A stretch of 64,000 bases of DNA, taken from contig JACRNC010000016.1 of the NCBI GenBank assembly GCA_016219375.1, forward strand, positions 124,001 through 188,000. The letters are read 5' to 3'. The position numbers and the translations under genes were made by a program. Positions within the stretch are counted from its first letter, which is position 1. Every line of letters begins with the position of its first letter. The DNA comes from Burkholderiales bacterium. Lineage in GTDB: Bacteria > Pseudomonadota > Gammaproteobacteria > Burkholderiales > Burkholderiaceae_C. The notes under the pieces were generated by a model. It did not search any database and was not told the DNA's origin. It was given only the letters and a program-made list of their open reading frames with translations. Shown piece after piece: positions 1 to 64,000 of this stretch.

Positions 1-1731
1 CAGGCCGCGGGCGTGTGGTCGCCGCAGGACGTGGCCGATGCGCGGATGGAGCAGGTGGCGGTGCAGCCGCTGCGCGCGCAATGGATCGCCCCGCTGGCCG
101 CCGAGCGGCTGCGCGGCGCGGTGCCGCCTCGGGCATCGGTATTGGATGCCGGCGACGCAGGCGAGGGCGCGGCGCTGCTCGCGCGGCTGCGGGCGGGTGC
201 CCTCTGGGGCGCACAGCGGCTGGGCGCCTGGGGCTCGCCAGCCGCCCCGGGCCTGGCGGGCGCCGGCATCAGCACCGTCCGCTCCACGCTGGACATCGAG
301 CTGCAGACCAGCATCGAGCGCATGCTGCGCGACCGCATAGACCGCCTGCCGCCCAAGGTGTCGATGGCCGTGCTGGTGATGCACAACGACAGCCTGCAGG
401 TGCTGGCCTATGCCGGATCGGCGGACTTCTCGGACGCCAGCCGCGCCGCGCATGTGGACATGGTGCGCGGCGTGCGCTCGCCGGGCTCCACGCTCAAGCC
501 CTTCCTCTATGCCCTGGCGCTGGACGACGGCCTGGTGCATTCCGAGAGCCTGCTGGTGGATGCGCCGCAGTCCTTCAGCGGCTACCAGCCGGGCAACTTT
601 CAGGCCTCGTTTAGCGGGCCGGTGAGCGTGGCCGAGGCGCTGCAGCGCTCGCTCAACGTGCCCGCCGTGGACCTGCTGGACCGCATCGGCCCGGCGCGCT
701 TTGCCGCCGTGCTGCGTGCCGGGGGGCTGAAGCTGCGCATGCCGGCCGCGGCCGAGCCCAACCTCAGCCTCATCCTGGGCGGGGCCGGCACCACGCTGCA
801 GGAGCTGGTCGGCGCCTACCGCGCCCTGGCCCGCGGCGGCCTGAGCGGCCAGCCGCGGCTGACGGCCGATGCCCCGCGTGTCGAGGCCCGGCTGATAAGC
901 CCCGGCGCGGCCTACATCGTGCGCGACATCCTGGAAGCCGGCGGCCACCCCGACCGGCCGTTCTACGAGGGCGGCCGGCGCATCGCCTGGAAGACCGGCA
1001 CCAGCTTCGGCTTCCGCGACGCCTGGGCCATCGGCGTGACGGACGCGCACACCATCGGCGTGTGGGTGGGGCGCCCGGACGGCACGCCCAACCCCGGCTT
1101 CTTCGGCGCCAACATCGCCGCGCCGCTGCTGCACGACATCGTGGCGGCGCTGCCCGCCGTGCCCGCCGCCGCACGCCCGCGCCCGGCCAGTGTCGGCACG
1201 GCCGCCATCTGCTGGCCGCTGGGCCTGCGCGCCGATGCCACCGCGCCCGAGCACTGCGCCCAGCGCCGCACCGCCTGGCTGCTGGACGGCGCCGCGCCGC
1301 CCACGCTGCCCGAGCGCGAGCGCAGCGAGGGCTTGTTGATCAGCGCGGCAGCCTGCGGCGGCACGGCGCTGCCGACGCCCTCATCCCACCAGATCGCCCG
1401 CTGGCCCCTGGCTCTGCAGCCGTGGGTGGGCGAGGCCGCCAACCCCTGCCAGGCCGACACGGCCGGCGGCCGCCTGCAGATCGAGGGCCTGGCCGACGGC
1501 GCCATCCTCAAGCCCGTCCCCGGCCAGCGCGGCGTCGAGCTGCAGCTGCGCACCCTGGGCGCCGCCACCGGCCGCCCGGTCTACTGGCTGATCGACGGCG
1601 TGCAGCAGGCCCGCACCGAGGGCGGCGCCAGCGTGACGCTGAAGCTGCCGGACCCCGGCGCGCATGCGGTGACGGCGCTGGATGAGCTGGGGCGGTATCA
1701 GCGTCTGAAGGTGAGAGTCGCAGGTGAGTGA
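1..1731 (+). CDS. pbpC: Penicillin-binding protein 1C, 5'-truncated by the window edge
   Basis: This is the C-terminal part of a PBP1C-type peptidoglycan synthase. The reading frame is open from base 1, so the N-terminal glycosyltransferase domain lies outside the window; the GTG at 13 is not a real start. The transpeptidase domain shows the active-site SxxK (SPGSTLKP, Ser159 counted from codon 13), the SxN motif (SLN) and the KTGT motif. The last 100 or so residues (LADGAILKPVPGQRGVELQL onward) match the C-terminal beta domain typical of PBP1C. In this family the enzyme acts at the periplasmic face of the inner membrane, polymerising and cross-linking glycan strands, and is usually paired with an alpha-2-macroglobulin-like gene upstream, which is not visible here. 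The assignment is firm; the missing half cannot be judged. Confidence 0.93.
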   Translation, partial: QAAGVWSPQDVADARMEQVAVQPLRAQWIAPLAAERLRGAVPPRASVLDAGDAGEGAALLARLRAGALWGAQRLGAWGSPAAPGLAGAGISTVRSTLDIELQTSIERMLRDRIDRLPPKVSMAVLVMHNDSLQVLAYAGSADFSDASRAAHVDMVRGVRSPGSTLKPFLYALALDDGLVHSESLLVDAPQSFSGYQPGNFQASFSGPVSVAEALQRSLNVPAVDLLDRIGPARFAAVLRAGGLKLRMPAAAEPNLSLILGGAGTTLQELVGAYRALARGGLSGQPRLTADAPRVEARLISPGAAYIVRDILEAGGHPDRPFYEGGRRIAWKTGTSFGFRDAWAIGVTDAHTIGVWVGRPDGTPNPGFFGANIAAPLLHDIVAALPAVPAAARPRPASVGTAAICWPLGLRADATAPEHCAQRRTAWLLDGAAPPTLPERERSEGLLISAAACGGTALPTPSSHQIARWPLALQPWVGEAANPCQADTAGGRLQIEGLADGAILKPVPGQRGVELQLRTLGAATGRPVYWLIDGVQQARTEGGASVTLKLPDPGAHAVTALDELGRYQRLKVRVAGE

Positions 1732-1977
1732 GGCACCGAAGGGGCAGTGAACAGCGGTGATGGCCACGATCAGCGGATCCGATTCACGGAGAAGCCTGAG
1801 CCGGCTGCGCAGCGCCCCGCGTAGCAGGCGTGTTCTTGCAGAGTCCGCCAGCAAACAACGCGAGCCCCCCTTCGTTACCGGAATCGCCGAGCCACGCTTC
1901 CCCATGCCTGTGGGGCAGGCCGGTTCCCCCGCCTACCGGCCCCCCTTCTAGACTGCAAGGTTTGAACAGGAGAAGAC

Positions 1978-3091
1978 ATGTCCGCACAGCGCGAAACCGA
2001 CCTCGACGTGGTGCGGGGCCTTGCCATCCTGCTGGCGATGGGCTGGCACTTCAATGGTCATGACACAGGCATCACACCGCTGGACTGGCTGCTGTGGCCG
2101 GGCCGCGCGTTCGGCTGGGCCGGAGTGGACCTGTTCTTCGTCCTGAGCGGCTTCCTGGTCGGCCGGCTGGTCATGCAGGAACAGCAGCGCACCGGCCGTT
2201 TCGACGCCAAGCGCTTCCTGGTGCGGCGGGCGTTCAAGCTCTGGCCCATCCTCTACATCTTCCTGGCGCTGATGGCGCTGGCCGTGCCGTGGCAGACCTT
2301 CGCCTGGCAGATCGGCACGCATCTGCAGAACTACTTCCGCACTCCCGTAGCCACGCATCTCTGGTCGCTGGCCGTGGAGGAGCATTTCTACTTGGCCTTC
2401 GCCTTCTTGTTTCCCGTCTGGGCACGGCATCGCGGGGGGGGGGGGACGGTGGGCGTTGATGGGCTCCCTGGCCTTGTTGATCGTGGCTGCGCCGCTGCTC
2501 CGTTTTATCGCGGTGCAGCGGGCCATTGAGCCGGTCGTCGTGCAGATCCAGACGCAGTACCGCATGGATGCACTGGCCTTCGGCGTGCTGCTGTCCGTGC
2601 TGTGCGTCCATTACCCGGCGGTGTTCGACCGCCTGGTGCGGCTCAAGTGGCTGTGGGCGCCGCTGGCGCTGTTGCTCTACACCGCGCTCGCCCTGGTGTC
2701 CAAGGCGTCCGCGCTCGGGATGGTGGTCGGGTTTTCGGCGTCGTATCTCGCGGGCGCGGCGCTGCTGCTGCTGATCTACCGGTCCGGCATCGAGACATGG
2801 GCGCCCCGGCTGTCGGCCGCGGTGGCCTTTATGGGCTTGTATTCCTATGCCATGTACATCTGGCATGTGCCGGCAGCCCGCGCGGTGGAGGCGCTGGCCA
2901 AGCGCGTCACGGTGCATCCCGCAATCGGGCTGCTGGCCACGTACGGCGCTGCCATCGTGGCCGCCTGGGCCGTCACCCGGGCCATCGAGCGGCCGTTCCT
3001 GCGGTTACGCGACAAGCTGTTCCCCGCATTCGGCAGCGGCCGCGGCGACTCGGGCGGGGCGCCCGCCGTCGCCGGTGCCCTGGGGCGGTGA
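1978..3091 (+). pseudogene. Acyltransferase-3 (OafA/YrhL-like), frame split at a 12-G tract
   Basis: This is a multi-membrane-spanning acyltransferase-3 family protein, which typically acetylates O-antigen, exopolysaccharide or peptidoglycan at the inner membrane. The first frame (1978-2529) carries the family start (ETDLDVVRGLAILLAMGWHF, with the usual R and H) and the GVDLFFVLSGFLVGRL and LWSLAVEEHFYLAF motifs. The second frame (to 3091) carries the remaining hydrophobic helices and ends with an AIERPFLRLRDK-like tail. The frames join at a run of 12 G (2434-2445): losing one G (11 G) would give one open frame of about 370 codons. A good ribosome site (AGGAG) precedes ATG 1978. The break could be a phase-variable off state, a sequencing error in the homopolymer, or true decay. 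The family call is strong; the functional state is unknown. Confidence 0.85.
2434..2445. repeat. Homopolymer of 12 G inside the acyltransferase gene
   Basis: Twelve consecutive G residues fall exactly where the two halves of the acyltransferase change frame. Tracts of this length are prone to slipped-strand mispairing and are a known basis of phase-variable surface modification, but also of base-calling error. Eleven or fourteen G would restore the full frame. Confidence 0.9.
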
Positions 3092-3115
3092 GCAGGGCGT
3101 CGCCAGACCATCCCC

Positions 3116-3307
3116 TCAACGCCTCACCCACCCGAACCACGCCCCCACGCCTACCGGCACGGCCAGGCACGCGCCGGCCAGGAGGTCGCCCGCGCCGCCG
3201 TCGCTGAACAGCGCGGCGACCAGGCCGATGGTGGTGAGCACAGCCAGGGCGACGGGCCAGCGCCAGATGGACCAGGCCCAGGGGCTTTGCGGGGTGGGGC
3301 GGGTCAT
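3116..3307 (-). CDS. Small membrane protein coupled to the PepSY gene
   Basis: A 63-residue protein starts MTRPTPQSPW and has two hydrophobic segments, about residues 15-35 and 41-60, separated by a short SDGGAGD loop. It is therefore probably a two-helix inner-membrane protein. Its ATG overlaps the stop of the upstream PepSY gene by 4 bases (ATGA), so translation is probably coupled. Small hydrophobic proteins of this kind often follow PepSY-TM genes in proteobacterial iron loci, but I do not recognise a named family. A longer upstream start in the same frame would run inside the PepSY gene and is unlikely. Confidence 0.65.
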   Translation of the reverse strand: MTRPTPQSPWAWSIWRWPVALAVLTTIGLVAALFSDGGAGDLLAGACLAVPVGVGAWFGWVRR

Positions 3308-4452
3308 GACAGGGCCTGCGCGCCGCGTACGGCGGGCTCCTCGTCGGGCACGGCGGCGGGCTGACCCTTGCGCAGCCACAGGTACAGGCCGCTGCCCAGC
3401 ACGATGATGGAGGCCACGTCCAGCAGCGCCCACAGGATCTGCATGGCCCGGCCGCCGTAGTCACCGAAGTGCAGCGGCTGCGACAACAGCAGGCCGGTCA
3501 GGTACCAGGGCAGATGAGGGGCGGCGGTCACGTCGCCGGTGCGGGCGTCGATCAGCACCGGCTGCAGCAGCTTGGATGTGAACGGCTCGGTGCCGCGCAT
3601 GAAGAAGGTGAGGTGGTGCGGGCTGGAGAAGGCCGTGCCTGGCGAGGCGATGAAGGACAGCTTCATGGCCGGTGCCTCGCGCAGCGCGGCGTCCAGCGCG
3701 CGCTGGGCCGACACCTGCTCGGCGGGCCGCACCACCGGCTGGCCCTTGTAGGGCGCCACCAGGGCGCTGAGCTGGTCGTGCTGCCAGTACTTGATGAGCA
3801 GGTCGGCCCAGGTGTTGATCATGCCGGTGGCGCCGACGACGAACAGCCACACCAGCGTGACGATGCCCAGCACGTTGTGCAGGTCCAGCCACTTCAGGCG
3901 CGGCTGTCGGGCGCGGCGCACGGTGCCGAAGTCCAGCTTGCGCATGAAGGGGCCGTAGAGCACCGCGCCGCTGACGATGGCCACCAGCAGCAGCAGGCCC
4001 ATCGCGCCCAGGAACAGCTTGCCCGGCAGCCCGGCGAACAAGTCCACGTGCAGCTTAAACATCACCCACATGAAGCCCTGGTCGAAGCGCGGCTGGGCCA
4101 GCACCTGGGCCGTGCGCGCATCCACCGCCACCGAGCGGAAGTCGTCCGTCGGATCGGGCGTGGGCGTCATGGTGACGAACCAGATGTTGTCGTCGTCCTC
4201 GTCCAGCGAGGCGAACTGCACGATGCGGTCCGGGTGCTGCGCCCGCGCAGCATCCAGCACGCGGTCCAGGCTGGCGCGCGGGGTGTCGTCGGGCAGGGCC
4301 GGAGCCTCGACCTCGGTGCCCAGCAGGTGGCCGATCTCGTGGTGGAAGATCAGCGGCAGGCCGGTCAGGCAGAGCAGCAGCATGAAGGCCGTGCAGACCA
4401 GGCTGCTCCACTTGTGCACCCAGGACCAGCGCTTGACGGTGGTGCGGTTCAT
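3304..4452 (-). CDS. PepSY-associated transmembrane protein of a siderophore uptake locus
   Basis: The 382-residue protein has the classic PepSY-TM layout. A first helix follows the W-x-H-K-W motif (residues about 10-35), and a PepSY-like periplasmic region leads to the FKLHVDLFAGLPG motif. A pair of helices flanks WLDLHNVLGIVTLVWLF (about 190-210), and a final helix near 340-365 follows QPLHFGDYGG. Histidines at the membrane faces suggest haem or ferric-siderophore reductase activity, as proposed for relatives encoded beside TonB receptors. It is transcribed away from the tRNA and the TonB receptor gene at 4943, with a Fur-box-like sequence 60-80 bases upstream of its start. It probably helps release iron from the imported siderophore; that role is inferred from context. 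Confidence 0.85.
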   Translation of the reverse strand: MNRTTVKRWSWVHKWSSLVCTAFMLLLCLTGLPLIFHHEIGHLLGTEVEAPALPDDTPRASLDRVLDAARAQHPDRIVQFASLDEDDDNIWFVTMTPTPDPTDDFRSVAVDARTAQVLAQPRFDQGFMWVMFKLHVDLFAGLPGKLFLGAMGLLLLVAIVSGAVLYGPFMRKLDFGTVRRARQPRLKWLDLHNVLGIVTLVWLFVVGATGMINTWADLLIKYWQHDQLSALVAPYKGQPVVRPAEQVSAQRALDAALREAPAMKLSFIASPGTAFSSPHHLTFFMRGTEPFTSKLLQPVLIDARTGDVTAAPHLPWYLTGLLLSQPLHFGDYGGRAMQILWALLDVASIIVLGSGLYLWLRKGQPAAVPDEEPAVRGAQALS

Positions 4453-4513
4453 CTCGGCTTTCGTGGCGGGTGAGGGGTTGGACGGTGGCCGGCTGGCCAG
4501 CCCGGGAGGCCTA

Positions 4514-4535
4514 GATGATAACCATTCCTATTCTC
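4514..4535. promoter_or_regulatory. Fur-box-like site upstream of the PepSY gene
   Basis: The sequence GATGATAACCATTCCTATTC is an AT-rich island in GC-rich DNA and resembles the GATAAT-type hexamer repeats of Fur operators. It sits about 60-80 bases ahead of the PepSY start at 4452, a suitable place for iron-dependent repression. The match is by eye only. Confidence 0.45.
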
Positions 4536-4638
4536 ACGTTGCGGCTTGGGAGTGAATCGGGGCTCGGCAAGCCGGCCGGCATGGCCGCTGGTGGATGCAA
4601 GGCTCCGCCGCCGGGCGCGTGCTTACAATCGCGGCCTT

Positions 4639-4715
4639 CGGGGCGTAGCGCAGCCTGGTAGCGCATCTGCTTTGGGAGCAGAGGGTCGCGAGTTCGAATC
4701 CCGCCGCCCCGACCA
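4639..4715 (+). tRNA. tRNA-Pro (anticodon TGG)
   Basis: A complete 77-base cloverleaf with encoded CCA is visible. The acceptor arms CGGGGCG (4639-4645) and CGCCCCG (4705-4711) pair perfectly. The anticodon loop TTTGGGA carries TGG, and the T arm contains GTTCGAATC. The anticodon and the C1-G72 pair fit proline tRNA. Confidence 0.96.
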
Positions 4716-4727
4716 GCGCAAAGAGAC

Positions 4728-4766
4728 AAAGGTCAGCAGGTGATTGCCTGCTGACCTTTTGTTTTT
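4728..4766 (+). terminator. Rho-independent terminator of the tRNA-Pro gene
   Basis: The arms AAAGGTCAGCAGG and CCTGCTGACCTTTT form a perfect long hairpin around the 6-base loop TGATTG, followed by GTTTTT. It lies 13 bases after the tRNA 3' end. Confidence 0.9.
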
Positions 4767-4841
4767 CTGGGTGCCGCGTGGGGTGACGCACGGCGGGTGG
4801 GGAGTGGTCAGCTCGCGTTAGCGAGGCGCCACACAATCGAG

Positions 4842-4860
4842 AGTGATTCGCATTTACAAT
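4842..4860. promoter_or_regulatory. Fur-box-like site ahead of the TonB receptor gene
   Basis: AGTGATTCGCATTTACAAT resembles the common proteobacterial Fur-box half TGATTCGCATTT. It lies about 85 bases upstream of the receptor start at 4943, in an AT-rich patch that could hold the promoter. Iron repression of the receptor is expected from family knowledge. The site was found by eye. Confidence 0.5.
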
Positions 4861-4942
4861 TGCGACTCGTGCCCATCGTGGTCGGGGCTGCGGTCCCGCG
4901 GCGAGTGGGCGGCTTTCTCTTCCTGTCCCCTGCTGCACCACC

Positions 4943-7023
4943 ATGAATCGATTCTTTGCCCTGAGCGCATGCGCGCTTGCTGCCAGTGCCCTGCTCGGTG
5001 AAGCCGTGGCACAAGACGCCGGCCTGGAGGCCATCGTCGTGACGGCCAAGCGGTCGGCCCGCGTGTCCTCCGGCGCCACCGGCCTGCCGCTGGACGTGAA
5101 GAACACGCCGCAGTCCATCAGCATCCTGGATGCGCAGACGATCAGCGACTTCGGCGTCACCGGTTCCAACGACGCGCTGCGCCTGACCACGGGCATCAAC
5201 GTCGAGCAGTACGAGACCAACCGCGCGGTCTTCAACTCGCGCGGCTTCGAGGTGCAGAGCACGCAGATCGACGGGCTGGGCGTGATCAACAGCTGGGGCA
5301 CGGTCGTGGGCCAGGCGGACACCTATCTGTTCGACCGCATCGAGCTGATCCGCGGTGCCAACGGCCTGCTCACCGGCGTGGGCAATGCGTCGGGCACGAT
5401 CAACTACGTGCGCAAGCGCCCGCTGAACCGGGACGGCGGCGAGGTGCAGCTCAGCGCCGGCTCCTACAACGCCAAGCGCGTGGCCGTGGACTACAACAAG
5501 GTGCTGACGCAGGACGGCAGCTGGCCGGCCGCATCGTGGCGGTGTACGAGGACAAGGACTCCTACATCCGCGACCTGAACGACAAGCGCGGCAGCGTCTA
5601 TGCCGTGGTCGATGGCCAGATCGGCCGCGACGGCATGCTGACCCTGGGCTACACGCACCAGGACATGAAGCAGGACTCGCCGATGTGGGGCTCGCTGACG
5701 CTCAACTACCAGGACGGCACGATGGCCGACTTCCCGCGCGGCTCGTCCACCTCGCAGGACTGGACGTACTGGGACACCAAGACGGACACCGCCTTCGTGG
5801 AGTACCGCCACAGCATCAGCCCCGACTGGGAGGTCAAGGCCACCTACAGCCACACGCGCAGCGACGAGAAGACCAAGCTGCTCTACGCCTACTACCTGAG
5901 CGACCCGGCCTACCTGAACCCGGACAACACCGGCGCGCTGGGCTGGGCCTACCGCAGCGCCACGACGACCGAGAACGACCTGATCGACCTGAACACCTCC
6001 GGGCGCTTCACGGCCTTCGGCCGCCGACATGAGGTGATCGCCGGGCTCAGCTATTCGAGCCAGAAGACCGAGCAGGACTACTGGCTGATCGACGCCGGCA
6101 ACTTCCTGCCGCTGCCGGCCTTCCCGTATGGCGGTGATGTCTATGCCGAGCCGACGTGGGGCGAGCGGGTGCCGTATTCGGACGGCAAGCAGCGGCTGGC
6201 CCGCCTGTACGCGGCCACGCGGCTGTCGCTCACCGACCGGCTCAAGGGCCTGGTGGGGCTCAATGCGGTGCGGCTGTCGCGCTCGGGCAGCTCGCGCTAT
6301 GGCTCGGCGGTGGCGGCGAGCGACTACCCCGACACCGAGAAGGTCAGCCCCTATGCCGGCCTGACCTACGCCTTCACGCCGGCGGTGACGGGCTATCTGT
6401 CGTACTCCGACATCTTCCAGAACCAGGACCAGTACGACATCAACGGCCGCTATCTGGACCCGACCAAGGGCGTCAACTACGAGGCCGGCGTCAAGGCCGA
6501 ATGGCTCAACAAGAAGCTGCTGACCACGGCGGCCGTCTTCACGGCCGAGCAGCAGGGCCTGGCGACCTATGCCGGCATCAGCGGCGGCCAGTACTACTAC
6601 GAGGCCAAGGACGTGAAGTCCAAGGGCATCGAGCTGGAGGCCACCGGCCGCGTGGACGCCAACAGGAAGGTGACGCTGGGCATCACGCACCTGAAGCTCT
6701 CGGGGCCGGACGGCAGCGACACGTTCGAATGGGTGCCGCGCACCACGGTCAACCTGACGGCCGACACCCGGCTGGCCGCGCTGCCCCAGCTGCGCCTGGG
6801 CGTGACGGGCCGCTGGCAGTCGGACACGCGCAAGGACGGCGGGGCGCATCAGGACGCCTACTTCCTGGCGCATGCCTTTGCGGCCTATGAGCTCACCGAC
6901 CGCGCCACGCTGCGGCTGAACGTCAACAACCTGTTCGACAAGAAGTACGTGGGCGGGCTGAGCTATGGCGCCATCTACGGCGCGCCGCGCAATGCGACGC
7001 TGACGCTGACCTACGAGCTCTGA
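4943..7023 (+). pseudogene. TonB-dependent siderophore receptor, single-base frameshift
   Basis: This encodes an outer-membrane ferric-siderophore receptor of the FpvA/FhuE type. The first frame (4943-5578) has a signal peptide ending LLGEAVAQ, a TonB-box/plug start (LEAIVVTAKR), the plug motif TPQSISILDAQTI and RIELIRGANGLLTGVGNASG. The second frame continues from VAVYEDKDSYIRDLNDKRG through the beta barrel to the typical end ATLTLTYEL with a terminal aromatic strand. The frames meet near 5518-5522, where GACGGCAGCTGGCC would read on correctly as DGSLAGR if one C were added. A full receptor would be about 693 residues, a normal length. The disruption is either a real loss of function or a one-base assembly error. 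The Fur-like site upstream and the PepSY gene nearby support a role in iron uptake. Confidence 0.88.
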
Positions 7024-7129
7024 CGCACAGCCGGGATGCGTCCCGGGCGGGCCGGGGCCGGGAGGCCGCCCGCCTGACGATCATCTGCGGACGGTCAATG
7101 GGCCAACGGGCCGACGGGCCAAGCCCCAC

Positions 7130-7165
7130 GGGCCGGCACCTCTTGCGGGGTGCCGGCCCGTTTTG
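7130..7165 (+). terminator. Terminator downstream of the TonB receptor gene
   Basis: GGGCCGGCACC and GGTGCCGGCCC form an 11-bp perfect stem, followed by GTTTTGC. It ends the receptor transcript about 107 bases after its stop and may also serve the opposing fragment. Confidence 0.8.
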
Positions 7166-7168
7166 CAT

Positions 7169-7455
7169 TCAGGCGTGGGCCCACAGGTCGGCGGGCTGCG
7201 TGCGGATGTGGCGGGCGCGGCCTACGGCCTCCAGCGTCTGCAGGATCTGGGGCAGGCGCGGCTTGCGCTGTGCGGCGGGCCGGGCCTGGTAGTCGGGGTG
7301 CCGCCAGCGGATGAGGCCGCGGGCTTCGTCGGCGGGCGTCGGCGTCTGCCCACGGGGGCCAGGTCGGCCCAGCCGTAGGCGGCCAGGACGGCGGCGTCCA
7401 GCTGGTCGTGCAGGCTGAGCAGCACGCCGGCCAGGCCGACGTCATACGCGGGATT
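7169..7455 (-). pseudogene. Remnant of a class I SAM-dependent DNA methyltransferase (C-terminus)
   Basis: About 95 codons on the minus strand read as the tail of a large DNA methyltransferase. One frame gives DVGLAGVLLSLHDQLDAAVLAAYGWADLAP, quoted here in part as LHDQLDAAVLAAYGWADLAP. After a frame change near 7320-7340 another frame continues with DEARGLIRWRHPDYQARP and RKPRLPQILQTLEAVGRARH to a stop at 7169. The AVLAAYGW and LIRWRxPxYQ motifs and the closing R-LPQIL-TL-A-GRA block are, from memory, typical of the C-terminal region of such enzymes. No methyltransferase core is present, so this is a decayed fragment between two intact neighbours. Confidence 0.5.
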
Positions 7456-7544
7456 CTGCCGGCGGCATGCCGGCCACCGACCGCGTCACGGGACCGACAC
7501 ACCCGGCATGGATGATGCGGCGACAGGCACCGGGAGGCGGGCAC

Positions 7545-8339
7545 ATGCAGGGAATCGATCCATCCAAGGGCAGCTTGCCGCTGTCGGGCCGGCGGGGGCT
7601 GGTGCTGGGCGTGGCGAACGAGCACAGCATTGCCTGGGGCTGCGCGCGGGAGGCCGCGCGGCAGGGCGCGCGGCTGGTGCTGAGCTGTCTCAACGACAAG
7701 GCGCGGGCAGTGTGCGAGCCCCTGGCGCTTGAGATCGACGCCCCGCTGCTGTGCTGCGATGTCGAGGCGCCGGGTGCGCTGGCGGCGGTGGTTCAGCAGG
7801 CCGCGGCACAGCTGGGCGGCCTGGACTTCGCGGTGCACTCGATCGCCTGGGCGCCGCTGGCGGACCTGCATGGGCGGGTGATGGACAGCTCGCCGGCCGG
7901 GTTCGCACGCACGATGGAGGTGTCCTGCCATTCGTTTGCCGAGCTGGCGCACTGCTGTGAGCCGCTCTTCGCGCAGGCGGGAGGCGGCGCGCTGGTGACG
8001 ATGAGCTATCACGGCGCGGTGGAGCCGGTGGCGCATTACGGGCTGATGGGGCCGGTGAAGGCCGCGCTGGAGGCGCTGGTGCGCTACCTGGCCACGGAGC
8101 TGGGCCCGCGCAATGTGCGCGTGCATGCGGTGTCGCCGGGGCCGGTGCCCACGCGGGCGGCCGGTGGGCTGGAGGACTTCGACGGCCTGATGGCCGATGC
8201 ACGGGCGCGCGCGCCGCTGCGGCGGCTGGTGACCCTGCAGGAGATCGGCAGCCTGGCGGCCTTCCTGGTCGGCGACGGGGCCAGCGGCATGACGGGCCAG
8301 ACGCTCTATGTGGATGCCGGGCATCACATCGTCCGCTGA
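7545..8339 (+). CDS. fabI: Enoyl-[acyl-carrier-protein] reductase (FabI-like)
   Basis: A cytoplasmic NADH-dependent reductase of the FabI branch of the SDR superfamily, which reduces trans-2-enoyl-ACP in fatty-acid elongation. The nucleotide-binding motif is GLVLGVANEHSIAWG near residue 20. The catalytic region has SYHGAVEPVAHYGLMGPVKA, which fits the FabI Y-x6-K arrangement rather than the YxxxK of ordinary SDRs. The C-terminus GMTGQTLYVDAGHHIV is typical. I chose ATG 7545 because GGAGG lies 8-12 bases upstream and the protein then begins like its relatives; the frame is open further upstream. It is followed by a MaoC/Pta fusion gene, a pairing that suggests an accessory acyl-chain or PHA-linked role rather than the main housekeeping fabI. 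That role is inferred. Confidence 0.88.
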   Translation: MQGIDPSKGSLPLSGRRGLVLGVANEHSIAWGCAREAARQGARLVLSCLNDKARAVCEPLALEIDAPLLCCDVEAPGALAAVVQQAAAQLGGLDFAVHSIAWAPLADLHGRVMDSSPAGFARTMEVSCHSFAELAHCCEPLFAQAGGGALVTMSYHGAVEPVAHYGLMGPVKAALEALVRYLATELGPRNVRVHAVSPGPVPTRAAGGLEDFDGLMADARARAPLRRLVTLQEIGSLAAFLVGDGASGMTGQTLYVDAGHHIVR

Positions 8340-8448
8340 AGCAGATGACCCTTGCCTGCATCCCTTGCCCGGCACGGTGACCGTCTGCCGCGGCGCCCCG
8401 TCCTCACGTCGCTTGGCCCCATGACCTTGCTGCCATGACCCTCAGCCC

Positions 8449-9906
8449 ATGAACCCGACCGACGCGATGAACCCGATCGAACCGCCCCACGCCAGCCCGC
8501 CCGGCCCGCGCAGCACCGATGCGGCTCCGATGGAGAACCTGACCTTCGACGAGCTGCACATCGGCCGCAGCGCGCAGATGTCGCGCACGCTGACGCTGGC
8601 CGACATCCAGGCCTTTGCCGCCGTGTCGGGCGACTTCAATCCGGCGCATCTGGATGAGGCCTATGCGCGTGCCAGCGCCTTCCACGGCCTGATCGCGCAT
8701 GGCATGTGGGAGGGCGCGCTGGTGTCGAGCGTGCTGGGCACGGTGTTCCCCGGCCCGGGCACGATCTACCTGGACCAGAGCCTGCACTTCAGCCGGCCGG
8801 TGCGGGTGGGCGACACGCTGACCATCCGCCTGACGGTGACCGAGCGCGACGAGGAGAAGAAGCGCGTCACGCTGGACTGCACCGCGACCAACCAGCGCGG
8901 CGAGGTGACGCTGACCGGCAGCGCGCGCGTGCTGGCGCCGACGCAGAAGATCGTGCGTCCGCGCCCGAACCTGCCGCGGCTGACCCTGGTGGACCCGCAG
9001 GCGCGGCTGGCCGCGTGGATGGACGGCCTGGCCCAGGGCAGTGCGCCGCTTCGTTGCGCGGTGGTGCACGCGGTGGACGCGCCGTCGCTGCAGGGGGCGG
9101 CGCTGGCGGCGCAGCGGGGGCTGATCGAGCCGGTGTTCATCGGCCCGCGCGAGCGCATGGAGGCCGCGGCCCGCGAGGCGGATGTGGACCTGTCGCCCTG
9201 GGCCGTCGAGGACGTGCCCCACAGCCATGCCGCCGCTGCGCGAGCCGCGCAGGCCGCTGCCGCGCAGGAGGTGCGCCTGCTGATGAAGGGCAGCCTGCAC
9301 ACCGATGAGCTGATGCATGCGGTGCTGGCCGAGCCCGTGCTGCGCACCGGCCGGCGCATGTCGCATGTGTTCCGCTTCGACATCCCCACCTATGCCAAGC
9401 CGCTGCTGGTGACCGATGCGGCCATCCATGTGCAGCCCACGCTGGACGACAAGGTGGACATCGTTGCCAATGCCGTCACCGTGGCCCAGGTGCTGGGTGT
9501 GGAACGGCCGAAGGTGGCCATCCTGGCGGCCGTGGAGACGGTAGCCGCCCACATGCCGTCCACCCTGGATGCGGCGGCGCTGTGCAAGATGGCCGACCGC
9601 GGCCAGATCCGCGGCGCGCTGCTGGACGGGCCGCTGGCCTTCGACAACGCGGTGTCGCCCGAGGCGGTGCGCATCAAGGGCATCGCCTCGCCGGTGGCCG
9701 GCGATGCCGATGTGCTGCTGGTGCCCGACCTGGAGGCCGGCAACATGCTGGCCAAGCAGCTGGAGTACTTCGCCGGTGCGGCGGGCTGCGGCGTGGTGGT
9801 GGGCGCGCGCGTGCCGATCGCGCTGACCAGTCGGGCCGACAGCGCCACCACGCGGGCGGCGTCGGCGGCGCTGGCGGTGCTGCTGGCCAGGGCGCGGGTG
9901 GCTTGA
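8449..9906 (+). CDS. Bifunctional MaoC-type enoyl-CoA hydratase / phosphate acetyltransferase
   Basis: The N-terminal third is a hot-dog MaoC hydratase domain: FAAVSGDFNPAHLDEAYA carries the catalytic Asp and His, followed by HGMWEGALVSSVLG and DTLTIRLTVTERDEEKKRVT. The rest is a phosphotransacetylase domain (GLIEPVFIGPRERMEAAARE, LLMKGSLHTDELMHAVL, FDNAVSPEAVRIKGI, GNMLAKQLEYFAGA). Such fusions convert acyl-CoA to acyl-phosphate and hydrate enoyl-CoA, and normally sit beside an acetate/propionate kinase, fabI and a PHA synthase. Here fabI is immediately upstream and a PHA synthase lies 4 kb downstream, but no acetate kinase is present. The start is uncertain: MENLTFDELHIG at 8530 matches relatives better than ATG 8449, and neither has a clear ribosome site. 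Confidence 0.85.
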   Translation: MNPTDAMNPIEPPHASPPGPRSTDAAPMENLTFDELHIGRSAQMSRTLTLADIQAFAAVSGDFNPAHLDEAYARASAFHGLIAHGMWEGALVSSVLGTVFPGPGTIYLDQSLHFSRPVRVGDTLTIRLTVTERDEEKKRVTLDCTATNQRGEVTLTGSARVLAPTQKIVRPRPNLPRLTLVDPQARLAAWMDGLAQGSAPLRCAVVHAVDAPSLQGAALAAQRGLIEPVFIGPRERMEAAAREADVDLSPWAVEDVPHSHAAAARAAQAAAAQEVRLLMKGSLHTDELMHAVLAEPVLRTGRRMSHVFRFDIPTYAKPLLVTDAAIHVQPTLDDKVDIVANAVTVAQVLGVERPKVAILAAVETVAAHMPSTLDAAALCKMADRGQIRGALLDGPLAFDNAVSPEAVRIKGIASPVAGDADVLLVPDLEAGNMLAKQLEYFAGAAGCGVVVGARVPIALTSRADSATTRAASAALAVLLARARVA

Positions 9907-9957
9907 TCGGTGGCGAGGCCCGGGCGCGGCGTCGTCCGTCCGGGCATCGTGCCCGGT

Positions 9958-11586
9958 TCAGGCGCCTGGCAAGTCCCTGAGCGCCTGCAGGCGCGCCACC
10001 AGGTCGGCGGGCACCTCGGTCTCGGTGCGCGCGGCGCCGGCATAGATGGCGCCGGTGTTGCCGTCCAGGGTCAGCACCTCGCCTTCGGCGAAGCGGTGGT
10101 CGCCGATGCGCAGGCCGCGGCCGTCTTCCTCCAGCACCAGGGCGTCGCAGCCGACCAGGCAGACCTTGCCCAGCTGGCGCGCGACCACGGCTGCATGCGA
10201 GGTGCGCGCGCCGCGCTGTGTCAGCAGGCCGCGCGCGGCGCCCAGGGCGGCACTGTCGCTGGTCTCGGCATCGCGGCGCACGAGGATCACGTCCGCCCCG
10301 GCGGCATGGCGCTGCGCGGCGCGCTCGCCGTCCAGGGCGATCTCGCCGATGGCCACGCCGGTGGAGGCGCTGGCCGCCCGGGCGATGGGCTGCAGGGCCT
10401 GGCCGTCTGCGCCGACGACGCGCGTGCAGGCCAGCTGCCCGGCGCCCAGGCCGGCGGTGCGGCGCCGGGCCTCGGCGAGGTCGATGCGGCCTTCGTCCAG
10501 CAGGTCCAGCGCGATGCGGGCAGCCGCCTGGGGCATGCGCTTGCCGTTGCGCGTCTGCAGCAGGTAGAGGGTGGCGTCCTGCACGGTGAACTCGAAGTCC
10601 TGCATGTCGCCGAAGGCGGCCTCCAGCCGGTCGGTGGCCTCCTGCAGGTCGCGCCAGACGGCCGGCAGCACCTGGGCCAGCTCGTCGTGGCCGTGGGCGC
10701 TGCGCCGGCCGCTGACCACGTCCTCGCCCTGCGCGTTGAAGAGGAAGTCCACCCACAGCCGGCGCTCGCCGGTGGACGGGTCGCGGGTGAAGCCGACGCC
10801 GGCGCCCGAGGCGCCACCCGCATTGCCGAACACCATGGCCTGCACGGTGACCGCCGTGCCGATGCCCGCGTCGATGCCGTGCTGGCGGCGATAGTCCGCG
10901 GCCTTGGGCGCGTGCCAGGAGGCCAGGACCGCATCGATGGCCGAGGCCAGCTGCTCGTGCGGGTCCTGCGGGAAGGGGCGGCCGGCCTCGCGCCGGTAGG
11001 CCGCCAGGCAGCGGCGCGTGAGCTCGCGCAGCTCGGCGAAATCCAGCTCGCGTTCGTCGTGTTCGTCGCGGGTGCCGGCCAGGCCGGCCAGCTCGTGCTC
11101 GAACACCTCGGCCGGCAGGCCGGCCACCACCTCGCCATGCGTGGCCACCAGGCGGCGGTAGGCGTCCCAGACCAGACGCGGGTCACCGGTCTGGCGCAGC
11201 AGGCCCGGTGCGGTGAGGTCGCACAGGCCGATGTTGAGCAGGGTCTCCATCATCCCGGGCATGGACACCGGCGCGCCGGAGCGCACCGACAGCAGCAGGG
11301 GCTGCCGCGCATCGCCCAGGCGCTGGCCGCAGGTCTGCTGCAGGGCCTGCAGGCCCGGCCGCCACACCGACTCCGCCAGCGCCGTGCGCGCCGCCGCGGC
11401 GGTGGCGCAGTAGCGGGTGCCGATGACGAAGGCCGGTGGCACGCGCAGGCCCAGGCGGGCCATGCGCAGCAGGTTGTGCGCCTTCACGCCCATGCTGCGG
11501 GCATCGGCCGGCGTGCCGGCGTCCGGCTCGGCGCCGCAGCCGATGAGGAAGAGGTCCTGCGGCCAAGTCGGGGCGTCGCGTTTCAT
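9958..11586 (-). CDS. PPDK-like ATP-grasp/phosphohistidine protein lacking the PEP domain
   Basis: The 542-residue protein corresponds to the N-terminal two thirds of pyruvate phosphate dikinase. The ATP-grasp region includes GVKAHNLLRMARLGLRVPPA, SVRSGAPVSMPGMMETLLN and GFTRDPSTGERRL. The swivelling phosphohistidine domain follows, with GARTSHAAVVAR (His464 the expected phosphocarrier). Full-length PPDK is about 880 residues and ends in a TIM-barrel that binds PEP; that domain is absent, so the phosphoryl group must go to another partner, or the protein acts with a separate subunit. Its ATG overlaps the stop of the PhoU-like gene by 4 bases, a sign of translational coupling and shared function. 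The true reaction is unknown. Confidence 0.8.
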   Translation of the reverse strand: MKRDAPTWPQDLFLIGCGAEPDAGTPADARSMGVKAHNLLRMARLGLRVPPAFVIGTRYCATAAAARTALAESVWRPGLQALQQTCGQRLGDARQPLLLSVRSGAPVSMPGMMETLLNIGLCDLTAPGLLRQTGDPRLVWDAYRRLVATHGEVVAGLPAEVFEHELAGLAGTRDEHDERELDFAELRELTRRCLAAYRREAGRPFPQDPHEQLASAIDAVLASWHAPKAADYRRQHGIDAGIGTAVTVQAMVFGNAGGASGAGVGFTRDPSTGERRLWVDFLFNAQGEDVVSGRRSAHGHDELAQVLPAVWRDLQEATDRLEAAFGDMQDFEFTVQDATLYLLQTRNGKRMPQAAARIALDLLDEGRIDLAEARRRTAGLGAGQLACTRVVGADGQALQPIARAASASTGVAIGEIALDGERAAQRHAAGADVILVRRDAETSDSAALGAARGLLTQRGARTSHAAVVARQLGKVCLVGCDALVLEEDGRGLRIGDHRFAEGEVLTLDGNTGAIYAGAARTETEVPADLVARLQALRDLPGA

Positions 11587-13619
11587 GCGACGGCTCCGAC
11601 GCGGTCGAAGGCCAGATCGCGCAGGGCGTAGGCGGCGGACAGCAGGTGGTCGGACGCCCCTTCCAGCGCCTGGGCCAGGTCGTTGGCCAGCATGAGCGCG
11701 GCGGGCTGCTGCACCCGGTGCAGCAGGGTGCGACGGGCCGAGCGCAGCAGCTCGTCGCAGCGGCGCTCGGCGCGCACCACGTTCCAGGTGGCGGCGACGA
11801 AGGCATCGCTGTCCACGCCGCCGGTCACCAGGGTGGCCGGGGGCGGGAAGGTGCTGCCGGCATCTCCGCCGGGGCCGTCCTCGCTCGCCGCGCCCAGGTT
11901 ACGGGCCACCTCGACGGCCTTGATGTGCACCTGCGTGGCGCTCAGCACGGTGGCCGCCAGGTCGTGCAGCACCTGGCGCACGTCGGCATGCCAGCCCTGG
12001 GCATGGTCGTCGGCGATCAGGCTCAGCAGGTGGGCGGCTTCTTCCAGCGCGTCGGCCACGTCGTCGGCCTGCTCCAGCAGGCGCACCACCGGGCGCCAGC
12101 GGGGCAGGCGCTCGGCGCGGTCGCGGGCCTGCATGACCAGGTGGTCGGCGCGGCGCTCCCAGGCCTTGGCCCGGGCGGCCAGGTCATCGGCGGCATGGCG
12201 GGAGCCCTGCACGCCGTGGGCCAGCCCGTCGCGCACCGACTGGGCCAGCGCGTGGCAGTAGGCGGCATGCTCGGCCAGCAGGTCGAAGGCATCCATGCGC
12301 CGCTGCATCTGCCGCGCCAGCAGCAGCCGGGTCTGGTCGGCGATGGCGGCCACCGGCTGGCCGGCACGCAAGGCTGCGCTGGCCAGCACCAGAACCTCCA
12401 CCAGGAAGCCGCGGGCCACGGTGGCGCCCAGCACGTCGTCCAGCCGGTCGCCGATGCGGAAGGCGCCTTCGCCCAGGGATTGCATGGCGCCGTAGATCAG
12501 CTGCTCGCCGCCGGCCTTCAGCCAGGCCATGTGGCCGGCATGCCTGTGGGCGGCCTCGTGCAGCACGGAGATGGCGCCGTCCTTGTCGACGAAGGGCAGC
12601 AGGCGCTTGCGGGCGCGGTTCCAGTCGATGAGGAAGACGATGCGCTCACCGATGCCCTCCAGCGTGGTCAGCAGGGCGGCTTCGTCGGCCGGCTCGAAAC
12701 GCGCGGTGCCGACGAAGTAGGCCTCGCCGTGGTTCAGGCCAGGCGAGACATGCGGCTCCACCACCGACCACTGGGCACCCAGCTCGGACAGGCCGTTCTG
12801 GAAGAAGCCGAAGCGGCTGCGGTGCAGGTCGGAATACGTCAGCTCGATGGCCAGACCCTCTATCTGGATGACCAGCACATGGGCGTCGTTGGTGCCGATG
12901 TCGTTCTGCAGCAGCAGGCGCTGGCCGTCGTGCGTGGCGGCGGTGTCCAGGCCGGGGTGGTCGAACTTCAGCGGCGCGGTGCGCTGCAGGCCTCGCATGA
13001 AGGCCTCCACCCGCGGCCGGTCGGCCGGCTCCAGCCCCCACGCATGGGCGCCGGCCACCGTCTCGCTGGACAGGCCGGCGGACACCTGGTTGAGCGCCTT
13101 GTGCAGGTCCATGACCAGCAGGTGCAGGCTGCCGCCGCGGTGACGGTCGCCGTGGGCCAGCTCGGCCATCTCGGTTGCGCTCAGCCGCTCGCCGCCGGGC
13201 GATTGGGCGGCCTGGCTGCGTGCCTGCAGCCGGTCGGCCCAGTCCTTCACCCGCTGCGGCAGGTCGGTGCCCGCGGCGGGAGGCGCGGCGAGCACCGGGC
13301 GCGCCATGACGGCCAGGTCCTCCGCCAGCCGCTGCAGCAGCCGGGCCAGCTCGGGGATGCAGACCGAGTCGCCGGCCCGCGTGGCAGAGGCCGGCAGGTC
13401 GTGCAGCCAGTCGTCCTGCACGCCGGCTGCGGCCATCTCGCGGGCCAGGTCCAGCGCCGCGCGCTCCGGATGGTCGGCATGGGCGGCGGCGGCCTGCAGC
13501 AGCGACAGGTAGAGCTTGAGCCGATCGTTGGCCGCCAGCGCGGCCCGTAGCCAGGCGGGCAGGGACAGCGTGCTGCTGCCCAGCGTGGCCACGGCCTGCG
13601 CCTTGCGCATGGGTTGCAT
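11583..13619 (-). CDS. PhoU-like (DUF47-type C-terminus) partner of the PPDK-like protein
   Basis: The protein is about 678 residues, starting at MQPMRK (13619), where GGGAGG precedes the ATG by 5 bases; a longer open frame reaches 13700. The N-terminal 200 residues are helical and unassigned. A central part contains LLLQNDIGTNDAHVLVIQIE and WSVVEPHVSPGLNHGEAYFV. The C-terminal 300 residues are long amphipathic helices (ADDLAARAKAWERRADHLVM, LLEQADDVADALEEAAHLLS) with the repeating E-x-x-AD-xx pattern of PhoU/DUF47 metal-binding bundles. The 4-base overlap with the PPDK-like gene makes a two-gene operon, so the two proteins probably work together. I do not know a described function for this pair. 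Confidence 0.7.
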   Translation of the reverse strand: MQPMRKAQAVATLGSSTLSLPAWLRAALAANDRLKLYLSLLQAAAAHADHPERAALDLAREMAAAGVQDDWLHDLPASATRAGDSVCIPELARLLQRLAEDLAVMARPVLAAPPAAGTDLPQRVKDWADRLQARSQAAQSPGGERLSATEMAELAHGDRHRGGSLHLLVMDLHKALNQVSAGLSSETVAGAHAWGLEPADRPRVEAFMRGLQRTAPLKFDHPGLDTAATHDGQRLLLQNDIGTNDAHVLVIQIEGLAIELTYSDLHRSRFGFFQNGLSELGAQWSVVEPHVSPGLNHGEAYFVGTARFEPADEAALLTTLEGIGERIVFLIDWNRARKRLLPFVDKDGAISVLHEAAHRHAGHMAWLKAGGEQLIYGAMQSLGEGAFRIGDRLDDVLGATVARGFLVEVLVLASAALRAGQPVAAIADQTRLLLARQMQRRMDAFDLLAEHAAYCHALAQSVRDGLAHGVQGSRHAADDLAARAKAWERRADHLVMQARDRAERLPRWRPVVRLLEQADDVADALEEAAHLLSLIADDHAQGWHADVRQVLHDLAATVLSATQVHIKAVEVARNLGAASEDGPGGDAGSTFPPPATLVTGGVDSDAFVAATWNVVRAERRCDELLRSARRTLLHRVQQPAALMLANDLAQALEGASDHLLSAAYALRDLAFDRVGAVA

Positions 13620-13839
13620 GGATCCTCCCTGGTCTTGGATGCAGGCGACTTGGGGACATCGCCTGCGACCCAGTGTGGAAAGCGCCTGAGGCAGTTTCAT
13701 GACACGCCACCCGCACCGGGGGCGTGGGGCACGCAGGCTTGATGCAGCGCAAGCGCCGCCCGCACTGCCATGAAGCCGTCATGCGGCCGGCTTATCACCG
13801 GCGGATCGCCATCGACTCCCCCCCCGACAGGAGCCCTGC

Positions 13840-15784
13840 ATGACCACCATGCCCCCCGCCACGGCCGGCACCGCCGATGACGCTGCCGCCGCGCAGGCCC
13901 GCGAACGGGCGCTGCGGCTGGACCGCACCCTGCGCGCCGAGGGCGCCCGCTGGCAGGGCGGCCTGTCCCCGGTGGCCCTGGGCCTGGCGATGACCGACTG
14001 GTTGCTCAATCTGGGCACCTCGCCCGCGCTGTCGTGCTGGCTGGCCACCCGCGCGCACGATCACGGGCTGCGCGCCTGGGGACGGCTGGTGCAGGAGCTG
14101 ACGGGGCGCCACACCACCGCGGCCGGCGCCGCTTCTCCCGGCTCGCAGGCGGCACAGGTGACCCGTGATCCGGCTGCCTGGCCCGTGCCCACCTGGCCCT
14201 ATGCCGCCTGGGCGCATGCGCATCTGGCCTGGGCCGACTGGCTGCGCGAGGCGACCGAGGTGCCCGGCATGGCGCCGCACCACGGCCGCATGGTCGGCTT
14301 CTATGGCCAGCAGTGGGCCGACATGCTGGCGCCGGCCAATTCGCTGCTGAACCCGGCCGTGGTGCAGGCCTGCGTCGACAGCCGCGGCGACAACCTGCTG
14401 CGCGGCTGGTCTCACCTGCTGCAGGACTGGCGCCAGCGCCAGGCCGCTGGCCTGTCCATGCCTGACTCATCCCGCCTGGCGCGCACGCCGACCACCGCGC
14501 TCACCACTGTGCCGGCCGCCCGTCCGGGCAACGGCGCCGCCGCCGGGCGCCAGGGCCCGGTGCCAGAGCCGGCGGCGTCGCACCGACCCGGTGTGGACCT
14601 GGCCATCACGCCCGGCTCGGTGGTCTATCGCAATGCGCTGATCGAGCTGATCCAGTACGCGCCCATGACGGCCCAGGTGCAGGCCGAGCCGGTCTTCATC
14701 GTGCCGTCCTGGATCATGAAGTACTACATCCTGGACCTGTCGCCGCACAACTCGCTGGTGCGCCTTCTCGTCTCCTGCGGGCACACGGTGTTCATCGTGT
14801 CCTGGCGCAACCCCGATGCCGCTGATGCCGGCCTGGGCATGGCCGACTACCTGCAGCTGGGCTTGTTCGATGCGCTGGCCGCCATCGGCCGGCTGGTGCC
14901 GGGGCAGGGCGTGCAGGCGGTGGGCTACTGCCTGGGCGGCACGCTGATGGCCATTGCCGCGGCGGCGCTGGCGCGGCCGGGGGTGTTGGACGTTGCATCC
15001 GGGGGTGCGGCCGAGCCGGCTGCGGCGCCGCTGCCCCCGCTGCGCAGCCTGACGCTGCTGGCCGCGCAGGTGGACTTCACCGAGCCGGGCGAGATCGGCG
15101 TGCTGATCGACGAGGCGCAGGTGGAGTGGCTGCAGGACCAGATGGACCGGCAGGGCTACCTCAGCGGGCGGCAGATGGCCGGCGCCTTCCAGTTCCTGCA
15201 TGCGCGCGAGCTGGTGTGGTCCCGCGCCGCGCGCGAGTACCTGCTGGGCGAGCGCGAGCATGCGAGCGACCTGATGGCCTGGAATGCCGATCTCACCCGC
15301 ATGCCGGCTGCCATGCATGGCCAGTACCTGCGCCAGCTGTTCCTGCGCAACGACCTGGCTGAAGGCCGCTACTGCGTGGACGGGCGGCCCGTGTCGCTGC
15401 GCGACCTGCGGCTGCCGCTGTTCGTGGTGGGCACCGAGCGCGACCACGTCTGCCCCTTGGCGCTCGGTCTACAAGATCCACCGGCTGGTGGAGGCGCCGG
15501 TGACCTTCCTGCTGGTCAGCGGCGGGCACAACGCCGGCATCGTCAGCGAGCCCGGCCATCCTCACCGCCAGTATCTGGAGCGCACCACCGCGCCAGGCGC
15601 GGGAGGCCTGCCGGCGCAGGACTGGGCGCGCGCGGCGCAGCAGCATGAGGGTTCGTGGTGGCCGCGCTGGCACGCCTGGCTGGTGGAGCAATCAGGCGGC
15701 GTCGTGCCGGCCCGGCGCATCGATGCGGCCGCCGCCATCGAGTCGGCGCCCGGCGGTTATGTGAAGGTTCGCTACGAAGACTGA
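13840..15784 (+). pseudogene. phaC: Polyhydroxyalkanoate synthase, frameshift near the 3' end
   Basis: A PHA/PHB synthase-family protein: the alpha/beta hydrolase core follows an N-terminal PhaC domain with FVPSWIMKYYILDLSPHNSL, AVGYCLGGTLMAIAAAAL (the lipase-like box with catalytic Cys) and DFTEPGEIGVLIDEAQV. The first frame stays open to 15648, but its sense ends at LPLFVVGTERDHVCP. The correct continuation (RSVYKIHRLVEAPVTFLLVS, SGGHNAGIVSEPG, WWPRWHAWL) is in another frame ending at 15784. One extra T in CCCCTTGG at 15451-15460 explains the shift, because CCCTGG would read through. The catalytic His is in SGGHNAGI, after the break, so the protein as written would be inactive. The start has AGGAG upstream. 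Confidence 0.85.
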
Positions 15785-15917
15785 GCCGGGACAGGGCAGG
15801 CCGGCCCGGGCGCGCCGTGGGCACACCCCTTGCCCCTGAGGGTCTCAACCGGTGACGGCGTCCCATGCGGATGCCGCCGAACCAGCCCTGACCGGGGCGC
15901 TTCACCAGGAGACCCGC

Positions 15918-16346
15918 ATGAACCCGATCCACCAAACCGGAAGCCAGTCCGCCGCCGACATGGGCGGCGCCCGCATAGCCGTGAACTACAGCGGCCCCGG
16001 CCCGCGCCTGATGACGGCCAGCACGCTGGAAGGCGACAAGGTCGTCAACCGCCAGAACGAGACCCTGGGCACGCTGAGCGAAATCATGCTGGACGTGCCG
16101 CGCGGCCGCATCGCCTACGCGGTGATGAGCAGCGGCGGCTTCCTGGGACTGGGCGACAAGCTGTTTGCCATCCCCTGGAGCGCGCTGACCCTGGACACCG
16201 ACCGCAAGTGCTTCGTGCTGGATGCCGACAAGACGCGCTTCAAGGACGCGCCGGGCTTCGACAAGGACCATTGGCCGGAAGAGGCGGACACCTCTTTCAT
16301 CGACTCGGTGCACCAGTACTACGGCGCGCGGCCGTACTGGGAGTGA
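15918..16346 (+). CDS. PRC-barrel domain protein
   Basis: A 142-residue soluble protein with one PRC-barrel: MTASTLEGDKVVNRQNETLG, LDVPRGRIAYAVMSSGGFLG, LGDKLFAIPWSALTLD, then an acidic tail ending HQYYGARPYWE. PRC-barrel proteins of this size are common stress- or sporulation-associated accessory proteins; the molecular role is unknown. ATG 15918 is preceded by AGGAG and preferred over the upstream start at 15852. The next gene starts 5 bases after its stop, so they are probably co-transcribed. Confidence 0.85.
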   Translation: MNPIHQTGSQSAADMGGARIAVNYSGPGPRLMTASTLEGDKVVNRQNETLGTLSEIMLDVPRGRIAYAVMSSGGFLGLGDKLFAIPWSALTLDTDRKCFVLDADKTRFKDAPGFDKDHWPEEADTSFIDSVHQYYGARPYWE

Positions 16347-16350
16347 CGGC

Positions 16351-16824
16351 ATGGCCATCTCACCGATCAACCCCGAGGCCCTGCGACCCGGCACGCTGCA
16401 CCGCACCGGATCGCTGGGGCCCAGCGACACGTCCGACAGCGGCAGTGATCTGCAGGGCGTGGAGGGCTTCGACCCGTCGCTGGGCGAGGACAGCGGGGCC
16501 GACTCCACCGGCACCGGCGAGCGCGCCTGGGCCGACGCCACGCAGGATCCGGTGGCGCTGGACATCACGCCCGACCATGTGGTGAGCCATCCGGACCAGG
16601 CGATCGAATCCGACGATCTGGGCGATGCCGACGCCGACCCGGGCGAGGGCGAGCCGCGCCCGGTGGACCTGGTGCGCACGGCGGCCGACCTGCAGGAGGG
16701 CCGATTCCCAGGCGAGGCGCCGCAGGAAGAGGCCGCGGGCGACGAGCCCGCGCCTGGCGACAACCCCCCGCCGCGCGCAGGCCGCCAGGCCGACCCGGCC
16801 GTGCGACCGCATGGCCCGCGCTGA
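16351..16824 (+). CDS. Acidic low-complexity protein of unknown function
   Basis: A 157-residue protein very rich in Asp, Glu, Gly and Pro, with no predicted membrane segment and a Pro/Arg-rich end ([20 protein letters not shown]). It is probably mostly disordered. It starts 5 bases after the PRC-barrel gene and its end overlaps the likely start of hldA by 14 bases, so all three look like one transcript. I do not recognise a family. Confidence 0.6.
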   Translation: MAISPINPEALRPGTLHRTGSLGPSDTSDSGSDLQGVEGFDPSLGEDSGADSTGTGERAWADATQDPVALDITPDHVVSHPDQAIESDDLGDADADPGEGEPRPVDLVRTAADLQEGRFPGEAPQEEAAGDEPAPGDNPPPRAGRQADPAVRPHGPR

Positions 16825-18013
16825 GCGCCGCGCTCAGGCAGGCAGCCCGGCGGGCAAGCGGCCGGCGCGGCCGGCTGCCCGGGCGTCGGGTGCGTCAGGC
16901 GTGTCAGGCCCATCGGGCAACCTGACCCCGCCCCCGCTGGAGCTGCCGCAGACCCCGCCCGGCCCGGTGCGCGATGCCCGCTCGCATCTGGTGGCCGCGC
17001 ATGGTCGGCCCGCAGCCGGCCCGCGCGTGCTGGTGGTGGGCGACGCCATGCTCGACCACTACTGGAGCGGCGCGGTGGAGCGCATCTCGCCCGAGGCGCC
17101 GGTGCCGGTGCTGAAGATCGAGGGCCAGCGCTCGGTGCCCGGCGGTGCGGCCAACGTGGCGCTCAACCTCGCCGCCCTGGGCAGCCAGGTGACGCTGCTG
17201 ACCCTGGTGGGCCGCGACGAGGCCGCGCTGCAGCTGGAGTCCATGCTGGAGGCGCAGGGCGTCTTCATGGAGCGGGTGGCCGACGCGGCCTACAGCACCA
17301 CGCAGAAGATCCGCTGCGTGGCGCGCCGCCAGCAGCTGCTGCGCGCCGATATCGAAACGCGCCCCGCCGCCGGCATGCTGGAGACGCTGGCGCGCCGCTA
17401 TGCCGCACTGCTGCGCGGGCACGACCTGGTGGTGCTGTCCGACTATGCCAAGGGCGCGCTCGCCCAGTGCCAGCCGCTGGTGCGCGCCGCGCGCGAGCAC
17501 GGCATCCCCGTGCTGGTGGACCCCAAGGGCAAGGCCTGGGAGCGCTACTGCGGCGCCACGCTGGTCAAGCCCAACCTGGCCGAGTTCCGCGGCTGTGCGG
17601 GCGACTTCGATGACCCGGCGCAGTTCCGCCGCCTGGGGCAGGCGCTGCGGCGGCGGCTGCAGCTGGACTACCTGCTGGTCACGCGCGGCGAGGACGGCAT
17701 GTGCCTCTTCGGCTCCGCCGCCGCCGAGGGCGCCCGCGCGGTGATCGAGCAGCCGGCGCAGGTGCGCGAGGTCTACGACGTCAGCGGCGCAGGCGACACG
17801 GTGCTGGCCACGCTGGCGCACTTCATGGCCCAGGGCCGGCCGGTGGATGAGGCCATGCGCTGGGCCAACACGGCAGCCGGCATCGTCGTCGGCAAGTTCG
17901 GCACGGCAGCCGTGACGCTGGACGAGCTGCAGGCGGCGATGGCGCAGCAGGCGGCTACGCCCCCAGAACATCTCTCCCAACCCCGCACCCGCCATGCTGA
18001 TCAACCCCTCTGA
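16811..18013 (+). CDS. hldA: D-glycero-beta-D-manno-heptose-7-phosphate kinase (PfkB family)
   Basis: A PfkB-fold sugar kinase that phosphorylates C1 of D,D-heptose-7-phosphate, step two of ADP-heptose synthesis in the cytoplasm. Seen in order: [40 protein letters not shown] (substrate loop), [22 protein letters not shown] and the catalytic [17 protein letters not shown]. It lacks the nucleotidyltransferase domain of fused HldE; that activity is encoded separately at 61011-61499. The first 60 or so residues are Ala/Pro/Arg-rich and unlike the family, so the true start may lie later than ATG 16811 (no clear ribosome site either way). The gene overlaps the gmhA start at 17994 by 20 bases, suggesting coupling. 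Confidence 0.85.
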
Positions 18014-18597
18014 CCGCCCGCAGCTCTGCGGGGCCACCGATGCGGCCGATGCCGCGAGCCGGCAGGCGCTGATCGGCGGGCTGGACGTGGCCGACCTGGG
18101 CCTGCTGGATGCCGACACCCAGCCCGGTGAGCTGGACGCGCTGCTGCAGGCCGCACCCACCCCGGCCGTGGGCGCGCAACTGCTGCAGGACGTGGTGCTG
18201 GACCATGCCGTAGGTCACCGCCGCAGCGTGCAGGCCGGGGACGTGCACATCGGCAACGTGCAGCCTCTGCCGCTGCCGCGCCCGCGCGAGCCGGCGGTGC
18301 GCCTCTTCGACCGCAACCTCGAGGAGCACCGTCGCGCCTTCGAGGCCGTGGCCGCGCTGCGCGGCGCGGTGGAGCGCACCGGGCTGACGCTGGCCGACTG
18401 CCTGCGTGCCGGGCACAAGATCCTCTTCTGCGGCAACGGCGGCTCGGCTGCCGACAGCCAGCACCTGGCCGCCGAGCTGACCGGCCGCTTCCTGCGCGAC
18501 CGCGCGCCGCTGGCTGCCATCGCGCTGTCCACCGACACGTCGGCGCTGACCTGCATCGGCAACGACTACGGCTTCGAGCAGGTGTTCGAGCGCCAGG
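17994..18597 (+). pseudogene. gmhA: Sedoheptulose-7-phosphate isomerase, 5' part, split by the prophage
   Basis: The upstream half of a GmhA-type SIS-domain isomerase, which converts sedoheptulose-7-phosphate to D-glycero-D-manno-heptose-7-phosphate, the first ADP-heptose step. Residues about 1-100 are an unusual N-terminal extension. The SIS core begins at [20 protein letters not shown] and includes [20 protein letters not shown] and [11 protein letters not shown]. Host sequence stops after GCCAGG at 18597. The open frame then runs about 17 codons into phage DNA ([17 protein letters not shown]) before a stop at 18650. The missing C-terminus is at 59583-59857 in the matching frame. As it stands the protein lacks half of its active-site fold and should be inactive. 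Confidence 0.9.
18592..18597. repeat. Target-site duplication, left copy (GCCAGG)
   Basis: GCCAGG directly precedes the prophage and recurs directly after it at 59583. Joining the flanks at this 6-mer gives VFERQVQALGRPGD, an uninterrupted GmhA sequence. A 5-bp duplication (CCAGG) is equally allowed by the bases; six is preferred because the element then ends in TG and CA. Confidence 0.85.
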
Positions 18598-18728
18598 TGA
18601 AGGGGAACGAGATAAATCCACCGGGGCGTGCACGAAAAGTGGCCGGATGAATCCGGATGGCCCCGGCAGATCCCGGATGGGTGCTTAAAGCCCCTTGCGC
18701 ATCGTGAAAACGGGGCGGGCCGGCCGAA
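18598..18728. promoter_or_regulatory. Left phage end: candidate transposase-binding sites
   Basis: No convincing gene lies in these 131 bases. They contain GCACGAAAAGTGGCC (18630-18644), which resembles GCGCGAAAAATGCGG read inward from the right end, and three CCGGATG repeats (18643, 18653, 18673). Two of the repeats form the inverted repeat CCGGATgaATCCGG. Mu-type ends carry several transposase sites containing CGAAA, so these are the best candidates. Confidence 0.55.
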
Positions 18729-19088
18729 TCAGCGGCTGAGCAGCGTGTCGGCCGGGTGGCCGGGGTCGACGCCGTCGATCCAGGCGATGCACAACCACTC
18801 CTGGTCAAACCACTCGTACTGCCGGCGCTCGAACTGGGTGATGGGCAGCCATTGCCGGCCCGCCAGGATGAACCTGGCGCCCTCCATGCGCAGCATGCGC
18901 GGCTCGTACAGGGTGGGCAGCAGCGGCTCGGTGTCCCGCACCAGCAGCGCGAGCGACTGGCGCCGCCCCGTCTGCATGCTGCGGTCGTGGTGCACCTCCA
19001 GGTCGCCCACGCGGCACCGCGCCCGGTCCAGCGCCTCACCGCGCCGCCGGCGCCCCCGCTCCCTCAGCTCCATCACGCTGCACCGCAT
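18729..19088 (-). CDS. Phage protein of unknown function, last gene of the early operon
   Basis: A 119-residue protein with a basic N-terminus and a more conserved-looking C-terminal half (ARFILAGRQWLPITQFERRQ, EWFDQEWLCIAWIDGVDPGH) rich in Trp. I do not recognise a family. It lies 7 bases downstream of the Mor-like gene and is the last gene before the left end. ATG 19073 (MELRERG) is an alternative start. Confidence 0.6.
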   Translation of the reverse strand: MRCSVMELRERGRRRRGEALDRARCRVGDLEVHHDRSMQTGRRQSLALLVRDTEPLLPTLYEPRMLRMEGARFILAGRQWLPITQFERRQYEWFDQEWLCIAWIDGVDPGHPADTLLSR

Positions 19089-19095
19089 CCGCGGA

Positions 19096-19461
19096 TCATG
19101 CCGCGTCTTCGAACCCCGGCAGGCGCGGCTGCTGCTTGCGCATCATCTGGCGCCGCACGTGCGCCAGGATGTTGTAGATCTGGACCTCGCTGAGCTTGTA
19201 GCGCAGGGCCAGCTCGGGCACGTTGCGGCCGTCGTGGGCGCGGTAGATCTCCATGTCGCGCCGGGTCAGGTCGAACTCCAGGTCGCGCCCGATATAGACA
19301 TTCTGGCCGCCGTACTCCTTGGCCAGGTCGTGGGCAATCTCCCGCATCGTGGCCGTCGCCCGCTGGGGATCCAGGCCCAGATCGCGCACGAGCACCTCCG
19401 AGCCGATCTCCGTCAGCCGACGGATGACCAGCGCGGCCCGCTCGTTGCCCCGACGTGCCAC
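19096..19461 (-). CDS. mor: Mor/C-type transcription activator
   Basis: The 121-residue protein matches the Mor/C activator family of Mu-like phages. The N-terminal dimerisation part is (RRLTEIGSEVLVRDLGLDPQ, ATATMREIAHDLAKEYGG), then the short strand QNVYIGRD, then a C-terminal helix-turn-helix (RRDMEIYRAHDGRNVPELAL, RYKLSEVQIYNILAHVRRQ). In Mu such proteins bind a dyad centred near -43.5 and recruit RNA polymerase to middle or late promoters. Only one is present here, so it probably turns on the rightward lysis and structural genes; the repeated dyad at 32812 and 43036 is the obvious candidate target. It lies 1 base after the GemA gene stop. Confidence 0.85.
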   Translation of the reverse strand: MARRGNERAALVIRRLTEIGSEVLVRDLGLDPQRATATMREIAHDLAKEYGGQNVYIGRDLEFDLTRRDMEIYRAHDGRNVPELALRYKLSEVQIYNILAHVRRQMMRKQQPRLPGFEDAA

Positions 19462-19462
19462 C

Positions 19463-19921
19463 TCAGCGCCCCCGCGCCAGCCACAGCTTGGCGCTCTCGA
19501 TCACCTGATCGAGCTGCGGACCGGTCAGCCACGCCAGCCGGTCCACGCCGGTCTGTGCCCGCACCCAGGCCTCCATCGCGCCGAAGCGGCGGTCCTGCAC
19601 CCGGCCGGCCGCGTGCAGCTGCTGCCACAGGCTGAACACCTTGGCCTGCTGCGGCGTCAGCCGCGGCAGCGGCTTGCCCGTCTTGCCATCCTTGGGCTTG
19701 AACCCGCAGCGCTCCAGGTGCTGGAGGAAGCGCCTGCGCCCGGCAAAGTCGAGCTCCCCGGCCGAGCGCACCTGGCAAACCGTCTGCAGGATGTCGCGAT
19801 AGGTGTCGTCGTCCCAGCCGAGCTGCTTTTTAGCCAGATGGATCTTGGCCAGGTCAATCGACCGTGCCTTGGCCGTATCGACCACGCGCGAAGTATTCGC
19901 TTTGCGGGGAATAGCGGTCAT
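19463..19921 (-). CDS. gemA: GemA-like regulatory protein (gp16 family, DUF1018)
   Basis: A 152-residue protein with the gp16/GemA core: LAKIHLAKKQLGWDDDTYRD, ILQTVCQVRSAGELDFAGRR and LERCGFKPK, followed by a LTPQQAKVFSLWQQLHAAGR region. In Mu the homologue alters host gene expression and DNA supercoiling early in infection. Start ATG 19921 has GGAAGGTG 7-14 bases upstream; the open frame reaches further up, but that part is noncoding-like. Mor follows immediately, the Mu early-region order. Confidence 0.85.
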   Translation of the reverse strand: MTAIPRKANTSRVVDTAKARSIDLAKIHLAKKQLGWDDDTYRDILQTVCQVRSAGELDFAGRRRFLQHLERCGFKPKDGKTGKPLPRLTPQQAKVFSLWQQLHAAGRVQDRRFGAMEAWVRAQTGVDRLAWLTGPQLDQVIESAKLWLARGR

Positions 19922-20025
19922 TTGGATCACCTTCCTTTTGGATATTCCGGGCCGCGGGATATTCAAAAAGCCCCGGCCAAAGCCGGGGATGAAAGGACGG
20001 ACCCTGAGAACACCCGCCCTGTCGA

Positions 20026-20244
20026 TCAAACTTTTCCGACCATCAGCTTGAGATTGAGGACCACCAGGCTGACAACCCAACCGCGCTGACCATTGGGCCG
20101 CCACACGCTCAGCCGCACCAGGCTGATCATGCGGCCCGAGCCCTGGTGCATCCACCACAGATCCTTGGCCAGGGCTACGCTCAGAGAACAGGGCCCCAGG
20201 GGCAGGAAGAGCCGCTTCGGCCAGCGCGCGCTGTCTTCAACCAT
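20026..20244 (-). CDS. Small phage protein of unknown function
   Basis: A protein of about 72 residues (MVEDSARWPKRLFLPLGPC...) with Trp-rich beta-like stretches (WWMHQGSGRMISLVRLSVW). Its start overlaps the stop of the 103-residue gene upstream, and a GTG at 20253 is an alternative start. It is supported mainly by its place in a tightly packed operon. No family recognised. Confidence 0.45.
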   Translation of the reverse strand: MVEDSARWPKRLFLPLGPCSLSVALAKDLWWMHQGSGRMISLVRLSVWRPNGQRGWVVSLVVLNLKLMVGKV

Positions 20245-20548
20245 GCCGCTCACTCATGATTGACTCAGGCCCGAACTCATCGGCCGGCTGGTCTCGTAGA
20301 TGCCTCGCCAGCGTGTCGAAGATCAGCAGGGCCTCATCCTTGGAGAGCGCGCTTACTGCCAGCGACAGCGCATTGGCGATGAAGCCGCCCCACAGCTCCC
20401 GGTGCCGAGCCCGCGGGAGGGCCGCCTCGATCTGCATAAGGGCCGGCGACGCAAGCGCATCGAACAGGTGAGCGCCGATGTCAAAGGGCGAGCCCTGGGC
20501 TGAGAACGGTTCAGCCGTCAGCTGAACATCGATGATCTTGTCGCTCAC
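20237..20548 (-). CDS. Phage protein of unknown function
   Basis: A 103-residue, mildly acidic helical protein (FDALASPALMQIEAALPRAR, ALSKDEALLIFDTLARHLRD). Its ATG overlaps the DUF3164 gene stop by 4 bases (ATGA), consistent with coupled expression in the early operon. No recognised domain. Confidence 0.65.
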   Translation of the reverse strand: MSDKIIDVQLTAEPFSAQGSPFDIGAHLFDALASPALMQIEAALPRARHRELWGGFIANALSLAVSALSKDEALLIFDTLARHLRDQPADEFGPESIMSERHG

Positions 20549-21096
20549 GCCCCCTCCTTCGCATACGCCGACAGCATCTGCTCCACGGCCTTGTCCAGGG
20601 CGTCCTGCGGGCCCTTCACAAAGGGCACGTCGTCGTCGGCCGTCACCGTCACGCCCAGCCGCTTCAATTCGGCAGCGGTGAGATCGGCCAGGGCCGTCTT
20701 GCTCAGCTTGCGGCCACCCGCGGGCGCCAGGCGGTCCAGCTGCTCGGGCATCAGGCGCTGGATGCGATCGATCACGCGCTCCTCGTCCTCGATCTCCACC
20801 CGGCCCTTTTCCTTGCGCCAGCCCACGGTGATGCCGTGAAAGGCCGCGCTCTTGGGCCGGCTGAACAGCTCAGGGTGGGCGCGCACCAGCTCCTTCAGCG
20901 CATCGTGCGCGGCGCCGATCTCGGCGTGCACCCCGCGCAGATCGTCGATGTGCTTGTCCTGCACCTTGCGCATGCCCTCGCGGATGGCGGCCACGCAGCG
21001 GTCCAGGCGCAGGCGCAGGTCGGCGTAGATCTTGGCGCGCTGCTCGATCTCGGCCATCGCCGGCGGCGGTGGGGCGACAGGCTTGGTGCGGCTCAT
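20545..21096 (-). CDS. DUF3164 family phage protein
   Basis: A 183-residue protein matching the DUF3164 family of Mu-like phages: an N-terminal coiled coil (MAEIEQRAKIYADLRLRLDR, VAAIREGMRKVQDKHIDDLR), then SAAFHGITVGWRKEKGRVEI and the C-terminal RIQRLMPEQLDRL and KLSKTALADLTAAELKRLG. The function is not known; the genes usually sit between transposition and GemA genes, as here. Start ATG 21096 overlaps the upstream stop (ATGA). Confidence 0.8.
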   Translation of the reverse strand: MSRTKPVAPPPPAMAEIEQRAKIYADLRLRLDRCVAAIREGMRKVQDKHIDDLRGVHAEIGAAHDALKELVRAHPELFSRPKSAAFHGITVGWRKEKGRVEIEDEERVIDRIQRLMPEQLDRLAPAGGRKLSKTALADLTAAELKRLGVTVTADDDVPFVKGPQDALDKAVEQMLSAYAKEGA

Positions 21097-21398
21097 CGCA
21101 GTACTCCTTCGGTGGGTTGGGCCGGCTCGCGGGCCGGCAGGTCTTCGTTGCGCTGCAGGGCGGACTCGACGTGGGCGGTGGCCGCCTTGCAGGCTTGGTC
21201 GTAGCGGGCCCACAGCGTGCGCAGCAGCGCGCCGGTCACCCGGCGGCCGGCGCCGCGGTAGCGCCGCAGCGTCTCGCCGACCTGGTCGCGCATCGGCTGG
21301 GGCACCAGCTGCCAGTGCTGCCAGCACATCAGCAGGCCGTGCTTGATGCGCTGGTCGCAGACGCTGCAGCGGGCGTAGAGGTCGGGCGCGGCGGTCAT
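21093..21398 (-). CDS. Phage protein with a Cys/His cluster
   Basis: A 101-residue protein (MTAAPDLYARCSVCDQRIKH...) whose start contains CSVCDQRIKHGLLMCWQHW. The CxxC plus CxxH spacing could bind one zinc ion. The remainder is helical and basic (ETLRRYRGAGRRVTGALLRT). It overlaps both neighbours by a few bases within the early operon. The zinc role is inferred from the cysteine pattern; no family recognised. Confidence 0.65.
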   Translation of the reverse strand: MTAAPDLYARCSVCDQRIKHGLLMCWQHWQLVPQPMRDQVGETLRRYRGAGRRVTGALLRTLWARYDQACKAATAHVESALQRNEDLPAREPAQPTEGVLR

Positions 21399-21664
21399 CA
21401 GTGCACCTGGCTCGGGCGCTGCTCGGCCTGCATGACGGTCTGCATGGCGCGGGCCATCACATGCCCGCAGGCGAGCAGCACGCCCTGGGCGCAGCAGGGG
21501 TGCTTTTCCAGCAGCAGGAGCAGGCACTGCATGACGGCAGAGATCTGCAGCGGGTGCTCGCTCACCAGCGTCTCGATCGTGAGCACCAGCGTCTGCGCAC
21601 GCTCGCTACTGGCGCGCGCCGCCGCTTCGTCGATCGCCGTATCAGGGGACGGTTCAGGCGACAT
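21398..21664 (-). CDS. Phage protein of unknown function
   Basis: An 88-residue, mostly helical protein (ARASSERAQTLVLTIETLVS, VMQCLLLLLEKHPCCAQGVL). GGAGGC precedes the ATG. It overlaps the next gene by one base (TGATG). No domain recognised. Confidence 0.6.
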   Translation of the reverse strand: MSPEPSPDTAIDEAAARASSERAQTLVLTIETLVSEHPLQISAVMQCLLLLLEKHPCCAQGVLLACGHVMARAMQTVMQAEQRPSQVH

Positions 21665-21678
21665 GTCGGGGCCTCCTT

Positions 21679-21996
21679 TCAGGCCTGGTTCAGCTTGAGC
21701 TGGCCCAGCAGCTCGGGCAGGGCCACCTTCTTCATGCGGGACAGCAGCCGCAGGCTGTGCAGCGCGCGGTGCTCCAGATAGGCGCAGCTCTCGGCCAGCT
21801 CCTCGGGCGTTTGCGGCACGTAGTAGCCGGTGGACGGCGTGCCGCAGATGGCGATGCCTTCGTCGCGCGCCTGGCTGATCAGCGTGCGCAGGCGGCGCGG
21901 GCTGATGCCGGCAGCGGCGGCCAGGTCGCGCGCCTTGATGCCGGCGGCGCGGCCCTGGTGGCGGGCCAGCAGGTTGAGCAGCTGCGCCTGGTTCAT
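21679..21996 (-). CDS. Winged-helix-type phage DNA-binding protein
   Basis: A 105-residue protein with a clear helix-turn-helix: IKARDLAAAAGISPRRLRTL then ISQARDEGIAICGTPSTGYY, where the GYYVPQTPEEL wing is typical of small phage regulators or accessory proteins. The C-terminus is a helix ending LLGQLKLNQA. The regulatory target is unknown. It begins 1 base after the stop of the upstream gene. Confidence 0.65.
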   Translation of the reverse strand: MNQAQLLNLLARHQGRAAGIKARDLAAAAGISPRRLRTLISQARDEGIAICGTPSTGYYVPQTPEELAESCAYLEHRALHSLRLLSRMKKVALPELLGQLKLNQA

Positions 21997-21997
21997 C

Positions 21998-22528
21998 TCA
22001 GCGCACCTCAGCCGCGATCGGCGTGCCCGACAGGTCGGTCACCCGACCGTCGGGGTAGTGCAGCCGGTTGCCGCGCCGGCTCGGGCACTGCCGCGCCTGC
22101 AGCGCACCGGGCCGCCCGTCAACCCGCACGTCGGGCGGCGCCAGACCGGCCATGCGATTGATGCGGCGGGGCTGCGCGATCAGGATGTCCGCCGCCACAG
22201 CACGGCGCAGGGCTTCCGCCTCCGCTGCCACTTCCACCTCGACGGCCACCATCAGCGCGCCGGGCACGTGGGCGCTGCGCCGCTCCAGCCAGGCCATCGC
22301 ATGCGTAGCCCGCACGAAGTAGCGCATGGGCTCGCCCTCCAGCTTGGCCTTGTGCAGCGTGCCGCTGCTGGTGCCGCGGTGCAGGGACGAGCTGATGGTC
22401 TTCTCGCACAGGCCGCTGGCCAGCACGATCTCGTCCAGGCTGGCGCCCTCGCGCCGGCCGGCCAGGTGCGCGATCCATTCGCTGGCCGTGGCGCCGCTGG
22501 GACGGGGGGAATGCAGGGGGTCGTTCAC
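21998..22528 (-). CDS. Phage protein with an N-terminal helix-turn-helix
   Basis: A 176-residue protein. Residues about 15-75 read as a winged helix (ASLDEIVLASGLCEKTISSS, LHRGTSSGTLHKAKLEGEPM, RYFVRATHAMAW). The rest is Ala/Val-rich with an Arg/Gly-rich, probably flexible C-terminus. It resembles other DNA-binding accessory proteins of this operon; function unknown. About 40 bases separate it from the next gene upstream. Confidence 0.6.
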   Translation of the reverse strand: MNDPLHSPRPSGATASEWIAHLAGRREGASLDEIVLASGLCEKTISSSLHRGTSSGTLHKAKLEGEPMRYFVRATHAMAWLERRSAHVPGALMVAVEVEVAAEAEALRRAVAADILIAQPRRINRMAGLAPPDVRVDGRPGALQARQCPSRRGNRLHYPDGRVTDLSGTPIAAEVR

Positions 22529-22568
22529 GTCGGTCCTCCAGGGTTAGGGGGGATGGGTCAGGGGCGGG

Positions 22569-23321
22569 TCAGGCCGGCACCACGCGCCGCACCTGGTCCA
22601 GGTACATGCACAGCCGGTACGTCCGGTCCAGGTTCAGCTCGATGCGCTGGCCGTCCATGTGCAGCAGCAGCGCGCCGGTGTCGAAGAGCGCACAGCGGAA
22701 GTCGTCGGGGGTGTCGCTCGGTGGCGGTGGGGCGCTGGCGCGCGCTTGAGCGGCCGCCAGGCCATCAGCGACCGCATCAAAACCCCGACGCAGGGCCTCG
22801 GCGGTGCGCTCCCCAGCAGCCGAGAGCGCAGCAGCCATCGCGTGAGGCGGCTGCGGCTGCGGCTGCAGCTCGGCCGGCTCTTGCCACCGCATCAACGGCT
22901 CAGGCGGCAGCGGCACCTCGATGTCGCCCGGCTCCACGTCGTGGTGGATGACGGGCACCTCGTGCACCAGCCCGCTGTGGCCCAGCAGGGCCGCACCCAG
23001 CGCAAACACGCTGTTCACCGGGCGCTCCGGCAGGGCCGCCACCGGCGCGCAGCGCTCGTCCTGGCGCGGGCCGTCCTCCGGCAGCGCGACCGAGCTGGGC
23101 TCGCCCAGCGCCAGGCGGCCCTTGTCGGTGATCGTCCAGTGCGCACGCGCCGTCTGCTCGATCAGCTCCGCCTGGTGCAGCTTGCGCAGCCGGTTGAAGA
23201 CCGTGTGCGCCGCGTCGTGCAGGTCTGCGGCGTCGCGCAGCTCGCCCACCGTCAGGGGTGCATCACGCGAGCTGCCGGCCAGCGCGCGCAGGATGGCGAT
23301 GTGGTCAGCGTTCAGCTTCAT
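22569..23321 (-). CDS. Winged-helix phage protein of unknown function
   Basis: A 250-residue protein. The N-terminal 75 residues form a winged helix (MKLNADHIAILRALAGSSRD, TVFNRLRKLHQAELIEQTAR, HWTITDKGRLALG). A long Pro/Ala/Gln-rich linker follows, and then a C-terminal piece with MDGQRIELNLDRTYRLCMYL. Its start overlaps the upstream membrane-protein gene by 4 bases. It is probably a DNA-binding accessory factor of transposition or early regulation, inferred from fold and place only. Confidence 0.6.
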   Translation of the reverse strand: MKLNADHIAILRALAGSSRDAPLTVGELRDAADLHDAAHTVFNRLRKLHQAELIEQTARAHWTITDKGRLALGEPSSVALPEDGPRQDERCAPVAALPERPVNSVFALGAALLGHSGLVHEVPVIHHDVEPGDIEVPLPPEPLMRWQEPAELQPQPQPPHAMAAALSAAGERTAEALRRGFDAVADGLAAAQARASAPPPPSDTPDDFRCALFDTGALLLHMDGQRIELNLDRTYRLCMYLDQVRRVVPA

Positions 23322-23716
23322 GGCTGCCCCCGTCGCCCATGCACCGTGCCCTGGGCCACGCCCATCGCCAGGCAGGCCTGCGCCAGCTGCAGCCCTGCGG
23401 GCGTGGAGGCGGCGGCCGCCATCGCGTCCACCTGCCCCTGCTCATACGCACGGGCCACACGCTCGCTGGAGGCCACCTCCACCTCGATCTGCGCCTGCAG
23501 CGCCCGCCGGCGCTCCTCCACCAGCTCCTGCTCCTGGCGGCGCGCCACCTCGTCCCAGTGGCTGGTCAGGATCAGCATCCCGAAGATCAACGCGATCAGG
23601 CCCACCACCAGCGGCGCGTCGGCCAGCACCCGGCGCCAGGCCGGCTGCGTGGGGCGGGGCAGGCCGTGCTGGCGCGCGGCATGCAGCGACGACACGAAGA
23701 AGCGGCCCTTGCTCAT
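23318..23716 (-). CDS. Single-pass membrane protein of the early operon
   Basis: A 132-residue protein with one clear membrane helix (ADAPLVVGLIALIFGMLILT, residues about 32-51) followed by a coiled coil (ARRQEQELVEERRRALQAQI). An inner-membrane protein with a long cytoplasmic or periplasmic coil is predicted. It overlaps the MuB-like gene by 4 bases. A membrane protein among transposition genes is unusual; the function is unknown. Confidence 0.65.
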   Translation of the reverse strand: MSKGRFFVSSLHAARQHGLPRPTQPAWRRVLADAPLVVGLIALIFGMLILTSHWDEVARRQEQELVEERRRALQAQIEVEVASSERVARAYEQGQVDAMAAAASTPAGLQLAQACLAMGVAQGTVHGRRGQP

Positions 23717-25074
23717 ACCGCCCTCACCACGTCCTTGTTGACCACCGGCGCGCCCAGCTCGGCCGCCACGTTCAGCGCCGCCGTCACCAGGTTGTTAACG
23801 GCCAGGGGGTACAGCAGCGACACGTGTGCCGCCGCCTTGCCGAAGCCGCCCGGCCGCTGCACCGTCAGCCGCGCGCGGATCGCGTCCACGCCGTCGTCGG
23901 TGATCAGGTCGGCCAGCTGCTTGCCCGCCAGCTTGGCGCGGTGCTCCAGGTAGCCCCGCAGGTCCTTGTCCAGCGGCATCAGCGTGATCTGCTCCACCCG
24001 CTGGAACACCTCGCGCACGCGCTCGATGGTGTGGCGCAGCTCCGGGTGGCCCATCAGCAGGATGCCCAGCAGGTTGCGCCGGCCCATGCGCGTCTCCTCC
24101 TGCAGGCGCTTCAAGTGCCGCAGCGTGTGCTCCGACAGGCTGTGGGCCTCCTCGATCACCAGCACGCTGCGCTTGCCCAAGCGGGCGGCGTTCTCCAGGC
24201 CCTTCAGGGCCGCCCGCTTGCGCGCCTCGATCGTGGCCGGCACGCGGGCATTGGGGTCGAAGGTCAGGATGATCGCGGCCAGGATGTCGCCGGCCTTCAG
24301 CACGCGGCCGTGCGTCTCGCTGCCCTCCATCGCCACCACGCTGGGCTTGATCAGCACCACGTCCAGCTTCTCGGCCAGCACGCGGTCCTCCAGGTCCAGC
24401 ATCAGCGTCGTCTTGCCCGCGCCGCTCTCGCCCATCACCGCCACGAACGAGCCGGCATTGGCCACCTGCCAGCAGGCCTCCCGCACGTAGCGGATCTCGT
24501 CGGAGACGAACATCTCCTCCTCGCTGGTCACCTCCCCGTCGAAGGGGTTCTGGAACAGGCTGAAGCTGCGGCGCGCGGCCGGCGTCAGCGATTGCTTGGC
24601 GATGAGCATGTCGATGGGCTCCTCATCAGTGGGGGTGGCAGGGGCCGCCGGTGTGGCGCGGCGGCGGTCGTAGTTGGTGGCCAGCGGCCCCGGCGCGCCC
24701 GCCAGGCGCACGCGGCGCGTGTGCGGCGTGAACAGCCCCGGCAGCTCGTCCTCGGGGCAGCCCTTGCTGCGCATCAGCTCGGTCAGCGCCTGGCGCAGCG
24801 CGTCGGCGTCCTGCCGCTTGGGCCACACGTTGCGCGTGATCAGGTCGCTGATGGCGGCGCGGCTGATGCCGGTGGCGTCGGCCATGTCGGTCACCGACAC
24901 GCCGATCTCGCCAGCGATCACGCTGATGCGCAGCCGCTGCTCGGGGTTGGGCTTGGCCTGCAGGCCGTGGGCATGCGCCAGCGGGGCCGGTGTGTGCGGC
25001 TCGCTGGCAGGGGTGTGGGCGGATGCTTTGATGGGCGTCTCCTTCATAGCGATCACAGGGGTCACAGGGGTCAT
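23713..25074 (-). CDS. MuB-like transposition ATPase
   Basis: A protein of about 453 residues. The N-terminal third has a lambda-repressor-like helix-turn-helix (IAGEIGVSVTDMADATGISR, AAISDLITRNVWPKRQDADA). The AAA+ domain has Walker A GESGAGKTT (in SFVAVMGESGAGKTTLMLDL), Walker B SVLVIEEAHSLSEHTL and an R-finger-like region MGRRNLLGILLMGHPELR. MuB proteins bind target DNA in an ATP-dependent way, stimulate the transposase and give target immunity. The start is taken as ATG 25074, which overlaps the transposase stop (TGATG); the GTG 3 bases earlier is less likely. Confidence 0.88.
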   Translation of the reverse strand: MTPVTPVIAMKETPIKASAHTPASEPHTPAPLAHAHGLQAKPNPEQRLRISVIAGEIGVSVTDMADATGISRAAISDLITRNVWPKRQDADALRQALTELMRSKGCPEDELPGLFTPHTRRVRLAGAPGPLATNYDRRRATPAAPATPTDEEPIDMLIAKQSLTPAARRSFSLFQNPFDGEVTSEEEMFVSDEIRYVREACWQVANAGSFVAVMGESGAGKTTLMLDLEDRVLAEKLDVVLIKPSVVAMEGSETHGRVLKAGDILAAIILTFDPNARVPATIEARKRAALKGLENAARLGKRSVLVIEEAHSLSEHTLRHLKRLQEETRMGRRNLLGILLMGHPELRHTIERVREVFQRVEQITLMPLDKDLRGYLEHRAKLAGKQLADLITDDGVDAIRARLTVQRPGGFGKAAAHVSLLYPLAVNNLVTAALNVAAELGAPVVNKDVVRAV

Positions 25075-26879
25075 CACGATTCACCCCCCACCACGCGCAG
25101 GCCGGTCGTGGCTGCCGCGGGCGGCGCCTGCGCCGGGGTGAACTGGGCGGCAATGGAGTCGATCTGCTCAGGCGGCACCCCCTCGGGGAAGCGCGCCTGC
25201 AGCCAGGTGAAGACGGCGGGCGTGTAGGCCTCGCCCAGGCGGCTCTTGAGCTGCTTGGCCGCGTCGATCAGCGACAGCGGCTGCAGCTCCACCGTGCGGC
25301 CCTCCAGGCTCATCGCGGTGCCGCGCTTGCGCATGTAGGTGGGCAGCGCCGCGGCGGCCTGGTCCACGTCGGCCATCGCGTCGATCTGCCCGGCATAGGC
25401 CTGGCGACGCGCCTTGCGTGCGGCCAGCGCGTCCTCCAGGCTGGGCAAGTCCTTGGCGGCCGGGTCGCGGTAGGCCTCGCGCGCGATGCGGTTGCGCTGC
25501 TGGTCGGCCACGGTGTGGGCGGCCGTGCGCATCTCCTGCCCGATCACCGGCGCATCGGCGCGGAAGCCGAAGCCGTCGGCCGTGCGCGCCACCGGCTCCA
25601 CCGTCATCCAGCGCAGCTCGCCGGTGTCCGGGTCGCGGTACTCCACGTCCACGCACGGTGCACGGTAGGCGTTCACCACCACGCTCACCTTCTGGCCCAC
25701 GATCACGCCCGGCACATAGCGCAGGTCGTAGGTGGCGCTGCCGTGGCCCTTCACCGCAAAGCTGATCGTGCGGTCGTTCGCCACGCGCCGGGTCTCGGGC
25801 TCGGTGGTCACCAGGTCGCGCAGCAGCTCCAGCGGCGGGGCGATGCGCAGCTGCTCGGCCGTGATGCGCAGCCACGCCTCATAGCGCGGCTTGCCGTGGC
25901 GGCCATGCGCCTTGCCGGCGTTGAAGCCCATCTGCCAGCGCTCGGCCCACTGGTTCAGCTGCGCCAGGTCGCCCTGCTGCGGCATGAAGCGCAGCCGGCC
26001 CTCGAAGTGGCGCTCCACCAGGTTCTGCGCGCTCTCCACCTGGCCCTTGGCCCGGCTGTTGCCGGTGGCATGGGTGATGGGCTTCACATCCAGCCGGCGC
26101 AGCAGGTTGAGGAACAGGCCGCTGGTGTTCGCCGCGCCCTTGTCCAGCATCAGGATGAACGGCACGCCGTGCACCGGGCAGCCCACCCGCTCGCTGATCG
26201 CCCACAGGAAGAACTCGGTGATGCTCGCCGCCGTCTCGCCGCCCAGGTAGTAGCGCAGCAGGATCACGCCGCTGGTGTGGTCGGTGATCACATAGCGCGT
26301 GACCAGGTCGTTGATCACCCGCGCCAGGTTGTGCGGCTTGTTCTTGTAGAACTGGTCCCGCTCCATCACCGCCATGCGGCCATCGCGCATGTAGTACAGG
26401 ACGCAGACAGAGGCGTCGAGCTGCCACACGTGGTTCGGGTGCAGGCTGCGCATCTGCATGCTGGGCGTGGGCTGCAGCAGCTGGCTGGGGTGCAGCGTGT
26501 GCTGGTACAGCAGCCGGCCCACCTGGGCCGCACTCAGCTTGGTCTGCAGCTTGCCGCTGGCAGCCAGGATGTCGATCGCATCCGCCACCGTCATCAGCTG
26601 CTTGCCGTTGCCCCGCGTGCTCTCCACCAGCATGCCGCTGACCATGCGCAGCTCGTCCACGCTCATCGAGCTGGCGCCCGCGTCCTCGCGCCGGGCGCGG
26701 CCAGCGTCGTAGCCCACCTGCGCCAGCTTGCGGTACACCGTCTTGACGGTGCAGCCCAGGGTCTGCGCGGCGCGCTCCAGCACGGCCTGTTTCTCGCCGT
26801 GGGCAGCCGTCTGCAGCTCATGGCGCACCCGCACCAGGGCCTCGACTTCCGTGGGTGACAGGGACGAGCGCGGTGGCAT
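25074..26879 (-). CDS. DDE-family phage transposase A
   Basis: A 601-residue transposase of the Mu/B3 A type. N-terminal helix-turn-helix DNA-binding parts (LERAAQTLGCTVKTVYRKLA, MTVADAIDILAASGKLQTKL) precede the RNase H-like catalytic core. Its three acidic residues are visible in NHVWQLDASVCVLYYM (D), FILMLDKGAANTSGLF (D) and RAKGQVESAQNLVERHFEGR (E), with HATGNSRAKGQVE typical of the integrase core. A beta-barrel domain and C-terminal region that would contact the MuB-like ATPase follow. The product inserts phage DNA with a short target duplication, which matches the prophage edges. It is encoded directly before the MuB-like gene. Confidence 0.92.
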   Translation of the reverse strand: MPPRSSLSPTEVEALVRVRHELQTAAHGEKQAVLERAAQTLGCTVKTVYRKLAQVGYDAGRARREDAGASSMSVDELRMVSGMLVESTRGNGKQLMTVADAIDILAASGKLQTKLSAAQVGRLLYQHTLHPSQLLQPTPSMQMRSLHPNHVWQLDASVCVLYYMRDGRMAVMERDQFYKNKPHNLARVINDLVTRYVITDHTSGVILLRYYLGGETAASITEFFLWAISERVGCPVHGVPFILMLDKGAANTSGLFLNLLRRLDVKPITHATGNSRAKGQVESAQNLVERHFEGRLRFMPQQGDLAQLNQWAERWQMGFNAGKAHGRHGKPRYEAWLRITAEQLRIAPPLELLRDLVTTEPETRRVANDRTISFAVKGHGSATYDLRYVPGVIVGQKVSVVVNAYRAPCVDVEYRDPDTGELRWMTVEPVARTADGFGFRADAPVIGQEMRTAAHTVADQQRNRIAREAYRDPAAKDLPSLEDALAARKARRQAYAGQIDAMADVDQAAAALPTYMRKRGTAMSLEGRTVELQPLSLIDAAKQLKSRLGEAYTPAVFTWLQARFPEGVPPEQIDSIAAQFTPAQAPPAAATTGLRVVGGES

Positions 26880-26897
26880 GGTCTCTTCGCGCTCCCG

Positions 26898-27836
26898 TCA
26901 GGCCTGGCGGCCCTTGCCGCGGCCGCCGGCCTGCGCCGCCTCGGCCTGGATCTCGCGCTGCCAGCTCGGCACCAGCCGCTCCTCCAGGTCCACCTCGATG
27001 CCGGCGTCCGTGGTCAGGTCCGCCAGCCGCTGGCACAGATAGGCCACGTCGTTGCGCGCGCGCTCCTGCACCGCCTCACCGGCCGGGTCGTTCACCAGCA
27101 CATCGGTGGCCACGTTCACCAGGCGCAGCAGCGCCTGCTCGGCCTCCAGCGTGGCGGCCTGCAGCTCGTCCAGCTGCGCCTGCTCGCGCGCCGTGGCGGC
27201 CACCGTGTTGGGCGCCGGGTGGTAGGTGCTGGCCGCGTCCACCGCCTCGGCCAGCGTCGCGATCTTGTTTTCCTTGACCTGGATGACCTTGTCCTTGGCC
27301 TGCACCTGGGCGCGGGCCTTGCGCAGCTCCGCGCGCAGCTCACGGAAGCTCATGCGCTCCACATCGTCAAGGTCCATCTGGCCCACCTGGCCGCCCTGGT
27401 CCAGCACGTCCAGCTGCTCGTCGTCCAGCACCATCAGCTCGATGAGCTTGCTCTTGTCCAGGCTCAGCAGCCGATCGCTGCGCGGCTTCTTCGGGTCGGC
27501 GTACTTCAGCGTGGCGTTCACCATGCGGCGCGCTGTTGTGTCGCTCAGGCCAAGGCGCTCCAGCCGCAGCAGCCAGTCGCCGTGCTCGGTCACCTTGCGC
27601 AGCAGCATGAGCCGCGCTCCGACCTGGAACATCGCCTCCACCGCCGTCTGCTGGAAGCCGCGGATCTGCAGCTCCAGCTGATTCGGGTCGGCGCTGGGCA
27701 GCTCATAGGCGGCCATCACCGCGCGGGCCTCCTCGCTCAGGTGGTCCAGCGCCTGGCTGGCATGGGTCAGCGCAGCAGCGTCCAGTTCGATCAGCTCGGT
27801 GGTCTCTTGGCGGGCGGGGGCAGGTTGTCGTGCCAT
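26898..27836 (-). CDS. DUF3102-like coiled-coil phage protein
   Basis: A 312-residue protein. Residues about 60-110 (QQTAVEAMFQVGARLMLLRK, TEHGDWLLRLERLGLSDTTA, RRMVNATLKYAD) match the DUF3102-type helix-turn-helix used by proteins resembling plasmid partition factors. Then come DKSKLIELMVLDDEQLD and a long coiled coil (ELRAELRKARAQVQAKDKVI). In B3-like phages a protein of this type is encoded just upstream of the transposase, as here. A role in transpososome or early regulation is inferred only. Confidence 0.65.
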   Translation of the reverse strand: MARQPAPARQETTELIELDAAALTHASQALDHLSEEARAVMAAYELPSADPNQLELQIRGFQQTAVEAMFQVGARLMLLRKVTEHGDWLLRLERLGLSDTTARRMVNATLKYADPKKPRSDRLLSLDKSKLIELMVLDDEQLDVLDQGGQVGQMDLDDVERMSFRELRAELRKARAQVQAKDKVIQVKENKIATLAEAVDAASTYHPAPNTVAATAREQAQLDELQAATLEAEQALLRLVNVATDVLVNDPAGEAVQERARNDVAYLCQRLADLTTDAGIEVDLEERLVPSWQREIQAEAAQAGGRGKGRQA

Positions 27837-27905
27837 CGGTCAGTGCAGTCAGTGCAGGGTTGAGAAGGGGGATCGAAAGGGGGATCGGGTTGAGCGCGGC
27901 GCGCC

Positions 27906-28217
27906 TCAGATGCGCGAGAACCGGTTGCGCACCTCGTCCAGCCGCTTGGCCGCGCGGTCCATCGCCACGCTGTGGCGCAGGCTGATCTGCACCACCAGCG
28001 GCGCCAGCCGCCAGCGCTGCGTCTCGGGGATGCGCTCGGCAAAGCCGGCGTGCTCCAGGTTGGCCAGGTCGCGCGTCACGATGCTGGGCGTGCAGCCCTG
28101 CTCCTTGGCGATCTCGCTGGGCGCCAGGCCCACCACCTCGTTGCCGCTCAGCAGCACCAGCAGCCGCAAGATGCGCTGCTGCGGCTCGCTCACATACGCC
28201 TCGTTGGTCGTGGCCAT
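27906..28217 (-). CDS. IclR/MarR-like winged-helix phage regulator
   Basis: A 103-residue protein that is almost wholly one winged helix: SEPQQRILRLLVLLSGNEVV, GLAPSEIAKEQGCTPSIVTR and DLANLEHAGFAERIPETQRW. The layout matches the N-terminal DNA-binding domain of IclR regulators without the ligand domain. ATG 28217 overlaps the upstream stop (TGATG). It is probably an early-operon DNA-binding protein; target unknown. Confidence 0.7.
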   Translation of the reverse strand: MATTNEAYVSEPQQRILRLLVLLSGNEVVGLAPSEIAKEQGCTPSIVTRDLANLEHAGFAERIPETQRWRLAPLVVQISLRHSVAMDRAAKRLDEVRNRFSRI

Positions 28218-28543
28218 CACGCGCTCCTTGCATCGCCGCGCAGGCGCCAGCGGGCCTCTTCCACGCCGGCGAACCAGGCGTCCGCCTGGGCCGTGCCCAC
28301 CGCATGGGGGCACTGCAGCGGCAGGCCCAGCACACGGTGCTCGTACAGGGCGCGCAGGCCGGCGCGGTACTGCGGGCTGCGCGGCTCCCGCCCGGGCGGG
28401 AAGAGGGCTTCGATGTGCGCCCGCACCGCCTGGCGCAGGCGCTGCATCTCGGCCTGGTTGCTGGCCCGGGCCTGGGCTGCCATCGCCAGCAGCGTGGGGG
28501 CGCTGGGTGCGGTTGGTGCGGTGGGTGCGGTGGTAGGGGTCAC
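28217..28543 (-). CDS. Phage protein of unknown function
   Basis: A 108-residue protein with a Thr/Pro/Ala-rich start and a helical core (QAEMQRLRQAVRAHIEALFP, QYRAGLRALYEHRVLGLPLQ, AQADAWFAGVEEARWRLRG). The ATG overlaps the upstream 58-residue gene stop by 4 bases. The CP-x-x-xG-x-AQADAW motif is common in small phage proteins related to ribosome-modulation-type domains, but I would not name one. Confidence 0.6.
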   Translation of the reverse strand: MTPTTAPTAPTAPSAPTLLAMAAQARASNQAEMQRLRQAVRAHIEALFPPGREPRSPQYRAGLRALYEHRVLGLPLQCPHAVGTAQADAWFAGVEEARWRLRGDARSA

Positions 28544-28716
28544 AGCGCACCTCCCAGGTCCCGCACCGGGATCAGGTCGCCGTAGTCATCCACCACGCAC
28601 CAGTACATGCCGCCATAGCGCAGGTCCACGTCCTGGTCCGCGTAGACCATGTACAGGCGCCGGTCGGCTGCCGAGCGGGCCGAGACGATCCAGGTCATCG
28701 GGTAAGAGAACCGCAT
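28540..28716 (-). CDS. Small phage protein (58 residues)
   Basis: A short protein beginning MRFSYPMTWIVSARSAADRR, with beta-like, aromatic-rich sequence (LRYGGMYWCVVDDYGD). It has GAGGGAGG upstream of ATG 28716 and overlaps the stop codon side of the downstream gene. Start and reality are supported by that ribosome site and the gene packing; function unknown. Confidence 0.55.
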   Translation of the reverse strand: MRFSYPMTWIVSARSAADRRLYMVYADQDVDLRYGGMYWCVVDDYGDLIPVRDLGGAL

Positions 28717-28727
28717 GGCCGCCTCCC

Positions 28728-29297
28728 TCAGAACCGGGTCTCTAGGCTCAAGTGCACGCCCGCGCTGCCGCCGTATTGGGGCGGCTTGGGCAGGTAGCTC
28801 ACGCGCAGGGCGGCGCGCTCGCTGCCCAGGCGCAGGCTGGGCACCACCAGCGGGCACACCCCGCAGGCCTCGTAGCCCGTGGCCCCGCCCACCGTCAGGC
28901 CCACGCCCACCGGGCGCTGCCGGTCCGTCTCCCAGGTCCAGCCCAGCCAGGCTGTCGTGCGCCGGTAGCTGTTGCGGTACACGCCGCCGCTCAGCCCGCT
29001 GGGCAGCCGCAGGTAGAGCCCGGGGTTCACGTTCTCGTAGCCGCCTTCTGGGCCCCCGGCTGCATGCGGGCTCGTGTGCCAGGTGTAGGCATGCACGCCC
29101 ACCGTCACGCCGGCCCAGGGCTGCGGCGTGTCCTGCGCCTGGGCGTACTTCGGGCTCAGCAGCACCAGCCAGAACGCCGCCAGCACCAGCCAGCTGGTGC
29201 GCCGGCGAGGGTGCGCCGTCACGTTGCTGATCACATGCATCAGCAGCAGCACCAGCGCCGCGAAGTGCGGGAAGGCATGGACCGTCAGGTATTGCAT
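28728..29297 (-). CDS. Outer-membrane beta-barrel protein resembling PagP
   Basis: A 189-residue exported protein. The leader has an RRR cluster, a hydrophobic core (SWLVLAAFWLVLL) and a plausible cleavage site in SPKYAQAQ. The mature part (about 135 residues) is alternating beta-strand sequence ending in a terminal Phe strand (GVHLSLETRF), as outer-membrane barrels do. Several blocks align by eye with the lipid A palmitoyltransferase PagP: AYTWH (PagP ITWH, catalytic His), GVYRNSY (PagP FKDSW, Asp-Ser), GWTWE (GYGWE), VGVGLTVGGAT (LGLGFTAGVT) and SYLP (TYIP). His74 and Ser110 are kept while Asp is Asn109. It would act on lipid A in the outer membrane; this is motif-level evidence only. AAGGAG precedes ATG 29297. 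Confidence 0.6.
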   Translation of the reverse strand: MQYLTVHAFPHFAALVLLLMHVISNVTAHPRRRTSWLVLAAFWLVLLSPKYAQAQDTPQPWAGVTVGVHAYTWHTSPHAAGGPEGGYENVNPGLYLRLPSGLSGGVYRNSYRRTTAWLGWTWETDRQRPVGVGLTVGGATGYEACGVCPLVVPSLRLGSERAALRVSYLPKPPQYGGSAGVHLSLETRF

Positions 29298-29344
29298 GGG
29301 GGGCTCCTTGTGTGCGTCGTGGTGAGGAAGGAGGGCCGCGCCGA

Positions 29345-29704
29345 TCAGGCGCGACGGGGCGCACGCGGTGCCTTGGCGGCACGCGTGGCGGTGGCTTGGT
29401 GGATGGCGGCGTGGATAGCCGCTGCGGGCTCAGCGGCGGGTTGAGCGGGCGAGGGTGTGCATGCACCGGCCTTGCCGCGCGACGCGGCGAGCTGCTCAAG
29501 CTCCAGATGCGGGTACTTGCCGGGCCACAGGCGCTGCACCGGCACCCCCACGCGCTGGCTGATGGCCAGCGCCACGCGCCGGCTCACCTTCGTGCCGCGG
29601 AGCACGTCGCTGACGGCTTGCTTGGAGACAGCCAGATCGCGTGCTACCCCCGCGGCCGAGGACCCCCTCTTTCGTAGGAGCGCTTTTATGTCCTCGAAAT
29701 GCAT
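29345..29704 (-). CDS. Ner/Cro-like DNA-binding protein, first gene of the early operon
   Basis: A 119-residue protein with an N-terminal Ner/Nlp-type helix-turn-helix (MHFEDIKALLRKRGSSAAGV, ARDLAVSKQAVSDVLRGTKV, SRRVALAISQRVGVPVQRLW) and an Ala/Pro/Arg-rich tail. Ner proteins of Mu-like phages repress the repressor gene and tune early transcription. It is transcribed divergently from the repressor gene, 26 bases away, exactly where a Cro/Ner function is expected. Confidence 0.8.
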   Translation of the reverse strand: MHFEDIKALLRKRGSSAAGVARDLAVSKQAVSDVLRGTKVSRRVALAISQRVGVPVQRLWPGKYPHLELEQLAASRGKAGACTPSPAQPAAEPAAAIHAAIHQATATRAAKAPRAPRRA

Positions 29705-29741
29705 CGTTATGATCCGCCGAACTGGTCAGCATGACTAGTCA
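29705..29741. promoter_or_regulatory. Divergent switch region with palindrome TGACTAGTCA
   Basis: The short gap between the Ner-like and repressor genes must hold the two opposing promoters. TATGAT at 29709-29714 is a good rightward -10 box. TTGACT, read leftward from 29741, could be a -35 box. The perfect 10-bp palindrome TGACTAGTCA (29732-29741) overlaps the repressor start codon and is a candidate operator. Part of it (ACTAGTCA) recurs at 30243-30250 inside the repressor gene. Confidence 0.5.
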
Positions 29742-30831
29742 AGTTGAGCGGTATCTTAGGCCTACATGGGCCATTCAGCAAGACATACGTTGCATCATGG
29801 GCCGAAAGCTGGGGAAACCCCTCAATCTGACGCTAGAGCGGATGATGGAAGCGCTGGGCGCGAGGGACCTCAAGGCGCTCTCGGTCTCGCTGGGCGCTGA
29901 CGAGAGCACGGTGCGCAACTGGCACAAGCGTGAGAGCGTCCCGTTCGGGTGGGTGCAGCGCGTGTCTGCGATGACAGACCACCCGCTCGAATGGTTCTTT
30001 GAGAGCCATTCATCCGAGGCTGCGGGCCAGGGCGGTACGGCGCAGCGCCAGCGGGGCGAGCGGTCAAATGCGCCGTCAACGGCGCATTTGGGGGGCGCGC
30101 CGGCAAATCCGGCGGCGCCGCCGGATTTGGGAGGGGCCCTGCCATTGCAGTCGCTGGGCGTGCGCCTGCCCGGCGAGCCGGCGTCCGGCAGGCCGCCAGC
30201 GGCCGCTGAACCGTCCCCCTCTTTTTTTGCCCGAGGAGGCTTACTAGTCACCCGGCATGGTGGGTCCGCTGCAGCGCACGAAGAGCACGCGTTCGCCGGG
30301 ATCGAGACGGCGGATCACCCCGAGGTGGACAACCGTGCACCGCACCTACACTCGCCAGCCGGGGGCAAGCAGGCCAAAGCAGCCGCGACGCCGTTGATGT
30401 TCAAGGCGCAGGTCCCCGGCTCCAGCAGTACGGTCGAATACGAAGTGATTCCGAAGCACAGGGGAGCATCGGGCGGCGACGAGAGGGACGCACTGCTCGG
30501 CGATGTGGCCTTCTCCGTCCCTTTCATGGTCCGGCGCTTCGGCGGCCGCCACGGCTACGAGATGCTCTACATGCGTGGTGACTCGATGGAGCCCACGCTG
30601 ACCGAGGACGACGAGATCGTCATCGACACCAACATCCGGCGCGTGGACGTGTCGGGCATCTACGCCATCAGCATCGGCGACGCCATCATGATCCAGCGCG
30701 TCCAGCGCAACCTGGACGGCTCGCTGATCGTGATGAGCGACAACCAACGCTACAAGCCCACCACCCTGGCACGCAGCGAGGTGGGCACGCTACAGATCGT
30801 CGGCCGCATGGTGTGGCCGCGGGTGCGGTAG
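29731..30831 (+). CDS. CI-type repressor with a degenerate S24 peptidase domain
   Basis: A 366-residue lysogeny repressor. Residues about 35-92 are a CI-type helix-turn-helix (LERMMEALGARDLKALSVSL, GADESTVRNWHKRESVPFGW, then DHPLEWFF). A long Ala/Pro/Gly-rich linker follows, then an S24 (LexA-like) domain with MRGDSMEPTL (Ser285). Where cleavable relatives have the catalytic Lys (typically VKRxQ) this protein has IQRVQ, with Gln322, so self-cleavage is doubtful. It faces the early operon and should keep it off. ATG 29731 has no ribosome site; ATG 29797 (MGRKLGK) is a possible alternative start that still keeps the DNA-binding domain. Confidence 0.85.
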   Translation: MTSQVERYLRPTWAIQQDIRCIMGRKLGKPLNLTLERMMEALGARDLKALSVSLGADESTVRNWHKRESVPFGWVQRVSAMTDHPLEWFFESHSSEAAGQGGTAQRQRGERSNAPSTAHLGGAPANPAAPPDLGGALPLQSLGVRLPGEPASGRPPAAAEPSPSFFARGGLLVTRHGGSAAAHEEHAFAGIETADHPEVDNRAPHLHSPAGGKQAKAAATPLMFKAQVPGSSSTVEYEVIPKHRGASGGDERDALLGDVAFSVPFMVRRFGGRHGYEMLYMRGDSMEPTLTEDDEIVIDTNIRRVDVSGIYAISIGDAIMIQRVQRNLDGSLIVMSDNQRYKPTTLARSEVGTLQIVGRMVWPRVR

Positions 30832-30860
30832 AGGGGCCGCAGCAATCCGGGAGGGAGCCC

Positions 30861-31385
30861 ATGTCCACAGACACCGACCAGCCACTGCATCAACCGGCCA
30901 GCAACCCACAGCCGCCGGATGCAGGCCAGCCGCAGCCTATGCCCTTGAGCGGGCTGAGCGGTGGCAAGAAGTCCTTCTTGGCCACACTCGTCATTGCTAC
31001 CGGCATCTTCATGCTGTGGCCCGATTCCGAGTCGCCGTCCAGCTCCACGCCGGCCACGGTGGAGGAGGTGCGGCCCAGCGGCCTGACGGAGTCCCAGGAG
31101 CGGGTCGCCATCGACGAGGCCAAGGAGCGGGTACGTGCGCACCTGCGTGACCCCGACAGTGCCAAGTTCGGCGGGGCGATGGTCGGGCCCCGCGGAGTGG
31201 TTTGCGGCGTGGTCAACGCCAAGAACGGCTTCGGTGGCTACACCGGCATGCAGCCATATTTCGTCAACGGTGAGAAGGTGCTGCTGGTCGGCTCAGAAGA
31301 GGAGACCCTCGCCGTGCATATCGCTATCGCAGCCACGTGCATGAAAAAGCACCAGGACGCAGCAGCCAGCAGCCCGGCCCCTTGA
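30861..31385 (+). CDS. Membrane-anchored protein, probable lysogeny cargo
   Basis: A 174-residue protein with one membrane helix (KSFLATLVIATGIFMLWPDS, residues about 37-56) and a C-terminal domain (RVRAHLRDPDSAKFGGAMVG, GVVCGVVNAKNGFGGYTGMQ) common in small exported bacterial proteins of unknown role. GGAGGGAG precedes ATG 30861. It lies downstream of the repressor on the same strand, outside both lytic operons, as lysogenically expressed cargo often does. Confidence 0.65.
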   Translation: MSTDTDQPLHQPASNPQPPDAGQPQPMPLSGLSGGKKSFLATLVIATGIFMLWPDSESPSSSTPATVEEVRPSGLTESQERVAIDEAKERVRAHLRDPDSAKFGGAMVGPRGVVCGVVNAKNGFGGYTGMQPYFVNGEKVLLVGSEEETLAVHIAIAATCMKKHQDAAASSPAP

Positions 31386-31429
31386 ACGAGCCTTCCCGCC
31401 CCCAGGCACGCTCAATCGCCAGCACCACC

Positions 31430-31600
31430 ATGCCAGACAACAAGCAACCCCCATCGCCGCCAGCACCGCCGCCTGCGCGCCCCAACGATTACCACCCCTT
31501 CTCCGATGGCGGATCGGCTCATGACGTTACGATCGTGACGCCCATCTACCGTGCGCCTGCACCGCCGCCGCTGCCGCCGCGGCCCAAGCCATCGGAGTGA
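31430..31600 (+). CDS. Small proline-rich protein
   Basis: A 56-residue protein (MPDNKQPPSPPAPPPARPND...) with a Pro-rich start and end and a short middle (FSDGGSAHDVTIVTPIYRA). Its stop is 1 base before the ATG of the next gene, which suggests an operon with the membrane genes around it. The ribosome site is weak and the gene call moderate. Confidence 0.4.
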   Translation: MPDNKQPPSPPAPPPARPNDYHPFSDGGSAHDVTIVTPIYRAPAPPPLPPRPKPSE

Positions 31601-31601
31601 C

Positions 31602-32183
31602 ATGACGGCCCCAGCTCCCAGCGCAGACGCGCCCAGCGAAGCGCTCCGCGCGCACCTGCACGACAAGCGCCATCAGCTGCAGTACAGGCTGGAGCTGTCG
31701 GCGCTGTACCACCAGAAGCGCGCCCGATTCTTCGACCTGGTGGACAAGCTTTCCACCTTCATCGCTGTGGCGGGCAGCACGTCGGCAGTCGCCGTCGTCA
31801 TGGGGGCGGGTGAGAACAGCTGGGTGTATGTGTGCTTCTCCGCGGTGGTGGCCTTGGTCTCCACGGTCACGCTGGTCTTCGCTCCCAGCACCAAGGCGCG
31901 CGACCACTACAGCTTGGGCCGTGACTACCGCCATCTGATCGCCGAGCTGCATGCCGAAGGCGACTACCCGCGTGCCGAGGTTCTAGACCAGCTTGGCGCC
32001 AAGTGCGCCCAGCTCGAAGCCGAAGAGCCAGCCGCACTCAATGGCTTGGTGGTGGAGTGCGAGAACCTCCTGCGCATGGCCCATACGGGCAAGCCGGTGG
32101 CCAAGCTGCCGCGGCCCAAGCGATGGCTGATCCACTTCTGCGACATCACGCCCCCGCCGCCGATTGAGCCCACGGCTGACTAG
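31602..32183 (+). CDS. Two-helix membrane protein resembling SLATT-domain effectors
   Basis: A 193-residue protein. A long N-terminal amphipathic helix (LRAHLHDKRHQLQYRLELSA, LYHQKRARFFDLVDKLSTF) leads to two adjacent membrane helices (FIAVAGSTSAVAVVMGAG and WVYVCFSAVVALVSTVTLVF). Then comes a soluble helical part (ARDHYSLGRDYRHLIAELHA...). This two-helix plus coiled-coil layout is what SLATT-type effectors look like; these are proposed pore-forming parts of defence systems. The resemblance is structural and by eye. It lies in the lysogeny cargo block, where a superinfection-exclusion role would make sense. Confidence 0.5.
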   Translation: MTAPAPSADAPSEALRAHLHDKRHQLQYRLELSALYHQKRARFFDLVDKLSTFIAVAGSTSAVAVVMGAGENSWVYVCFSAVVALVSTVTLVFAPSTKARDHYSLGRDYRHLIAELHAEGDYPRAEVLDQLGAKCAQLEAEEPAALNGLVVECENLLRMAHTGKPVAKLPRPKRWLIHFCDITPPPPIEPTAD

Positions 32184-32192
32184 CAGGCACGC

Positions 32193-32375
32193 ATGGCCCG
32201 CATCGTCGTCCTGGCCTTCGCCTTCATCGGTCTGGCCCATGTGCTGATTGAGCTGTTCGGGCCCGCGCCCCAGCCGCGCGTGCAGATCAGCGACACGGTC
32301 ATCATCAACATCGGCACCGGCTATGCTGATGCTGACCATGCCGACGCTGCCCGCCCGCTCGACGCCCGCCCCTAG
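32193..32375 (+). CDS. Small membrane protein
   Basis: A 60-residue protein with one N-terminal hydrophobic helix (ARIVVLAFAFIGLAHVLIEL) and a short polar tail. It begins 9 bases after the SLATT-like gene and overlaps the following membrane gene, so it is probably part of the same cargo transcript. Function unknown. Confidence 0.5.
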   Translation: MARIVVLAFAFIGLAHVLIELFGPAPQPRVQISDTVIINIGTGYADADHADAARPLDARP

Positions 32376-32808
32376 CACGTGGCGCCTGTCGCCCGTGTTG
32401 TGCATGCTGCTGTGGGCTGGTGCCCTCACCGGGGCGGCATACAGCGCGGGGGTGTGGCCCAGCGGGCCGCGCTTGGGCGCATGGGCTAGCACGCTGGTGC
32501 AGTCCAGCATCACGCTGCTGGGTCTCTTGCTGGTGGCTGCCGCCCTGGTGGCCAGCATGCAGGGCACCCACCTGGCGCGCATGATGCGCCGCACGGGCCA
32601 CCACCGCGATCTGCTCCTGACCCTGCTTGCAGCCGCGCTGGGCATGCTGGGCACGGTGGCTGCCGGCCTGGCCGCGCTGGGGCAGGCACAGCCGCACGCA
32701 TGGCTGCTCGCGGCGCTGGTGGGTCTGCCGCTTGCTGGTATGGGCGCGGTGCTCAGCGCCGGCCGCAAGCTGTGGCTGGTGCTGGTCGCGCCATCCGCCG
32801 AACGCTGA
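32323..32808 (+). CDS. Multi-helix membrane protein, cargo block
   Basis: About 161 residues with four hydrophobic stretches (WRLSPVLCMLLWAGALTGAA, VQSSITLLGLLLVAAALVAS, LLLTLLAAALGMLGTVAAGL, WLLAALVGLPLAGMGAVLS). It overlaps the preceding small gene. The start could be ATG 32323, 32329 or 32338. No family recognised; with its neighbours it makes four consecutive membrane or exported proteins between repressor and endolysin. Confidence 0.55.
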   Translation: MLMLTMPTLPARSTPAPSTWRLSPVLCMLLWAGALTGAAYSAGVWPSGPRLGAWASTLVQSSITLLGLLLVAAALVASMQGTHLARMMRRTGHHRDLLLTLLAAALGMLGTVAAGLAALGQAQPHAWLLAALVGLPLAGMGAVLSAGRKLWLVLVAPSAER

Positions 32809-32811
32809 CCA

Positions 32812-32864
32812 GCACTCAACCGGTTTACATGGCCTCCTGACTCCCTGCGGGCAACACTGCCCGC
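32812..32864 (+). promoter_or_regulatory. Candidate late promoter, copy 1 (Plys position), leaderless
   Basis: The 16-mer GCACTCAACCGGTTTA (32812-32827) contains the dyad AACCGGTT centred at 32821.5. AACACT (32853-32858) lies 34 bases on, flanked by the perfect inverted repeat GCGGGC/GCCCGC (32847-32864), and the endolysin ATG follows at once. A dyad at -43.5 would put +1 at 32865, the A of the ATG. No Shine-Dalgarno is present. The same arrangement recurs at 43036-43089. Confidence 0.65.
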
Positions 32865-33326
32865 ATGGATGACGCCACCCTCAGCCCCCACTTCCGCCTG
32901 TCGGAGCTGACCGTCTCGCAGACGGCCGTGCGCCGGGGGCTGCGCAATGATCCGCCGTCGGGTGCGGTGTCCAACCTGCGCCGCCTGGCGCATGCGCTGG
33001 AGGACGTGCGCCGCGCGCTGGGCGACGTGCCCATCATCGTCTCCAGCGGCTACCGCTCGCCCAAGGTCAACAGCCTGGTCGGCGGCTCGCCCACTAGCCT
33101 GCACCTGCAGGGCCTGGCGGCCGACTTCACCGCGCCGGCCTTCGGCACCCCGCGGCAGATCTGCCAGCGCATCATCGACGTCGGCATCCTTTATGAGGAG
33201 CTGATCTTCGAGGGCGCCTGGGTGCATTTCGGCCTTGCCGCGCCTGGCGCGGTGCCGCAGCGCAAGCTGCTCACGGCCATCTTCCTCAAGGGCGGCCCCA
33301 CCCGCTACGTCGGGGGGCTGCTGTGA
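32865..33326 (+). CDS. Endolysin, M15-type peptidase
   Basis: A 153-residue D-Ala-D-Ala carboxypeptidase/L-Ala-D-Glu-type endopeptidase that cuts peptidoglycan cross-links for host lysis. The zinc-peptidase signature is clear: VPIIVSSGYRSPKVNSLVGG, TSLHLQGLAADF (metal-binding His and Asp) and WVHFGLA (third ligand His). The N-terminus (LSPHFRLSELTVSQTAVRRG) is typical of phage M15 enzymes and confirms the start, which lies directly at the end of the promoter element and lacks a ribosome site. The protein is small and without a signal peptide, so a holin is needed. Confidence 0.9.
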   Translation: MDDATLSPHFRLSELTVSQTAVRRGLRNDPPSGAVSNLRRLAHALEDVRRALGDVPIIVSSGYRSPKVNSLVGGSPTSLHLQGLAADFTAPAFGTPRQICQRIIDVGILYEELIFEGAWVHFGLAAPGAVPQRKLLTAIFLKGGPTRYVGGLL

Positions 33327-33556
33327 TGCCCGCCGGTGTGCCCCACGTCATCGTCGCGGAGCCTCAGTGCAAGCCGTGGTGGCGCTCCAAGACGCTGTGG
33401 CTCAACGCGCTGGTGCTGGCCTTGGCGGCAGCGGAGCAGCAAGTCGGCGTGCTCCAGGGCCTGCTGCCGGTCAGCACCTACCAGCTCGTCGCCTTCGGCC
33501 TGCCCGTGCTCAACGCCGTGCTGCGCCTCATCACCACGCAGGGGATCAAGCTGTGA
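33326..33556 (+). CDS. Holin-like small membrane protein
   Basis: A 76-residue protein with two hydrophobic segments (SKTLWLNALVLALAAAEQQV and VSTYQLVAFGLPVLNAVLRL) after a short polar N-terminus. The WRSKTLWLN start is common in phage holin-like proteins. Its ATG overlaps the endolysin stop (TGATG). The place between endolysin and Rz supports the holin call. Confidence 0.7.
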   Translation: MPAGVPHVIVAEPQCKPWWRSKTLWLNALVLALAAAEQQVGVLQGLLPVSTYQLVAFGLPVLNAVLRLITTQGIKL

Positions 33557-33918
33557 GCGCGCCCGTGCTGCCCCCGCTGGGCGTGGCCGCGCAGAGCGAG
33601 ACCATGCTGGTGTCCGGCTGCGTGTGCATCGCCGTGGAGGACGCGCCGGCTGAGCAGCGCCTAGCTGATCTGCGCTTTAGCGTCGGGCTGCTGCAGCAGA
33701 TGGCCCACCTGGCGCAGCACGAGCTGACCACGGCCCTGCCCGCCATCGACGCCGCGTACCTGGACCAGCAGCTGGAGCGCCAGGCCGATGTGCCGCCGCT
33801 GCACCCCGGCCCCAACGCCCATCAGCCGCAGTGCGGCCGTGGCGGTTGCCGACTGCCCGCCGGCAGCACCTGCCCCGACTGCGGCCGCTGCCTGGTCGAT
33901 GTGCCGGAGGGCGCGTGA
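33553..33918 (+). CDS. Phage protein with a C-terminal Cys cluster
   Basis: A 121-residue protein ending in CGRGGCRLPAGSTCPDCGRC, a zinc-ribbon-like set of cysteines. The N-terminal two thirds are helical (RLADLRFSVGLLQQMAHLAQ). The start is GTG 33553, which overlaps the holin stop (GTGA); ATG 33604 is an alternative. It lies in the lysis cassette but its role is unknown. Confidence 0.6.
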   Translation: MSAPVLPPLGVAAQSETMLVSGCVCIAVEDAPAEQRLADLRFSVGLLQQMAHLAQHELTTALPAIDAAYLDQQLERQADVPPLHPGPNAHQPQCGRGGCRLPAGSTCPDCGRCLVDVPEGA

Positions 33919-34538
33919 TGGGCTGGCTGCTCAAGCTCCGCGCGCTGCCGTGGGCCGCGTACGCCTGGTCGTTGGCGACCGTGGTGGCGGTCGCCGCCCT
34001 CGTCTGGCTGATCTACCTCCTGGGCCGCCTGGACGAGCGCGCCATCCAGGCCACCGCACACGCGCAGCGCACGCAAGAGGCCGTCCAGGCCGCCCTGCGC
34101 GAGCAGGCCGCATCGCTTGCGCGTGGCGCGGCCGACGTGGCCGCCCTGCGCCAGGAGCGCGACCAGCTCCAGCGCCGCTACACCGACCTGCAACGGAGGC
34201 TCGCCCATGTGCCCAAGCTCAGCCCCACGCCGGGCTGCACCGACCCTGCTGGCGTGCGCCTTACTGCTGGCGCTGTCCGCCTGTGGAACGCCGCCCTCGG
34301 CCATCCGGATGTGCCCGCCGGTGCCTGCGGAGCTTATGGCCCCGCTGCCGGAGCTGGAGCCGCTGACCGAGACGCCGCCTGCAGCCAGCCCAGCGGTATC
34401 ACGCTGGAGCAGGCCGGCGACAACGCCCAGCGCAACTTCAGCACCTGCGCGGCCATCCGCGCGCAGTGCCAGGCCCTCATCAGCAACCTCCAGCGCGAGC
34501 GCGCGCTGAGCACTCAGCAACTCACGGAGACCCCATGA
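33918..34538 (+). CDS. Rz-like inner-membrane spanin
   Basis: A 206-residue protein with an N-terminal membrane anchor (YAWSLATVVAVAALVWLIYL) and a coiled coil (TQEAVQAALREQAASLARGA, ALRQERDQLQRRYTDLQRRL), the Rz layout. i-spanins pair with an outer-membrane lipoprotein to fuse the membranes in the last step of lysis; the matching Rz1 is nested in another frame at 34207. The ATG overlaps the upstream stop (TGATG). The C-terminal part is longer than in lambda Rz. Confidence 0.75.
   Translation: MGWLLKLRALPWAAYAWSLATVVAVAALVWLIYLLGRLDERAIQATAHAQRTQEAVQAALREQAASLARGAADVAALRQERDQLQRRYTDLQRRLAHVPKLSPTPGCTDPAGVRLTAGAVRLWNAALGHPDVPAGACGAYGPAAGAGAADRDAACSQPSGITLEQAGDNAQRNFSTCAAIRAQCQALISNLQRERALSTQQLTETP
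34207..34509 (+). CDS. Rz1-like outer-membrane spanin lipoprotein, nested in Rz
   Basis: A 100-residue protein in the +1 frame fully inside the Rz gene. MCPSSAPRRAAPTLLACALL then LALSACGTPPSA gives a lipoprotein signal with the lipobox LSAC, followed by a Pro-rich segment (MCPPVPAELMAPLPELEPL), the hallmark of Rz1. ACGGAGG lies 8-14 bases before ATG 34207. The far C-terminus is low complexity and may be frame-shadow sequence, so the functional part may be the first 55-65 residues. Confidence 0.75.
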   Translation: MCPSSAPRRAAPTLLACALLLALSACGTPPSAIRMCPPVPAELMAPLPELEPLTETPPAASPAVSRWSRPATTPSATSAPARPSARSARPSSATSSASAR

Positions 34539-34870
34539 GCCAGACGAACAACTTCCCCATCGAGACCGATGGCTTCAAGTTCACGGCCACGGCAGCCAGC
34601 CAGGCCTTCGACCTGACCGGGGGCGGCGCAGCAGACCGCTTCCGCGTCGTCGGCTCGGACGACGTGCTGATCTACAACCCCGGCCCCAACACGATCTACG
34701 TGAAGGCCGGCGACGCCAGCACCGTGGCCTTCGGGATCGCCAGCAGCACGCCCAGCATGGCCGTGCCGCCCTCGCAGCAGGCCTTCAGCAAGGGCAATGC
34801 CTCGCACCTGGCGGTCATCAGCCCCAGCGGTGCGCAGGAGTTCGTGGTCTACGTCGGCCGGGGGGAGTGA
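34535..34870 (+). CDS. Phage structural-type protein of unknown function
   Basis: A 111-residue beta-rich protein (MSQTNNFPIETDGFKFTATA, RFRVVGSDDVLIYNPGPNTI, SHLAVISPSGAQEFVVYVGR). Small proteins of this pattern are found as head or tail decoration in several phages. It overlaps the Rz stop and is followed 3 bases later by the SGNH hydrolase gene. The exact role is unknown. Confidence 0.6.
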   Translation: MSQTNNFPIETDGFKFTATAASQAFDLTGGGAADRFRVVGSDDVLIYNPGPNTIYVKAGDASTVAFGIASSTPSMAVPPSQQAFSKGNASHLAVISPSGAQEFVVYVGRGE

Positions 34871-34873
34871 GTC

Positions 34874-36364
34874 ATGGCGCGTAGTCGATGGATGGGAGCG
34901 TCTGCAGCGGGCGGTCGTGGCGCGGCCTTCAGCGCCGCCCGCCCCACTCTGCTGCCGTTTGGCTGCAGCATCACCGGCGTGGCGGGGCGACAGCTCTGGA
35001 ACTCCACCACGGTCACCTCGACAGCGGTGCGTGCTGGCTCGCAAGTCATTCCTGTCGCCTCTGCCGCCGCCTTCGTTGTCGGGGGCTGGGCGCAGGTTGC
35101 CCTGTGTACGGCCGAGCCGTGGATGTCGCGCGTGACCGCGGTTGATACAGCGGCTACTCCAAACACCGTAACGGTTGCCGATCCGCTGCCGGAGAGCCTG
35201 CTCCCGAACAATCCCGTCCACTATCAAGCGGCTTCGGTGTCTACGCCGAGCAGTCAGCACATCAAGACCAGCTTGTGGGTAGGCGCCAATGCGGAACTCG
35301 GCGGAGTGGTCGAGGTTCTGCCTGCCTACAGCTACACGGGCGCGCGTCAGGATGCGATGCTGCCTGCGCTCGCGCGTCTGCTGCGGTTGTATCGACCTAA
35401 GTATGTCGCCCTCAACTTGGTCGAGAACGATGTCAACGGTAGCGTCAGCCTGCCGCGAATCGTTGAGCTGTCCCGACAGGCCGTCCGGTCCTGTCTGAAC
35501 GCTGGGGCGACTCCGCTGGTCTGCTCCTGCGTTCCGGCGACGCAGTTCTCCGACTCGCGCAGCTCGCTCGTCGAGGGGTATCTCTCGTGGGTGCGGCAAG
35601 TGGGCAGCGAGCTGCCTGGCGCTGTGGGCGTTGACCTCACAACGCCGTGGCGCGATGCGTCGCTACCCGGCTACCAACCACTGGCCGGGTACACGGACGG
35701 CATTCACCCCAGCGCTTCCCGTTGGCATACGACTGCCCAGCCCTTCGTGAGCGTGCTGCAGCAGCTCGAAGGGGCGCGCCCGTCTCTCGCCGACCTTGCG
35801 CTCACCTATTGGGACATGTCGGGCGCCGGAGGCACCGCCGCTGCCTTGCAGGCGGGCAGCGTGGTTCCCACGGGCTGGACGATCAGCGCAGAAGCGGGGG
35901 TCATCGCTACGACGACGAAGATCGCCAACGACAAACCTCGCATTCAGTACTCAGTGCCGGGTGCCTCGAACGCCAGCACCACCCGGCTGTTCGTGCGGCA
36001 GCCAAATGTTGCCATCCCGGACTACTACGTCGGCAAGTACATGACCGCGTTCATGAAGGCGCGCTTCGACCAGATCGCGAACCTCAGCATGGCGGTCATG
36101 AGCCTGACGTTCAACTCGGGGGAGGTTGTGTATTGGGGCAACTACAACGGCCAGGCGACCGACCCGGCTCTGGTAGGGAGAACATTGGTGATGGAAACGC
36201 CCGCATTCCGTGTGCCAGCCAACGCCACCACGATGACTCTTGAGCTCGCTCTGCGCCCCCTGAACATCGCCAGCCCCTCCGGGGTGTCGGTGGACATGAC
36301 CATTGACAGTGCTGGGTTGCTGCCGGCATCGGCAGGAAACAGCTACGACAACGGGTGGCGGTGA
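34874..36364 (+). CDS. SGNH/GDSL-type hydrolase of the prophage
   Basis: A 496-residue protein. The SGNH blocks are recognisable: FGCSITG near residue 30 (nucleophile Ser), LNLVENDVNGS (block III Asn) and GYTDGIHPSASRW (catalytic Asp/His near 275). The C-terminal 200 residues look like a beta-sandwich. Enzymes of this fold remove acetyl or acyl groups from polysaccharides or lipids; in phages they appear as tail-associated deacetylases or as surface-modifying cargo. The gene is visibly less GC-rich than its neighbours and sits between the lysis cassette and the first head gene, which suggests a recent insertion of a cargo gene. Confidence 0.7.
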   Translation: MARSRWMGASAAGGRGAAFSAARPTLLPFGCSITGVAGRQLWNSTTVTSTAVRAGSQVIPVASAAAFVVGGWAQVALCTAEPWMSRVTAVDTAATPNTVTVADPLPESLLPNNPVHYQAASVSTPSSQHIKTSLWVGANAELGGVVEVLPAYSYTGARQDAMLPALARLLRLYRPKYVALNLVENDVNGSVSLPRIVELSRQAVRSCLNAGATPLVCSCVPATQFSDSRSSLVEGYLSWVRQVGSELPGAVGVDLTTPWRDASLPGYQPLAGYTDGIHPSASRWHTTAQPFVSVLQQLEGARPSLADLALTYWDMSGAGGTAAALQAGSVVPTGWTISAEAGVIATTTKIANDKPRIQYSVPGASNASTTRLFVRQPNVAIPDYYVGKYMTAFMKARFDQIANLSMAVMSLTFNSGEVVYWGNYNGQATDPALVGRTLVMETPAFRVPANATTMTLELALRPLNIASPSGVSVDMTIDSAGLLPASAGNSYDNGWR

Positions 36365-36365
36365 C

Positions 36366-36707
36366 ATGCTCGACTTCTCCGACCCCCGCTTCTGGCTCGA
36401 TCTGGCCAAGTGGCTCATCGCCCTGGCCGCGGTGGTGGCCGTCTGGATGCGCCGCCCCGGTGAGGACGCCGCCAAGGCCGTCTCGCAGCTCGAAGAGGAG
36501 GTCACGCGCACGCAGCATGCGATGGCCACGCGCCTGACCCAGATCGAAGAGCGCATCGCGCACATGCCCACCGACGACGAGCTGGAGCGCCTGATCGGCA
36601 CCGTCAAGGCCATCGAGGCTCGCCTCACCGGCCTGGACAGCGGCCAGAACACCATGCGCCACCAGCTCAACCGCATCGAAGACTACCTGCTCAAGACCAA
36701 GCAATGA
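36366..36707 (+). CDS. DUF2730-like phage protein (Mu gp25 type)
   Basis: A 113-residue protein: N-terminal membrane helix (FWLDLAKWLIALAAVVAVWM) then a coiled coil (MATRLTQIEERIAHMPTDDE, LIGTVKAIEARLTGLDSGQN). This matches the DUF2730 family that precedes the packaging genes of Mu-like phages. Its role is unknown. The stop overlaps the next ATG by 4 bases. Confidence 0.75.
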   Translation: MLDFSDPRFWLDLAKWLIALAAVVAVWMRRPGEDAAKAVSQLEEEVTRTQHAMATRLTQIEERIAHMPTDDELERLIGTVKAIEARLTGLDSGQNTMRHQLNRIEDYLLKTKQ

Positions 36708-36997
36708 GCTTTGCTGACGTGATGCAAGAAGACCGCCGGCTGACCATCCTGAAAGGGCTGGAGCCGGCAGCCGGCTATCGCGCCGCCCAGTTCGTGCTGG
36801 CCCGCTGGTGCGAGCAGTTCGGCCACGTGGTCAGCCAGGACCGCCTGCGCCAGGACCTGGCCTGGCTGGCCGAGCAGGGCCTCATCAAGCTGGAGACGCC
36901 CGAGGGCGTGTATGTCGCCACGCTGACCGCCCGCGGGCTGGATGTGGCCACCGGCCGCGCCGTGGTGCCGGGCGTGGCCAAGCCCCAGCTCGTCTGA
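36704..36997 (+). CDS. Mu gp26-like winged-helix protein
   Basis: A 97-residue protein with an ArsR-like winged helix (LTILKGLEPAAGYRAAQFVL, DRLRQDLAWLAEQGLIKLET, YVATLTARGLDVA). Mu-like phages carry such a gene between gp25 and gp27, ahead of the terminase genes; function is not established. Overlaps the gp25-like gene by 4 bases. Confidence 0.75.
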   Translation: MSFADVMQEDRRLTILKGLEPAAGYRAAQFVLARWCEQFGHVVSQDRLRQDLAWLAEQGLIKLETPEGVYVATLTARGLDVATGRAVVPGVAKPQLV

Positions 36998-37011
36998 CGG
37001 AGGGCGCCCGC

Positions 37012-37599
37012 ATGCCGCCCGTCAGCAAGATCGCCCAGCTGCCGCCGGACATCCGCGCCTGGCTGCATCAGACCTTCGTCGAGCGCGCCTTCGGTGACAT
37101 CGAGGGCGTCACGCGGGATCTGAATGAGCTGATGAAGCAGGCCGGCGTGGCCATCACCATCGGCAAGAGCGCGGTGGGCGCCGAGAGCCAGAAGGTCAAG
37201 CGCGCACAGGAGGCCATCAAGGCCACGACCGAAGCCACGCGCCTGATCGCCGACGCCAGCCGCGACGATGGCGACAGCCGCAGCGAGGCGGTGCTGGCGC
37301 TCGTGCAGTCCGAGGTGTTCGAGCTGCTGCTGCAGATCCGCGAGTCCGAGGACGAGGTGGACCCGGTGGAGCGCCTCAAGGCCCTGCGCGGCATCGGCAA
37401 GACGGTGGCCGAGATGTCCCGCGCCCGTGTCAACCAGGCCAAGTGGCGGGCCGAGGTAGACGCCCGCGCCCAGGCCGCGGCCGACAAGGTAGCCAAGCTC
37501 GCCAAGAAGGGCGGCGCCGATCCTCAGACCATCCGAGAGATCCGCGAGTCGATCCTGGGCATCGTCAAGCGCGCACCGTCGCCGGAGGGGGTCGCATGA
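37012..37599 (+). CDS. DUF3486 protein, likely small terminase (Mu gp27 type)
   Basis: A 195-residue, mostly helical protein: KIAQLPPDIRAWLHQTFVER, GVTRDLNELMKQAGVAITIG, then long helices and KLAKKGGADPQTIREIRESI. It matches DUF3486, the probable small terminase subunit of Mu-like phages that recognises DNA ends for packaging. GGAGG lies ahead of ATG 37012. The stop overlaps the large terminase start (ATGA). Confidence 0.8.
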   Translation: MPPVSKIAQLPPDIRAWLHQTFVERAFGDIEGVTRDLNELMKQAGVAITIGKSAVGAESQKVKRAQEAIKATTEATRLIADASRDDGDSRSEAVLALVQSEVFELLLQIRESEDEVDPVERLKALRGIGKTVAEMSRARVNQAKWRAEVDARAQAAADKVAKLAKKGGADPQTIREIRESILGIVKRAPSPEGVA

Positions 37600-39230
37600 C
37601 TGTGCCTCTGCGCGACAACCCGCTCAAGGCGCTGCATGCTGGTGAGTGGGCTGACGTACCCGCAGTCCTTCTGAGATACCAGCAGGAGTGGATCGCTGAC
37701 CGCTCGCCGTTGAAGGTGGCGGACAAGGGGCGTCGCGTGGGGCTGACCTGGGCCGAGGCAGCCGACGACGTACTCGACGCGATGGCGGAAGTCGACAGTT
37801 GCAACACGTTCTACTGTTCTGCTGCTCAGGACATGGCACGCGAATATGTCGAGGCCTGCGCCATGTGGGCCCGCGCGTTCCACTGCTTGGCAAGCGAGAT
37901 CCAGGAGGGCGTTTTCGATGACGGCGATGCCGTCGCCGACCCGGCCAAGCGCTACATCAAGACGTTTGAAGTTGTTTTTCCCAGGACTGGTCGGCGGATC
38001 GTCGCGCTCTCAAGTCGGCCGACGAACCTGCGCGGCAAGCAGGGCAACATCGTCCTCGACGAAGCGGCGTTCGCTCCCGACCTGGCAGGCATGCTCAAAG
38101 CGGCAATGGCCATGCTGCTGTGGGGCAACCGGGTCAAGATCATCAGCACGCACAACGGGGTGGACAACCCGTTTAACGAGCTCATCGAGCAGATCAAGGC
38201 TGGCAAGCGGCCGGGCAGCTTGCACCACATCCCATTCCAACGCGCGATCGCGGACGGCTTGTACCGACGCGTGTGCCTGCGCAAAGGCATCGAATGGACG
38301 CCTCAGGGAGAAGCCAAGTGGGTGGCGGATGCCTATGCGTTCTACGGTGACGACGCATCCGAAGAGCTCGACGCCATTCCCAGCGCCTCGGGCGGCAAGT
38401 ACCTCAGCCTGGCTTTGTTGGCCGAGCGCATGACCGTCACCGCAGAATCTGGCCGCTGTCCGATCGTGCGCCAGCGCTGGGATGACTCATTCGCCTATCA
38501 GCCGGAGAGCGTGCGCGAGTTCGCGATCAAGGGTTGGCTGATGGAGAGGGTGCTGCCCGCGCTGCAGCGGCTCAATCCGCTGCACCGCCATGTGTTTGGC
38601 CTGGACTTCGGTCGCGTCGCGGACCTTAGCGTCATGACGGTCTTGGACGAGGATGCTGAACTGGTGCACCGCCCGCGCCTGGTGATCGAGCTTGGCAACT
38701 GCCCATTCAGCTCACAGGATCAGATCTATTGGTTCGTAATCGATCGGTTACCACGCTTCCGTGGCGGCGCGGCGGACTCCGGCGGAAATGGCGCAGCGAC
38801 AGGTGAGAAGCTGGCGCAGCGTTATGGCACGGCGATGGTGGAACAGGTCAAGTTCAGCCAGGGCTGGTATGCGCTGAACATGCCCAAGCTACGCGGCGGC
38901 CTCCAGGACGGAACGCTGCGCGACCTGCCGCGTGATGAGGAGCACCTCTCCGACCTGCGTGCGATCGAGGTAGTCAAAGGCATACCGATGGTGCCGGCGG
39001 TAAACACGGCCAGCGCGGCAGCAAAGGCCGCGGCGGCGGAAGGCGGCGCGAAGAAGCGTCGTCACGGCGACTATGCCGTCAGCCTGTGTCTGGCCGAGTA
39101 CGCCTTCCACCGCGAAGCCGGCGAGATCGCCTTCACGCCCGCGCCCTCCAAGGCCAGCCAGTTCGAGGGCTTTGGCGACCGCGATGACGACCTGATCAGC
39201 CGCGCGGGCTGGGATGTCGGATGTGTCTGA
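37596..39230 (+). CDS. Terminase large subunit (Mu gp28 type)
   Basis: A 544-residue packaging motor. The ATPase part has KVADKGRRVGLTWAEAADDV (the Mu-type variant of Walker A) and GNIVLDEAAFAPDLAGMLKA (Walker B with catalytic Glu), then KIISTHNGVDNPFNELIEQI. The nuclease part has HVFGLDFGRVADLSVMTVLD (first acidic metal ligand) and the C-terminal RHGDYAVSLCLAEYAF with a later Asp. It fills proheads in a headful manner together with the DUF3486 protein. Some stretches use less GC-biased codons than the neighbours. Confidence 0.9.
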   Translation: MTVPLRDNPLKALHAGEWADVPAVLLRYQQEWIADRSPLKVADKGRRVGLTWAEAADDVLDAMAEVDSCNTFYCSAAQDMAREYVEACAMWARAFHCLASEIQEGVFDDGDAVADPAKRYIKTFEVVFPRTGRRIVALSSRPTNLRGKQGNIVLDEAAFAPDLAGMLKAAMAMLLWGNRVKIISTHNGVDNPFNELIEQIKAGKRPGSLHHIPFQRAIADGLYRRVCLRKGIEWTPQGEAKWVADAYAFYGDDASEELDAIPSASGGKYLSLALLAERMTVTAESGRCPIVRQRWDDSFAYQPESVREFAIKGWLMERVLPALQRLNPLHRHVFGLDFGRVADLSVMTVLDEDAELVHRPRLVIELGNCPFSSQDQIYWFVIDRLPRFRGGAADSGGNGAATGEKLAQRYGTAMVEQVKFSQGWYALNMPKLRGGLQDGTLRDLPRDEEHLSDLRAIEVVKGIPMVPAVNTASAAAKAAAAEGGAKKRRHGDYAVSLCLAEYAFHREAGEIAFTPAPSKASQFEGFGDRDDDLISRAGWDVGCV

Positions 39231-39364
39231 CAAGCCCGCCGCCGTTTTGAACGGCTTTTGAACGTTCAATTTCGACGATCGCGGGCCGGTGGCTACATCC
39301 GCCCGTCCCGCCCCGGAAAAACGCCCCAAACGCCCGCGCCGCACACCCGACCCCGGAGCCCCGC
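39231..39364. promoter_or_regulatory. Intergenic region with two palindromes ahead of the portal gene
   Basis: GCCGTTttgAACGGC (39241-39255) and the perfect 12-mer TTGAACGTTCAA (39258-39269) lie side by side; both contain TTTTGAACG. The patch is AT-richer than its surroundings. It is a candidate operator or promoter between terminase and portal; nothing else is visible in the gap. Confidence 0.4.
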
Positions 39365-41023
39365 ATGCCCACCCTGCTCGACCAGTTCGGCAACCCCATC
39401 GACCTGGCCGCCATCCGCGAGCCGCAGACCGAGGCGGCGGAGAACCGCTCCAGCGTGTCGTGGATGTCGCGCGAGTTCGCCCGCCACCCCGGCCGCGGCC
39501 TGACCCCGGCGCGGCTCAACGCCATCCTGCAAGCCGCGGAAGAGGGCGACCTGCTCGGCCAGCTCGACCTGGCGGATGACATGGAGGAGCGCGACGGCCA
39601 CCTCTTCGCCGAGCTGAGCATGCGCAAGGACGCGGTCGCCAACCTGGATTGGTCCATCGAGCCGCCACGCAATGCGTCCGCTGAGGAGCAGGCCCTCGCC
39701 GAGGAGCTGCAGGAGTGGATGGAGGATCTGCCCGACTTCGAAGACGGCATCCTGCGCGAGCTGCTCGACGGCATCCTCAAGGGCTTTGCGTGCATCGAGA
39801 TGTGGTGGCAGCTCGACGGCGGCCGCCTGGTGCCGCGCTTCGCGCCGCGGCCGCAGCGCTGGATGACGGTGGACGAGGTCGGCAGCGAGATCCAGCTGCG
39901 CACCGCCACCGGCAACGGCCGCGGCCAGCCGCTGCGCCCCTGGGGCTGGCTGCTGCACCGCCCGCGCGCGCGCAGCGGCTACCCGGCCCGCACTGGCCTG
40001 CTGCGCGTGCTCGCCTGGCCCTACCTGTTCAAGAACTACAACCAACGCGACCTGGCGGAGTTCCTGGAGATCTACGGCCTGCCGCTGCGCATCGGCAAGT
40101 ACCCCTCGGGCGCATCGGACGCCGAGAAGCGCACGCTGCTGCAGGCGGTGGTCAACATCGGGCACAACGCCGCCGGCATCATCCCGGCCGGCATGGCGCT
40201 GGAGTTCCAGTCCGCCGCGCAAGGCAACGAAGGCCCGTTCAAGACGATGGCCGACTGGATGGAGGCCATCCAGTCCAAGGTGATCCGCGGCCAGACGCTC
40301 ACCAGCGGCGAGGGCAAGCACGGCACCCAGGCCCTGGGCACCGTGCACGAGGGCCAGGCGCTGATCATCACCAAGAGCGATGCCAAGCGCCTGTCCATCA
40401 CCATCACCGAGCAGCTGCTGCGCCCGCTGGCCCTGCTCAACAAGCCAGGGCTGGACCCGCGGCGCCTGCCGCGCTTCGTGCTCGACGTGCCGGAGCCCGA
40501 GGACCTGGCGCTCTACGCCGACGCGCTGCCCAAGCTGGCCGCCGCCGGCATGCGCATCGGCGTGGAGGACATGCACAAGCGTCTGCGCATCCCGATGGCC
40601 CGTGACGGCGAGGAGCAGCTGCGCGGTGCCCCGGCCCAGCAGGCGCCAGGCGGTGCCGCACCCACGGCCGGCCCCGCTGCTGCACCCGCGCCAGCTGCGA
40701 AGCAGCCCACCCCGCCGGCCCCGCCTACCCAGGCGAAGCAGGCCGGCCTGGCCGCCGAGCTGCCCGCCGCGCCGCGCGATGCGATCGACGAGCTGATCGA
40801 CGCGGCCACAGCCGACTGGCGGCCCGTCATGGCCCCGATGGTCGAGCCCCTGCTGGCCGAGCTGGACCGGGCCATCGCCGCCGGTGAGAGCCTTGCCGCG
40901 TTCCGCGCCCGGCTGCCCGAGCTGATCGACCAGGTCGACGGCCGCCCGCACGCCGAGCGCCTGGCGCGCGCGGCCTTCCTGGCCCGCTTGGCCGGCGAGG
41001 CCGGCGTGCTGCCGCAGGACTGA
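39365..41023 (+). CDS. Portal protein, DUF935 family (Mu gp29 type)
   Basis: A 552-residue portal that forms the ring at the head vertex. Recognisable blocks: RHPGRGLTPARLNAILQAAE, FAELSMRKDAVANLDWSIEP, GILKGFACIEMWWQLDGGRL, RVLAWPYLFKNYNQRDLAEF, LEIYGLPLRIGKYPSGASDA and EQLLRPLALLNKPGLDPRRL. The C-terminus has a Pro/Ala-rich linker (about residues 425-455) and a helical tail. Directly followed by the gpF-like gene. Confidence 0.9.
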   Translation: MPTLLDQFGNPIDLAAIREPQTEAAENRSSVSWMSREFARHPGRGLTPARLNAILQAAEEGDLLGQLDLADDMEERDGHLFAELSMRKDAVANLDWSIEPPRNASAEEQALAEELQEWMEDLPDFEDGILRELLDGILKGFACIEMWWQLDGGRLVPRFAPRPQRWMTVDEVGSEIQLRTATGNGRGQPLRPWGWLLHRPRARSGYPARTGLLRVLAWPYLFKNYNQRDLAEFLEIYGLPLRIGKYPSGASDAEKRTLLQAVVNIGHNAAGIIPAGMALEFQSAAQGNEGPFKTMADWMEAIQSKVIRGQTLTSGEGKHGTQALGTVHEGQALIITKSDAKRLSITITEQLLRPLALLNKPGLDPRRLPRFVLDVPEPEDLALYADALPKLAAAGMRIGVEDMHKRLRIPMARDGEEQLRGAPAQQAPGGAAPTAGPAAAPAPAAKQPTPPAPPTQAKQAGLAAELPAAPRDAIDELIDAATADWRPVMAPMVEPLLAELDRAIAAGESLAAFRARLPELIDQVDGRPHAERLARAAFLARLAGEAGVLPQD

Positions 41024-41027
41024 CGCC

Positions 41028-42401
41028 GTGGCTGGTGAGACCTCGCCCCTGCGCCTGGGCGTCATCGAGCCGCGGGATGCCGTCGCGGCATTCGAGCGCC
41101 GCGGCCTGCTGCAGCCTTCGTTCCGCTGGCAGGACGTCTGGCAGGAGGAGCACGCCCGCGCATTCGCCGTCGCCGGCGTGCAGCGACTGGATGTGCTGCA
41201 GACCGTGCGGGACGCGCTGGACACCAAGCTGAGCCAGGGCGGCAGCCTGGCGGACTTCCGCCGGGCCGTGCGCGGCGAGCTGGCCGCAGCCGGCTACTGG
41301 GGCGACGTGGAGATCACGGACCCGGCCACGGGCGAGACCCGCATGGCCCGCTTCGACAACCGGCGCCTGCAGCTCATCTACGACGTCAACGTGCGCCAGA
41401 GTTACGCGTCCGGCCGCTGGGCGGCGATCGAGCGCAACAAGAAGCTGTTCCCCTTCGTCCGCTACGTGACGATGGGCGACGAGCGCGTGCGCGCCTCGCA
41501 CAAGCCGTGGCACAACCTGGTGCTGCCGGTGGACGATCCGTTCTGGCAGACGCACTTTCCGCCGAATGGCTGGCGGTGCCGGTGCCAGGCGATGGCCGTG
41601 GACCAGAAGATGGTGGACCGGCTCAAGGCCGCCGGTCAGGACATCAAGACGCAGGCGCCGCCGGCCGACCCCATCACCTACGTCAACCCGCGCACCGGCG
41701 AGATCGTCCCCATCCCGCGCGGCATCGACCCCGGCTTCGCCTACAACCCCGGTGCGCAGCGTGACGCTGCGCTGCATGAAACGCTGTTGCGCAAGGCGTT
41801 GGAGGTGTCACCGCTGCCCGGCGCGGTGGCGGTGGCCGTGGCCACGTTCGCCAACCCGGCCATGCTGCAGCAGTCCACGGCGCGCTTCGGCGCGTGGGTG
41901 GACGACGTCATGGCCCGCGGCCAGGCGCAGGGCGAGCTGCAGTACATCGGTGCCATCGCCCCGCGGGCCGCCCGCGTGCTCGAGCAGCTGGGCCTGCAGC
42001 CCCGCAATGCCGTGATCGCCGTGCGCGATGGCGATGTACTGCACGCGCTGCGCGACGCCAAGGTTGCGGCAGGAGTGGCCCTGGACGCCTCGGTCTACCG
42101 TCGCCTGCCCGAGCTGTTGCAGCGCGCCAGCGCCATGCTGCTGGAGCGCAAGCCGGCCGCGGGCATGCAGCCCGCGCTGCTCTACGTCATCGACCTGGTG
42201 CGGCCCGATGGGCAAGTGGGCAAGCTGGTGCTGCAGCTCGACCAGTTCGTGCGCATCAAGGGCGGTGGAGAGGATGGGCGGCGGCGCTGGGTGCAGCTCA
42301 ATGTGCTGCGCACGGCCACCGTGATGGACCCGTCGGCCCTGGCGGACCGCCGCAGCTACAAGCTGCTGTGGGGCCGGCTCAGCGAGGAGCCCGGGGCATG
42401 A
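41028..42401 (+). CDS. Mu gpF-like minor head protein with a C-terminal extra domain
   Basis: A 457-residue protein. The first 250 residues are the SPP1 gp7/Mu F head-morphogenesis domain (PRDAVAAFERRGLLQPSFRW, QLIYDVNVRQSYASGRWAAI, RVRASHKPWHNLVLPVDDPF, THFPPNGWRCRCQAMA, with its conserved Cys-rich end). The last 130 residues (RNAVIAVRDGDVLHALRDAK, LLYVIDLVRPDGQVGKLVLQ, SYKLLWG) look like the phage Barnase/EndoU/ColicinE5-type nuclease-fold domains that are often fused to gpF; that part is a tentative call. Start is GTG 41028, 4 bases after the portal stop. Confidence 0.82.
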   Translation: MAGETSPLRLGVIEPRDAVAAFERRGLLQPSFRWQDVWQEEHARAFAVAGVQRLDVLQTVRDALDTKLSQGGSLADFRRAVRGELAAAGYWGDVEITDPATGETRMARFDNRRLQLIYDVNVRQSYASGRWAAIERNKKLFPFVRYVTMGDERVRASHKPWHNLVLPVDDPFWQTHFPPNGWRCRCQAMAVDQKMVDRLKAAGQDIKTQAPPADPITYVNPRTGEIVPIPRGIDPGFAYNPGAQRDAALHETLLRKALEVSPLPGAVAVAVATFANPAMLQQSTARFGAWVDDVMARGQAQGELQYIGAIAPRAARVLEQLGLQPRNAVIAVRDGDVLHALRDAKVAAGVALDASVYRRLPELLQRASAMLLERKPAAGMQPALLYVIDLVRPDGQVGKLVLQLDQFVRIKGGGEDGRRRWVQLNVLRTATVMDPSALADRRSYKLLWGRLSEEPGA

Positions 42402-42408
42402 AAAAGGC

Positions 42409-42504
42409 GCGTCACGCGGCGGAAGGCGAAACCCGCATGCAGCGACCCGAGGGAGGGGCGGGCCGCTCGACCGTGCACTGTTTTCCGGTCGCCACGCGTG
42501 ACGC
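42409..42504. repeat. Inverted repeat GCGTCACGCG / CGCGTGACGC between F and G genes
   Basis: Perfect 10-bp arms at 42409-42418 and 42495-42504 flank 76 bases without a convincing gene. A 39-codon frame overlapping the gpF stop (MKKARHAAEGETRMQRPEGG...) runs through it but has no support. It may be an RNA structure or a remnant of a small insertion. Confidence 0.5.
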
Positions 42505-42519
42505 CCGGGCAGTATAGGC

Positions 42520-42993
42520 ATGGCCGACAAGCTCGTCATCGACCTGGTCGACGCTGGCATCCAGCAGGCGCTCACCCGCGCCGCGGATCGCCTGGGCGAC
42601 CTCACCCCGCTGATGGAGAGCATCGGCATGGCCCTGCAGCAGAACATCCAGCTGCGCCTGGACCTCAAGGTGGATCCCACCGGCCAGCCCTGGGCCCCCC
42701 TGGCGCAGAGCACGCGAGACCGCTACGCTGCCGCGGACAAGGGCCGCAAGCAAGGCAGTCTGCTGGTGCGCACGGGCATGATGCGCGCGAGCCTGGGCCA
42801 CAACGCCGGCCGCGCTGATGTGGAGATCGGCTTCGGCGAGGCCTATGCCGGCTACCACGAGACCGGCAGCCGGGACGGCACCCTGCCGCGCCGCGCGCTG
42901 CTCACGGCCAACTGGCAGACCGGCCAGCTCGGCCAGCAGGACCAGGCCGATGTGCTGGGCATGGTGGCCCGCTACCTCGACGCGTTGATGTAA
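42520..42993 (+). CDS. Virion morphogenesis protein (Mu gpG / tail-completion type)
   Basis: A 157-residue protein of the phage virion morphogenesis family: LTPLMESIGMALQQNIQLRL, DPTGQPWAPLAQSTRDRYAA, GSLLVRTGMMRASLGHNAGR and GYHETGSRDGTLPRRALL. It is needed for head-tail joining or tail completion in Mu-like phages. It has the expected place after F and before the protease. Confidence 0.85.
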   Translation: MADKLVIDLVDAGIQQALTRAADRLGDLTPLMESIGMALQQNIQLRLDLKVDPTGQPWAPLAQSTRDRYAAADKGRKQGSLLVRTGMMRASLGHNAGRADVEIGFGEAYAGYHETGSRDGTLPRRALLTANWQTGQLGQQDQADVLGMVARYLDALM

Positions 42994-43035
42994 CGCGCTG
43001 ATCTGACCGGCCGTGCGCCCCGGGAGGGGCCGCAG

Positions 43036-43089
43036 GCACTCAACCGGTTTATGTGGGCCTGATGCAGGCGGCTGCCGACACTGGCAGCC
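43036..43089 (+). promoter_or_regulatory. Candidate late promoter, copy 2 (PI position), leaderless
   Basis: The same GCACTCAACCGGTTTA 16-mer (43036-43051) as at 32812, with its dyad centred at 43045.5. GACACT (43077-43082) is again exactly 34 bases on and lies in the loop of the perfect inverted repeat GGCTGCC/GGCAGCC (43070-43089). The protease ATG follows directly. The stem sequence differs from copy 1 but the architecture is identical, and no Shine-Dalgarno is visible. Confidence 0.65.
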
Positions 43090-44196
43090 ATGAAGACGCG
43101 CCCCCTGATCGCCATCCTCGCCGCGGCCCTGTCGCTGCAGGCGCAGGCCGTCGTGCAGATCCTGCCGGCCGGCGAGTTCGCCGCCCGTGACGGCCGGCCG
43201 GGCACCGGCAAGGCCTGGCGGCTCAACGACGCGCAGGGCCGTGCCCTGGCCGCGCAGCTCACCGCCATCGCGGCCAAGAGCGCCTTCGTCATCGACTACG
43301 AGCACCAGAGCCTGCGCTCGGCGGCCAACGGCCAGCCCGCGCCGGCGGCCGGCTGGGCCACGGCGTTCGAGTGGCGCGAGGGCCTGGGCCTGTTCGCCAC
43401 CGACGTGCGCTGGACCGAGGCAGCCAAGGCCCGCATCGAGGCTGATGAGTACCGCTACATCAGCCCCGTCATCCAGTTCGACGAGCGCACCGGCACCGTG
43501 CTGGGCGTCATCAATGCCGCGCTCGTCAACACGCCGGCCCTGCTGGGCATGGCCCCCGTTTCCCAGGCCGCTGAGGCCGCCCTTGCCGCCCTGTCTGCGC
43601 AAGCCGCGCAGTCGCAAACCCAAGAGGACCCCTCCATGAACCTGCTGCAGCTGCTCATCGCGGCCCTGGGCCTGAAGGCCGAGGCCACCGAGACCGAGGC
43701 CCTGTCGGCCATCGCTGCCCTGAAGAACCGCGCCGAGGCGCAGCCCGCCATCCCGCAGGCCCTGGCCGCCGCGCTGGAGATCAAGGCCGACGCGCCGGTG
43801 GACACCGCCGTGGCCAGCATCGCCGCGCTCAAGACCCGTGCCGCCGGTGGCGAGCAGTCCACCGTGGCCACCATCGCCGCGCTGCAGGCCCAGGTGGCCC
43901 AGCTCACCGCCAGCCGCCACGGCGAGCAGGTGGAGCAGCTGGTCAGCCAAGCGCTCAAGGACGGCAAGCTCGTCCCGGCCACGGCCGAATGGGCGCGCAA
44001 CCTGGGCCGCACCGACCTGGCCGCGCTGCAGACCTTCCTGGCCGCCGCGCCCGCGCTGCCGGTGGCCACGCCGCAGTCCGGCGGCCAAGCCCCGGCCGGC
44101 CAGCAGGCCGCCGCCCTCAGCGCTGAGGAGCAGCAGGTCTGCACGCTGCTGGGCCTGAGCGCCGACGACTACCGCAAGCAGCGCGCCGCTGCCTGA
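43090..44196 (+). CDS. Head maturation protease / scaffold (Mu gpI type)
   Basis: A 368-residue protein. The N-terminal protease part carries VVQILPAGEFAARDGRPGTG, KSAFVIDYEHQSLRSAANGQ, RWTEAAKARIEADEYRYISP and NAALVNTPALLGMAP, all typical of Mu protease I. The C-terminal part is Ala/Gln-rich and helical, with an internal Met (43636, MNLLQLLIAALGL) that could start a separate scaffold protein (Z) as in Mu. It processes the prohead and is removed. The start lies directly after the promoter-like element, without a ribosome site. Confidence 0.88.
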   Translation: MKTRPLIAILAAALSLQAQAVVQILPAGEFAARDGRPGTGKAWRLNDAQGRALAAQLTAIAAKSAFVIDYEHQSLRSAANGQPAPAAGWATAFEWREGLGLFATDVRWTEAAKARIEADEYRYISPVIQFDERTGTVLGVINAALVNTPALLGMAPVSQAAEAALAALSAQAAQSQTQEDPSMNLLQLLIAALGLKAEATETEALSAIAALKNRAEAQPAIPQALAAALEIKADAPVDTAVASIAALKTRAAGGEQSTVATIAALQAQVAQLTASRHGEQVEQLVSQALKDGKLVPATAEWARNLGRTDLAALQTFLAAAPALPVATPQSGGQAPAGQQAAALSAEEQQVCTLLGLSADDYRKQRAAA

Positions 44197-44232
44197 TCCC
44201 CACGCCCCACGCCTCTCGCTCGGAGACATCTC

Positions 44233-44640
44233 ATGCCTGCGCTCACTGCTGACCGCGACACGCCCCGCCACGGCGGCGCCTCCTTCGGCTACCCGGTCAA
44301 GGCCGGCGCCCGCCTGTTTGCCGGCGGCATCGCCTGCATCGACTCCACCGGCTTCCTCGTCAAGGGCGCCACCTCCACCACGCTCAAGGCGGTCGGCGTG
44401 GCGCAGGAGCAGGTGGACAACACGTCCGGCGCCAACGGTGCGGCCGTGGCCGAGGTGCGCCGCGGCGTCTTCCGCTTCGCCAACAGCGCCTCCACCGACC
44501 AGCTCACCAACGCCGACATCGGCAACGACTGCTTCATCGTGGACGACCAGACCGTGGCCAAGACCAACGGCTCCAACACCCGCAGCGTGGCCGGCAAGGT
44601 GCGCCTGGTGGACACCGCCGGCGTGTGGGTCGAGTTCTGA
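44233..44640 (+). CDS. DUF2190-type capsid decoration protein
   Basis: A 135-residue beta-rich protein (PVKAGARLFAGGIACIDSTG, VKGATSTTLKAVGVAQEQVD, GNDCFIVDDQTVAKTNGSNT, GKVRLVDTAGVWVEF) of the DUF2190 or head-decoration type that lies between protease and major capsid genes. A GGAGA site precedes ATG 44233. It probably trimerises on the capsid surface. Confidence 0.75.
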   Translation: MPALTADRDTPRHGGASFGYPVKAGARLFAGGIACIDSTGFLVKGATSTTLKAVGVAQEQVDNTSGANGAAVAEVRRGVFRFANSASTDQLTNADIGNDCFIVDDQTVAKTNGSNTRSVAGKVRLVDTAGVWVEF

Positions 44641-44683
44641 GCCCGCGCCACTCGCCCACGCAACCCCTCACCGGAGCCTCACG

Positions 44684-45577
44684 ATGATCATCAACCGCGC
44701 CACGCTCAATGCCTTCTTCACCGGCCTGCAGACCGCCTTCAACGGCGGCCTGGGCACGGCCGACACCGTCTACGGCGCCTACACCATGTCCGTGCCGTCC
44801 AACACCGCCGCCGAGCAGTACGCCTGGATGGCCAGCCTGCCCGGCCTGCGCGAGTGGATCGGCGACCGCGTCCTCAACAACATCCGCACCTACGACTACA
44901 CCATCAAGAACAAGTCGTGGGAAAGCACGCTGAGCGTCAAGCGCGCGCACCTCGAGGACGACCAGGTCGGCCTCTACACGCCCATGTTCCAGATGCTCGG
45001 CCAGGCCGCGGCGCAGCACCCGCAGGAGTTGGTGTCCGCGCTGATGCTCGCCGGCTTCAGCAGCAACTGCTACGACGGCCAGTACTTCTTCGACACCGAC
45101 CACCCGGTCTACCAGGCCGACGGCACCGTGGCCACCGTCAGCAACTTCCAGGGCGGCGCCGGTGCGGCATGGTTCCTGATCGACGACACCCGGCCCATCA
45201 AGCCCGTGGTGCTGCAGACGCGCAAGCCGGCCAAGCTCACGCGCATGGACGGCGACACCGACGAGGCCGTGTTCACCCGCGACGAGTACCGCTACGGCGT
45301 GGACTGGCGCGGCAACGTCGGCTACGGCCTGTGGCAGCTGGCCTATGCGAGCCGCCTGGCGCTGGACGAGACCAACTTCGACGCCGCCCGCACCGCGATG
45401 GAGTCCATGACCGGCGACGGCGGCCGCAAGCTGGCCATCCGCCCCACCGTGTGCCTGGTCGGCCCCACCAACCGCAGCGCGGCCGAGAAGCTCTTCGAGC
45501 GCGCCACGCTCGACGGCGGCGCGGCCAACCCCTACTACAAGAAGTGCAAGGTGGTCGTGGACCCCTGGCTGCAGTGA
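44684..45577 (+). CDS. Major capsid protein (Mu gpT type)
   Basis: A 297-residue protein matching the Mu-like major head subunit: MIINRATLNAFFTGLQTAFN, YAWMASLPGLREWIGDRVLN, YDYTIKNKSWESTLSVKRAH, EDDQVGLYTPMFQMLGQAAA, FFDTDHPVY and RPTVCLVGPTNRSAAEKLFE. ATG 44684 follows a CCGGAGCC site. The very long alternative frame that starts upstream is a shadow. This is the shell protein of the head. Confidence 0.93.
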   Translation: MIINRATLNAFFTGLQTAFNGGLGTADTVYGAYTMSVPSNTAAEQYAWMASLPGLREWIGDRVLNNIRTYDYTIKNKSWESTLSVKRAHLEDDQVGLYTPMFQMLGQAAAQHPQELVSALMLAGFSSNCYDGQYFFDTDHPVYQADGTVATVSNFQGGAGAAWFLIDDTRPIKPVVLQTRKPAKLTRMDGDTDEAVFTRDEYRYGVDWRGNVGYGLWQLAYASRLALDETNFDAARTAMESMTGDGGRKLAIRPTVCLVGPTNRSAAEKLFERATLDGGAANPYYKKCKVVVDPWLQ

Positions 45578-45637
45578 TCGGCTGACCGGCCTCATCCGCA
45601 GCAAGCCCCCCTCATCACCCGCCACAGGAGCCCTCAC

Positions 45638-45847
45638 ATGGCCACCGCCAAGAACGCCACGCCCGTCAAGGGCATCAAGGTCGCCGCCCTGCAGGAGGGC
45701 GGCCGCTACCGCGCCGGCCGCCACTGGTCCAAGGAGCCGGCCACCGTGCCCGTGTCCGACCTCAGCGGCGAGCAGCTCGCCCAGCTGCGCGGCGACGCGC
45801 TGCTGGTTGTCATTGACGTCGACATCGAGGCCGACGCCACCGCCTGA
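45638..45847 (+). CDS. Small phage protein following the capsid gene
   Basis: A 69-residue protein (MATAKNATPVKGIKVAALQE..., then PVSDLSGEQLAQLRGDALLV). The HWSKEPATVPVSDLS..L..L..D pattern is common in small phage proteins next to capsid genes (the HI1506-type fold found in Mu-like phages). CAGGAG precedes the ATG. It ends the head gene block before a noncoding stretch. Confidence 0.7.
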   Translation: MATAKNATPVKGIKVAALQEGGRYRAGRHWSKEPATVPVSDLSGEQLAQLRGDALLVVIDVDIEADATA

Positions 45848-46058
45848 ATTCCACCAGCGGAGGGCAGCGACCGGCAGGGGGTGTCCGCCACCCCTGCCGC
45901 GAGCCCCAGGACGGGCTTTGGCCGCCAACCCTGCCGGGTGGATAACGGCCGAGAGGAGTAGGTAGCCCGGCACCTATGCAGGGGACGCGCAGTTTGCGTC
46001 AGAGGCCTCGGCCGCAGCGGGTGGGAGCCCCGCACCTTCTCACCTACACCAGACCACG
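45848..46058 (+). terminator. Structured noncoding gap between head and tail genes
   Basis: These 211 bases hold no convincing gene. A strong hairpin (GGCAGGGGGTG / CACCCCTGCC, 45873-45898) is followed by a second (AGCCC / GGGCT then TTTGG, 45902-45919) that looks like a weak terminator. The rest (45920-46058) shows further short GC stems. It may attenuate read-through or protect mRNA ends. Confidence 0.4.
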
Positions 46059-46436
46059 ATGCAAGCAGACCCCATCGAGCAAGAGATCCAGGCCAAGGGC
46101 CTGACGGCGCCGCGCGTCACGCCGGCGGACATCGAGGCGGCGATCGACACCGAGGTGTACTTCACCGCCCAGCACGGTGTGCGTGGTGCCGCCGAGCGCA
46201 TGGAGCTGCATTCGCGCTCGCCTGGTGGCGGTGCGCTCATGGGAAGCCTCGGCCTCCTGACGTTCTGCGTCCTGGTCCTGCGCAACGGCTTCACCGTCAC
46301 CGGCGAGTCGGCGTGCGCCAGCGCGGACAACTTCGACGCGGAGCTGGGCCGCAAGATCGCCCGGCAGAACGCCGTTGCCAAGGTGTCGCCGCTGCTCGGC
46401 TACGAGCTCCGCAGCAAGCTCGCCGCACAGGCCTGA
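46059..46436 (+). CDS. Gp49-like phage protein
   Basis: A 125-residue protein matching the phage gp49/gp66 family: VTPADIEAAIDTEVYFTAQH, LGLLTFCVLVLRNGFTVTGE, SACASADNFDAELGRKIARQ and NAVAKVSPLLGYELRSKLA. These are conserved in many phages and near structural genes; the function is not established. The gene starts 12 bases after a CACC-rich stretch without a strong ribosome site. Confidence 0.8.
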   Translation: MQADPIEQEIQAKGLTAPRVTPADIEAAIDTEVYFTAQHGVRGAAERMELHSRSPGGGALMGSLGLLTFCVLVLRNGFTVTGESACASADNFDAELGRKIARQNAVAKVSPLLGYELRSKLAAQA

Positions 46437-46443
46437 GTCCGCC

Positions 46444-46863
46444 ATGCCCTACGCCACCCGAGCCGACATGGAGCTGCGCTACGGCCAGGCTGAGCTGCAG
46501 CAGCTCACCGACCGCGCCGTGCCGCGCCTGGGTGCCACCAACGACGCGGTGCTGGGCGCGGTGCTGGCCGACGCCTCGGCCGCCATCGACACCTACCTGA
46601 TGGCGCGCTACCCGCTGCCCATCACCGATGACACCGCCCTGGCCGCCCTGCGCCTGCGCTGCTGCCAGATCGCCCGCGCCCTGCTGATGACCAGCGAGGC
46701 CGACGACATGGCCCTCAAGCAGTACGAGGACGCCCAGGGCTGGCTGATGAGCGTGGCCAAGGGCCTGATCGACCTCATGCCCGCGGCCGCCGTGCCGCAG
46801 GCCGCCGGCGCCGGCAGCGTGGAGTTCTTCCCCGGCACCAAGTACTTCGGGCGGGACGGCTGA
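46444..46863 (+). CDS. DUF1320 head-tail connector (Mu gp36 type)
   Basis: A 139-residue protein matching DUF1320: MPYATRADMELRYGQAELQQ, ADASAAIDTYLMARYPLPIT, ALRLRCCQIARALLMTSEAD, YEDAQGWLMSVAKGLIDL. It forms part of the neck between portal and tail. Starts 7 bases after the gp49-like stop. Confidence 0.85.
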   Translation: MPYATRADMELRYGQAELQQLTDRAVPRLGATNDAVLGAVLADASAAIDTYLMARYPLPITDDTALAALRLRCCQIARALLMTSEADDMALKQYEDAQGWLMSVAKGLIDLMPAAAVPQAAGAGSVEFFPGTKYFGRDG

Positions 46864-46864
46864 C

Positions 46865-47314
46865 ATGGCCAACGCCGTGCTGCTGCTGGACTACCTCTTT
46901 GCAGGCAGCCTCATCCAGGCCCGCCTGCGCGAGCAGGTGGCTGGCCTGGAGGCCGTGGACGGGCTGGAGAGCCTGGCCCAGGCATCCGAGGCTCACGTCA
47001 CCAGCGCCCGTGCCTTCGTTATCTGGACGGGCGACACGTTCGACACCGGCGAGTCCGGCCGCGCCAGCCGCGCCAGCCAGATCGTGCGCCAGGCCTGGAC
47101 GGTGCTGCTGGCCGTGCGCAACGCCAGCCAGGTGCAGGGCGACGCACGCAACGCCTCCGCCGGCCCGCTGCTGTCGGCCGCCCACCGCGCCCTGGCCGGC
47201 TGGTCACCGGAGGGCGCGCTGCGCCCGCTCATCCGCATCAACGGGCCCCGGCCCAACTACCAGGCCAGCGTCGGGCTGTACCCGCTCACGTTCGCCCTGG
47301 ACCTCGTCATCTGA
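46865..47314 (+). CDS. Mu gp37-like tail terminator/neck protein
   Basis: A 149-residue protein: LLLDYLFAGSLIQARLREQV, SARAFVIWTGDTFDTGESGR, RQAWTVLLAVRNASQVQGDA, AAHRALAGWSPEGALRPLIR and ASVGLYPLTFALDLVI. It fits the gp37/minor-tail-U-like proteins that cap the tail tube. It starts one base after the gp36-like stop. Confidence 0.75.
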   Translation: MANAVLLLDYLFAGSLIQARLREQVAGLEAVDGLESLAQASEAHVTSARAFVIWTGDTFDTGESGRASRASQIVRQAWTVLLAVRNASQVQGDARNASAGPLLSAAHRALAGWSPEGALRPLIRINGPRPNYQASVGLYPLTFALDLVI

Positions 47315-47344
47315 CGCAACCCGTTTTCATCACAGGAGCACCCC

Positions 47345-48097
47345 ATGCCCGGCTTCCTCGGTCAAGGCAAAGTCCTCATCGGCCTGCGCAAGAGCGACGG
47401 CACCCCCGACCTGCTGCGCTGGATCGGCAACGCCAGCGCGTTCTCCCTGTCCCTGGGTGAGGAGACGGTCGAGCGCAACGAAAGCTACAGCGGCAACCGC
47501 CTGCCGCTGCGCCGCGCCACCCGCAGCCGCCAGGGCAACATCGAGCTCACCTTCGACGAGTTCAGCGCCGACAACGAAGCGCTCATGCTCATCGGCGCCG
47601 TCACCGAGGTGGCCGCGGCCGCGGCCGTCAGCGGCTGGACGGCACCGGCCAACGCCAAGGTCGGCAGCATCATCGCCCTGCCGGCCAAGAACGTCAGCGC
47701 CGTCGCCGTCAAGGACAGCACCGGCTCGCCCAAGACGCTGCCGCCCGCCGGCTACAGCCTGGACGCCGCGGCCGGCACCATCGAGCTGCTCGACATCACC
47801 ACCGGCGGCCCCTACGTGCAGCCCTTCAAGGTGGACTACACGCCCGGCGCGCACAAGGTGGTCGGCGCGTTCAAGCAGGCCACGGCCGAGGTCTACATCC
47901 GCCTCAACGGCATCAACACCGACGACGGCTCGCGCGTCATCGTCGACGTGTTCCGCGCCCGCCTCAGCCCCACGCAGTCGCTGCCCCTGATCGGCGACGA
48001 CTTTGCCGACTTCCAGCTGCAGGGCACCGTGCTGGCTGACCTCACGCGCGTGGAGACCAGCGCCGGCGGCCAGTTCTTCAGCCTCACGCACATCTGA
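47345..48097 (+). CDS. Major tail tube protein
   Basis: A 250-residue beta-rich protein: GKVLIGLRKSDGTPDLLRWI, NASAFSLSLGEETVERNESY, QGNIELTFDEFSADNEALML, then PFKVDYTPGAHKVVGAFKQA and a C-terminal strand pattern (FADFQLQGTVLADLT). It is the expected hexameric tube subunit of a long flexible tail. ACAGGAG precedes ATG 47345. The upstream gap contains AACCCGTTTT, loosely similar to the late-promoter dyad. Confidence 0.85.
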   Translation: MPGFLGQGKVLIGLRKSDGTPDLLRWIGNASAFSLSLGEETVERNESYSGNRLPLRRATRSRQGNIELTFDEFSADNEALMLIGAVTEVAAAAAVSGWTAPANAKVGSIIALPAKNVSAVAVKDSTGSPKTLPPAGYSLDAAAGTIELLDITTGGPYVQPFKVDYTPGAHKVVGAFKQATAEVYIRLNGINTDDGSRVIVDVFRARLSPTQSLPLIGDDFADFQLQGTVLADLTRVETSAGGQFFSLTHI

Positions 48098-48120
48098 CGC
48101 CGCGGGAAGGCTGACGCACC

Positions 48121-48785
48121 ATGACCCGCCCGCAACACGACAAGCCCGCCCAGCCCACGCTGGCCGAGCTGCTCGCCCACCCGGTCCCGGTGCCGGTGGG
48201 TGGCACCCACATCATGGTCCGCCCCCTGGGCTGGTACGAGTCGGTGGACGCCATCGCAGCGCTGCTGCCCGCGCTGGATGACCTGCCGGGCCTGCCCGGC
48301 CAGGTGCAGGAGCTCGACGGCCCCACGCTGGCGCGCTGGCTGGTGTGGGCCGGCGCGCACCGCGACGCCGTGGTCGAGTTCGCCGTGCTGGCCAGCGGCC
48401 AGGCCGACGACGTGATCCGCCAGCTGGCGCCCGCGCACCTGGTGGAGCTGCTGCTGGGCCTGCTGGAGGTCAACGCGGATTTTTTCGTGCTGAGCCTGCC
48501 GAGCGCCATGCAGCGCATCGGCGGGCGGGCGCAGGCCCTGGGGGCGCGGGTGGGGGCCGCGCTCAAGAACTGGGCCTCCACGACCTCTTCCAGCGCCTCA
48601 TCCAGCACGGCCACCGCTGGGCCGACCTGATCCATTACACGCCGGCGCAGACGCGCTGGTTCCTGCGCGCCATCGACGGCGCCGAGCGCCTGGCCCTGCA
48701 CACCAGCGTGATCGCCGCGCGCATGGCCCAGGCCGCCCCGGCCGACCTCAAGCGCTTCCTGTCCAAGCTCACCGACCACCGCTGA
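48121..48785 (+). CDS. Tail assembly chaperone with a probable -1 ribosomal frameshift
   Basis: The 0-frame product (48121-48630, 169 residues) is a lambda G-like chaperone (LAELLAHPVPVPVGGTHIMV, LVWAGAHRDAVVEFAVLASG, HLVELLLGLLEVNADFFVL). The -1 frame is open from 48345 to 48785 and gives a credible tail (LHDLFQRLIQHGHRWADLIH, YTPAQTRWFLRAIDGAERLA, LKRFLSKLTDHR) with no start codon of its own. A perfect slippery heptamer T TTT TTC lies at 48480-48486 in the 0 frame. Lambda G/GT-type chaperones use such a shift to make two forms that load the tape measure. The exact slip point is uncertain, since the homologous sense switches closer to 48570. Confidence 0.75.
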
Positions 48786-48798
48786 AAGCCCGCCGCCC

Positions 48799-51621
48799 AT
48801 GTCCCGCCCGCTCGAAGCCAAGCTGCGCATCAGCGCCGAGGTCCAGCAGGCGCTGACCTCGCTGCGCTCCGTGCAGCAGGAGCTCAAGGGCCTGGACAAG
48901 CAGGCGGACGCCGCAGGCAGCCGCGCCCAGGGGCTCGCCGGCACGCTCTCTGGCCTGCGCGGCGCCCTTGCCGGCCTGGCTGGCGTGGCCACGCTGCAGG
49001 TGATGGCGCGCGAGATCGTGGGCGCCCGCATCGAGGCCGAGCGCCTGCAGGCCGTGCTCAAGCTCTCCACCGACGGCCCCCAGCAGGCGGCTGAAGACCT
49101 GGAGTGGCTCAAGAAGACGCTCAACGACCTGGGCCTGCGCCTGGACACGGCCGGCATGGCCTACGCCAAGTTCGCCGTGGCGGCCAAGGGCACCGCGCTG
49201 GAGGGCGAGGCGGCCAAGCAGGTCTTCGAGCAGGTGGCGCGGGCCTCCGCCGTGATGGGCCTGTCGGCGGAGGACACCTCCGGCGTGCTGCTCGCCATGA
49301 CGCAGATGCTCAGCAAGGGCGTCGTGTCGTCCGAGGAGCTGCGCGGCCAGATGGGTGAACGCCTGCCCAATGCCTTCCAGCTCTCGGCCGAGGGCATGGG
49401 CGTCACCACCGAAGAGTTCAACAAGATGCTCGCCCGCGGCGAGGTCATGGCCAGCGACCTCCTGCCGCGCTTGGCTACCGTCTGGCTCAAGTCCCTGGGC
49501 CAGGCGCCGGAAGAGGCCGCGAAGGGGGCACAGGGGGAGATCAACCGCTTTCACAACGCGCTGCTGGAGCTGAAGCAGACGCTGGGCGATGCGGGCATTG
49601 CCGATGGCTTGGTTGCCGCGCTGGCCGACGTCAACAAAGGCCTCGCGGCAGTCACCCAGCGCCTCAAGGATGCAAGGCAGGAGGGTGAGGGCTTCTTCGG
49701 CACCGTCGTCGCGCTCTACAACAACCGGCAGAAGTCCATCGACAAGATGGTCGCCGACCTCCAGCAGCCCAAGACCGCGGCCGACGCGGCCAAGCAGCGC
49801 AAGGAGCTGGAGGCCGACACCAGCACCTGGTCCTGGCAATCGGTGGTCGCCCGCCAGAAGCGCATCGCCGAGCTGCGCCAGATCGAGCAGCGCCTGCAGG
49901 CTGAGGCGACCAAGGCCGCCGAAGACGCCAAGGCCAAGGCCGCCACACCGATCAAGGCCGACGAGGCCAAGCTCCAGAAGGAGCGCGAGAGGTCCGCAAG
50001 ATCAGCGCTCAAGGATCTGCTGGACAAGGCCAAGACCGAGCGCGAGAAGATCGCCGAAGAGCGGGCCAACTTCCTGGCCGGCGCGGGCAAGCACCTCTCA
50101 TCCGCCGAGCTGGCCCAGGCCGAGGCCGCATTCGCCAAGCGCATGCAGGGCGCGGGCGGCGTGGCCCCCACGCGCCAAGCCCAGATCCGCGCCGCCTACG
50201 ACGCCGAGCTCGACCTGCTGCGTGACGCCATCGAGCGCGAGCAGCAGGTCAACGAGCAGCGCTTCCAGGACGGCCTGACCGAGCTGGGCGACTACCTCGC
50301 CACCCGCGGGCGGCTGCAGCGCCAGGCGGCCGAGGCCGATCTCAAGCGCCTGGAGCAGGAGCGCGCCGCCGCCGCGGCCGGCCTGGCTCAAGCCCGCGGC
50401 CTGGCCGCCAGCGGCGACCCGCAGGAGGCCGCCCGCGGCCAGGAGGCCGTGCTGCGCGCAACCGACCGCCTGGCGCAGGTGGAGGCCGAGATCGCCATGC
50501 GCAAGCGCGACCAGGTCGACGCACAGCGTGCCCTGCTGCGCGATGCCGAGCAGATCAACCGGGAGCGCACCCGCACCCTGGCTGAGCTGGATGACCAGGT
50601 CAAGGCCGCGCGCGGCGAGCAGCTCAGCCCGGCCGAGCTGCGCGCCCAGGTGGAGCGCGAGTTCGCCGACACGGCCCGGCGCATCGGCAACGACGAGGAG
50701 GGCCAGGCCCGCCTCGGTCAGCTCATCGACCTGGAGGCCGCGCGCCGCCAGTTCGACCAGCTCCGCGCCCTGTGGCAGCGCACCACGCAGGACATGGCCA
50801 CCGCCGAGGCGGCCGTGCGCCAGCAGCAGGAGGCCGGCGCGCTCACCGCCTCGCAGGCCGAGCAGCAGCTGCTGGCCCTGCGCCGCGAGCAGGTGCCCGC
50901 GCTGGACGCCATCCTGGCCAGGATGCGCGAGCTGGCCGCCACGCCCGACCAGCAGAGCGCCGTGCGCCAGCTGGAGGTCGAGCTGGGCGGCCTGCGCCAG
51001 GCGCGCACCGAGCTGGAGGAGGCCGCCCGCTCCAGCGCCACAGCCGAGTTCACCCAGGGCCTCACCGACATCGCCACCGGCGCCAAGACCGCCAAGGACG
51101 CCCTGACCGACATGGTGGGCGGCTTTGCGAAGGCCATGCTAAACGTCATCAACCAGCGCCTGGGCAAGCAGCTCGTCGACTCGCTGATGGGGGATGGAAC
51201 GGCCGGCGGCGGCAGTGGGTGGTTGGGCGCCTTCGTCAGCGCGGTTGGCAGCCTGTTCCACACCGGCGGCGTGGTCGGCACCGGCGCCGGCACGCGCCGC
51301 ACGCTGCCCGCCCACACCTGGGCCCTGGCCCCGCGCTACCACGGCGGCGGCATCGCCGGCCTGGCGCCAGGCGAGGTGCCCGCCGTGCTCATGGCCGGCG
51401 AGGAAGTGCTCACCGAGGACAACCCCCGCCACATCAAGAACGCCGGCCGCTCCGTGGGCGGCCTGTCCGTGGTCAACAACGTGCAGATCAGCGGCGCGCA
51501 GGGCGACGACGCCCAGGCCGCCGAGGCCGCGCGCAGCCTCACCGACACCATCAACGCCAGCATCGACCGCTGGGCCGTGCGCGAGTCGCGCCCCGGCGGC
51601 CTGCTGGCCGGCCGGCGCTGA
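48799..51621 (+). CDS. Tail tape measure protein
   Basis: A 940-residue protein that sets tail length. The N-terminal part is the tape-measure family region (LRGALAGLAGVATLQVMARE, SAVMGLSAEDTSGVLLAMTQ, MLSKGVVSSEELRGQMGERL, PNAFQLSAEGMGVTTEEFNK). A long coiled coil of Arg/Gln/Glu/Ala follows (about 300-760). The end carries FTQGLTDIATGAKTAKDALT, a Gly-rich hydrophobic stretch and the phage lambda H-like C-terminus (HTGGVVGTGAGTRRTLPAHT, VPAVLMAGEEVLTEDNPRH). Predicted tail length for a B3-like siphophage would be moderate. Confidence 0.9.
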   Translation: MSRPLEAKLRISAEVQQALTSLRSVQQELKGLDKQADAAGSRAQGLAGTLSGLRGALAGLAGVATLQVMAREIVGARIEAERLQAVLKLSTDGPQQAAEDLEWLKKTLNDLGLRLDTAGMAYAKFAVAAKGTALEGEAAKQVFEQVARASAVMGLSAEDTSGVLLAMTQMLSKGVVSSEELRGQMGERLPNAFQLSAEGMGVTTEEFNKMLARGEVMASDLLPRLATVWLKSLGQAPEEAAKGAQGEINRFHNALLELKQTLGDAGIADGLVAALADVNKGLAAVTQRLKDARQEGEGFFGTVVALYNNRQKSIDKMVADLQQPKTAADAAKQRKELEADTSTWSWQSVVARQKRIAELRQIEQRLQAEATKAAEDAKAKAATPIKADEAKLQKERERSARSALKDLLDKAKTEREKIAEERANFLAGAGKHLSSAELAQAEAAFAKRMQGAGGVAPTRQAQIRAAYDAELDLLRDAIEREQQVNEQRFQDGLTELGDYLATRGRLQRQAAEADLKRLEQERAAAAAGLAQARGLAASGDPQEAARGQEAVLRATDRLAQVEAEIAMRKRDQVDAQRALLRDAEQINRERTRTLAELDDQVKAARGEQLSPAELRAQVEREFADTARRIGNDEEGQARLGQLIDLEAARRQFDQLRALWQRTTQDMATAEAAVRQQQEAGALTASQAEQQLLALRREQVPALDAILARMRELAATPDQQSAVRQLEVELGGLRQARTELEEAARSSATAEFTQGLTDIATGAKTAKDALTDMVGGFAKAMLNVINQRLGKQLVDSLMGDGTAGGGSGWLGAFVSAVGSLFHTGGVVGTGAGTRRTLPAHTWALAPRYHGGGIAGLAPGEVPAVLMAGEEVLTEDNPRHIKNAGRSVGGLSVVNNVQISGAQGDDAQAAEAARSLTDTINASIDRWAVRESRPGGLLAGRR

Positions 51622-51642
51622 TCGCCCCGCGCCACCACCTGC

Positions 51643-51652
51643 AAACCGGTTT
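51643..51652. promoter_or_regulatory. Dyad AAACCGGTTT ahead of the minor tail genes
   Basis: This perfect 10-bp palindrome shares AACCGGTT with the two late-promoter candidates. It lies only 7-16 bases before the M-like gene start, so the spacing differs and no ACACT box is seen. It could be a third activator site or coincidence. Confidence 0.3.
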
Positions 51653-51658
51653 CACAGC

Positions 51659-52000
51659 ATGCCCGTCTACATCTGGGCCGAGTCCCCCGGCACCGCCGCC
51701 CGCCCGCTGCCCCGCGTCAAGGCCACCCAGTTCGGCGACGGCTACGAGCAGCGCGCCCCTGATGGCCTGCACCCCGTCAAGCAGGTGTGGGACGTGGTGC
51801 ACGACAGCATCGACGTGGCCGTGGCCGACGAGATCGACGCCTTCCTCATGGACGGGCTGGGCTGGAAGACCTTCGACTGGACGCCGCCGCGCCAGGCCAC
51901 CGCGCGCAAGTTCAAGTGCACCAGCTACAGCCGCACGCTCACCGACCGCGTGGGCGAGCACAGCATCTCGGCCACCTTTGAGGAGGTGCACGAGCCATGA
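51659..52000 (+). CDS. Minor tail protein M (lambda type)
   Basis: A 113-residue tail-tip protein of the phage minor-tail M family: VKATQFGDGYEQRAPDGLHP, VWDVVHDSIDVAVADEIDAF, WKTFDWTPPRQATARKFKCT and GEHSISATFEEV. It helps begin tail-tip assembly. It is followed by the L-like gene. Confidence 0.82.
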   Translation: MPVYIWAESPGTAARPLPRVKATQFGDGYEQRAPDGLHPVKQVWDVVHDSIDVAVADEIDAFLMDGLGWKTFDWTPPRQATARKFKCTSYSRTLTDRVGEHSISATFEEVHEP

Positions 52001-52025
52001 ACGCAGCCGCCCGGAGGGTCGCCCC

Positions 52026-52733
52026 ATGACCGCAGCCATCGCCATCGAGCTGGCCAAGCTCCAGCACGACGCCGTCATCGAGATGTTCGAGCTCGACGCC
52101 ACGCCCGCCGGCGGCCAGCTCACCCGCTTCCATGCCGGCACCAACCAGCTGCGCCAGAACCTGGTGTGGCAGGGCCACAGCTACGTCGCCTGGCCGGTGC
52201 AGGCCGAGGGCTTTGCGCTCACCGCCCAGGGCAGCCTGCCGCGGCCCACGCTGCGCGCGGCCAACATCCTGGGCCTGATCGGCGCGATGGTGCTGGAGAC
52301 GGGCGGCCTGCGCGGCGCCCTGGTGCGCCGCCGCCGCACGCTGGCGCGCTTCCTGGACGCGGCCAACTTCCCCGGCGGCACCAACCCCGACGCCGACCCC
52401 ACCGCCGAGTACCCCACCGAGACCTGGCGCGTGGACCGCGTCAGCCAGCGCAACAAGCTCATCGTGGAGCTGGAGCTGGCCAGCCCCTGGGACGCCGCCG
52501 GCGTGCTGCTGCCGCGCCGCCAGGTGCTGGCCGACGTCTGCACCTGGGCCTACCGCGGCCCCGACTGCGGCTACACCGGCCCGGCCGTGGCCCGGACCGA
52601 CGACACCCCCACCACCGACCTGGCGCAAGACGCCTGCGGCGGCCGCCTGTCCTCCTGCCGGCTGCGCCAGTGGCCGGGCGGCGAGCTGCCCTTCGGCGGC
52701 TTCCCCGGCGCCGGCGTGTACCGCGACGTCTGA
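52026..52733 (+). CDS. Minor tail protein L (lambda type), probable Fe-S protein
   Basis: A 235-residue protein matching lambda gpL: LAKLQHDAVIEMFELDATPA, QNLVWQGHSYVAWPVQAEGF, LPRPTLRAANILGLIGAMVL and LASPWDAAGVLLPRRQVLAD. The C-terminal domain has four cysteines (VCTWAYRGPDCGYTG, then DACGGRLSSCRLR), the set that binds a [4Fe-4S] cluster in lambda gpL. It belongs to the tail tip. Confidence 0.85.
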   Translation: MTAAIAIELAKLQHDAVIEMFELDATPAGGQLTRFHAGTNQLRQNLVWQGHSYVAWPVQAEGFALTAQGSLPRPTLRAANILGLIGAMVLETGGLRGALVRRRRTLARFLDAANFPGGTNPDADPTAEYPTETWRVDRVSQRNKLIVELELASPWDAAGVLLPRRQVLADVCTWAYRGPDCGYTGPAVARTDDTPTTDLAQDACGGRLSSCRLRQWPGGELPFGGFPGAGVYRDV

Positions 52734-52781
52734 TCCCGCCACCCCTGCCAGCCCCCTGCCAGCCCCTGCCTGCCCCCCGCC

Positions 52782-53552
52782 ATGACGCCCTACCACCTGC
52801 GCCCCTCCATCGCCCAGGCCATCGTCGACGATGCACGTCGTGCATACGAGGCGGCCGGCCGCGAGTCCTGCGGCCTCATCGTGCGCCTGCCTGGCCACGG
52901 CGACGCCTACCGCCCGTGCCGCAACCTGGCCCGCCATGAAGCCGGCCAGGAGCGCTTCATCCTCGACCCGGCCGCCTGGGCCGCGGCCGAGGACGAGGGC
53001 GAGATCGTCGCCGTCGTGCACAGCCACCCCGACGCGCCGGCCCACCCCTCGGATGCCGACCGCGTCATGTGCGAGCGCACCGGGCTGCCCTGGCTCATCG
53101 TCAGCATGCCCAGCGGCGTCATCCTGCAGACCCTGCCCACCGGCCAGCCGCTGCCGCTGGTCGGCCGCGAGTTCCACCACGGCGTGGTCGACTGCTACAC
53201 CATCATCCAGGACCACTACGCGCAGGAGCTGGGCATCGCGCTGCCCCACTTCGAGCGCAGCGACGACTGGTGGCTCAAGGGCCAGACGCTCTACCGCGAC
53301 AACTTTGCGCAGGCCGGTTTCGTCGAGGTCGGCCCGCCCACCGGCACCACCCTGCGCCCGCACGACGTCGTGCTCATGTGCATCCGCAGCAGCGTGGAGA
53401 ACCACGGCGGCGTCATCCTGGAGGGCGGCCACCTGCTGCACCACCTGTGGGGCCGCCTGTCCAGCCGCGACGTGTGGGGCGGCTACTGGGCCCGCCACAC
53501 CACCACCGTGCTGCGCCACCGGCAGCTGCTCGGCCTGGCGGAGGCCGCCTGA
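52782..53552 (+). CDS. Tail protein K: JAB/MPN plus NlpC/P60 peptidase
   Basis: A 256-residue protein of the lambda gpK type. The N-terminal JAB/MPN metalloprotease domain has AAGRESCGLIV (Glu) and AVVHSHPDAPAHPSDADRVM (HxH...D zinc ligands). The C-terminal NlpC/P60 domain has GVVDCYTIIQDHYAQELGIA (catalytic Cys) and ENHGGVILEGGHLLHHLWGR (His). It is thought to process tail proteins or local peptidoglycan at entry. Its stop overlaps the next ATG (TGATG). Confidence 0.9.
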   Translation: MTPYHLRPSIAQAIVDDARRAYEAAGRESCGLIVRLPGHGDAYRPCRNLARHEAGQERFILDPAAWAAAEDEGEIVAVVHSHPDAPAHPSDADRVMCERTGLPWLIVSMPSGVILQTLPTGQPLPLVGREFHHGVVDCYTIIQDHYAQELGIALPHFERSDDWWLKGQTLYRDNFAQAGFVEVGPPTGTTLRPHDVVLMCIRSSVENHGGVILEGGHLLHHLWGRLSSRDVWGGYWARHTTTVLRHRQLLGLAEAA

Positions 53553-54271
53553 TGGCAGCCGCCGCCCTGGGCGCGCAGGACCTGCGCGAGGTGCGCCTCT
53601 ACGGCCACCTGGGCCGCCAGTTCGGCCGCGTCCACAAGCTTGCGGTGCGCACCTGCCGCGAGGCCGCCCAGGCCCTGGCCGTGCTGCTGCCCGGCTTCGA
53701 GCGCGCGCTGCTGGCGCACCAGCCCGGCGTGCACGTCTTCCGCCGCCGCGTCAGCGTGCCCACCAACATCGCCGAGGAGCGCCTGGACGCGCCCCTGGGC
53801 CGCGGTGAGGCCGTGTGCATCGTCCCGGCCGTCGCCGGCGCCAAGCGGGGGGGCGCACTGCAGATCATCGTCGGCGCAGCCCTCATCGCCGGGGCCTTCG
53901 TGACCGGCACCTTTTCTCTGGCCGCCACGTTGGGCGTCAAATTCACCGCGTTGGGCTCGGTAGCGGCCAGCGTCGGCTTGTCGCTCGTCCTGGGGGGCGT
54001 CGTCCAGGCCCTGACGCCGATCGCCAAGGCCGGCGGCAACGGCGCCCGCCCGGAGAACGCGCCCAGCTACACCTTCGACGGCCCGGTCAACTACACCACC
54101 CAGGGCGTGGCCGTGCCGCTGGTCTACGGCCGCTGCATCATCGGCTCGGTGGTCGCCAGCCAGGGCCTGTCCAGCGTGGAGGGCACGCCCACCGGCAGCC
54201 TGCCCAGCCTGCCCTCCAGCCCGGTCAAGGCCGTGAGCTGGATGGGCCCCGGCTACACGGGGGCTGCATGA
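53552..54271 (+). CDS. Tail assembly protein I (lambda type)
   Basis: A 239-residue protein of the lambda gpI family. The N-terminal ubiquitin-like part is EVRLYGHLGRQFGRVHKLAV, REAAQALAVLLPGFERALLA. Then comes a hydrophobic Gly/Ala segment (LQIIVGAALIAGAFVTGTFS, VAASVGLSLVLGGVVQALTP) and a C-terminal NYTTQGVAVPLVYGRCIIGS. It works with K and J in building the tail tip. Overlaps J by 4 bases. Confidence 0.85.
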   Translation: MAAAALGAQDLREVRLYGHLGRQFGRVHKLAVRTCREAAQALAVLLPGFERALLAHQPGVHVFRRRVSVPTNIAEERLDAPLGRGEAVCIVPAVAGAKRGGALQIIVGAALIAGAFVTGTFSLAATLGVKFTALGSVAASVGLSLVLGGVVQALTPIAKAGGNGARPENAPSYTFDGPVNYTTQGVAVPLVYGRCIIGSVVASQGLSSVEGTPTGSLPSLPSSPVKAVSWMGPGYTGAA

Positions 54272-57200
54272 GCCAGCCCCTCAATCCCCGGCAGCAGGCA
54301 GGCGCGCAGCTCCTCATCCAGGGCGCCAAGGGCAAGGGCGGCGGCGGCAAGGCCCGCGCGGCCGTGGAGGAGCCCGACAGCCTGCGCTCCACGCAGTACG
54401 CCGAGGTCATCGACATCCTCAGCGAGGGCGAGTGCGAGGGCCTGGTGGACGGCCTCAAGAGCGTGTTCCTGGACGGCGTGCCGGTGCAGAACGCCGACGG
54501 CACGGCCAACTTCTCGCGCCTGGACATGCAGGTCACCACCGGCACGCCCTACCAAAGCGCGCTCAGCATGGGCGGCGTGCAGGTGGAGACGGCCGTCAGC
54601 GTGCTGTGCAGCGCGGCCGCGCCCGTGGTGCGCACCGTGGCCGACGCCGACGTGGACCGCGTGCGCATCACCTTCAGCGTGCCGCAGCTTACGCACCAGA
54701 ACACCAGCAACGGCGACCTGGGCGGCACCACGGTGGACCTGGCGATCGACGTGCAGTCCTCTGGCGGCGGCTGGGTCACGGTGATGCAGCCGCGCTTCTC
54801 GGGCAAGACCACCAGCACCTACACCCGCAGCTACCAGCTGGAGCTGACCGGCCCCGCGCCCCACAACATCCGCGTGCGCCGGCTCACAGCCGACGCCGCC
54901 CAGTCCAACGTGGTCGACAAGGTCTACTGGGCCTCCTACACCACCATCAAGTCGGTCCGCCTGCGCTACCCGCATACCGCCGTGGCGCGCATCTACGTGG
55001 ACGCGCAGCAGTTCAGCCGCATCCCCACCCGCGCCTACGACTGGGCCGGCCTGCGCGTGGCCGTGCCCAGCAACTACGACCCGCTCACGCTCACCTACAC
55101 CGGCACCTGGGACGGCACCTTCAAGCTGGCCTGGACGGCCAACCCGGCCTGGATCCTCTACGACCTCATCACCCACGAGCGCTACGGCCTGGGCCGCTAC
55201 ATCGACGCCAGCGCCCTCAACAAGTGGGGGCTCTATCAGATCGGCCGCTACTGCGACGAGTTCGTCAGCGACGGCCGCGGCGGCCAGGAGCCGCGCTTCC
55301 AGCTCCACGTGGCCATCTACAACCGTGCCGAGGCGCTGCAGCTCGTGCGTGACCTGGCGGCCGTCTTCCGCGGCATGGTGTTCTGGTCGGCCTCCACGCT
55401 GGCCGTCGCGCAGGACGCCCCGTCCGACCCCGAGCTGCTCTACACGCCGGCCAACGTCGTCGACGGCCTGTTCACCTACTCGGACGTGTCCGAGCGCACC
55501 CTCCACAGCGTCTACATCTGCTGGTGGAACGACCGCAGCCAGCTCGGCAAGCGCGTGCCCGAGGTCTATGCCCCGCAGGACCTCATCCAGCGCTACGGCA
55601 TCCGCGAGCTGGAGCTCAGCCCCATCGGCGTGGCCACGCGCGGCCAGGCCGCCCGGGTGTGCCGCTGGGCCCGACACAGCGAGCACGAGGAGGGCCAGAC
55701 CGTCACCTTCCGCGTCGGCAGCGACGGCGCCGCGGCCGCGCCGGGCAAGGTGTTCCGCATCGCTGACCCGGACGTTGCCGGCGAGCGCCTGGGCGGCCGC
55801 CTGCGCGCGGCCACGGCCAGCACCCTCACGCTGGACGCACCCGTCGATCTGCGCGCCGGCGAGACCTACACCGCCACCGTGCTGCTGCCGGCCACCGCGG
55901 ACCAGGTCGGCTTCCGCACCGAGGAGCGCACCGTCACCACGCCGGCCGGCGCCGGCATCCAGACCCTCACCGTCGCCCCGCCGTTCAGCCAGGCCCCTCA
56001 GGCGCAAACGGTTTTCGTGCTGCAAAGCTCCGCCGTGGCCGCCACCACCTGGCGCTGCCTGGCCGTCACCGAGGTGGCCGGCCAGAACCAGTACGAGATC
56101 ACCGCCGTCGCCCACAACCCCAGCAAGTACGCCGCCATCGAGCAGGGCCTGCAGCTCCAGGAGCTGCCCATCACCCGTCTGCGCTCCGCGCCGCTGGCGC
56201 CCACCGGCCTCACCGCCACCGAGACCATCTACATCTCCGGCCCCAACATCAAGAGCCGCGTCACCGTCGCCTGGGTGCCGGCCGAGCCCGGCATGCGCTA
56301 CCGCCTCACCTGGCGCTCCAACCTGGGCGCCTGGCGCACCGAGCCCGAGACGGCCGCCCAGAACATCGAGCTGACCGGCCTGGACGAAGGCCCGCTGGAG
56401 CTGTCCGTGCGCGCCGTCAACGCGCTGGACAACGTCTCCCCCGCCCTGGCCGCCACCGTCACCCTGCTGGGCAAGACGGCCAAGCCCGAGCTGCCCGACG
56501 CATTCGCCGTGGTCGTGCAGCCCGATGGCACCCGCGTGTTCTCGGCCGAGTGGTCCGCCACGCCCAAGCCCGTGGACCTGCTCGGCTACGTCTACCGCTA
56601 CCGCCAGGGCACCGGCTGGGCCTGGGACGACATGCTGCCCATGTCCACCGACTCGGGCGTGAGCGCCGGCGGCGACGACATCCCCGGCTTCGTCAACACC
56701 TCGCCCTGGGAGCACAACCAGCTGCTCGCCGGCACCTACACGGTGGCCCTCAAGACCATCGACACCAGCCGCATGCTCAGCGACGGCACGCGCTACATCC
56801 AGGTCGAGCTGCCCGACCCCCGCCTGGGCGACAACATCGCCAGCCGCGACGCCGTGGTCGGCGGCTGGCCCGGCACCAAGGTCGACTGCGTCGTCAGCGA
56901 CGGGGCCCTCGTCGCCCGCGACCGCGCCACCTGGGCCACGCTGCCCGACACCTGGTCGGCCTGGACCCGCTGGGTCTGGGACCCGGTGGAGAGCTTCAGC
57001 TACACGATGGCCGACGAAGACTTCGGCGCCCCCGTCAGCGTCACCCCCTACGTGCTGACGGAGGGCGAGGGCACCGTGGTGGTCGAGGAGCAGCACAACC
57101 TGGACGGCTCCACCTGGAGCCCCTGGGCCCTGGTCGCCGGCCCCGTCACCTGCCGCTCCATCCGCATCCGCGTCACCGTCACCGCGCCCAGCGCGCCGGC

Positions 57201-57528
57201 CGGCACCGTGCCGCCGCCGCTGGCCCGCCTGACCAACCTGCAGGTCGCCTACGGCGGCGCCACCAAGAGCGAGCTGATCAACGACCTCGACCCCACCGCG
57301 CTGGGCCCTGCCCACCGCCTGGGCGTCGGCCGCATCCGCGCCCCGCTGCGCAAGGCCTATGCCGCCATCGTGTCCGTCCAGGTCGTCTTCCAGAACCTCA
57401 CCAGCGGCCCCTGGACGTACTCCATCGACGACAAGGACCCCGACGACGGCCCGCTCATCACCATGCGCGGCCCCGACGGCAACCTGGCCGACCCGCCCCT
57501 CATCGACATCGCCATCCGAGGTTTCTGA
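54268..57528 (+). CDS. Tail tip host-specificity protein J (lambda type)
   Basis: A 1086-residue central tail-tip protein that contacts the host receptor. The N-terminal half has the phage-tail_3 features (STQYAEVIDILSEGECEGLV, DGLKSVFLDGVPVQ, TYTRSYQLELTGPAPHNIRV, AWTANPAWILYDLITHERYG, LGRYIDASALNKWGLYQIGR). The middle has FRGMVFWSASTLAVAQDAPS and NDRSQLGKRVPEVYAPQDLI; then fibronectin-III-like repeats (about 620-760) and a C-terminal variable region. Length is close to lambda J (1132). The receptor is unknown. Confidence 0.92.
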   Translation: MSQPLNPRQQAGAQLLIQGAKGKGGGGKARAAVEEPDSLRSTQYAEVIDILSEGECEGLVDGLKSVFLDGVPVQNADGTANFSRLDMQVTTGTPYQSALSMGGVQVETAVSVLCSAAAPVVRTVADADVDRVRITFSVPQLTHQNTSNGDLGGTTVDLAIDVQSSGGGWVTVMQPRFSGKTTSTYTRSYQLELTGPAPHNIRVRRLTADAAQSNVVDKVYWASYTTIKSVRLRYPHTAVARIYVDAQQFSRIPTRAYDWAGLRVAVPSNYDPLTLTYTGTWDGTFKLAWTANPAWILYDLITHERYGLGRYIDASALNKWGLYQIGRYCDEFVSDGRGGQEPRFQLHVAIYNRAEALQLVRDLAAVFRGMVFWSASTLAVAQDAPSDPELLYTPANVVDGLFTYSDVSERTLHSVYICWWNDRSQLGKRVPEVYAPQDLIQRYGIRELELSPIGVATRGQAARVCRWARHSEHEEGQTVTFRVGSDGAAAAPGKVFRIADPDVAGERLGGRLRAATASTLTLDAPVDLRAGETYTATVLLPATADQVGFRTEERTVTTPAGAGIQTLTVAPPFSQAPQAQTVFVLQSSAVAATTWRCLAVTEVAGQNQYEITAVAHNPSKYAAIEQGLQLQELPITRLRSAPLAPTGLTATETIYISGPNIKSRVTVAWVPAEPGMRYRLTWRSNLGAWRTEPETAAQNIELTGLDEGPLELSVRAVNALDNVSPALAATVTLLGKTAKPELPDAFAVVVQPDGTRVFSAEWSATPKPVDLLGYVYRYRQGTGWAWDDMLPMSTDSGVSAGGDDIPGFVNTSPWEHNQLLAGTYTVALKTIDTSRMLSDGTRYIQVELPDPRLGDNIASRDAVVGGWPGTKVDCVVSDGALVARDRATWATLPDTWSAWTRWVWDPVESFSYTMADEDFGAPVSVTPYVLTEGEGTVVVEEQHNLDGSTWSPWALVAGPVTCRSIRIRVTVTAPSAPAGTVPPPLARLTNLQVAYGGATKSELINDLDPTALGPAHRLGVGRIRAPLRKAYAAIVSVQVVFQNLTSGPWTYSIDDKDPDDGPLITMRGPDGNLADPPLIDIAIRGF

Positions 57529-58073
57529 TGCCCTGGCCCACCCCCCCATCCGACGCCGCGCTGCCCGGCACCGAATACGACGCCGACACCGACAAGCCCT
57601 CCCTGGCCCGCGCCCAGCTCCTGCAGCTCAAGGAGCGGGTTGACGCCCTGTCCACCGCGCTCAAGGCCGTCATCGACAACGGTGAGCCCGTGCTGCTTTC
57701 CAGGCTGCTGGCCAGCTTGCCGGCCGTGGGCGGCGTGGCCACGCTCAACCGCGGCGCGCTGACCCAGCCGGTGAGTGCGCAGCCCGATGCGTGGGGCAAC
57801 CTCACGCTCAATGCCGCGGCCAGCAACGTCTTCTTCATCCAGAGCGGTGGTGAGACCTTCAACCTCACGCTGACCAACCCCACGCCCGGGCAGACGATCA
57901 ACCTGCGGTTCTACGTGATCGGCACGCACAGCGCAGTCAACGTCAGCATCCCCGGCGCCAAGATCAGCGGAGCACCCATTCCCGGCGCCGGCCGCGTCAA
58001 CTGGCTGGTGCTCACCTATGTCGATGCCTCGCACACGCGCTGGGAAGGCTCCTGGCTGACCTTGGACGCCTGA
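57528..58073 (+). CDS. Tail fibre-type protein
   Basis: A 181-residue protein: a short helical start (DKPSLARAQLLQLKERVDAL) then beta-rich sequence (LNRGALTQPVSAQPDAWGNL, NLTLTNPTPGQTINLRFYVI, RVNWLVLTYVDASHTRWEGS). It is typical of small tail-fibre or appendage proteins after J. The ATG overlaps the J stop (TGATG). Confidence 0.65.
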   Translation: MPWPTPPSDAALPGTEYDADTDKPSLARAQLLQLKERVDALSTALKAVIDNGEPVLLSRLLASLPAVGGVATLNRGALTQPVSAQPDAWGNLTLNAAASNVFFIQSGGETFNLTLTNPTPGQTINLRFYVIGTHSAVNVSIPGAKISGAPIPGAGRVNWLVLTYVDASHTRWEGSWLTLDA

Positions 58074-58075
58074 TC

Positions 58076-58567
58076 ATGAGCTTCGCGTGTCGCCCTATGG
58101 TTGCCATCGGCTACGTCGGCTTCTCAGGCTGCGGGGCGATGTCCACGCCAGGAGACGCCTATGGCAACGTCTTCGCCGCCGTGCGGTTGCTTGCGGACGG
58201 GCGGCTGCGGCAGGAAGCCAGCGGCCAGTTGCCGTATCTGGAGTTTCCGCCGGGGAGCTGGTTCAGCACCGCCACACCAGGGATCGGCGCGGACTACGAG
58301 GCGCGGTTCATCAACCAGCGCTGGACCGATCGCCGGGGCAACGCATGGGTGGAGGGCTCTCCAGGCGGCACCTGGATCACGATCTCGGAGGAGCCGTGGC
58401 AGCGCATCTGGGGCGACATGAGCGCCCGGCTCTCTATCTGGGAATTCGACGTCCAGATCCGCCACAAGGCCACTGGCGTCATCGTGGCCTCCGGCGCTGG
58501 CCGCCTGCGCCATGACGCCCGTGTAACGACCGGCGACGGCACGGGCGACGGAGGGAGCCCCGTCTAA
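58076..58567 (+). CDS. Phage protein of unknown function after the tail fibre gene
   Basis: A 163-residue beta-rich protein (GYVGFSGCGAMSTPGDAYGN, LRQEASGQLPYLEFPPGSWF, ISEEPWQRIWGDMSARLSIW). It is probably a tail appendage, judged from its place 2 bases after the fibre gene. The final residues are Gly/Thr-rich. No family recognised. Confidence 0.6.
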   Translation: MSFACRPMVAIGYVGFSGCGAMSTPGDAYGNVFAAVRLLADGRLRQEASGQLPYLEFPPGSWFSTATPGIGADYEARFINQRWTDRRGNAWVEGSPGGTWITISEEPWQRIWGDMSARLSIWEFDVQIRHKATGVIVASGAGRLRHDARVTTGDGTGDGGSPV

Positions 58568-58584
58568 GAAAAAGACAGGGCGAC
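58557..58584 (+). terminator. Weak hairpin after the late operon
   Basis: GCCCCGTCT and AGACAGGGC pair around AAGAAAA with one mismatch. It overlaps the stop of the last appendage gene. There is no U-tract, so termination is uncertain. Confidence 0.35.
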
Positions 58585-58662
58585 CGCCTCAGCTGTTGCA
58601 GCAGCTGGGACGGCCGCCAAACCCGCAGAACACGCCTGCGAGCCCAGCCCAGGGCCCTGCCA

Positions 58663-58674
58663 CCTCCCGGGAGG
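58663..58674. promoter_or_regulatory. Palindrome CCTCCCGGGAGG ahead of the methylase gene
   Basis: A perfect 12-bp palindrome centred 40.5 bases before the methylase ATG at 58709. Mu regulates its right-end DNA-modification gene through promoter sites; this palindrome is a possible operator here, with CATAAC downstream as a poor -10. The inference is weak. Confidence 0.3.
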
Positions 58675-58708
58675 CGGGGCGCACCATAACCCAAGTTGGA
58701 GCCCGCAC

Positions 58709-59497
58709 ATGGCCAGCCCGATCGTCCCGTGGATCGGCGGCAAACGCCGCCTCGCCCAGACCCTGCTCAGCCGCTTTCCGGCCCACACCTGCTACGTCGA
58801 GCTATTCGCCGGCGGCGCCGCGCTCTATTTCATGCGCCACCCCGCCGAGGTCGAGGTGCTCAACGATGTGAACGGCGAGCTGGTGAATCTCTACCGCGTC
58901 GTCAAAAACCATCTGGAGGAGTTCATCCGCCAATTCAAATGGTGCCTGAGCAGCCGCGAGATATTCAAATGGACCCAGGCCACCCCGCCTGAAACCCTCA
59001 CCGACGTCCAGCGCGCGGCCCGGTTCTACTACCTCCAGCACCAGGCCTTCGGCGGCCGTGTCGACGGCCAGAGCTGGGGCACCGCCACCACCGCGCCGCC
59101 CATCAACCTCCTCAGGATCGAGGAGACCCTCAGCGCCGCCCACCTGCGCCTGGTCAACGCCTACATCGAGCGCCTGGACTGGCTCGCCTGCGTCGAGCGC
59201 TACGACCGCCCCCACACCCTGTTCTACGCCGATCCGCCCTACTGGGAGACGGAGGGCTACGGCGTCCCGTTCCCCTGGGAGCAGTACGAGCTCCTGGCCA
59301 GCCGCCTGAAGTCCATCAAGGGCAAGGCCGTTGTCTCGCTGAACGACCACCCCGCCATCCGCAAAGCCTTCGCAAGCTGGGACTTCGAGACCCTGGAGAT
59401 CGACTACACCGTCGGCGGCGGCGCCCACGCCGCCACCCGCGGCGAGCTCATCCTCTACAACTGGGACCGCTCCTCCGAACCCGCCGGCCTCTTCTAA
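58709..59497 (+). CDS. DNA adenine-N6 methyltransferase (Dam/D12 class)
   Basis: A 262-residue methylase: VPWIGGKRRLAQTLLSRFPA (FxGGK-type start), VELFAGGAALYFMRHPAEVE (motif I, SAM binding), LNDVNGELVNLYRVVKNH, YYLQHQAFGGRVDGQSWGTA and TLFYADPPYWETEG (motif IV DPPY, catalytic), ending GELILYNWD. It modifies adenine in an unknown sequence. Right-end placement mirrors the DNA-modification module (mom) of Mu, which shields phage DNA from restriction. It is the last phage gene. Confidence 0.9.
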   Translation: MASPIVPWIGGKRRLAQTLLSRFPAHTCYVELFAGGAALYFMRHPAEVEVLNDVNGELVNLYRVVKNHLEEFIRQFKWCLSSREIFKWTQATPPETLTDVQRAARFYYLQHQAFGGRVDGQSWGTATTAPPINLLRIEETLSAAHLRLVNAYIERLDWLACVERYDRPHTLFYADPPYWETEGYGVPFPWEQYELLASRLKSIKGKAVVSLNDHPAIRKAFASWDFETLEIDYTVGGGAHAATRGELILYNWDRSSEPAGLF

Positions 59498-59582
59498 TGC
59501 GCAATTCACTTGCGCCACCCGCAAGACAAGCCACCCGGCGCTTATGACGCATCAGCGCCCGCATTTTTCGCGCGGCGCATCA
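59498..59582. promoter_or_regulatory. Right phage end: candidate transposase-binding sites
   Basis: The terminal 85 bases have no gene. Read inward from 59582 they begin TGATGCGCCGCGCGAAAAAT, sharing CGAAAA and TG with the left end. GATGCG occurs twice (read inward: TGATGCGCC and TGATGCGTC). These are candidate transposase sites. Confidence 0.5.
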
Positions 59583-59588
59583 GCCAGG
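59583..59588. repeat. Target-site duplication, right copy (GCCAGG)
   Basis: Identical to 18592-18597. It starts directly after the phage end ...GCATCA and opens the 3' part of gmhA in the correct frame. Confidence 0.85.
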
Positions 59589-59857
59589 TGCAGGCCCTGG
59601 GCCGCCCGGGCGACGTGCTGGTGGCGATCTCCACCTCGGGCCATTCGCCCAACATCCTGCGCGCCGCCCGTGCCGCACGGGCCGCCGGCCTGGTCACCAT
59701 CGCCCTGGCCGGCCGCGACGGCGGCGAGCTGGCCCGCATCTGCGACGACGCCGTGGTCGTGCCCCACGCCGCCACCGCACGGGTGCAGGAGGCGCACATC
59801 TTCATCGGCCACACCTGGTGCGGGCTGATCGAGGAGCACCTGGGGCTCGCCGGCTGA
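59583..59857 (+). pseudogene. gmhA: Sedoheptulose-7-phosphate isomerase, 3' part, split by the prophage
   Basis: The downstream half of the SIS isomerase: QALGRPGDVLVAISTSGHSP, NILRAARAARAAGLVTIALA, GRDGGELARICDDAVVVPHA, VQEAHIFIGHTWCGLIEEHL. This part holds the STSGxSxN phosphosugar-binding loop and the conserved Glu/His near the end. An open frame continues upstream into phage DNA to an ATG at 59510, but the leading residues are not GmhA-like. Without the N-terminal half it should be inactive. Confidence 0.9.
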
Positions 59858-59886
59858 GGCGGCGGGCTGCGGTGCGCGAGGAAATT

Positions 59887-59908
59887 TGACTTTCTTTAGA
59901 GAAAGTCA
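59887..59908. promoter_or_regulatory. Operator-like palindrome ahead of the HTH-MNT gene
   Basis: TGACTTTC and GAAAGTCA are perfect 8-bp arms around TTTAGA, in an AT-rich patch 13 bases before ATG 59921. The site is right for autoregulation by the HTH of the downstream protein and would overlap its promoter. Confidence 0.65.
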
Positions 59909-59920
59909 TATTTTCTTGCC

Positions 59921-60565
59921 ATGCCTGCTCCGTCCGGGGTCCAAAGCCATCTTCGCCACCCGCTGACCGCCATCCTGGCCAGCGCCGGCCATGTGCGCGT
60001 GCTGCGTGTGCTGGCACAGGCGCAGGCGCCGCAGTCGGTGCCGCAGCTGGCCCAGGCCTCGGGGCTGACGCCGCCCGGTGTGCGGCTGGTGCTCGATGCG
60101 CTGGCGCGCCAGCATCTGGCGGTTGCGCATGGAGCGGGCAGGGCGCAGCTTCATGAGCTCAACCGGGCTCATCCGCTGGCCGGTGCGCTGGCCGCCTTGT
60201 TCGGCGAGGAGCAGCAGCGGTGGGATGCCCTGCTCGATGCCATCCGCCAAGCTCTGGCCGCGCACGGCGCGGCGGTGCAGGCGGCGTGGCTGTACGGCAG
60301 CGTGGCGCGGGCGCAGGACAGCCCGGGCAGCGATGTCGACATCGCGGCCCTGGTGAGCTCGCCTGCGGTGGCGGATCGGCTCCGCGAGGCGCTGATGCCG
60401 CTGGAGGATGCCCAGCATCTGCGCATCTCATTGACCGCGCTGACGCCGCCCGAGCTGGCTGCGCTGCCGGATGACGACCCGTGGTGGACCGACGTGGTGC
60501 GCGACGCCCGCGTGCTGAAGGGGCCCGCGCCCGAACAGGCCAAGCGCCGCCTGGCGCAGGTGTAG
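59921..60565 (+). CDS. HTH-fused MNT nucleotidyltransferase (antitoxin-like)
   Basis: A 214-residue protein. Residues about 20-85 form a winged helix (ASAGHVRVLRVLAQAQAPQS, VPQLAQASGLTPPGVRLVLD, ALARQHLAVAHGA). The second half is a minimal nucleotidyltransferase with AAWLYGSVARAQDSPGSDVD, which fits the GSx10DxD signature exactly. MNT proteins of HEPN/MNT pairs add AMP groups to, and so silence, the HEPN toxin; the HTH fusion suggests a regulator as well. It is followed 2 bases later by a HEPN-like gene and preceded by a palindromic operator candidate. Confidence 0.8.
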   Translation: MPAPSGVQSHLRHPLTAILASAGHVRVLRVLAQAQAPQSVPQLAQASGLTPPGVRLVLDALARQHLAVAHGAGRAQLHELNRAHPLAGALAALFGEEQQRWDALLDAIRQALAAHGAAVQAAWLYGSVARAQDSPGSDVDIAALVSSPAVADRLREALMPLEDAQHLRISLTALTPPELAALPDDDPWWTDVVRDARVLKGPAPEQAKRRLAQV

Positions 60566-60567
60566 GC

Positions 60568-60975
60568 ATGAGCGGCCAGGGCCCGCGCAAGGCCGTGGAT
60601 CCCGGGCATGCGCCGGCCAGGCTGGTGCAGGCACGGGAGTTCCACGAGTCGGCGCGCAGCCTCGTCACCCTGGCGCAGAACACCAGCTACAACGGCGCCA
60701 TCACGCTGATGGTGACCGCCGCCATCGCCTATGCCGATGCGCTGACGGCCACGCTCAAGGGCGTGGTCAACAAGCAGGATCACCAGAACGCGCCGCGGCT
60801 GCTGCGCGAGGCCCTGGGCAACCGCCTGCCCGAGCGGCAGGAGAGGTTCCTGCGCAAGCTGCTGGGCCGCAAGGACGAGGTCAACTACGGGGCCCGCAGC
60901 ACCACGCTGGACGAGGCGCAGCGGCTGATCGCCGAGCTCGACGAGTTCGCCGCCTGGGCCGAGGGCCTGCTGTAA
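60568..60975 (+). CDS. HEPN-like helical protein, partner of the MNT gene
   Basis: A 135-residue all-helical protein: RLVQAREFHESARSLVTLAQ, YNGAITLMVTAAIAYADALT, LLREALGNRLPERQERFLRK, LLGRKDEVNYGARSTTLDEA, QRLIAELDEFAAWAEGLL. The pattern matches HEPN-type proteins, and RKDEVNYG sits where the R-x4-6-H RNase motif would be, but Tyr replaces His, so RNase activity is uncertain. Start ATG 60568 comes 2 bases after the MNT stop, the usual order for such pairs. Confidence 0.7.
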   Translation: MSGQGPRKAVDPGHAPARLVQAREFHESARSLVTLAQNTSYNGAITLMVTAAIAYADALTATLKGVVNKQDHQNAPRLLREALGNRLPERQERFLRKLLGRKDEVNYGARSTTLDEAQRLIAELDEFAAWAEGLL

Positions 60976-61010
60976 CCCTGGCCTGGCCGCCGCGGCGAGC
61001 GGTGAGCGCC

Positions 61011-61499
61011 TCAGCCCCCCGCCTGGCCGCGGATCTTGTCCACCAGCCTGGTGGTGGAGTAGCCCTCGATGAACGGGATGGCCACGGCGCGGCCGCCCCA
61101 GCTTTCGACCACGGCGGTTTCGGCCAGGCGGCGCATGTCGTAGTCGCCGCCCTTGACGTAGACCTCGGGCCGCAGCTTCTGCAGCAGGGTCACGGGCGTG
61201 GGCTCGTCGAAGAGCACGACGGCCGAGACGCTCTCCAGCGCACCCAGCACCCAGGCGCGGTCCAGCTCGCGGTTGAGCGGGCGATCCGGGCCCTTGCCCA
61301 GGCGGCGGGCGGATGCATCGGTGTTGAGGCCGACGATCAGGCTGGCGCCCAGCGCCCGGGCCTGCGCCAGGTAGCTGACGTGGCCGCGGTGGAGCACGTC
61401 GAACACGCCGTTGGTGAACACCCAGGGCCGGGGCAGCGCGGACAGCGACTGCGGCACGGCGCCGGTGGGATGCAGCTTGGGGGGGGGCTGATGCGGCAT
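61011..61499 (-). CDS. hldC: D-glycero-beta-D-manno-heptose-1-phosphate adenylyltransferase
   Basis: A 162-residue nucleotidyltransferase that makes ADP-D,D-heptose from heptose-1-phosphate and ATP. Seen: WVFTNGVFDVLHRGHVSYLA (HxGH nucleotide-binding motif), LGASLIVGLNTDASARRLGK, LNRELDRAWVLGALESVSAV, EVYVKGGDYDMRRLAETAVV and a C-terminal EGYSTTRLVDKI (STT-K motif). It is the stand-alone version of the HldE C-terminal domain and complements hldA at 16811. It is encoded opposite to its neighbours. The start MPHQPPPKL is near a run of nine C (9 G on the plus strand, about 61479-61487). Confidence 0.88.
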   Translation of the reverse strand: MPHQPPPKLHPTGAVPQSLSALPRPWVFTNGVFDVLHRGHVSYLAQARALGASLIVGLNTDASARRLGKGPDRPLNRELDRAWVLGALESVSAVVLFDEPTPVTLLQKLRPEVYVKGGDYDMRRLAETAVVESWGGRAVAIPFIEGYSTTRLVDKIRGQAGG

Positions 61500-61894
61500 G
61501 GCGTGATCTTGACAAGCAGTGGCTGCATTGCAGCAAGGGGCATGCGAGGCCCGGCCTTGCAAGCCGCGTGCGGCTTTGATCGGGCGTTGCTTCGGCAGGG
61601 TTGACGCAGGGCCACATCGGCATGCGTCGCGGGGCGCATGTGCGAACGCGCTCAGCCTTCTTGCAGCGGCGTAACGGCTGTAGGACGGGGCTCACACGGC
61701 CGGCGGCTTCTATCGCTTTGAAGCTGAAAACGCGCGCCTGCCGGCTCGCCGGCGGGCCGGGCGCAACGGGGCGATGCAGCGCGCCGACCCCCCGTCACAG
61801 GCCACCTGCTGAGCGGCACGCACCTTGCCCTGCGCCTTCGCGACAGACGAAGCGACAGCACAACGCGCGCTCCCCTCATCCAGAAGACAGCGAG
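61500..61894. other. Intergenic region without a recognisable gene
   Basis: These 395 bases separate divergent genes (hldC and the glycosyltransferase), so they should hold both promoters. TTGACG at 61600-61605 is a possible -35 box, but no matching -10 is clear. I see no RNA gene, repeat array or convincing reading frame. Confidence 0.5.
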
Positions 61895-63250
61895 ATGGCC
61901 ATGATGAACCCGCCTGCCCGAACCCTGCAGCCGCTGCGCGTGGCCTTGGTCAGTGAACACGCCTCGCCGCTGGCGACGATGGGCGGGGTGGATGCGGGTG
62001 GGCAGAACGTGTATGTGGCCCATGTGGCCAAGGGCCTGGCCGCGCTGGGGCATCAGGTGGAGGTGTTCACCCGGCGCGATGATCCGACGCTGCCCGCCGT
62101 GGTGGACCTGCGGCCCGGCGTGCGGGTGCGGCACGTGACGGCCGGGCCCGCAGCCTTCGTGCCCAAGGAGCAGCTGCTGCCCCACATGCCGGCGTTTGCC
62201 GCCGGGCTGGAGCGCATGCTGCGCAGCGTGGCCGCGTGCGACGTGGTGCATGCCAACTTCTTCATGAGCGGCCTGGCTTCATTGCGCTTGAAGTCCAACA
62301 TGGGCCTGCCGCTGGTGACCACCTTTCATGCGCTGGGGCTGGTGCGGCGCGAGCATCAGCAGTCGGCCGACGCCTTCCCGCCGCAGCGCATCGACATCGA
62401 GCGCATGCTGGTGGAGCGCAGCGACCGCGTGATCGCCGAGTGCCCGCAGGACCGCGAGGACCTGAGCCGCCTGTACGGCGCCTCGCACAGCCGCATGCGC
62501 ATGGTGCCCTGCGGCATCGACCCCACGGAGTTCCGCCCCATGGACCAGGCCGCTGCACGGGCCGAGCTGGGTCTGGACCCGGACGAGTTCATCGTGCTGC
62601 AGCTGGGCCGGCTGGTGCCGCGCAAGGGCGTGGACAACGTGATCCGTTCGCTGGCCTTCCTGCCTGACCGTGCCAAGGTGCGCCTGGTGATCGTGGGCGG
62701 CGACAGCCGCGAGCCCGACGAGGCGCGCACGCCGGAGATCGCCCGGCTGCGGCGGGTGGCGCAGGAGGCCGGCGTGGCCGAGCGCGTGCTCTTCACCGGC
62801 CAGCGCCGGCGGGACGAGCTGCGCGCGTACTTCAGCGCGGCCGATGTGTTTGTCAGCACGCCCTGGTACGAGCCCTTCGGCATCACGCCGCTGGAGGCGA
62901 TGGCCTGCGGCACGCCGGTGATCGGCTCGGCCGTGGGCGGCATCGCCTACAGCGTGGCCGATGGCGTGACCGGCTTCCTGGTGCCGCCCAAGGACCCTGC
63001 GGCGCTGGCGCTGCGGCTGGCCCAGCTGCAGGCGCAGCCCGCGCTGGGCCGCGCGCTGGGGCTGGCCGGCGTCAAGCGCGTGCGCTCGATGTTCACCTGG
63101 GACCACGTGGCCGCGCAGCTGGCCGACGTCTACGACGAGGTCTGCGACCCGCTGGCCGTGCTGCAGACGCTGCCGGCGCGCAGCCGGCCGCTGCGGCTGG
63201 TGTCGTCGCGGCCGATGAGCCCGCGCCTGGGCGTGTCGCTGGTGCATTGA
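61895..63250 (+). CDS. Family 1 (GT4) glycosyltransferase
   Basis: A 451-residue retaining glycosyltransferase of the GT4/sucrose-synthase-like fold. The N-terminal acceptor domain has LRVALVSEHASPLATMGGVD, AGGQNVYVAHVAKGLAALGH and DVVHANFFMSGLASLRLK. The C-terminal donor domain has VLQLGRLVPRKGVDNVIRSL, RVLFTGQRRRDELRAYFSAA and the E-x7-E motif in TPWYEPFGITPLEAMACGTP. It probably adds a sugar to a cell-surface polysaccharide; its place beside hldA/gmhA/hldC suggests a heptose-containing polymer. Start ATG 61895; an upstream extension of the open frame is not protein-like. Confidence 0.87.
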   Translation: MAMMNPPARTLQPLRVALVSEHASPLATMGGVDAGGQNVYVAHVAKGLAALGHQVEVFTRRDDPTLPAVVDLRPGVRVRHVTAGPAAFVPKEQLLPHMPAFAAGLERMLRSVAACDVVHANFFMSGLASLRLKSNMGLPLVTTFHALGLVRREHQQSADAFPPQRIDIERMLVERSDRVIAECPQDREDLSRLYGASHSRMRMVPCGIDPTEFRPMDQAAARAELGLDPDEFIVLQLGRLVPRKGVDNVIRSLAFLPDRAKVRLVIVGGDSREPDEARTPEIARLRRVAQEAGVAERVLFTGQRRRDELRAYFSAADVFVSTPWYEPFGITPLEAMACGTPVIGSAVGGIAYSVADGVTGFLVPPKDPAALALRLAQLQAQPALGRALGLAGVKRVRSMFTWDHVAAQLADVYDEVCDPLAVLQTLPARSRPLRLVSSRPMSPRLGVSLVH

Positions 63251-63335
63251 CGCGAGCCGCCGCGCGTGCACCCGCGCGGCGGCAACTGGTTTTGCTTTCT
63301 TGTTCAACCCACTTCTTCTTTGAGGGAGAGCTTGC

Positions 63336-64000
63336 ATGACGACGTTGAAGGATCAGACCGCGCTGGTGACCGGCGCAGGCAGCGGCCTGGGGGCGGCCAT
63401 CGCCCGTGCGCTGCATGAGGCCGGCATGAAGGTGGTGGTGGCCGACATCTCGCGCGACAAGGCCGAGAAGATCGCCCGTGCCATCGACGAGACGGGCGAG
63501 CGCGTGCTGCCGCTGGCCTTCGACGTGGCCGACGAGCGGGCTGCCGATGACGCCGTGGCCCAGGTGCTCAAGCGCTTCGGCTCGCTGGACGTGCTGGTCA
63601 ACAACGCCGGCACCGACGTGACCGCGCCGATCGAGGAGCTGAGCGTGGCCGACTGGGACCGCGTGATGGCCACCAACCTGCGCGGGCCGTTCGTGCTGAC
63701 CAAGGCGGCACTGACCGCGCTGCAGGAGGGCGCAGGCGGCACCGGCGGCCAGGTGATCAACATCGCGTCCACCGCGGCGCGCCGCTGCTGGCCCAACGCC
63801 AGCGTCTACCACGCCAGCAAGTTCGGCCTGGTGGGCCTGTCGCATGCGCTGCATGCGGAGCTGCGGGCCAAGAAGGTGCGCGTCTCCACGGTGGTCTGCG
63901 GCGGCATGCGCACCCCCTTCCTGCTCGACCGCTTCCCCGACATCGACGCCAGCAAGCTGCAGGACCCGGCGCGCGTGGCCGAGGCGGTGCGGTTTGTCGC
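63336..64000 (+). CDS. SDR-family oxidoreductase, 3'-truncated by the window edge
   Basis: A classical short-chain dehydrogenase: ALVTGAGSGLGAAIARALHE (TGxxxGxG NAD(P) site), DVLVNNAGTDVTAPIEELSV (NNAG), QVINIASTAARRCWP (Ser) and ASVYHASKFGLVGLSHALHA (YxxxK). The frame is open to base 64000, so the last part of the protein is missing. GAGGGAGAG precedes ATG 63336 by 7-16 bases. It follows the glycosyltransferase on the same strand with an 85-base gap and may act in sugar or general metabolism; the substrate cannot be told. Confidence 0.88.
   Translation, partial: MTTLKDQTALVTGAGSGLGAAIARALHEAGMKVVVADISRDKAEKIARAIDETGERVLPLAFDVADERAADDAVAQVLKRFGSLDVLVNNAGTDVTAPIEELSVADWDRVMATNLRGPFVLTKAALTALQEGAGGTGGQVINIASTAARRCWPNASVYHASKFGLVGLSHALHAELRAKKVRVSTVVCGGMRTPFLLDRFPDIDASKLQDPARVAEAVRFV

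Follow-up and report, generated by a model that had tools for sequence, protein, structure and literature searches.

Candidate Mor-activated leaderless late promoters with a start-codon hairpin predicted in read-through RNA of a Mu-like prophage

Ahead of an endolysin gene (lys) and of a gene for an I-type head protease, a 64,000-nucleotide stretch of Burkholderiales DNA (the window; contig JACRNC010000016.1 of assembly GCA_016219375.1) carries two closely matching elements. Judged by sequence, these are probably Mor-activated leaderless late promoters at which a hairpin would keep the start codon silent in read-through RNA. The initial annotation had offered, as alternatives, a Mor-type switch giving leaderless transcripts and a hairpin that controls translation. 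The comparisons described below support a reading of the two as halves of one device, because the 5′ arm of the hairpin sits upstream of the predicted +1, so that only read-through RNA could fold it.

Two sites with one geometry

Both sites lie within a Mu-like prophage. The features on which the argument turns are as follows.

19096..19461, - strand: Mor/C-family activator (Pfam Mor, E 1.1e-24; phrog_532, late transcriptional activator)
29731..30831, + strand: CI/S24-type repressor, reading toward lys; read-through RNA in the lysogen could come from here
32812..32827, + strand: 16-mer containing the dyad AACCGGTT (32818-32825); candidate site for a Mor-family activator at the lys promoter, centred at -43.5 from the A of the ATG
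32842..32853, + strand: hairpin 5′ arm TCCCTGCGGGCA (repeat and RNA fold)
32853..32858, + strand: AACACT, proposed -10 hexamer (A-11, T-7), in the hairpin loop region
32858..32869, + strand: hairpin 3′ arm TGCCCGCATGGA, which includes the ATG (11 of 12 pairs)
32865..33326, + strand: endolysin (Peptidase_M15_3; phrog_894), proposed leaderless start at 32865
42520..42993, + strand: Mu G-type protein (phrog_26), end of the lys-proximal late unit, which could read through into I
43036..43051, + strand: second exact 16-mer copy, dyad at 43042-43049; centre at -44.5 from the ATG, with the -10 likewise one base farther
43070..43076, + strand: hairpin 5′ arm GGCTGCC (repeat and RNA fold)
43077..43082, + strand: GACACT, proposed -10 hexamer in the loop
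43083..43089, + strand: hairpin 3′ arm GGCAGCC, its final base directly before the ATG
43090..44196, + strand: Mu I-type head protease/scaffold (Pfam Mu-like_Pro, E 8.4e-94), proposed leaderless or 1-nt-leader start

The geometry can be read directly from the DNA. The 16-mer that the initial annotation had found common to both sites, GCACTCAACCGGTTTA, is indeed exact at each. The window holds no third copy at up to 3 mismatches (shuffles averaged 0.11, and 2 of 100 had as many as 2 matches), the 3.58-Mb genome holds none elsewhere at up to 2 mismatches, and a search of the window for a third dyad gave only weak matches lacking the full geometry (12/16 at 44342 and 13/16 at 47314). The spacing from dyad to hexamer is the same at both sites, as had been claimed, but its value is not 34: AACCGGTT starts at 32818 and 43042 and the hexamers at 32853 and 43077, 35 bases apart, with 27 intervening bases. 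Also borne out is an inverted repeat that holds (A/G)ACACT in its loop and differs in stem sequence between the sites (GCGGGC/GCCCGC at 32847-32852 and 32859-32864; GGCTGCC/GGCAGCC at 43070-43076 and 43083-43089), except that the repeat at site 1 extends farther than was described, with TCCCTGCGGGCA and TGCCCGCATGGA forming 11 of 12 pairs and enclosing the ATG. Both short repeats end one base 5′ of the ATG (32865 and 43090), in keeping with the remark that the ATG touches the repeat, and no Shine-Dalgarno-like sequence was seen at either ATG, again as reported. The predicted RNA fold is strong at site 1 (-19.7 kcal/mol; z, -5.21) and only moderate at site 2 (-15.4 kcal/mol; z, -1.81), where 10 of 200 shuffles folded equally well. 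A covariance-model search of 18000-61000 against Rfam returned 0 matches at the gathering score.

In several respects, the two sites look like Mu-type late promoters dependent on Mor or C: there is a dyad near -43.5 without a consensus -35 hexamer, and the elements stand before the lysis genes and before I. The initial annotation had stated both that Mu Mor binds a dyad at -43.5 and that Mu has late promoters at these same two places. The first agrees with the available text of PMC4390567, in which the Mor-dependent middle promoter Pm lacks a -35 but has a recognizable -10 and a Mor-bound dyad centred at -43.5; as to the second, Mu lys and I occupy corresponding positions, after C and after G. 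The protein at 19096-19461, which had been called Mor-like, is the sole PF08765 match in the genome. A -10 immediately 5′ of the start without a Shine-Dalgarno sequence is, moreover, the configuration expected of a leaderless gene. Between 29600 and 33400, a range that covers site 1 only, scans found no sigma70 promoter-like match and no terminator-like site on the + strand.

We posit that both sites serve as late promoters equivalent to Mu Plys and PI and that the phage's Mor-family protein turns them on by binding the dyad at about -43.5, thereby substituting for a -35 element. Sigma70 RNA polymerase would take nACACT as the -10 and start on the A of the ATG or one base before it, and with such a start the late mRNAs would be leaderless. 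The inverted repeat around the -10 would act as RNA and not as DNA. In transcripts arriving from upstream (into lys from the repressor side, and into I from the lys unit), the 5′ and 3′ arms would pair around the -10, leaving it as the loop of a GC-rich hairpin abutting or burying the AUG, and this hairpin, together with the lack of a Shine-Dalgarno sequence, would leave the gene untranslated from read-through RNA. Transcripts started at the promoter itself would be without the 5′ arm and would present an open AUG, so only activator-driven RNA could yield endolysin and protease. We infer three things, namely, the start sites, the binding of Mor, and the translational silencing.

The promoter signature among relatives

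Relatives' loci were gathered in several lists. Three of these kept 80 of 87, 80 of 597, and 80 of 167 loci; a search of 399 genomes had a match in 34; and three other lists contributed 48, 36, and 16 loci. The first set comprised 264 loci examined, 256 of them with an I match; 255 were used, and 185 remained after I genes more than 85% identical were dropped, including 122 with a single ATG. The enlarged set comprised 358 loci, 350 with an I match and 237 non-redundant. Among these 237, 160 had one start bearing A-11/T-7 (146 after removal of similar upstream regions), 52 had no A-11/T-7 at any ATG, 17 lacked an ATG or enough upstream sequence, and 8 were ambiguous. Together with 31 non-redundant second (lys) sites, the 146 I sites make up the 177 sites used below. 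Having been picked by A-11/T-7, these 177 do not serve as evidence for the -10, which is drawn instead from the single-ATG loci without such selection; the phasing of the dyad does use them. Shuffles for -10 shifts, mismatches, hairpins, fold z scores, and second sites kept base content but not dinucleotides.

At the 122 single-ATG I loci, the ATG sits at the predicted +1 position, with A-11 in 68%, T-7 in 56%, and C-1 in 84% and with no Shine-Dalgarno-like columns before it. A-11/T-7 (or the same pair one base farther out) is found at the true place in 83/122 loci, compared with 1-8 at shifts of +2 to +8 and 4-6 at shifts of -4 to -8; the counts above background at shifts of -3, -2, -1, and +1 (14, 14, 30, and 60 of 122) arise partly because two registers were allowed. 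The symmetry of the dyad peaks at -43.5 when the -10 is 6 nt from the ATG (104 sites) and at -44.5 when it is 7 nt away (73 sites); the dyad is phased with the -10 element, not with the ATG. In B3, the arrangement is absent from the I and holin starts as annotated.

Does the dyad follow the protein proposed to bind it? A Mor open reading frame (ORF) is present in 115/210 relatives' loci having at least 8.5 kb upstream. Across 67 loci, Mor distance correlates with dyad distance (r, 0.336; 0/500 permutations), whereas the distance between I proteins does not track it (0.022; 160/500 permutations). In the predicted helix-turn-helix columns, the Mor-dyad correlation is weak (0.03-0.21); in other columns, it reaches up to 0.36. 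In addition, a search with this dyad yields, in 43/153 loci, another ATG site lying more than 6 kb upstream, against a mean of 1.1 (maximum, 3) for shuffled dyads. Because second sites were picked by dyad, A-11/T-7, and ATG, only this number and their hairpins count as evidence. Ten of the second-site proteins were tested (48 loci have such matches), and six were of lysis type by Pfam, one was DUF5675, and three had no Pfam match. A tail-region promoter of the same kind is possible: the 165 loci with 6 kb or more of sequence downstream of I yielded eight candidate sites in that part. The DMS3 record lacks a 115-aa ORF (phrog_3648) that has such a start. As a whole, a dyad at -43.5 that keeps phase with the -10, the A-11/T-7/C-1 signature, and the co-variation of dyad and Mor argue for a Mor-type switch with leaderless transcripts.

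The hairpin and the molecule in which it would act

The initial annotation had said that absence of the arrangement from close relatives would refute it; the arrangement recurs, and about half of the relatives' promoter sites are without the hairpin. At 87/177 sites, the -10 is enclosed by a hairpin that reaches up to the ATG or buries it, compared with 11.6 in shuffles (74/146 I sites and 13/31 lys sites; 90/177 have the promoter signature alone). Perfect hairpins number 63 of 177, compared with 2.6 in shuffles, and 68 distinct 3′ arms are represented. Since the sequence around these starts is GC-rich and GGCGGC is the commonest arm, the repeats might be a functionless by-product of composition. 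We regard this as very improbable in light of the excess over shuffles, the sharp peak of hairpin position at the ATG, and two controls. When 5′ segments were swapped between sites, the hairpins observed (53 and 34) exceeded those expected (21.4, maximum of 30, and 8.6, maximum of 17), also without GGCGGC. Among 99 related pairs (70-97% identity) with differing 3′ arms, 126/198 native combinations formed hairpins, compared with 29/198 chimaeras. By these tests, the arms co-vary at the sequence level. A comparison of locus pairs in fixed register found compensation no more often than slid controls did (of 298 changed 3′ bases, 75 were Watson-Crick on both sides, versus 78-106 in the controls), which we take as register drift; the swap and chimaera tests are register-free versions of the same question, and the pairs in the fixed-register and chimaera tests share loci and are not independent.

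If the hairpin is functional, is it functional as DNA or as RNA? One could imagine that the promoters are leaderless and activator dependent but that the repeat works on DNA, for instance by making a GC-rich discriminator easier or harder to melt or by placing the -10 in a cruciform loop. The repeat does straddle the -10 exactly, its right arm is the promoter discriminator, and the raw counts of folds on the two strands are near even (74 sense to 64 antisense at I sites), even favouring antisense when the window of folding stops at the ATG (54 to 85). A repeat acting as DNA, however, should accept G·T as readily as A·C; the 24 stem mismatches include 17 G·T and 2 A·C (Fisher p, 2e-4), although the bias was weaker in an earlier, looser count (12 G·T and 5 A·C among 29). 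Relative to shuffles, which is the only comparison in which the asymmetry is visible, folding favours the sense strand (Wilcoxon p, 1e-10). The stem also spans the whole ATG, downstream of +1, in 18/87 sites. We therefore think a DNA role unlikely, and the G·U bias points to action in sense RNA. The folding of the two predicted RNAs is consistent with such action: read-through windows have a mean z of -2.56 (103/177 below -2), compared with +0.74 for leaderless 5′ ends.

Granting an RNA role, transcripts could nonetheless start upstream and carry the hairpin as a 5′ untranslated-region operator, its loop recognized by a phage protein. Operators for phage coat proteins are likewise hairpins at a start codon, and the hairpins inspected in the relatives have AnnnT in or beside the loop. 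On the other hand, AnnnT persists at single-ATG loci without the hairpin (A-11/T-7 in 26/61, compared with 1-5 at shifts of +2 to +6) and is phased with the dyad, and Mu PI, to judge from an oligonucleotide in the available text of PMC4461284, appears to have its start close to where arm and loop meet in its own repeat. An operator of this kind is, in our view, decidedly unlikely. It is somewhat easier to imagine, though still improbable, that the hairpin has another job in read-through RNA, such as blocking ribosomes or RNA decay, or serving as a weak terminator or processing site. Its location and sense-strand bias would suit any such function, and upstream terminators are rarer where there is a hairpin (9/86 versus 19/87; p, 0.06), a trade-off that is only suggestive. 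Yet the stem is not followed by a U-tract at either window site, and the 3′ arm ends at 0 (37/87) or +3 (18/87) from the ATG, which favours a role at the start codon. Placement, arm co-variation, and G·U as the main tolerated mismatch thus support a hairpin that controls translation, with silencing of the start codon in read-through RNA as the role we favour.

Known systems and broader meaning

The closest relatives of the proposed device are the C-dependent Plys and PI of Mu, which serve the same two genes with an activator of the same Mor/C family. According to the available text of PMC4461284, Mu late promoters have non-consensus -10 and -35 elements, and the PI start was mapped by S1. Mu PI has a 7-bp repeat (CTGCTCA/TGAGCAG) ending six bases before the I start. 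Mu messages, however, seem to carry leaders, given that a Shine-Dalgarno-like sequence precedes the ATG of Mu I and a terminator-like repeat stands upstream of Mu lys; in the prophage, +1 is predicted at the ATG and the -10 itself would be the loop. Mu encodes two Mor/C-family proteins, Mor and C (PMC4390567, available text), compared with one in this whole genome.

A second likeness is to T4, in which, as far as the available text of PMC3014915 goes, long transcripts of e, soc, 49, and I-TevI hold the Shine-Dalgarno sequence and/or AUG in a helix, and the late promoter of gene e sits where the 5′ strand of the helix is encoded, so that late transcripts lack that strand. Here, too, by sequence and prediction, the helix could form only in long transcripts and the candidate promoter lies inside it. 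The AUG of site 1 falls within the 11-of-12-pair helix, and the helix at site 2 stops one base before the AUG. The differences are that T4 late transcripts retain a ribosome binding site, whereas those here have no Shine-Dalgarno sequence and are predicted to be leaderless; that sigma70 plus Mor would take the place of T4 late promoters; and that the element stands on at least two late genes of one phage. Finally, leaderless genes of B. cenocepacia have a promoter motif directly before the start codon instead of a Shine-Dalgarno sequence (PMC4603805, available text), to which the present sites would add an activator site at -43.5 and a hairpin guarding the start in read-through RNA. Among the mostly open-access papers covered by the literature searches, none was seen to describe the arrangement in Mu-like phages by its title, the opening of its abstract, or its available text, and the word “leaderless” is absent from the available text of PMC4378225 and PMC2628397.

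On balance, we lean slightly toward the view that the device is widespread among Mu-like phages and that each of their late start codons would be readable only in RNA beginning at that codon: at lys and at I, the -10 would be the hairpin loop and the stem would guard the start in all read-through RNA, with stems drifting and the dyad following Mor. If so, the device would account for the silencing of lysis and capsid genes without a terminator in temperate phages whose same-strand genes are tightly packed, and leaderless translation would be central to late expression in a large phage group. The arrangement would also be a predictor of start sites, the 115-aa ORF of DMS3 being an example, and many natural pairs of Mor and dyad would be available for work on specificity.

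Two matching sites in a Mu-like prophage and their relatives

The window carries a Mu-like prophage, with the following genes:

19096-19461, minus strand, Mor-family activator
23713-25077, minus strand, AAA protein
25074-26879, minus strand, transposase (phrog_310)
29731-30831, plus strand, CI/S24 repressor
start 32865, plus strand, endolysin (lys)
start 37443, plus strand, terminase
start 39365, plus strand, portal
start 42520, plus strand, G-type protein
start 43090, plus strand, I-type protease (I)

The Mor-family gene is the only match to PF08765 in the whole genome. One copy of a shared 16-mer starts 3 bases past the stop of the ORF at 32248-32808, before lys, and the other lies within the 96 bp that separate G from I; no further match was found in the 3.58-Mb genome at up to 2 mismatches. 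The initial annotation had read these sites as candidate late promoters for leaderless mRNAs, each with a dyad for a Mor-type activator, an (A/G)ACACT box in the loop of an inverted repeat, and an abutting ATG. All of the elements it named were found, although one spacing value needed correction. Within the repressor ORF, at 30065-30129, we also observed two neighbouring perfect inverted repeats, CAAATGCGCC-GTCAAC-GGCGCATTTG and CAAATCCGGC-GGCGCC-GCCGGATTTG, which have their outer ends in common and differ in their inner arms.

For comparison, I-type protease loci were sampled from IMG/VR, GTDB genomes, same-family genomes, and phage records. The first statistics come from 185 non-redundant loci among the matches listed; in 122 of these, a single ATG with enough upstream sequence precedes the conserved protein motif, so that the choice of start codon is independent of the sequence upstream. 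The last count, likewise among the matches listed, covered 358 loci, of which 350 carried an I gene; 237 were left once near-identical genes had been removed. One genome of the same family (G181:C1) carries I-type copies with equal scores at four places, and so probably four related Mu-like prophages.

A probable promoter signature at the start codon

Counting from the A of the ATG, the 122 single-ATG loci show A-11 (68%), T-7 (56%), and C-1 (84%), together with a weak A/T dyad around −47 and −40. They have no Shine-Dalgarno-like block of columns; G-rich columns at −6 to −3 are too near the ATG to be one. With one base of slack, the A-11/T-7 pair occurs at its true place in 83 of the 122 loci, versus 1 to 8 at shifts of +2 to +8 and 4 to 6 at −4 to −8; the higher counts at −3, −2, −1, and +1 (14, 14, 30, and 60) come partly from overlap of the allowed registers. 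In sigma70 promoters, the −10 element depends most on A-11 and T-7, and C-1/A+1 is among the preferred transcription starts. Based on these columns, the ATG would stand at the predicted transcription start. Single-ATG loci with a hairpin (an inverted repeat around the −10) carry the signature in 80 of 90 cases; among those without one, under a relaxed definition, it is present in 26 of 61, with shifted controls giving 1 to 5 at +2 to +6 and 10 to 12 at −3 to −1. It is wholly absent from 52 of the 237 I loci, and for many genes an ordinary start is probable.

The dyad is centred at −43.5 in 104 sites and at −44.5 in the 73 sites where the −10 sits one base farther from the ATG (mean palindrome matches of 2.92 and 3.30 out of 8; background near 1.5 to 2.5). 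Since the dyad centre shifts together with the −10, the two form one unit. PMC4390567 also gives −43.5 for Mor at Mu Pm.

A Mor-family ORF is present in 130 of the 350 loci, mostly on the same strand as I and 8 to 10 kb ahead of it; in 28 loci the distance is about 1 kb. In some phages, then, the Mor-family gene stands just before I instead of before lys, as it likewise does in the KS10 gene table (PMC2628397). Across the 67 loci that have both a Mor ORF and a single I site, Mor-protein divergence correlates with dyad divergence (Spearman r = 0.336; 0 of 500 permutations), a result to be expected of Mor-family proteins that recognize the dyad; I-protein divergence does not (r = 0.022; 160 of 500), and Mor and I divergence are only weakly correlated (0.081; 26 of 500). 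The correlation is 0.03 to 0.21 in the likely helix-turn-helix columns and higher in the N-terminal two thirds, so the comparison does not pinpoint the contacting residues.

Searching each phage for its own I dyad revealed another ATG site of the same geometry, over 6 kb upstream, in 43 of the 153 loci having at least 9 kb of upstream sequence (shuffled dyads: mean 1.1, maximum 3). Ten second-site proteins, picked from 48 loci with matches, included seven with Pfam matches (two GH108 lysozymes, an amidase, a phage lysozyme, an M15 peptidase, a holin, and DUF5675); the three with no Pfam match all belong to phrog_3648, of unknown function. In phage DMS3 (NC_008717; L136:1262-1606), a 115-aa ORF between the late activator and the endolysin, absent from the record's annotation, matches phrog_3648 (E = 8.4e-64) and has a leaderless-type start. 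In 165 loci with 6 kb or more of sequence downstream of I, eight further candidate sites lie 5 to 10 kb past I, as Mu PP would.

The hairpin and the strand on which it acts

The arrangement recurs in related prophages, as the initial annotation had proposed to check, with the hairpin absent from about half of the sites. In 177 non-redundant sites (146 I and 31 lys), hairpins with at most one mismatch number 87, versus 11.6 in shuffles, and perfect ones 63, versus 2.6. Their placement is narrow: among the 185 loci, stems of at least 6 pairs end at the base before the ATG in 36 and one base to either side in 21 and 14, with mostly 0 to 3 loci per offset beyond about 5 nt and minor clusters reaching 8 at +8/+9 and 2 to 4 near ±20 to 25. 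The 87 hairpin sites have 68 distinct 3' arms, ending at 0 in 37 sites and at +3, spanning the whole start codon, in 18.

When 5' segments were exchanged between sites, hairpins dropped from 53 to 21.4 (maximum 30) and from 34 to 8.6 (maximum 17); with the common arm GGCGGC excluded, the drops were 28 to 6.5 and 30 to 7.5. In 99 related pairs (I identity of 70 to 97%, 3' arms differing at 2 or more bases), 126 of 198 native sequences form hairpins versus 29 of 198 chimaeras. A fixed-register pair test gave no excess of compensation (75 of 298 changed 3' bases versus 78 to 106 in slid controls), which we attribute to putative drift of the stems in register and loop size.

Does the repeat act as DNA or as RNA? 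The 24 sites with one internal mismatch have 17 G·T and 2 A·C (Fisher P = 2e-4), versus 1.18 and 1.41 per pass in shuffles; an earlier count under looser rules gave 12 and 5 of 29. A sense-strand G·T is G·U in sense RNA, and a DNA repeat would not distinguish G·T from A·C, which argues for sense RNA. Measured against shuffles of matched composition, folding is also better for the sense strand than for the antisense (median −1.05 kcal/mol; P = 1e-10). Raw fold counts are near even for I sites from −26 to +4 (sense 74 versus antisense 64) and favour antisense in a window ending at the ATG (54 versus 85). On balance, the repeat looks to have been selected as sense RNA. Promoter RNA would start at the ATG and lack the 5' arm, so the RNA that folds must originate upstream.

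A model for late-gene expression

We posit that late RNA would start at the ATG, lack the 5' arm, and so leave the start open, whereas read-through RNA derived from upstream would fold into the hairpin at the start codon. The predicted read-through fold is −19.7 kcal/mol (z = −5.21) at the endolysin start, with the AUG within the helix, and −15.4 (z = −1.81) at the I start; the leaderless endolysin and I RNAs have predicted open 5' ends (−3.7 and −4.6; z = +1.53 and +1.59). Over the 177 sites, mean z is −2.56 for the read-through window and +0.74 for the first 40 nt of the leaderless RNA; since genes in general often have an open 5' end, the read-through value alone stands out. A scan of the plus strand from the repressor to the endolysin revealed no terminator-like site, making read-through into a lysis gene plausible in the lysogen. 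Upstream terminators precede 9 of 86 hairpin sites versus 19 of 87 others (P = 0.06), a scarcity that is suggestive only. Upstream of lys, Mu (L135:881-907) has a 12-bp terminator-like repeat that separates C from Plys and may insulate the lysis gene in another way.

A late promoter within an inhibitory helix is already known from T4 gene e (PMC3014915). The literature searched did not yield such a hairpin combined with leaderless mRNA, a Mor-family activator, and several late genes. Mu has the same promoters, but apparently with leaders, and its PI region has a 7-bp repeat that ends six bases before the I start. The oligonucleotides of PMC4461284 are said to include 20 nt downstream of the start, from which we infer that PI starts at the border of the 5' arm and loop. 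Mu PI may thus follow the same logic in leadered form.
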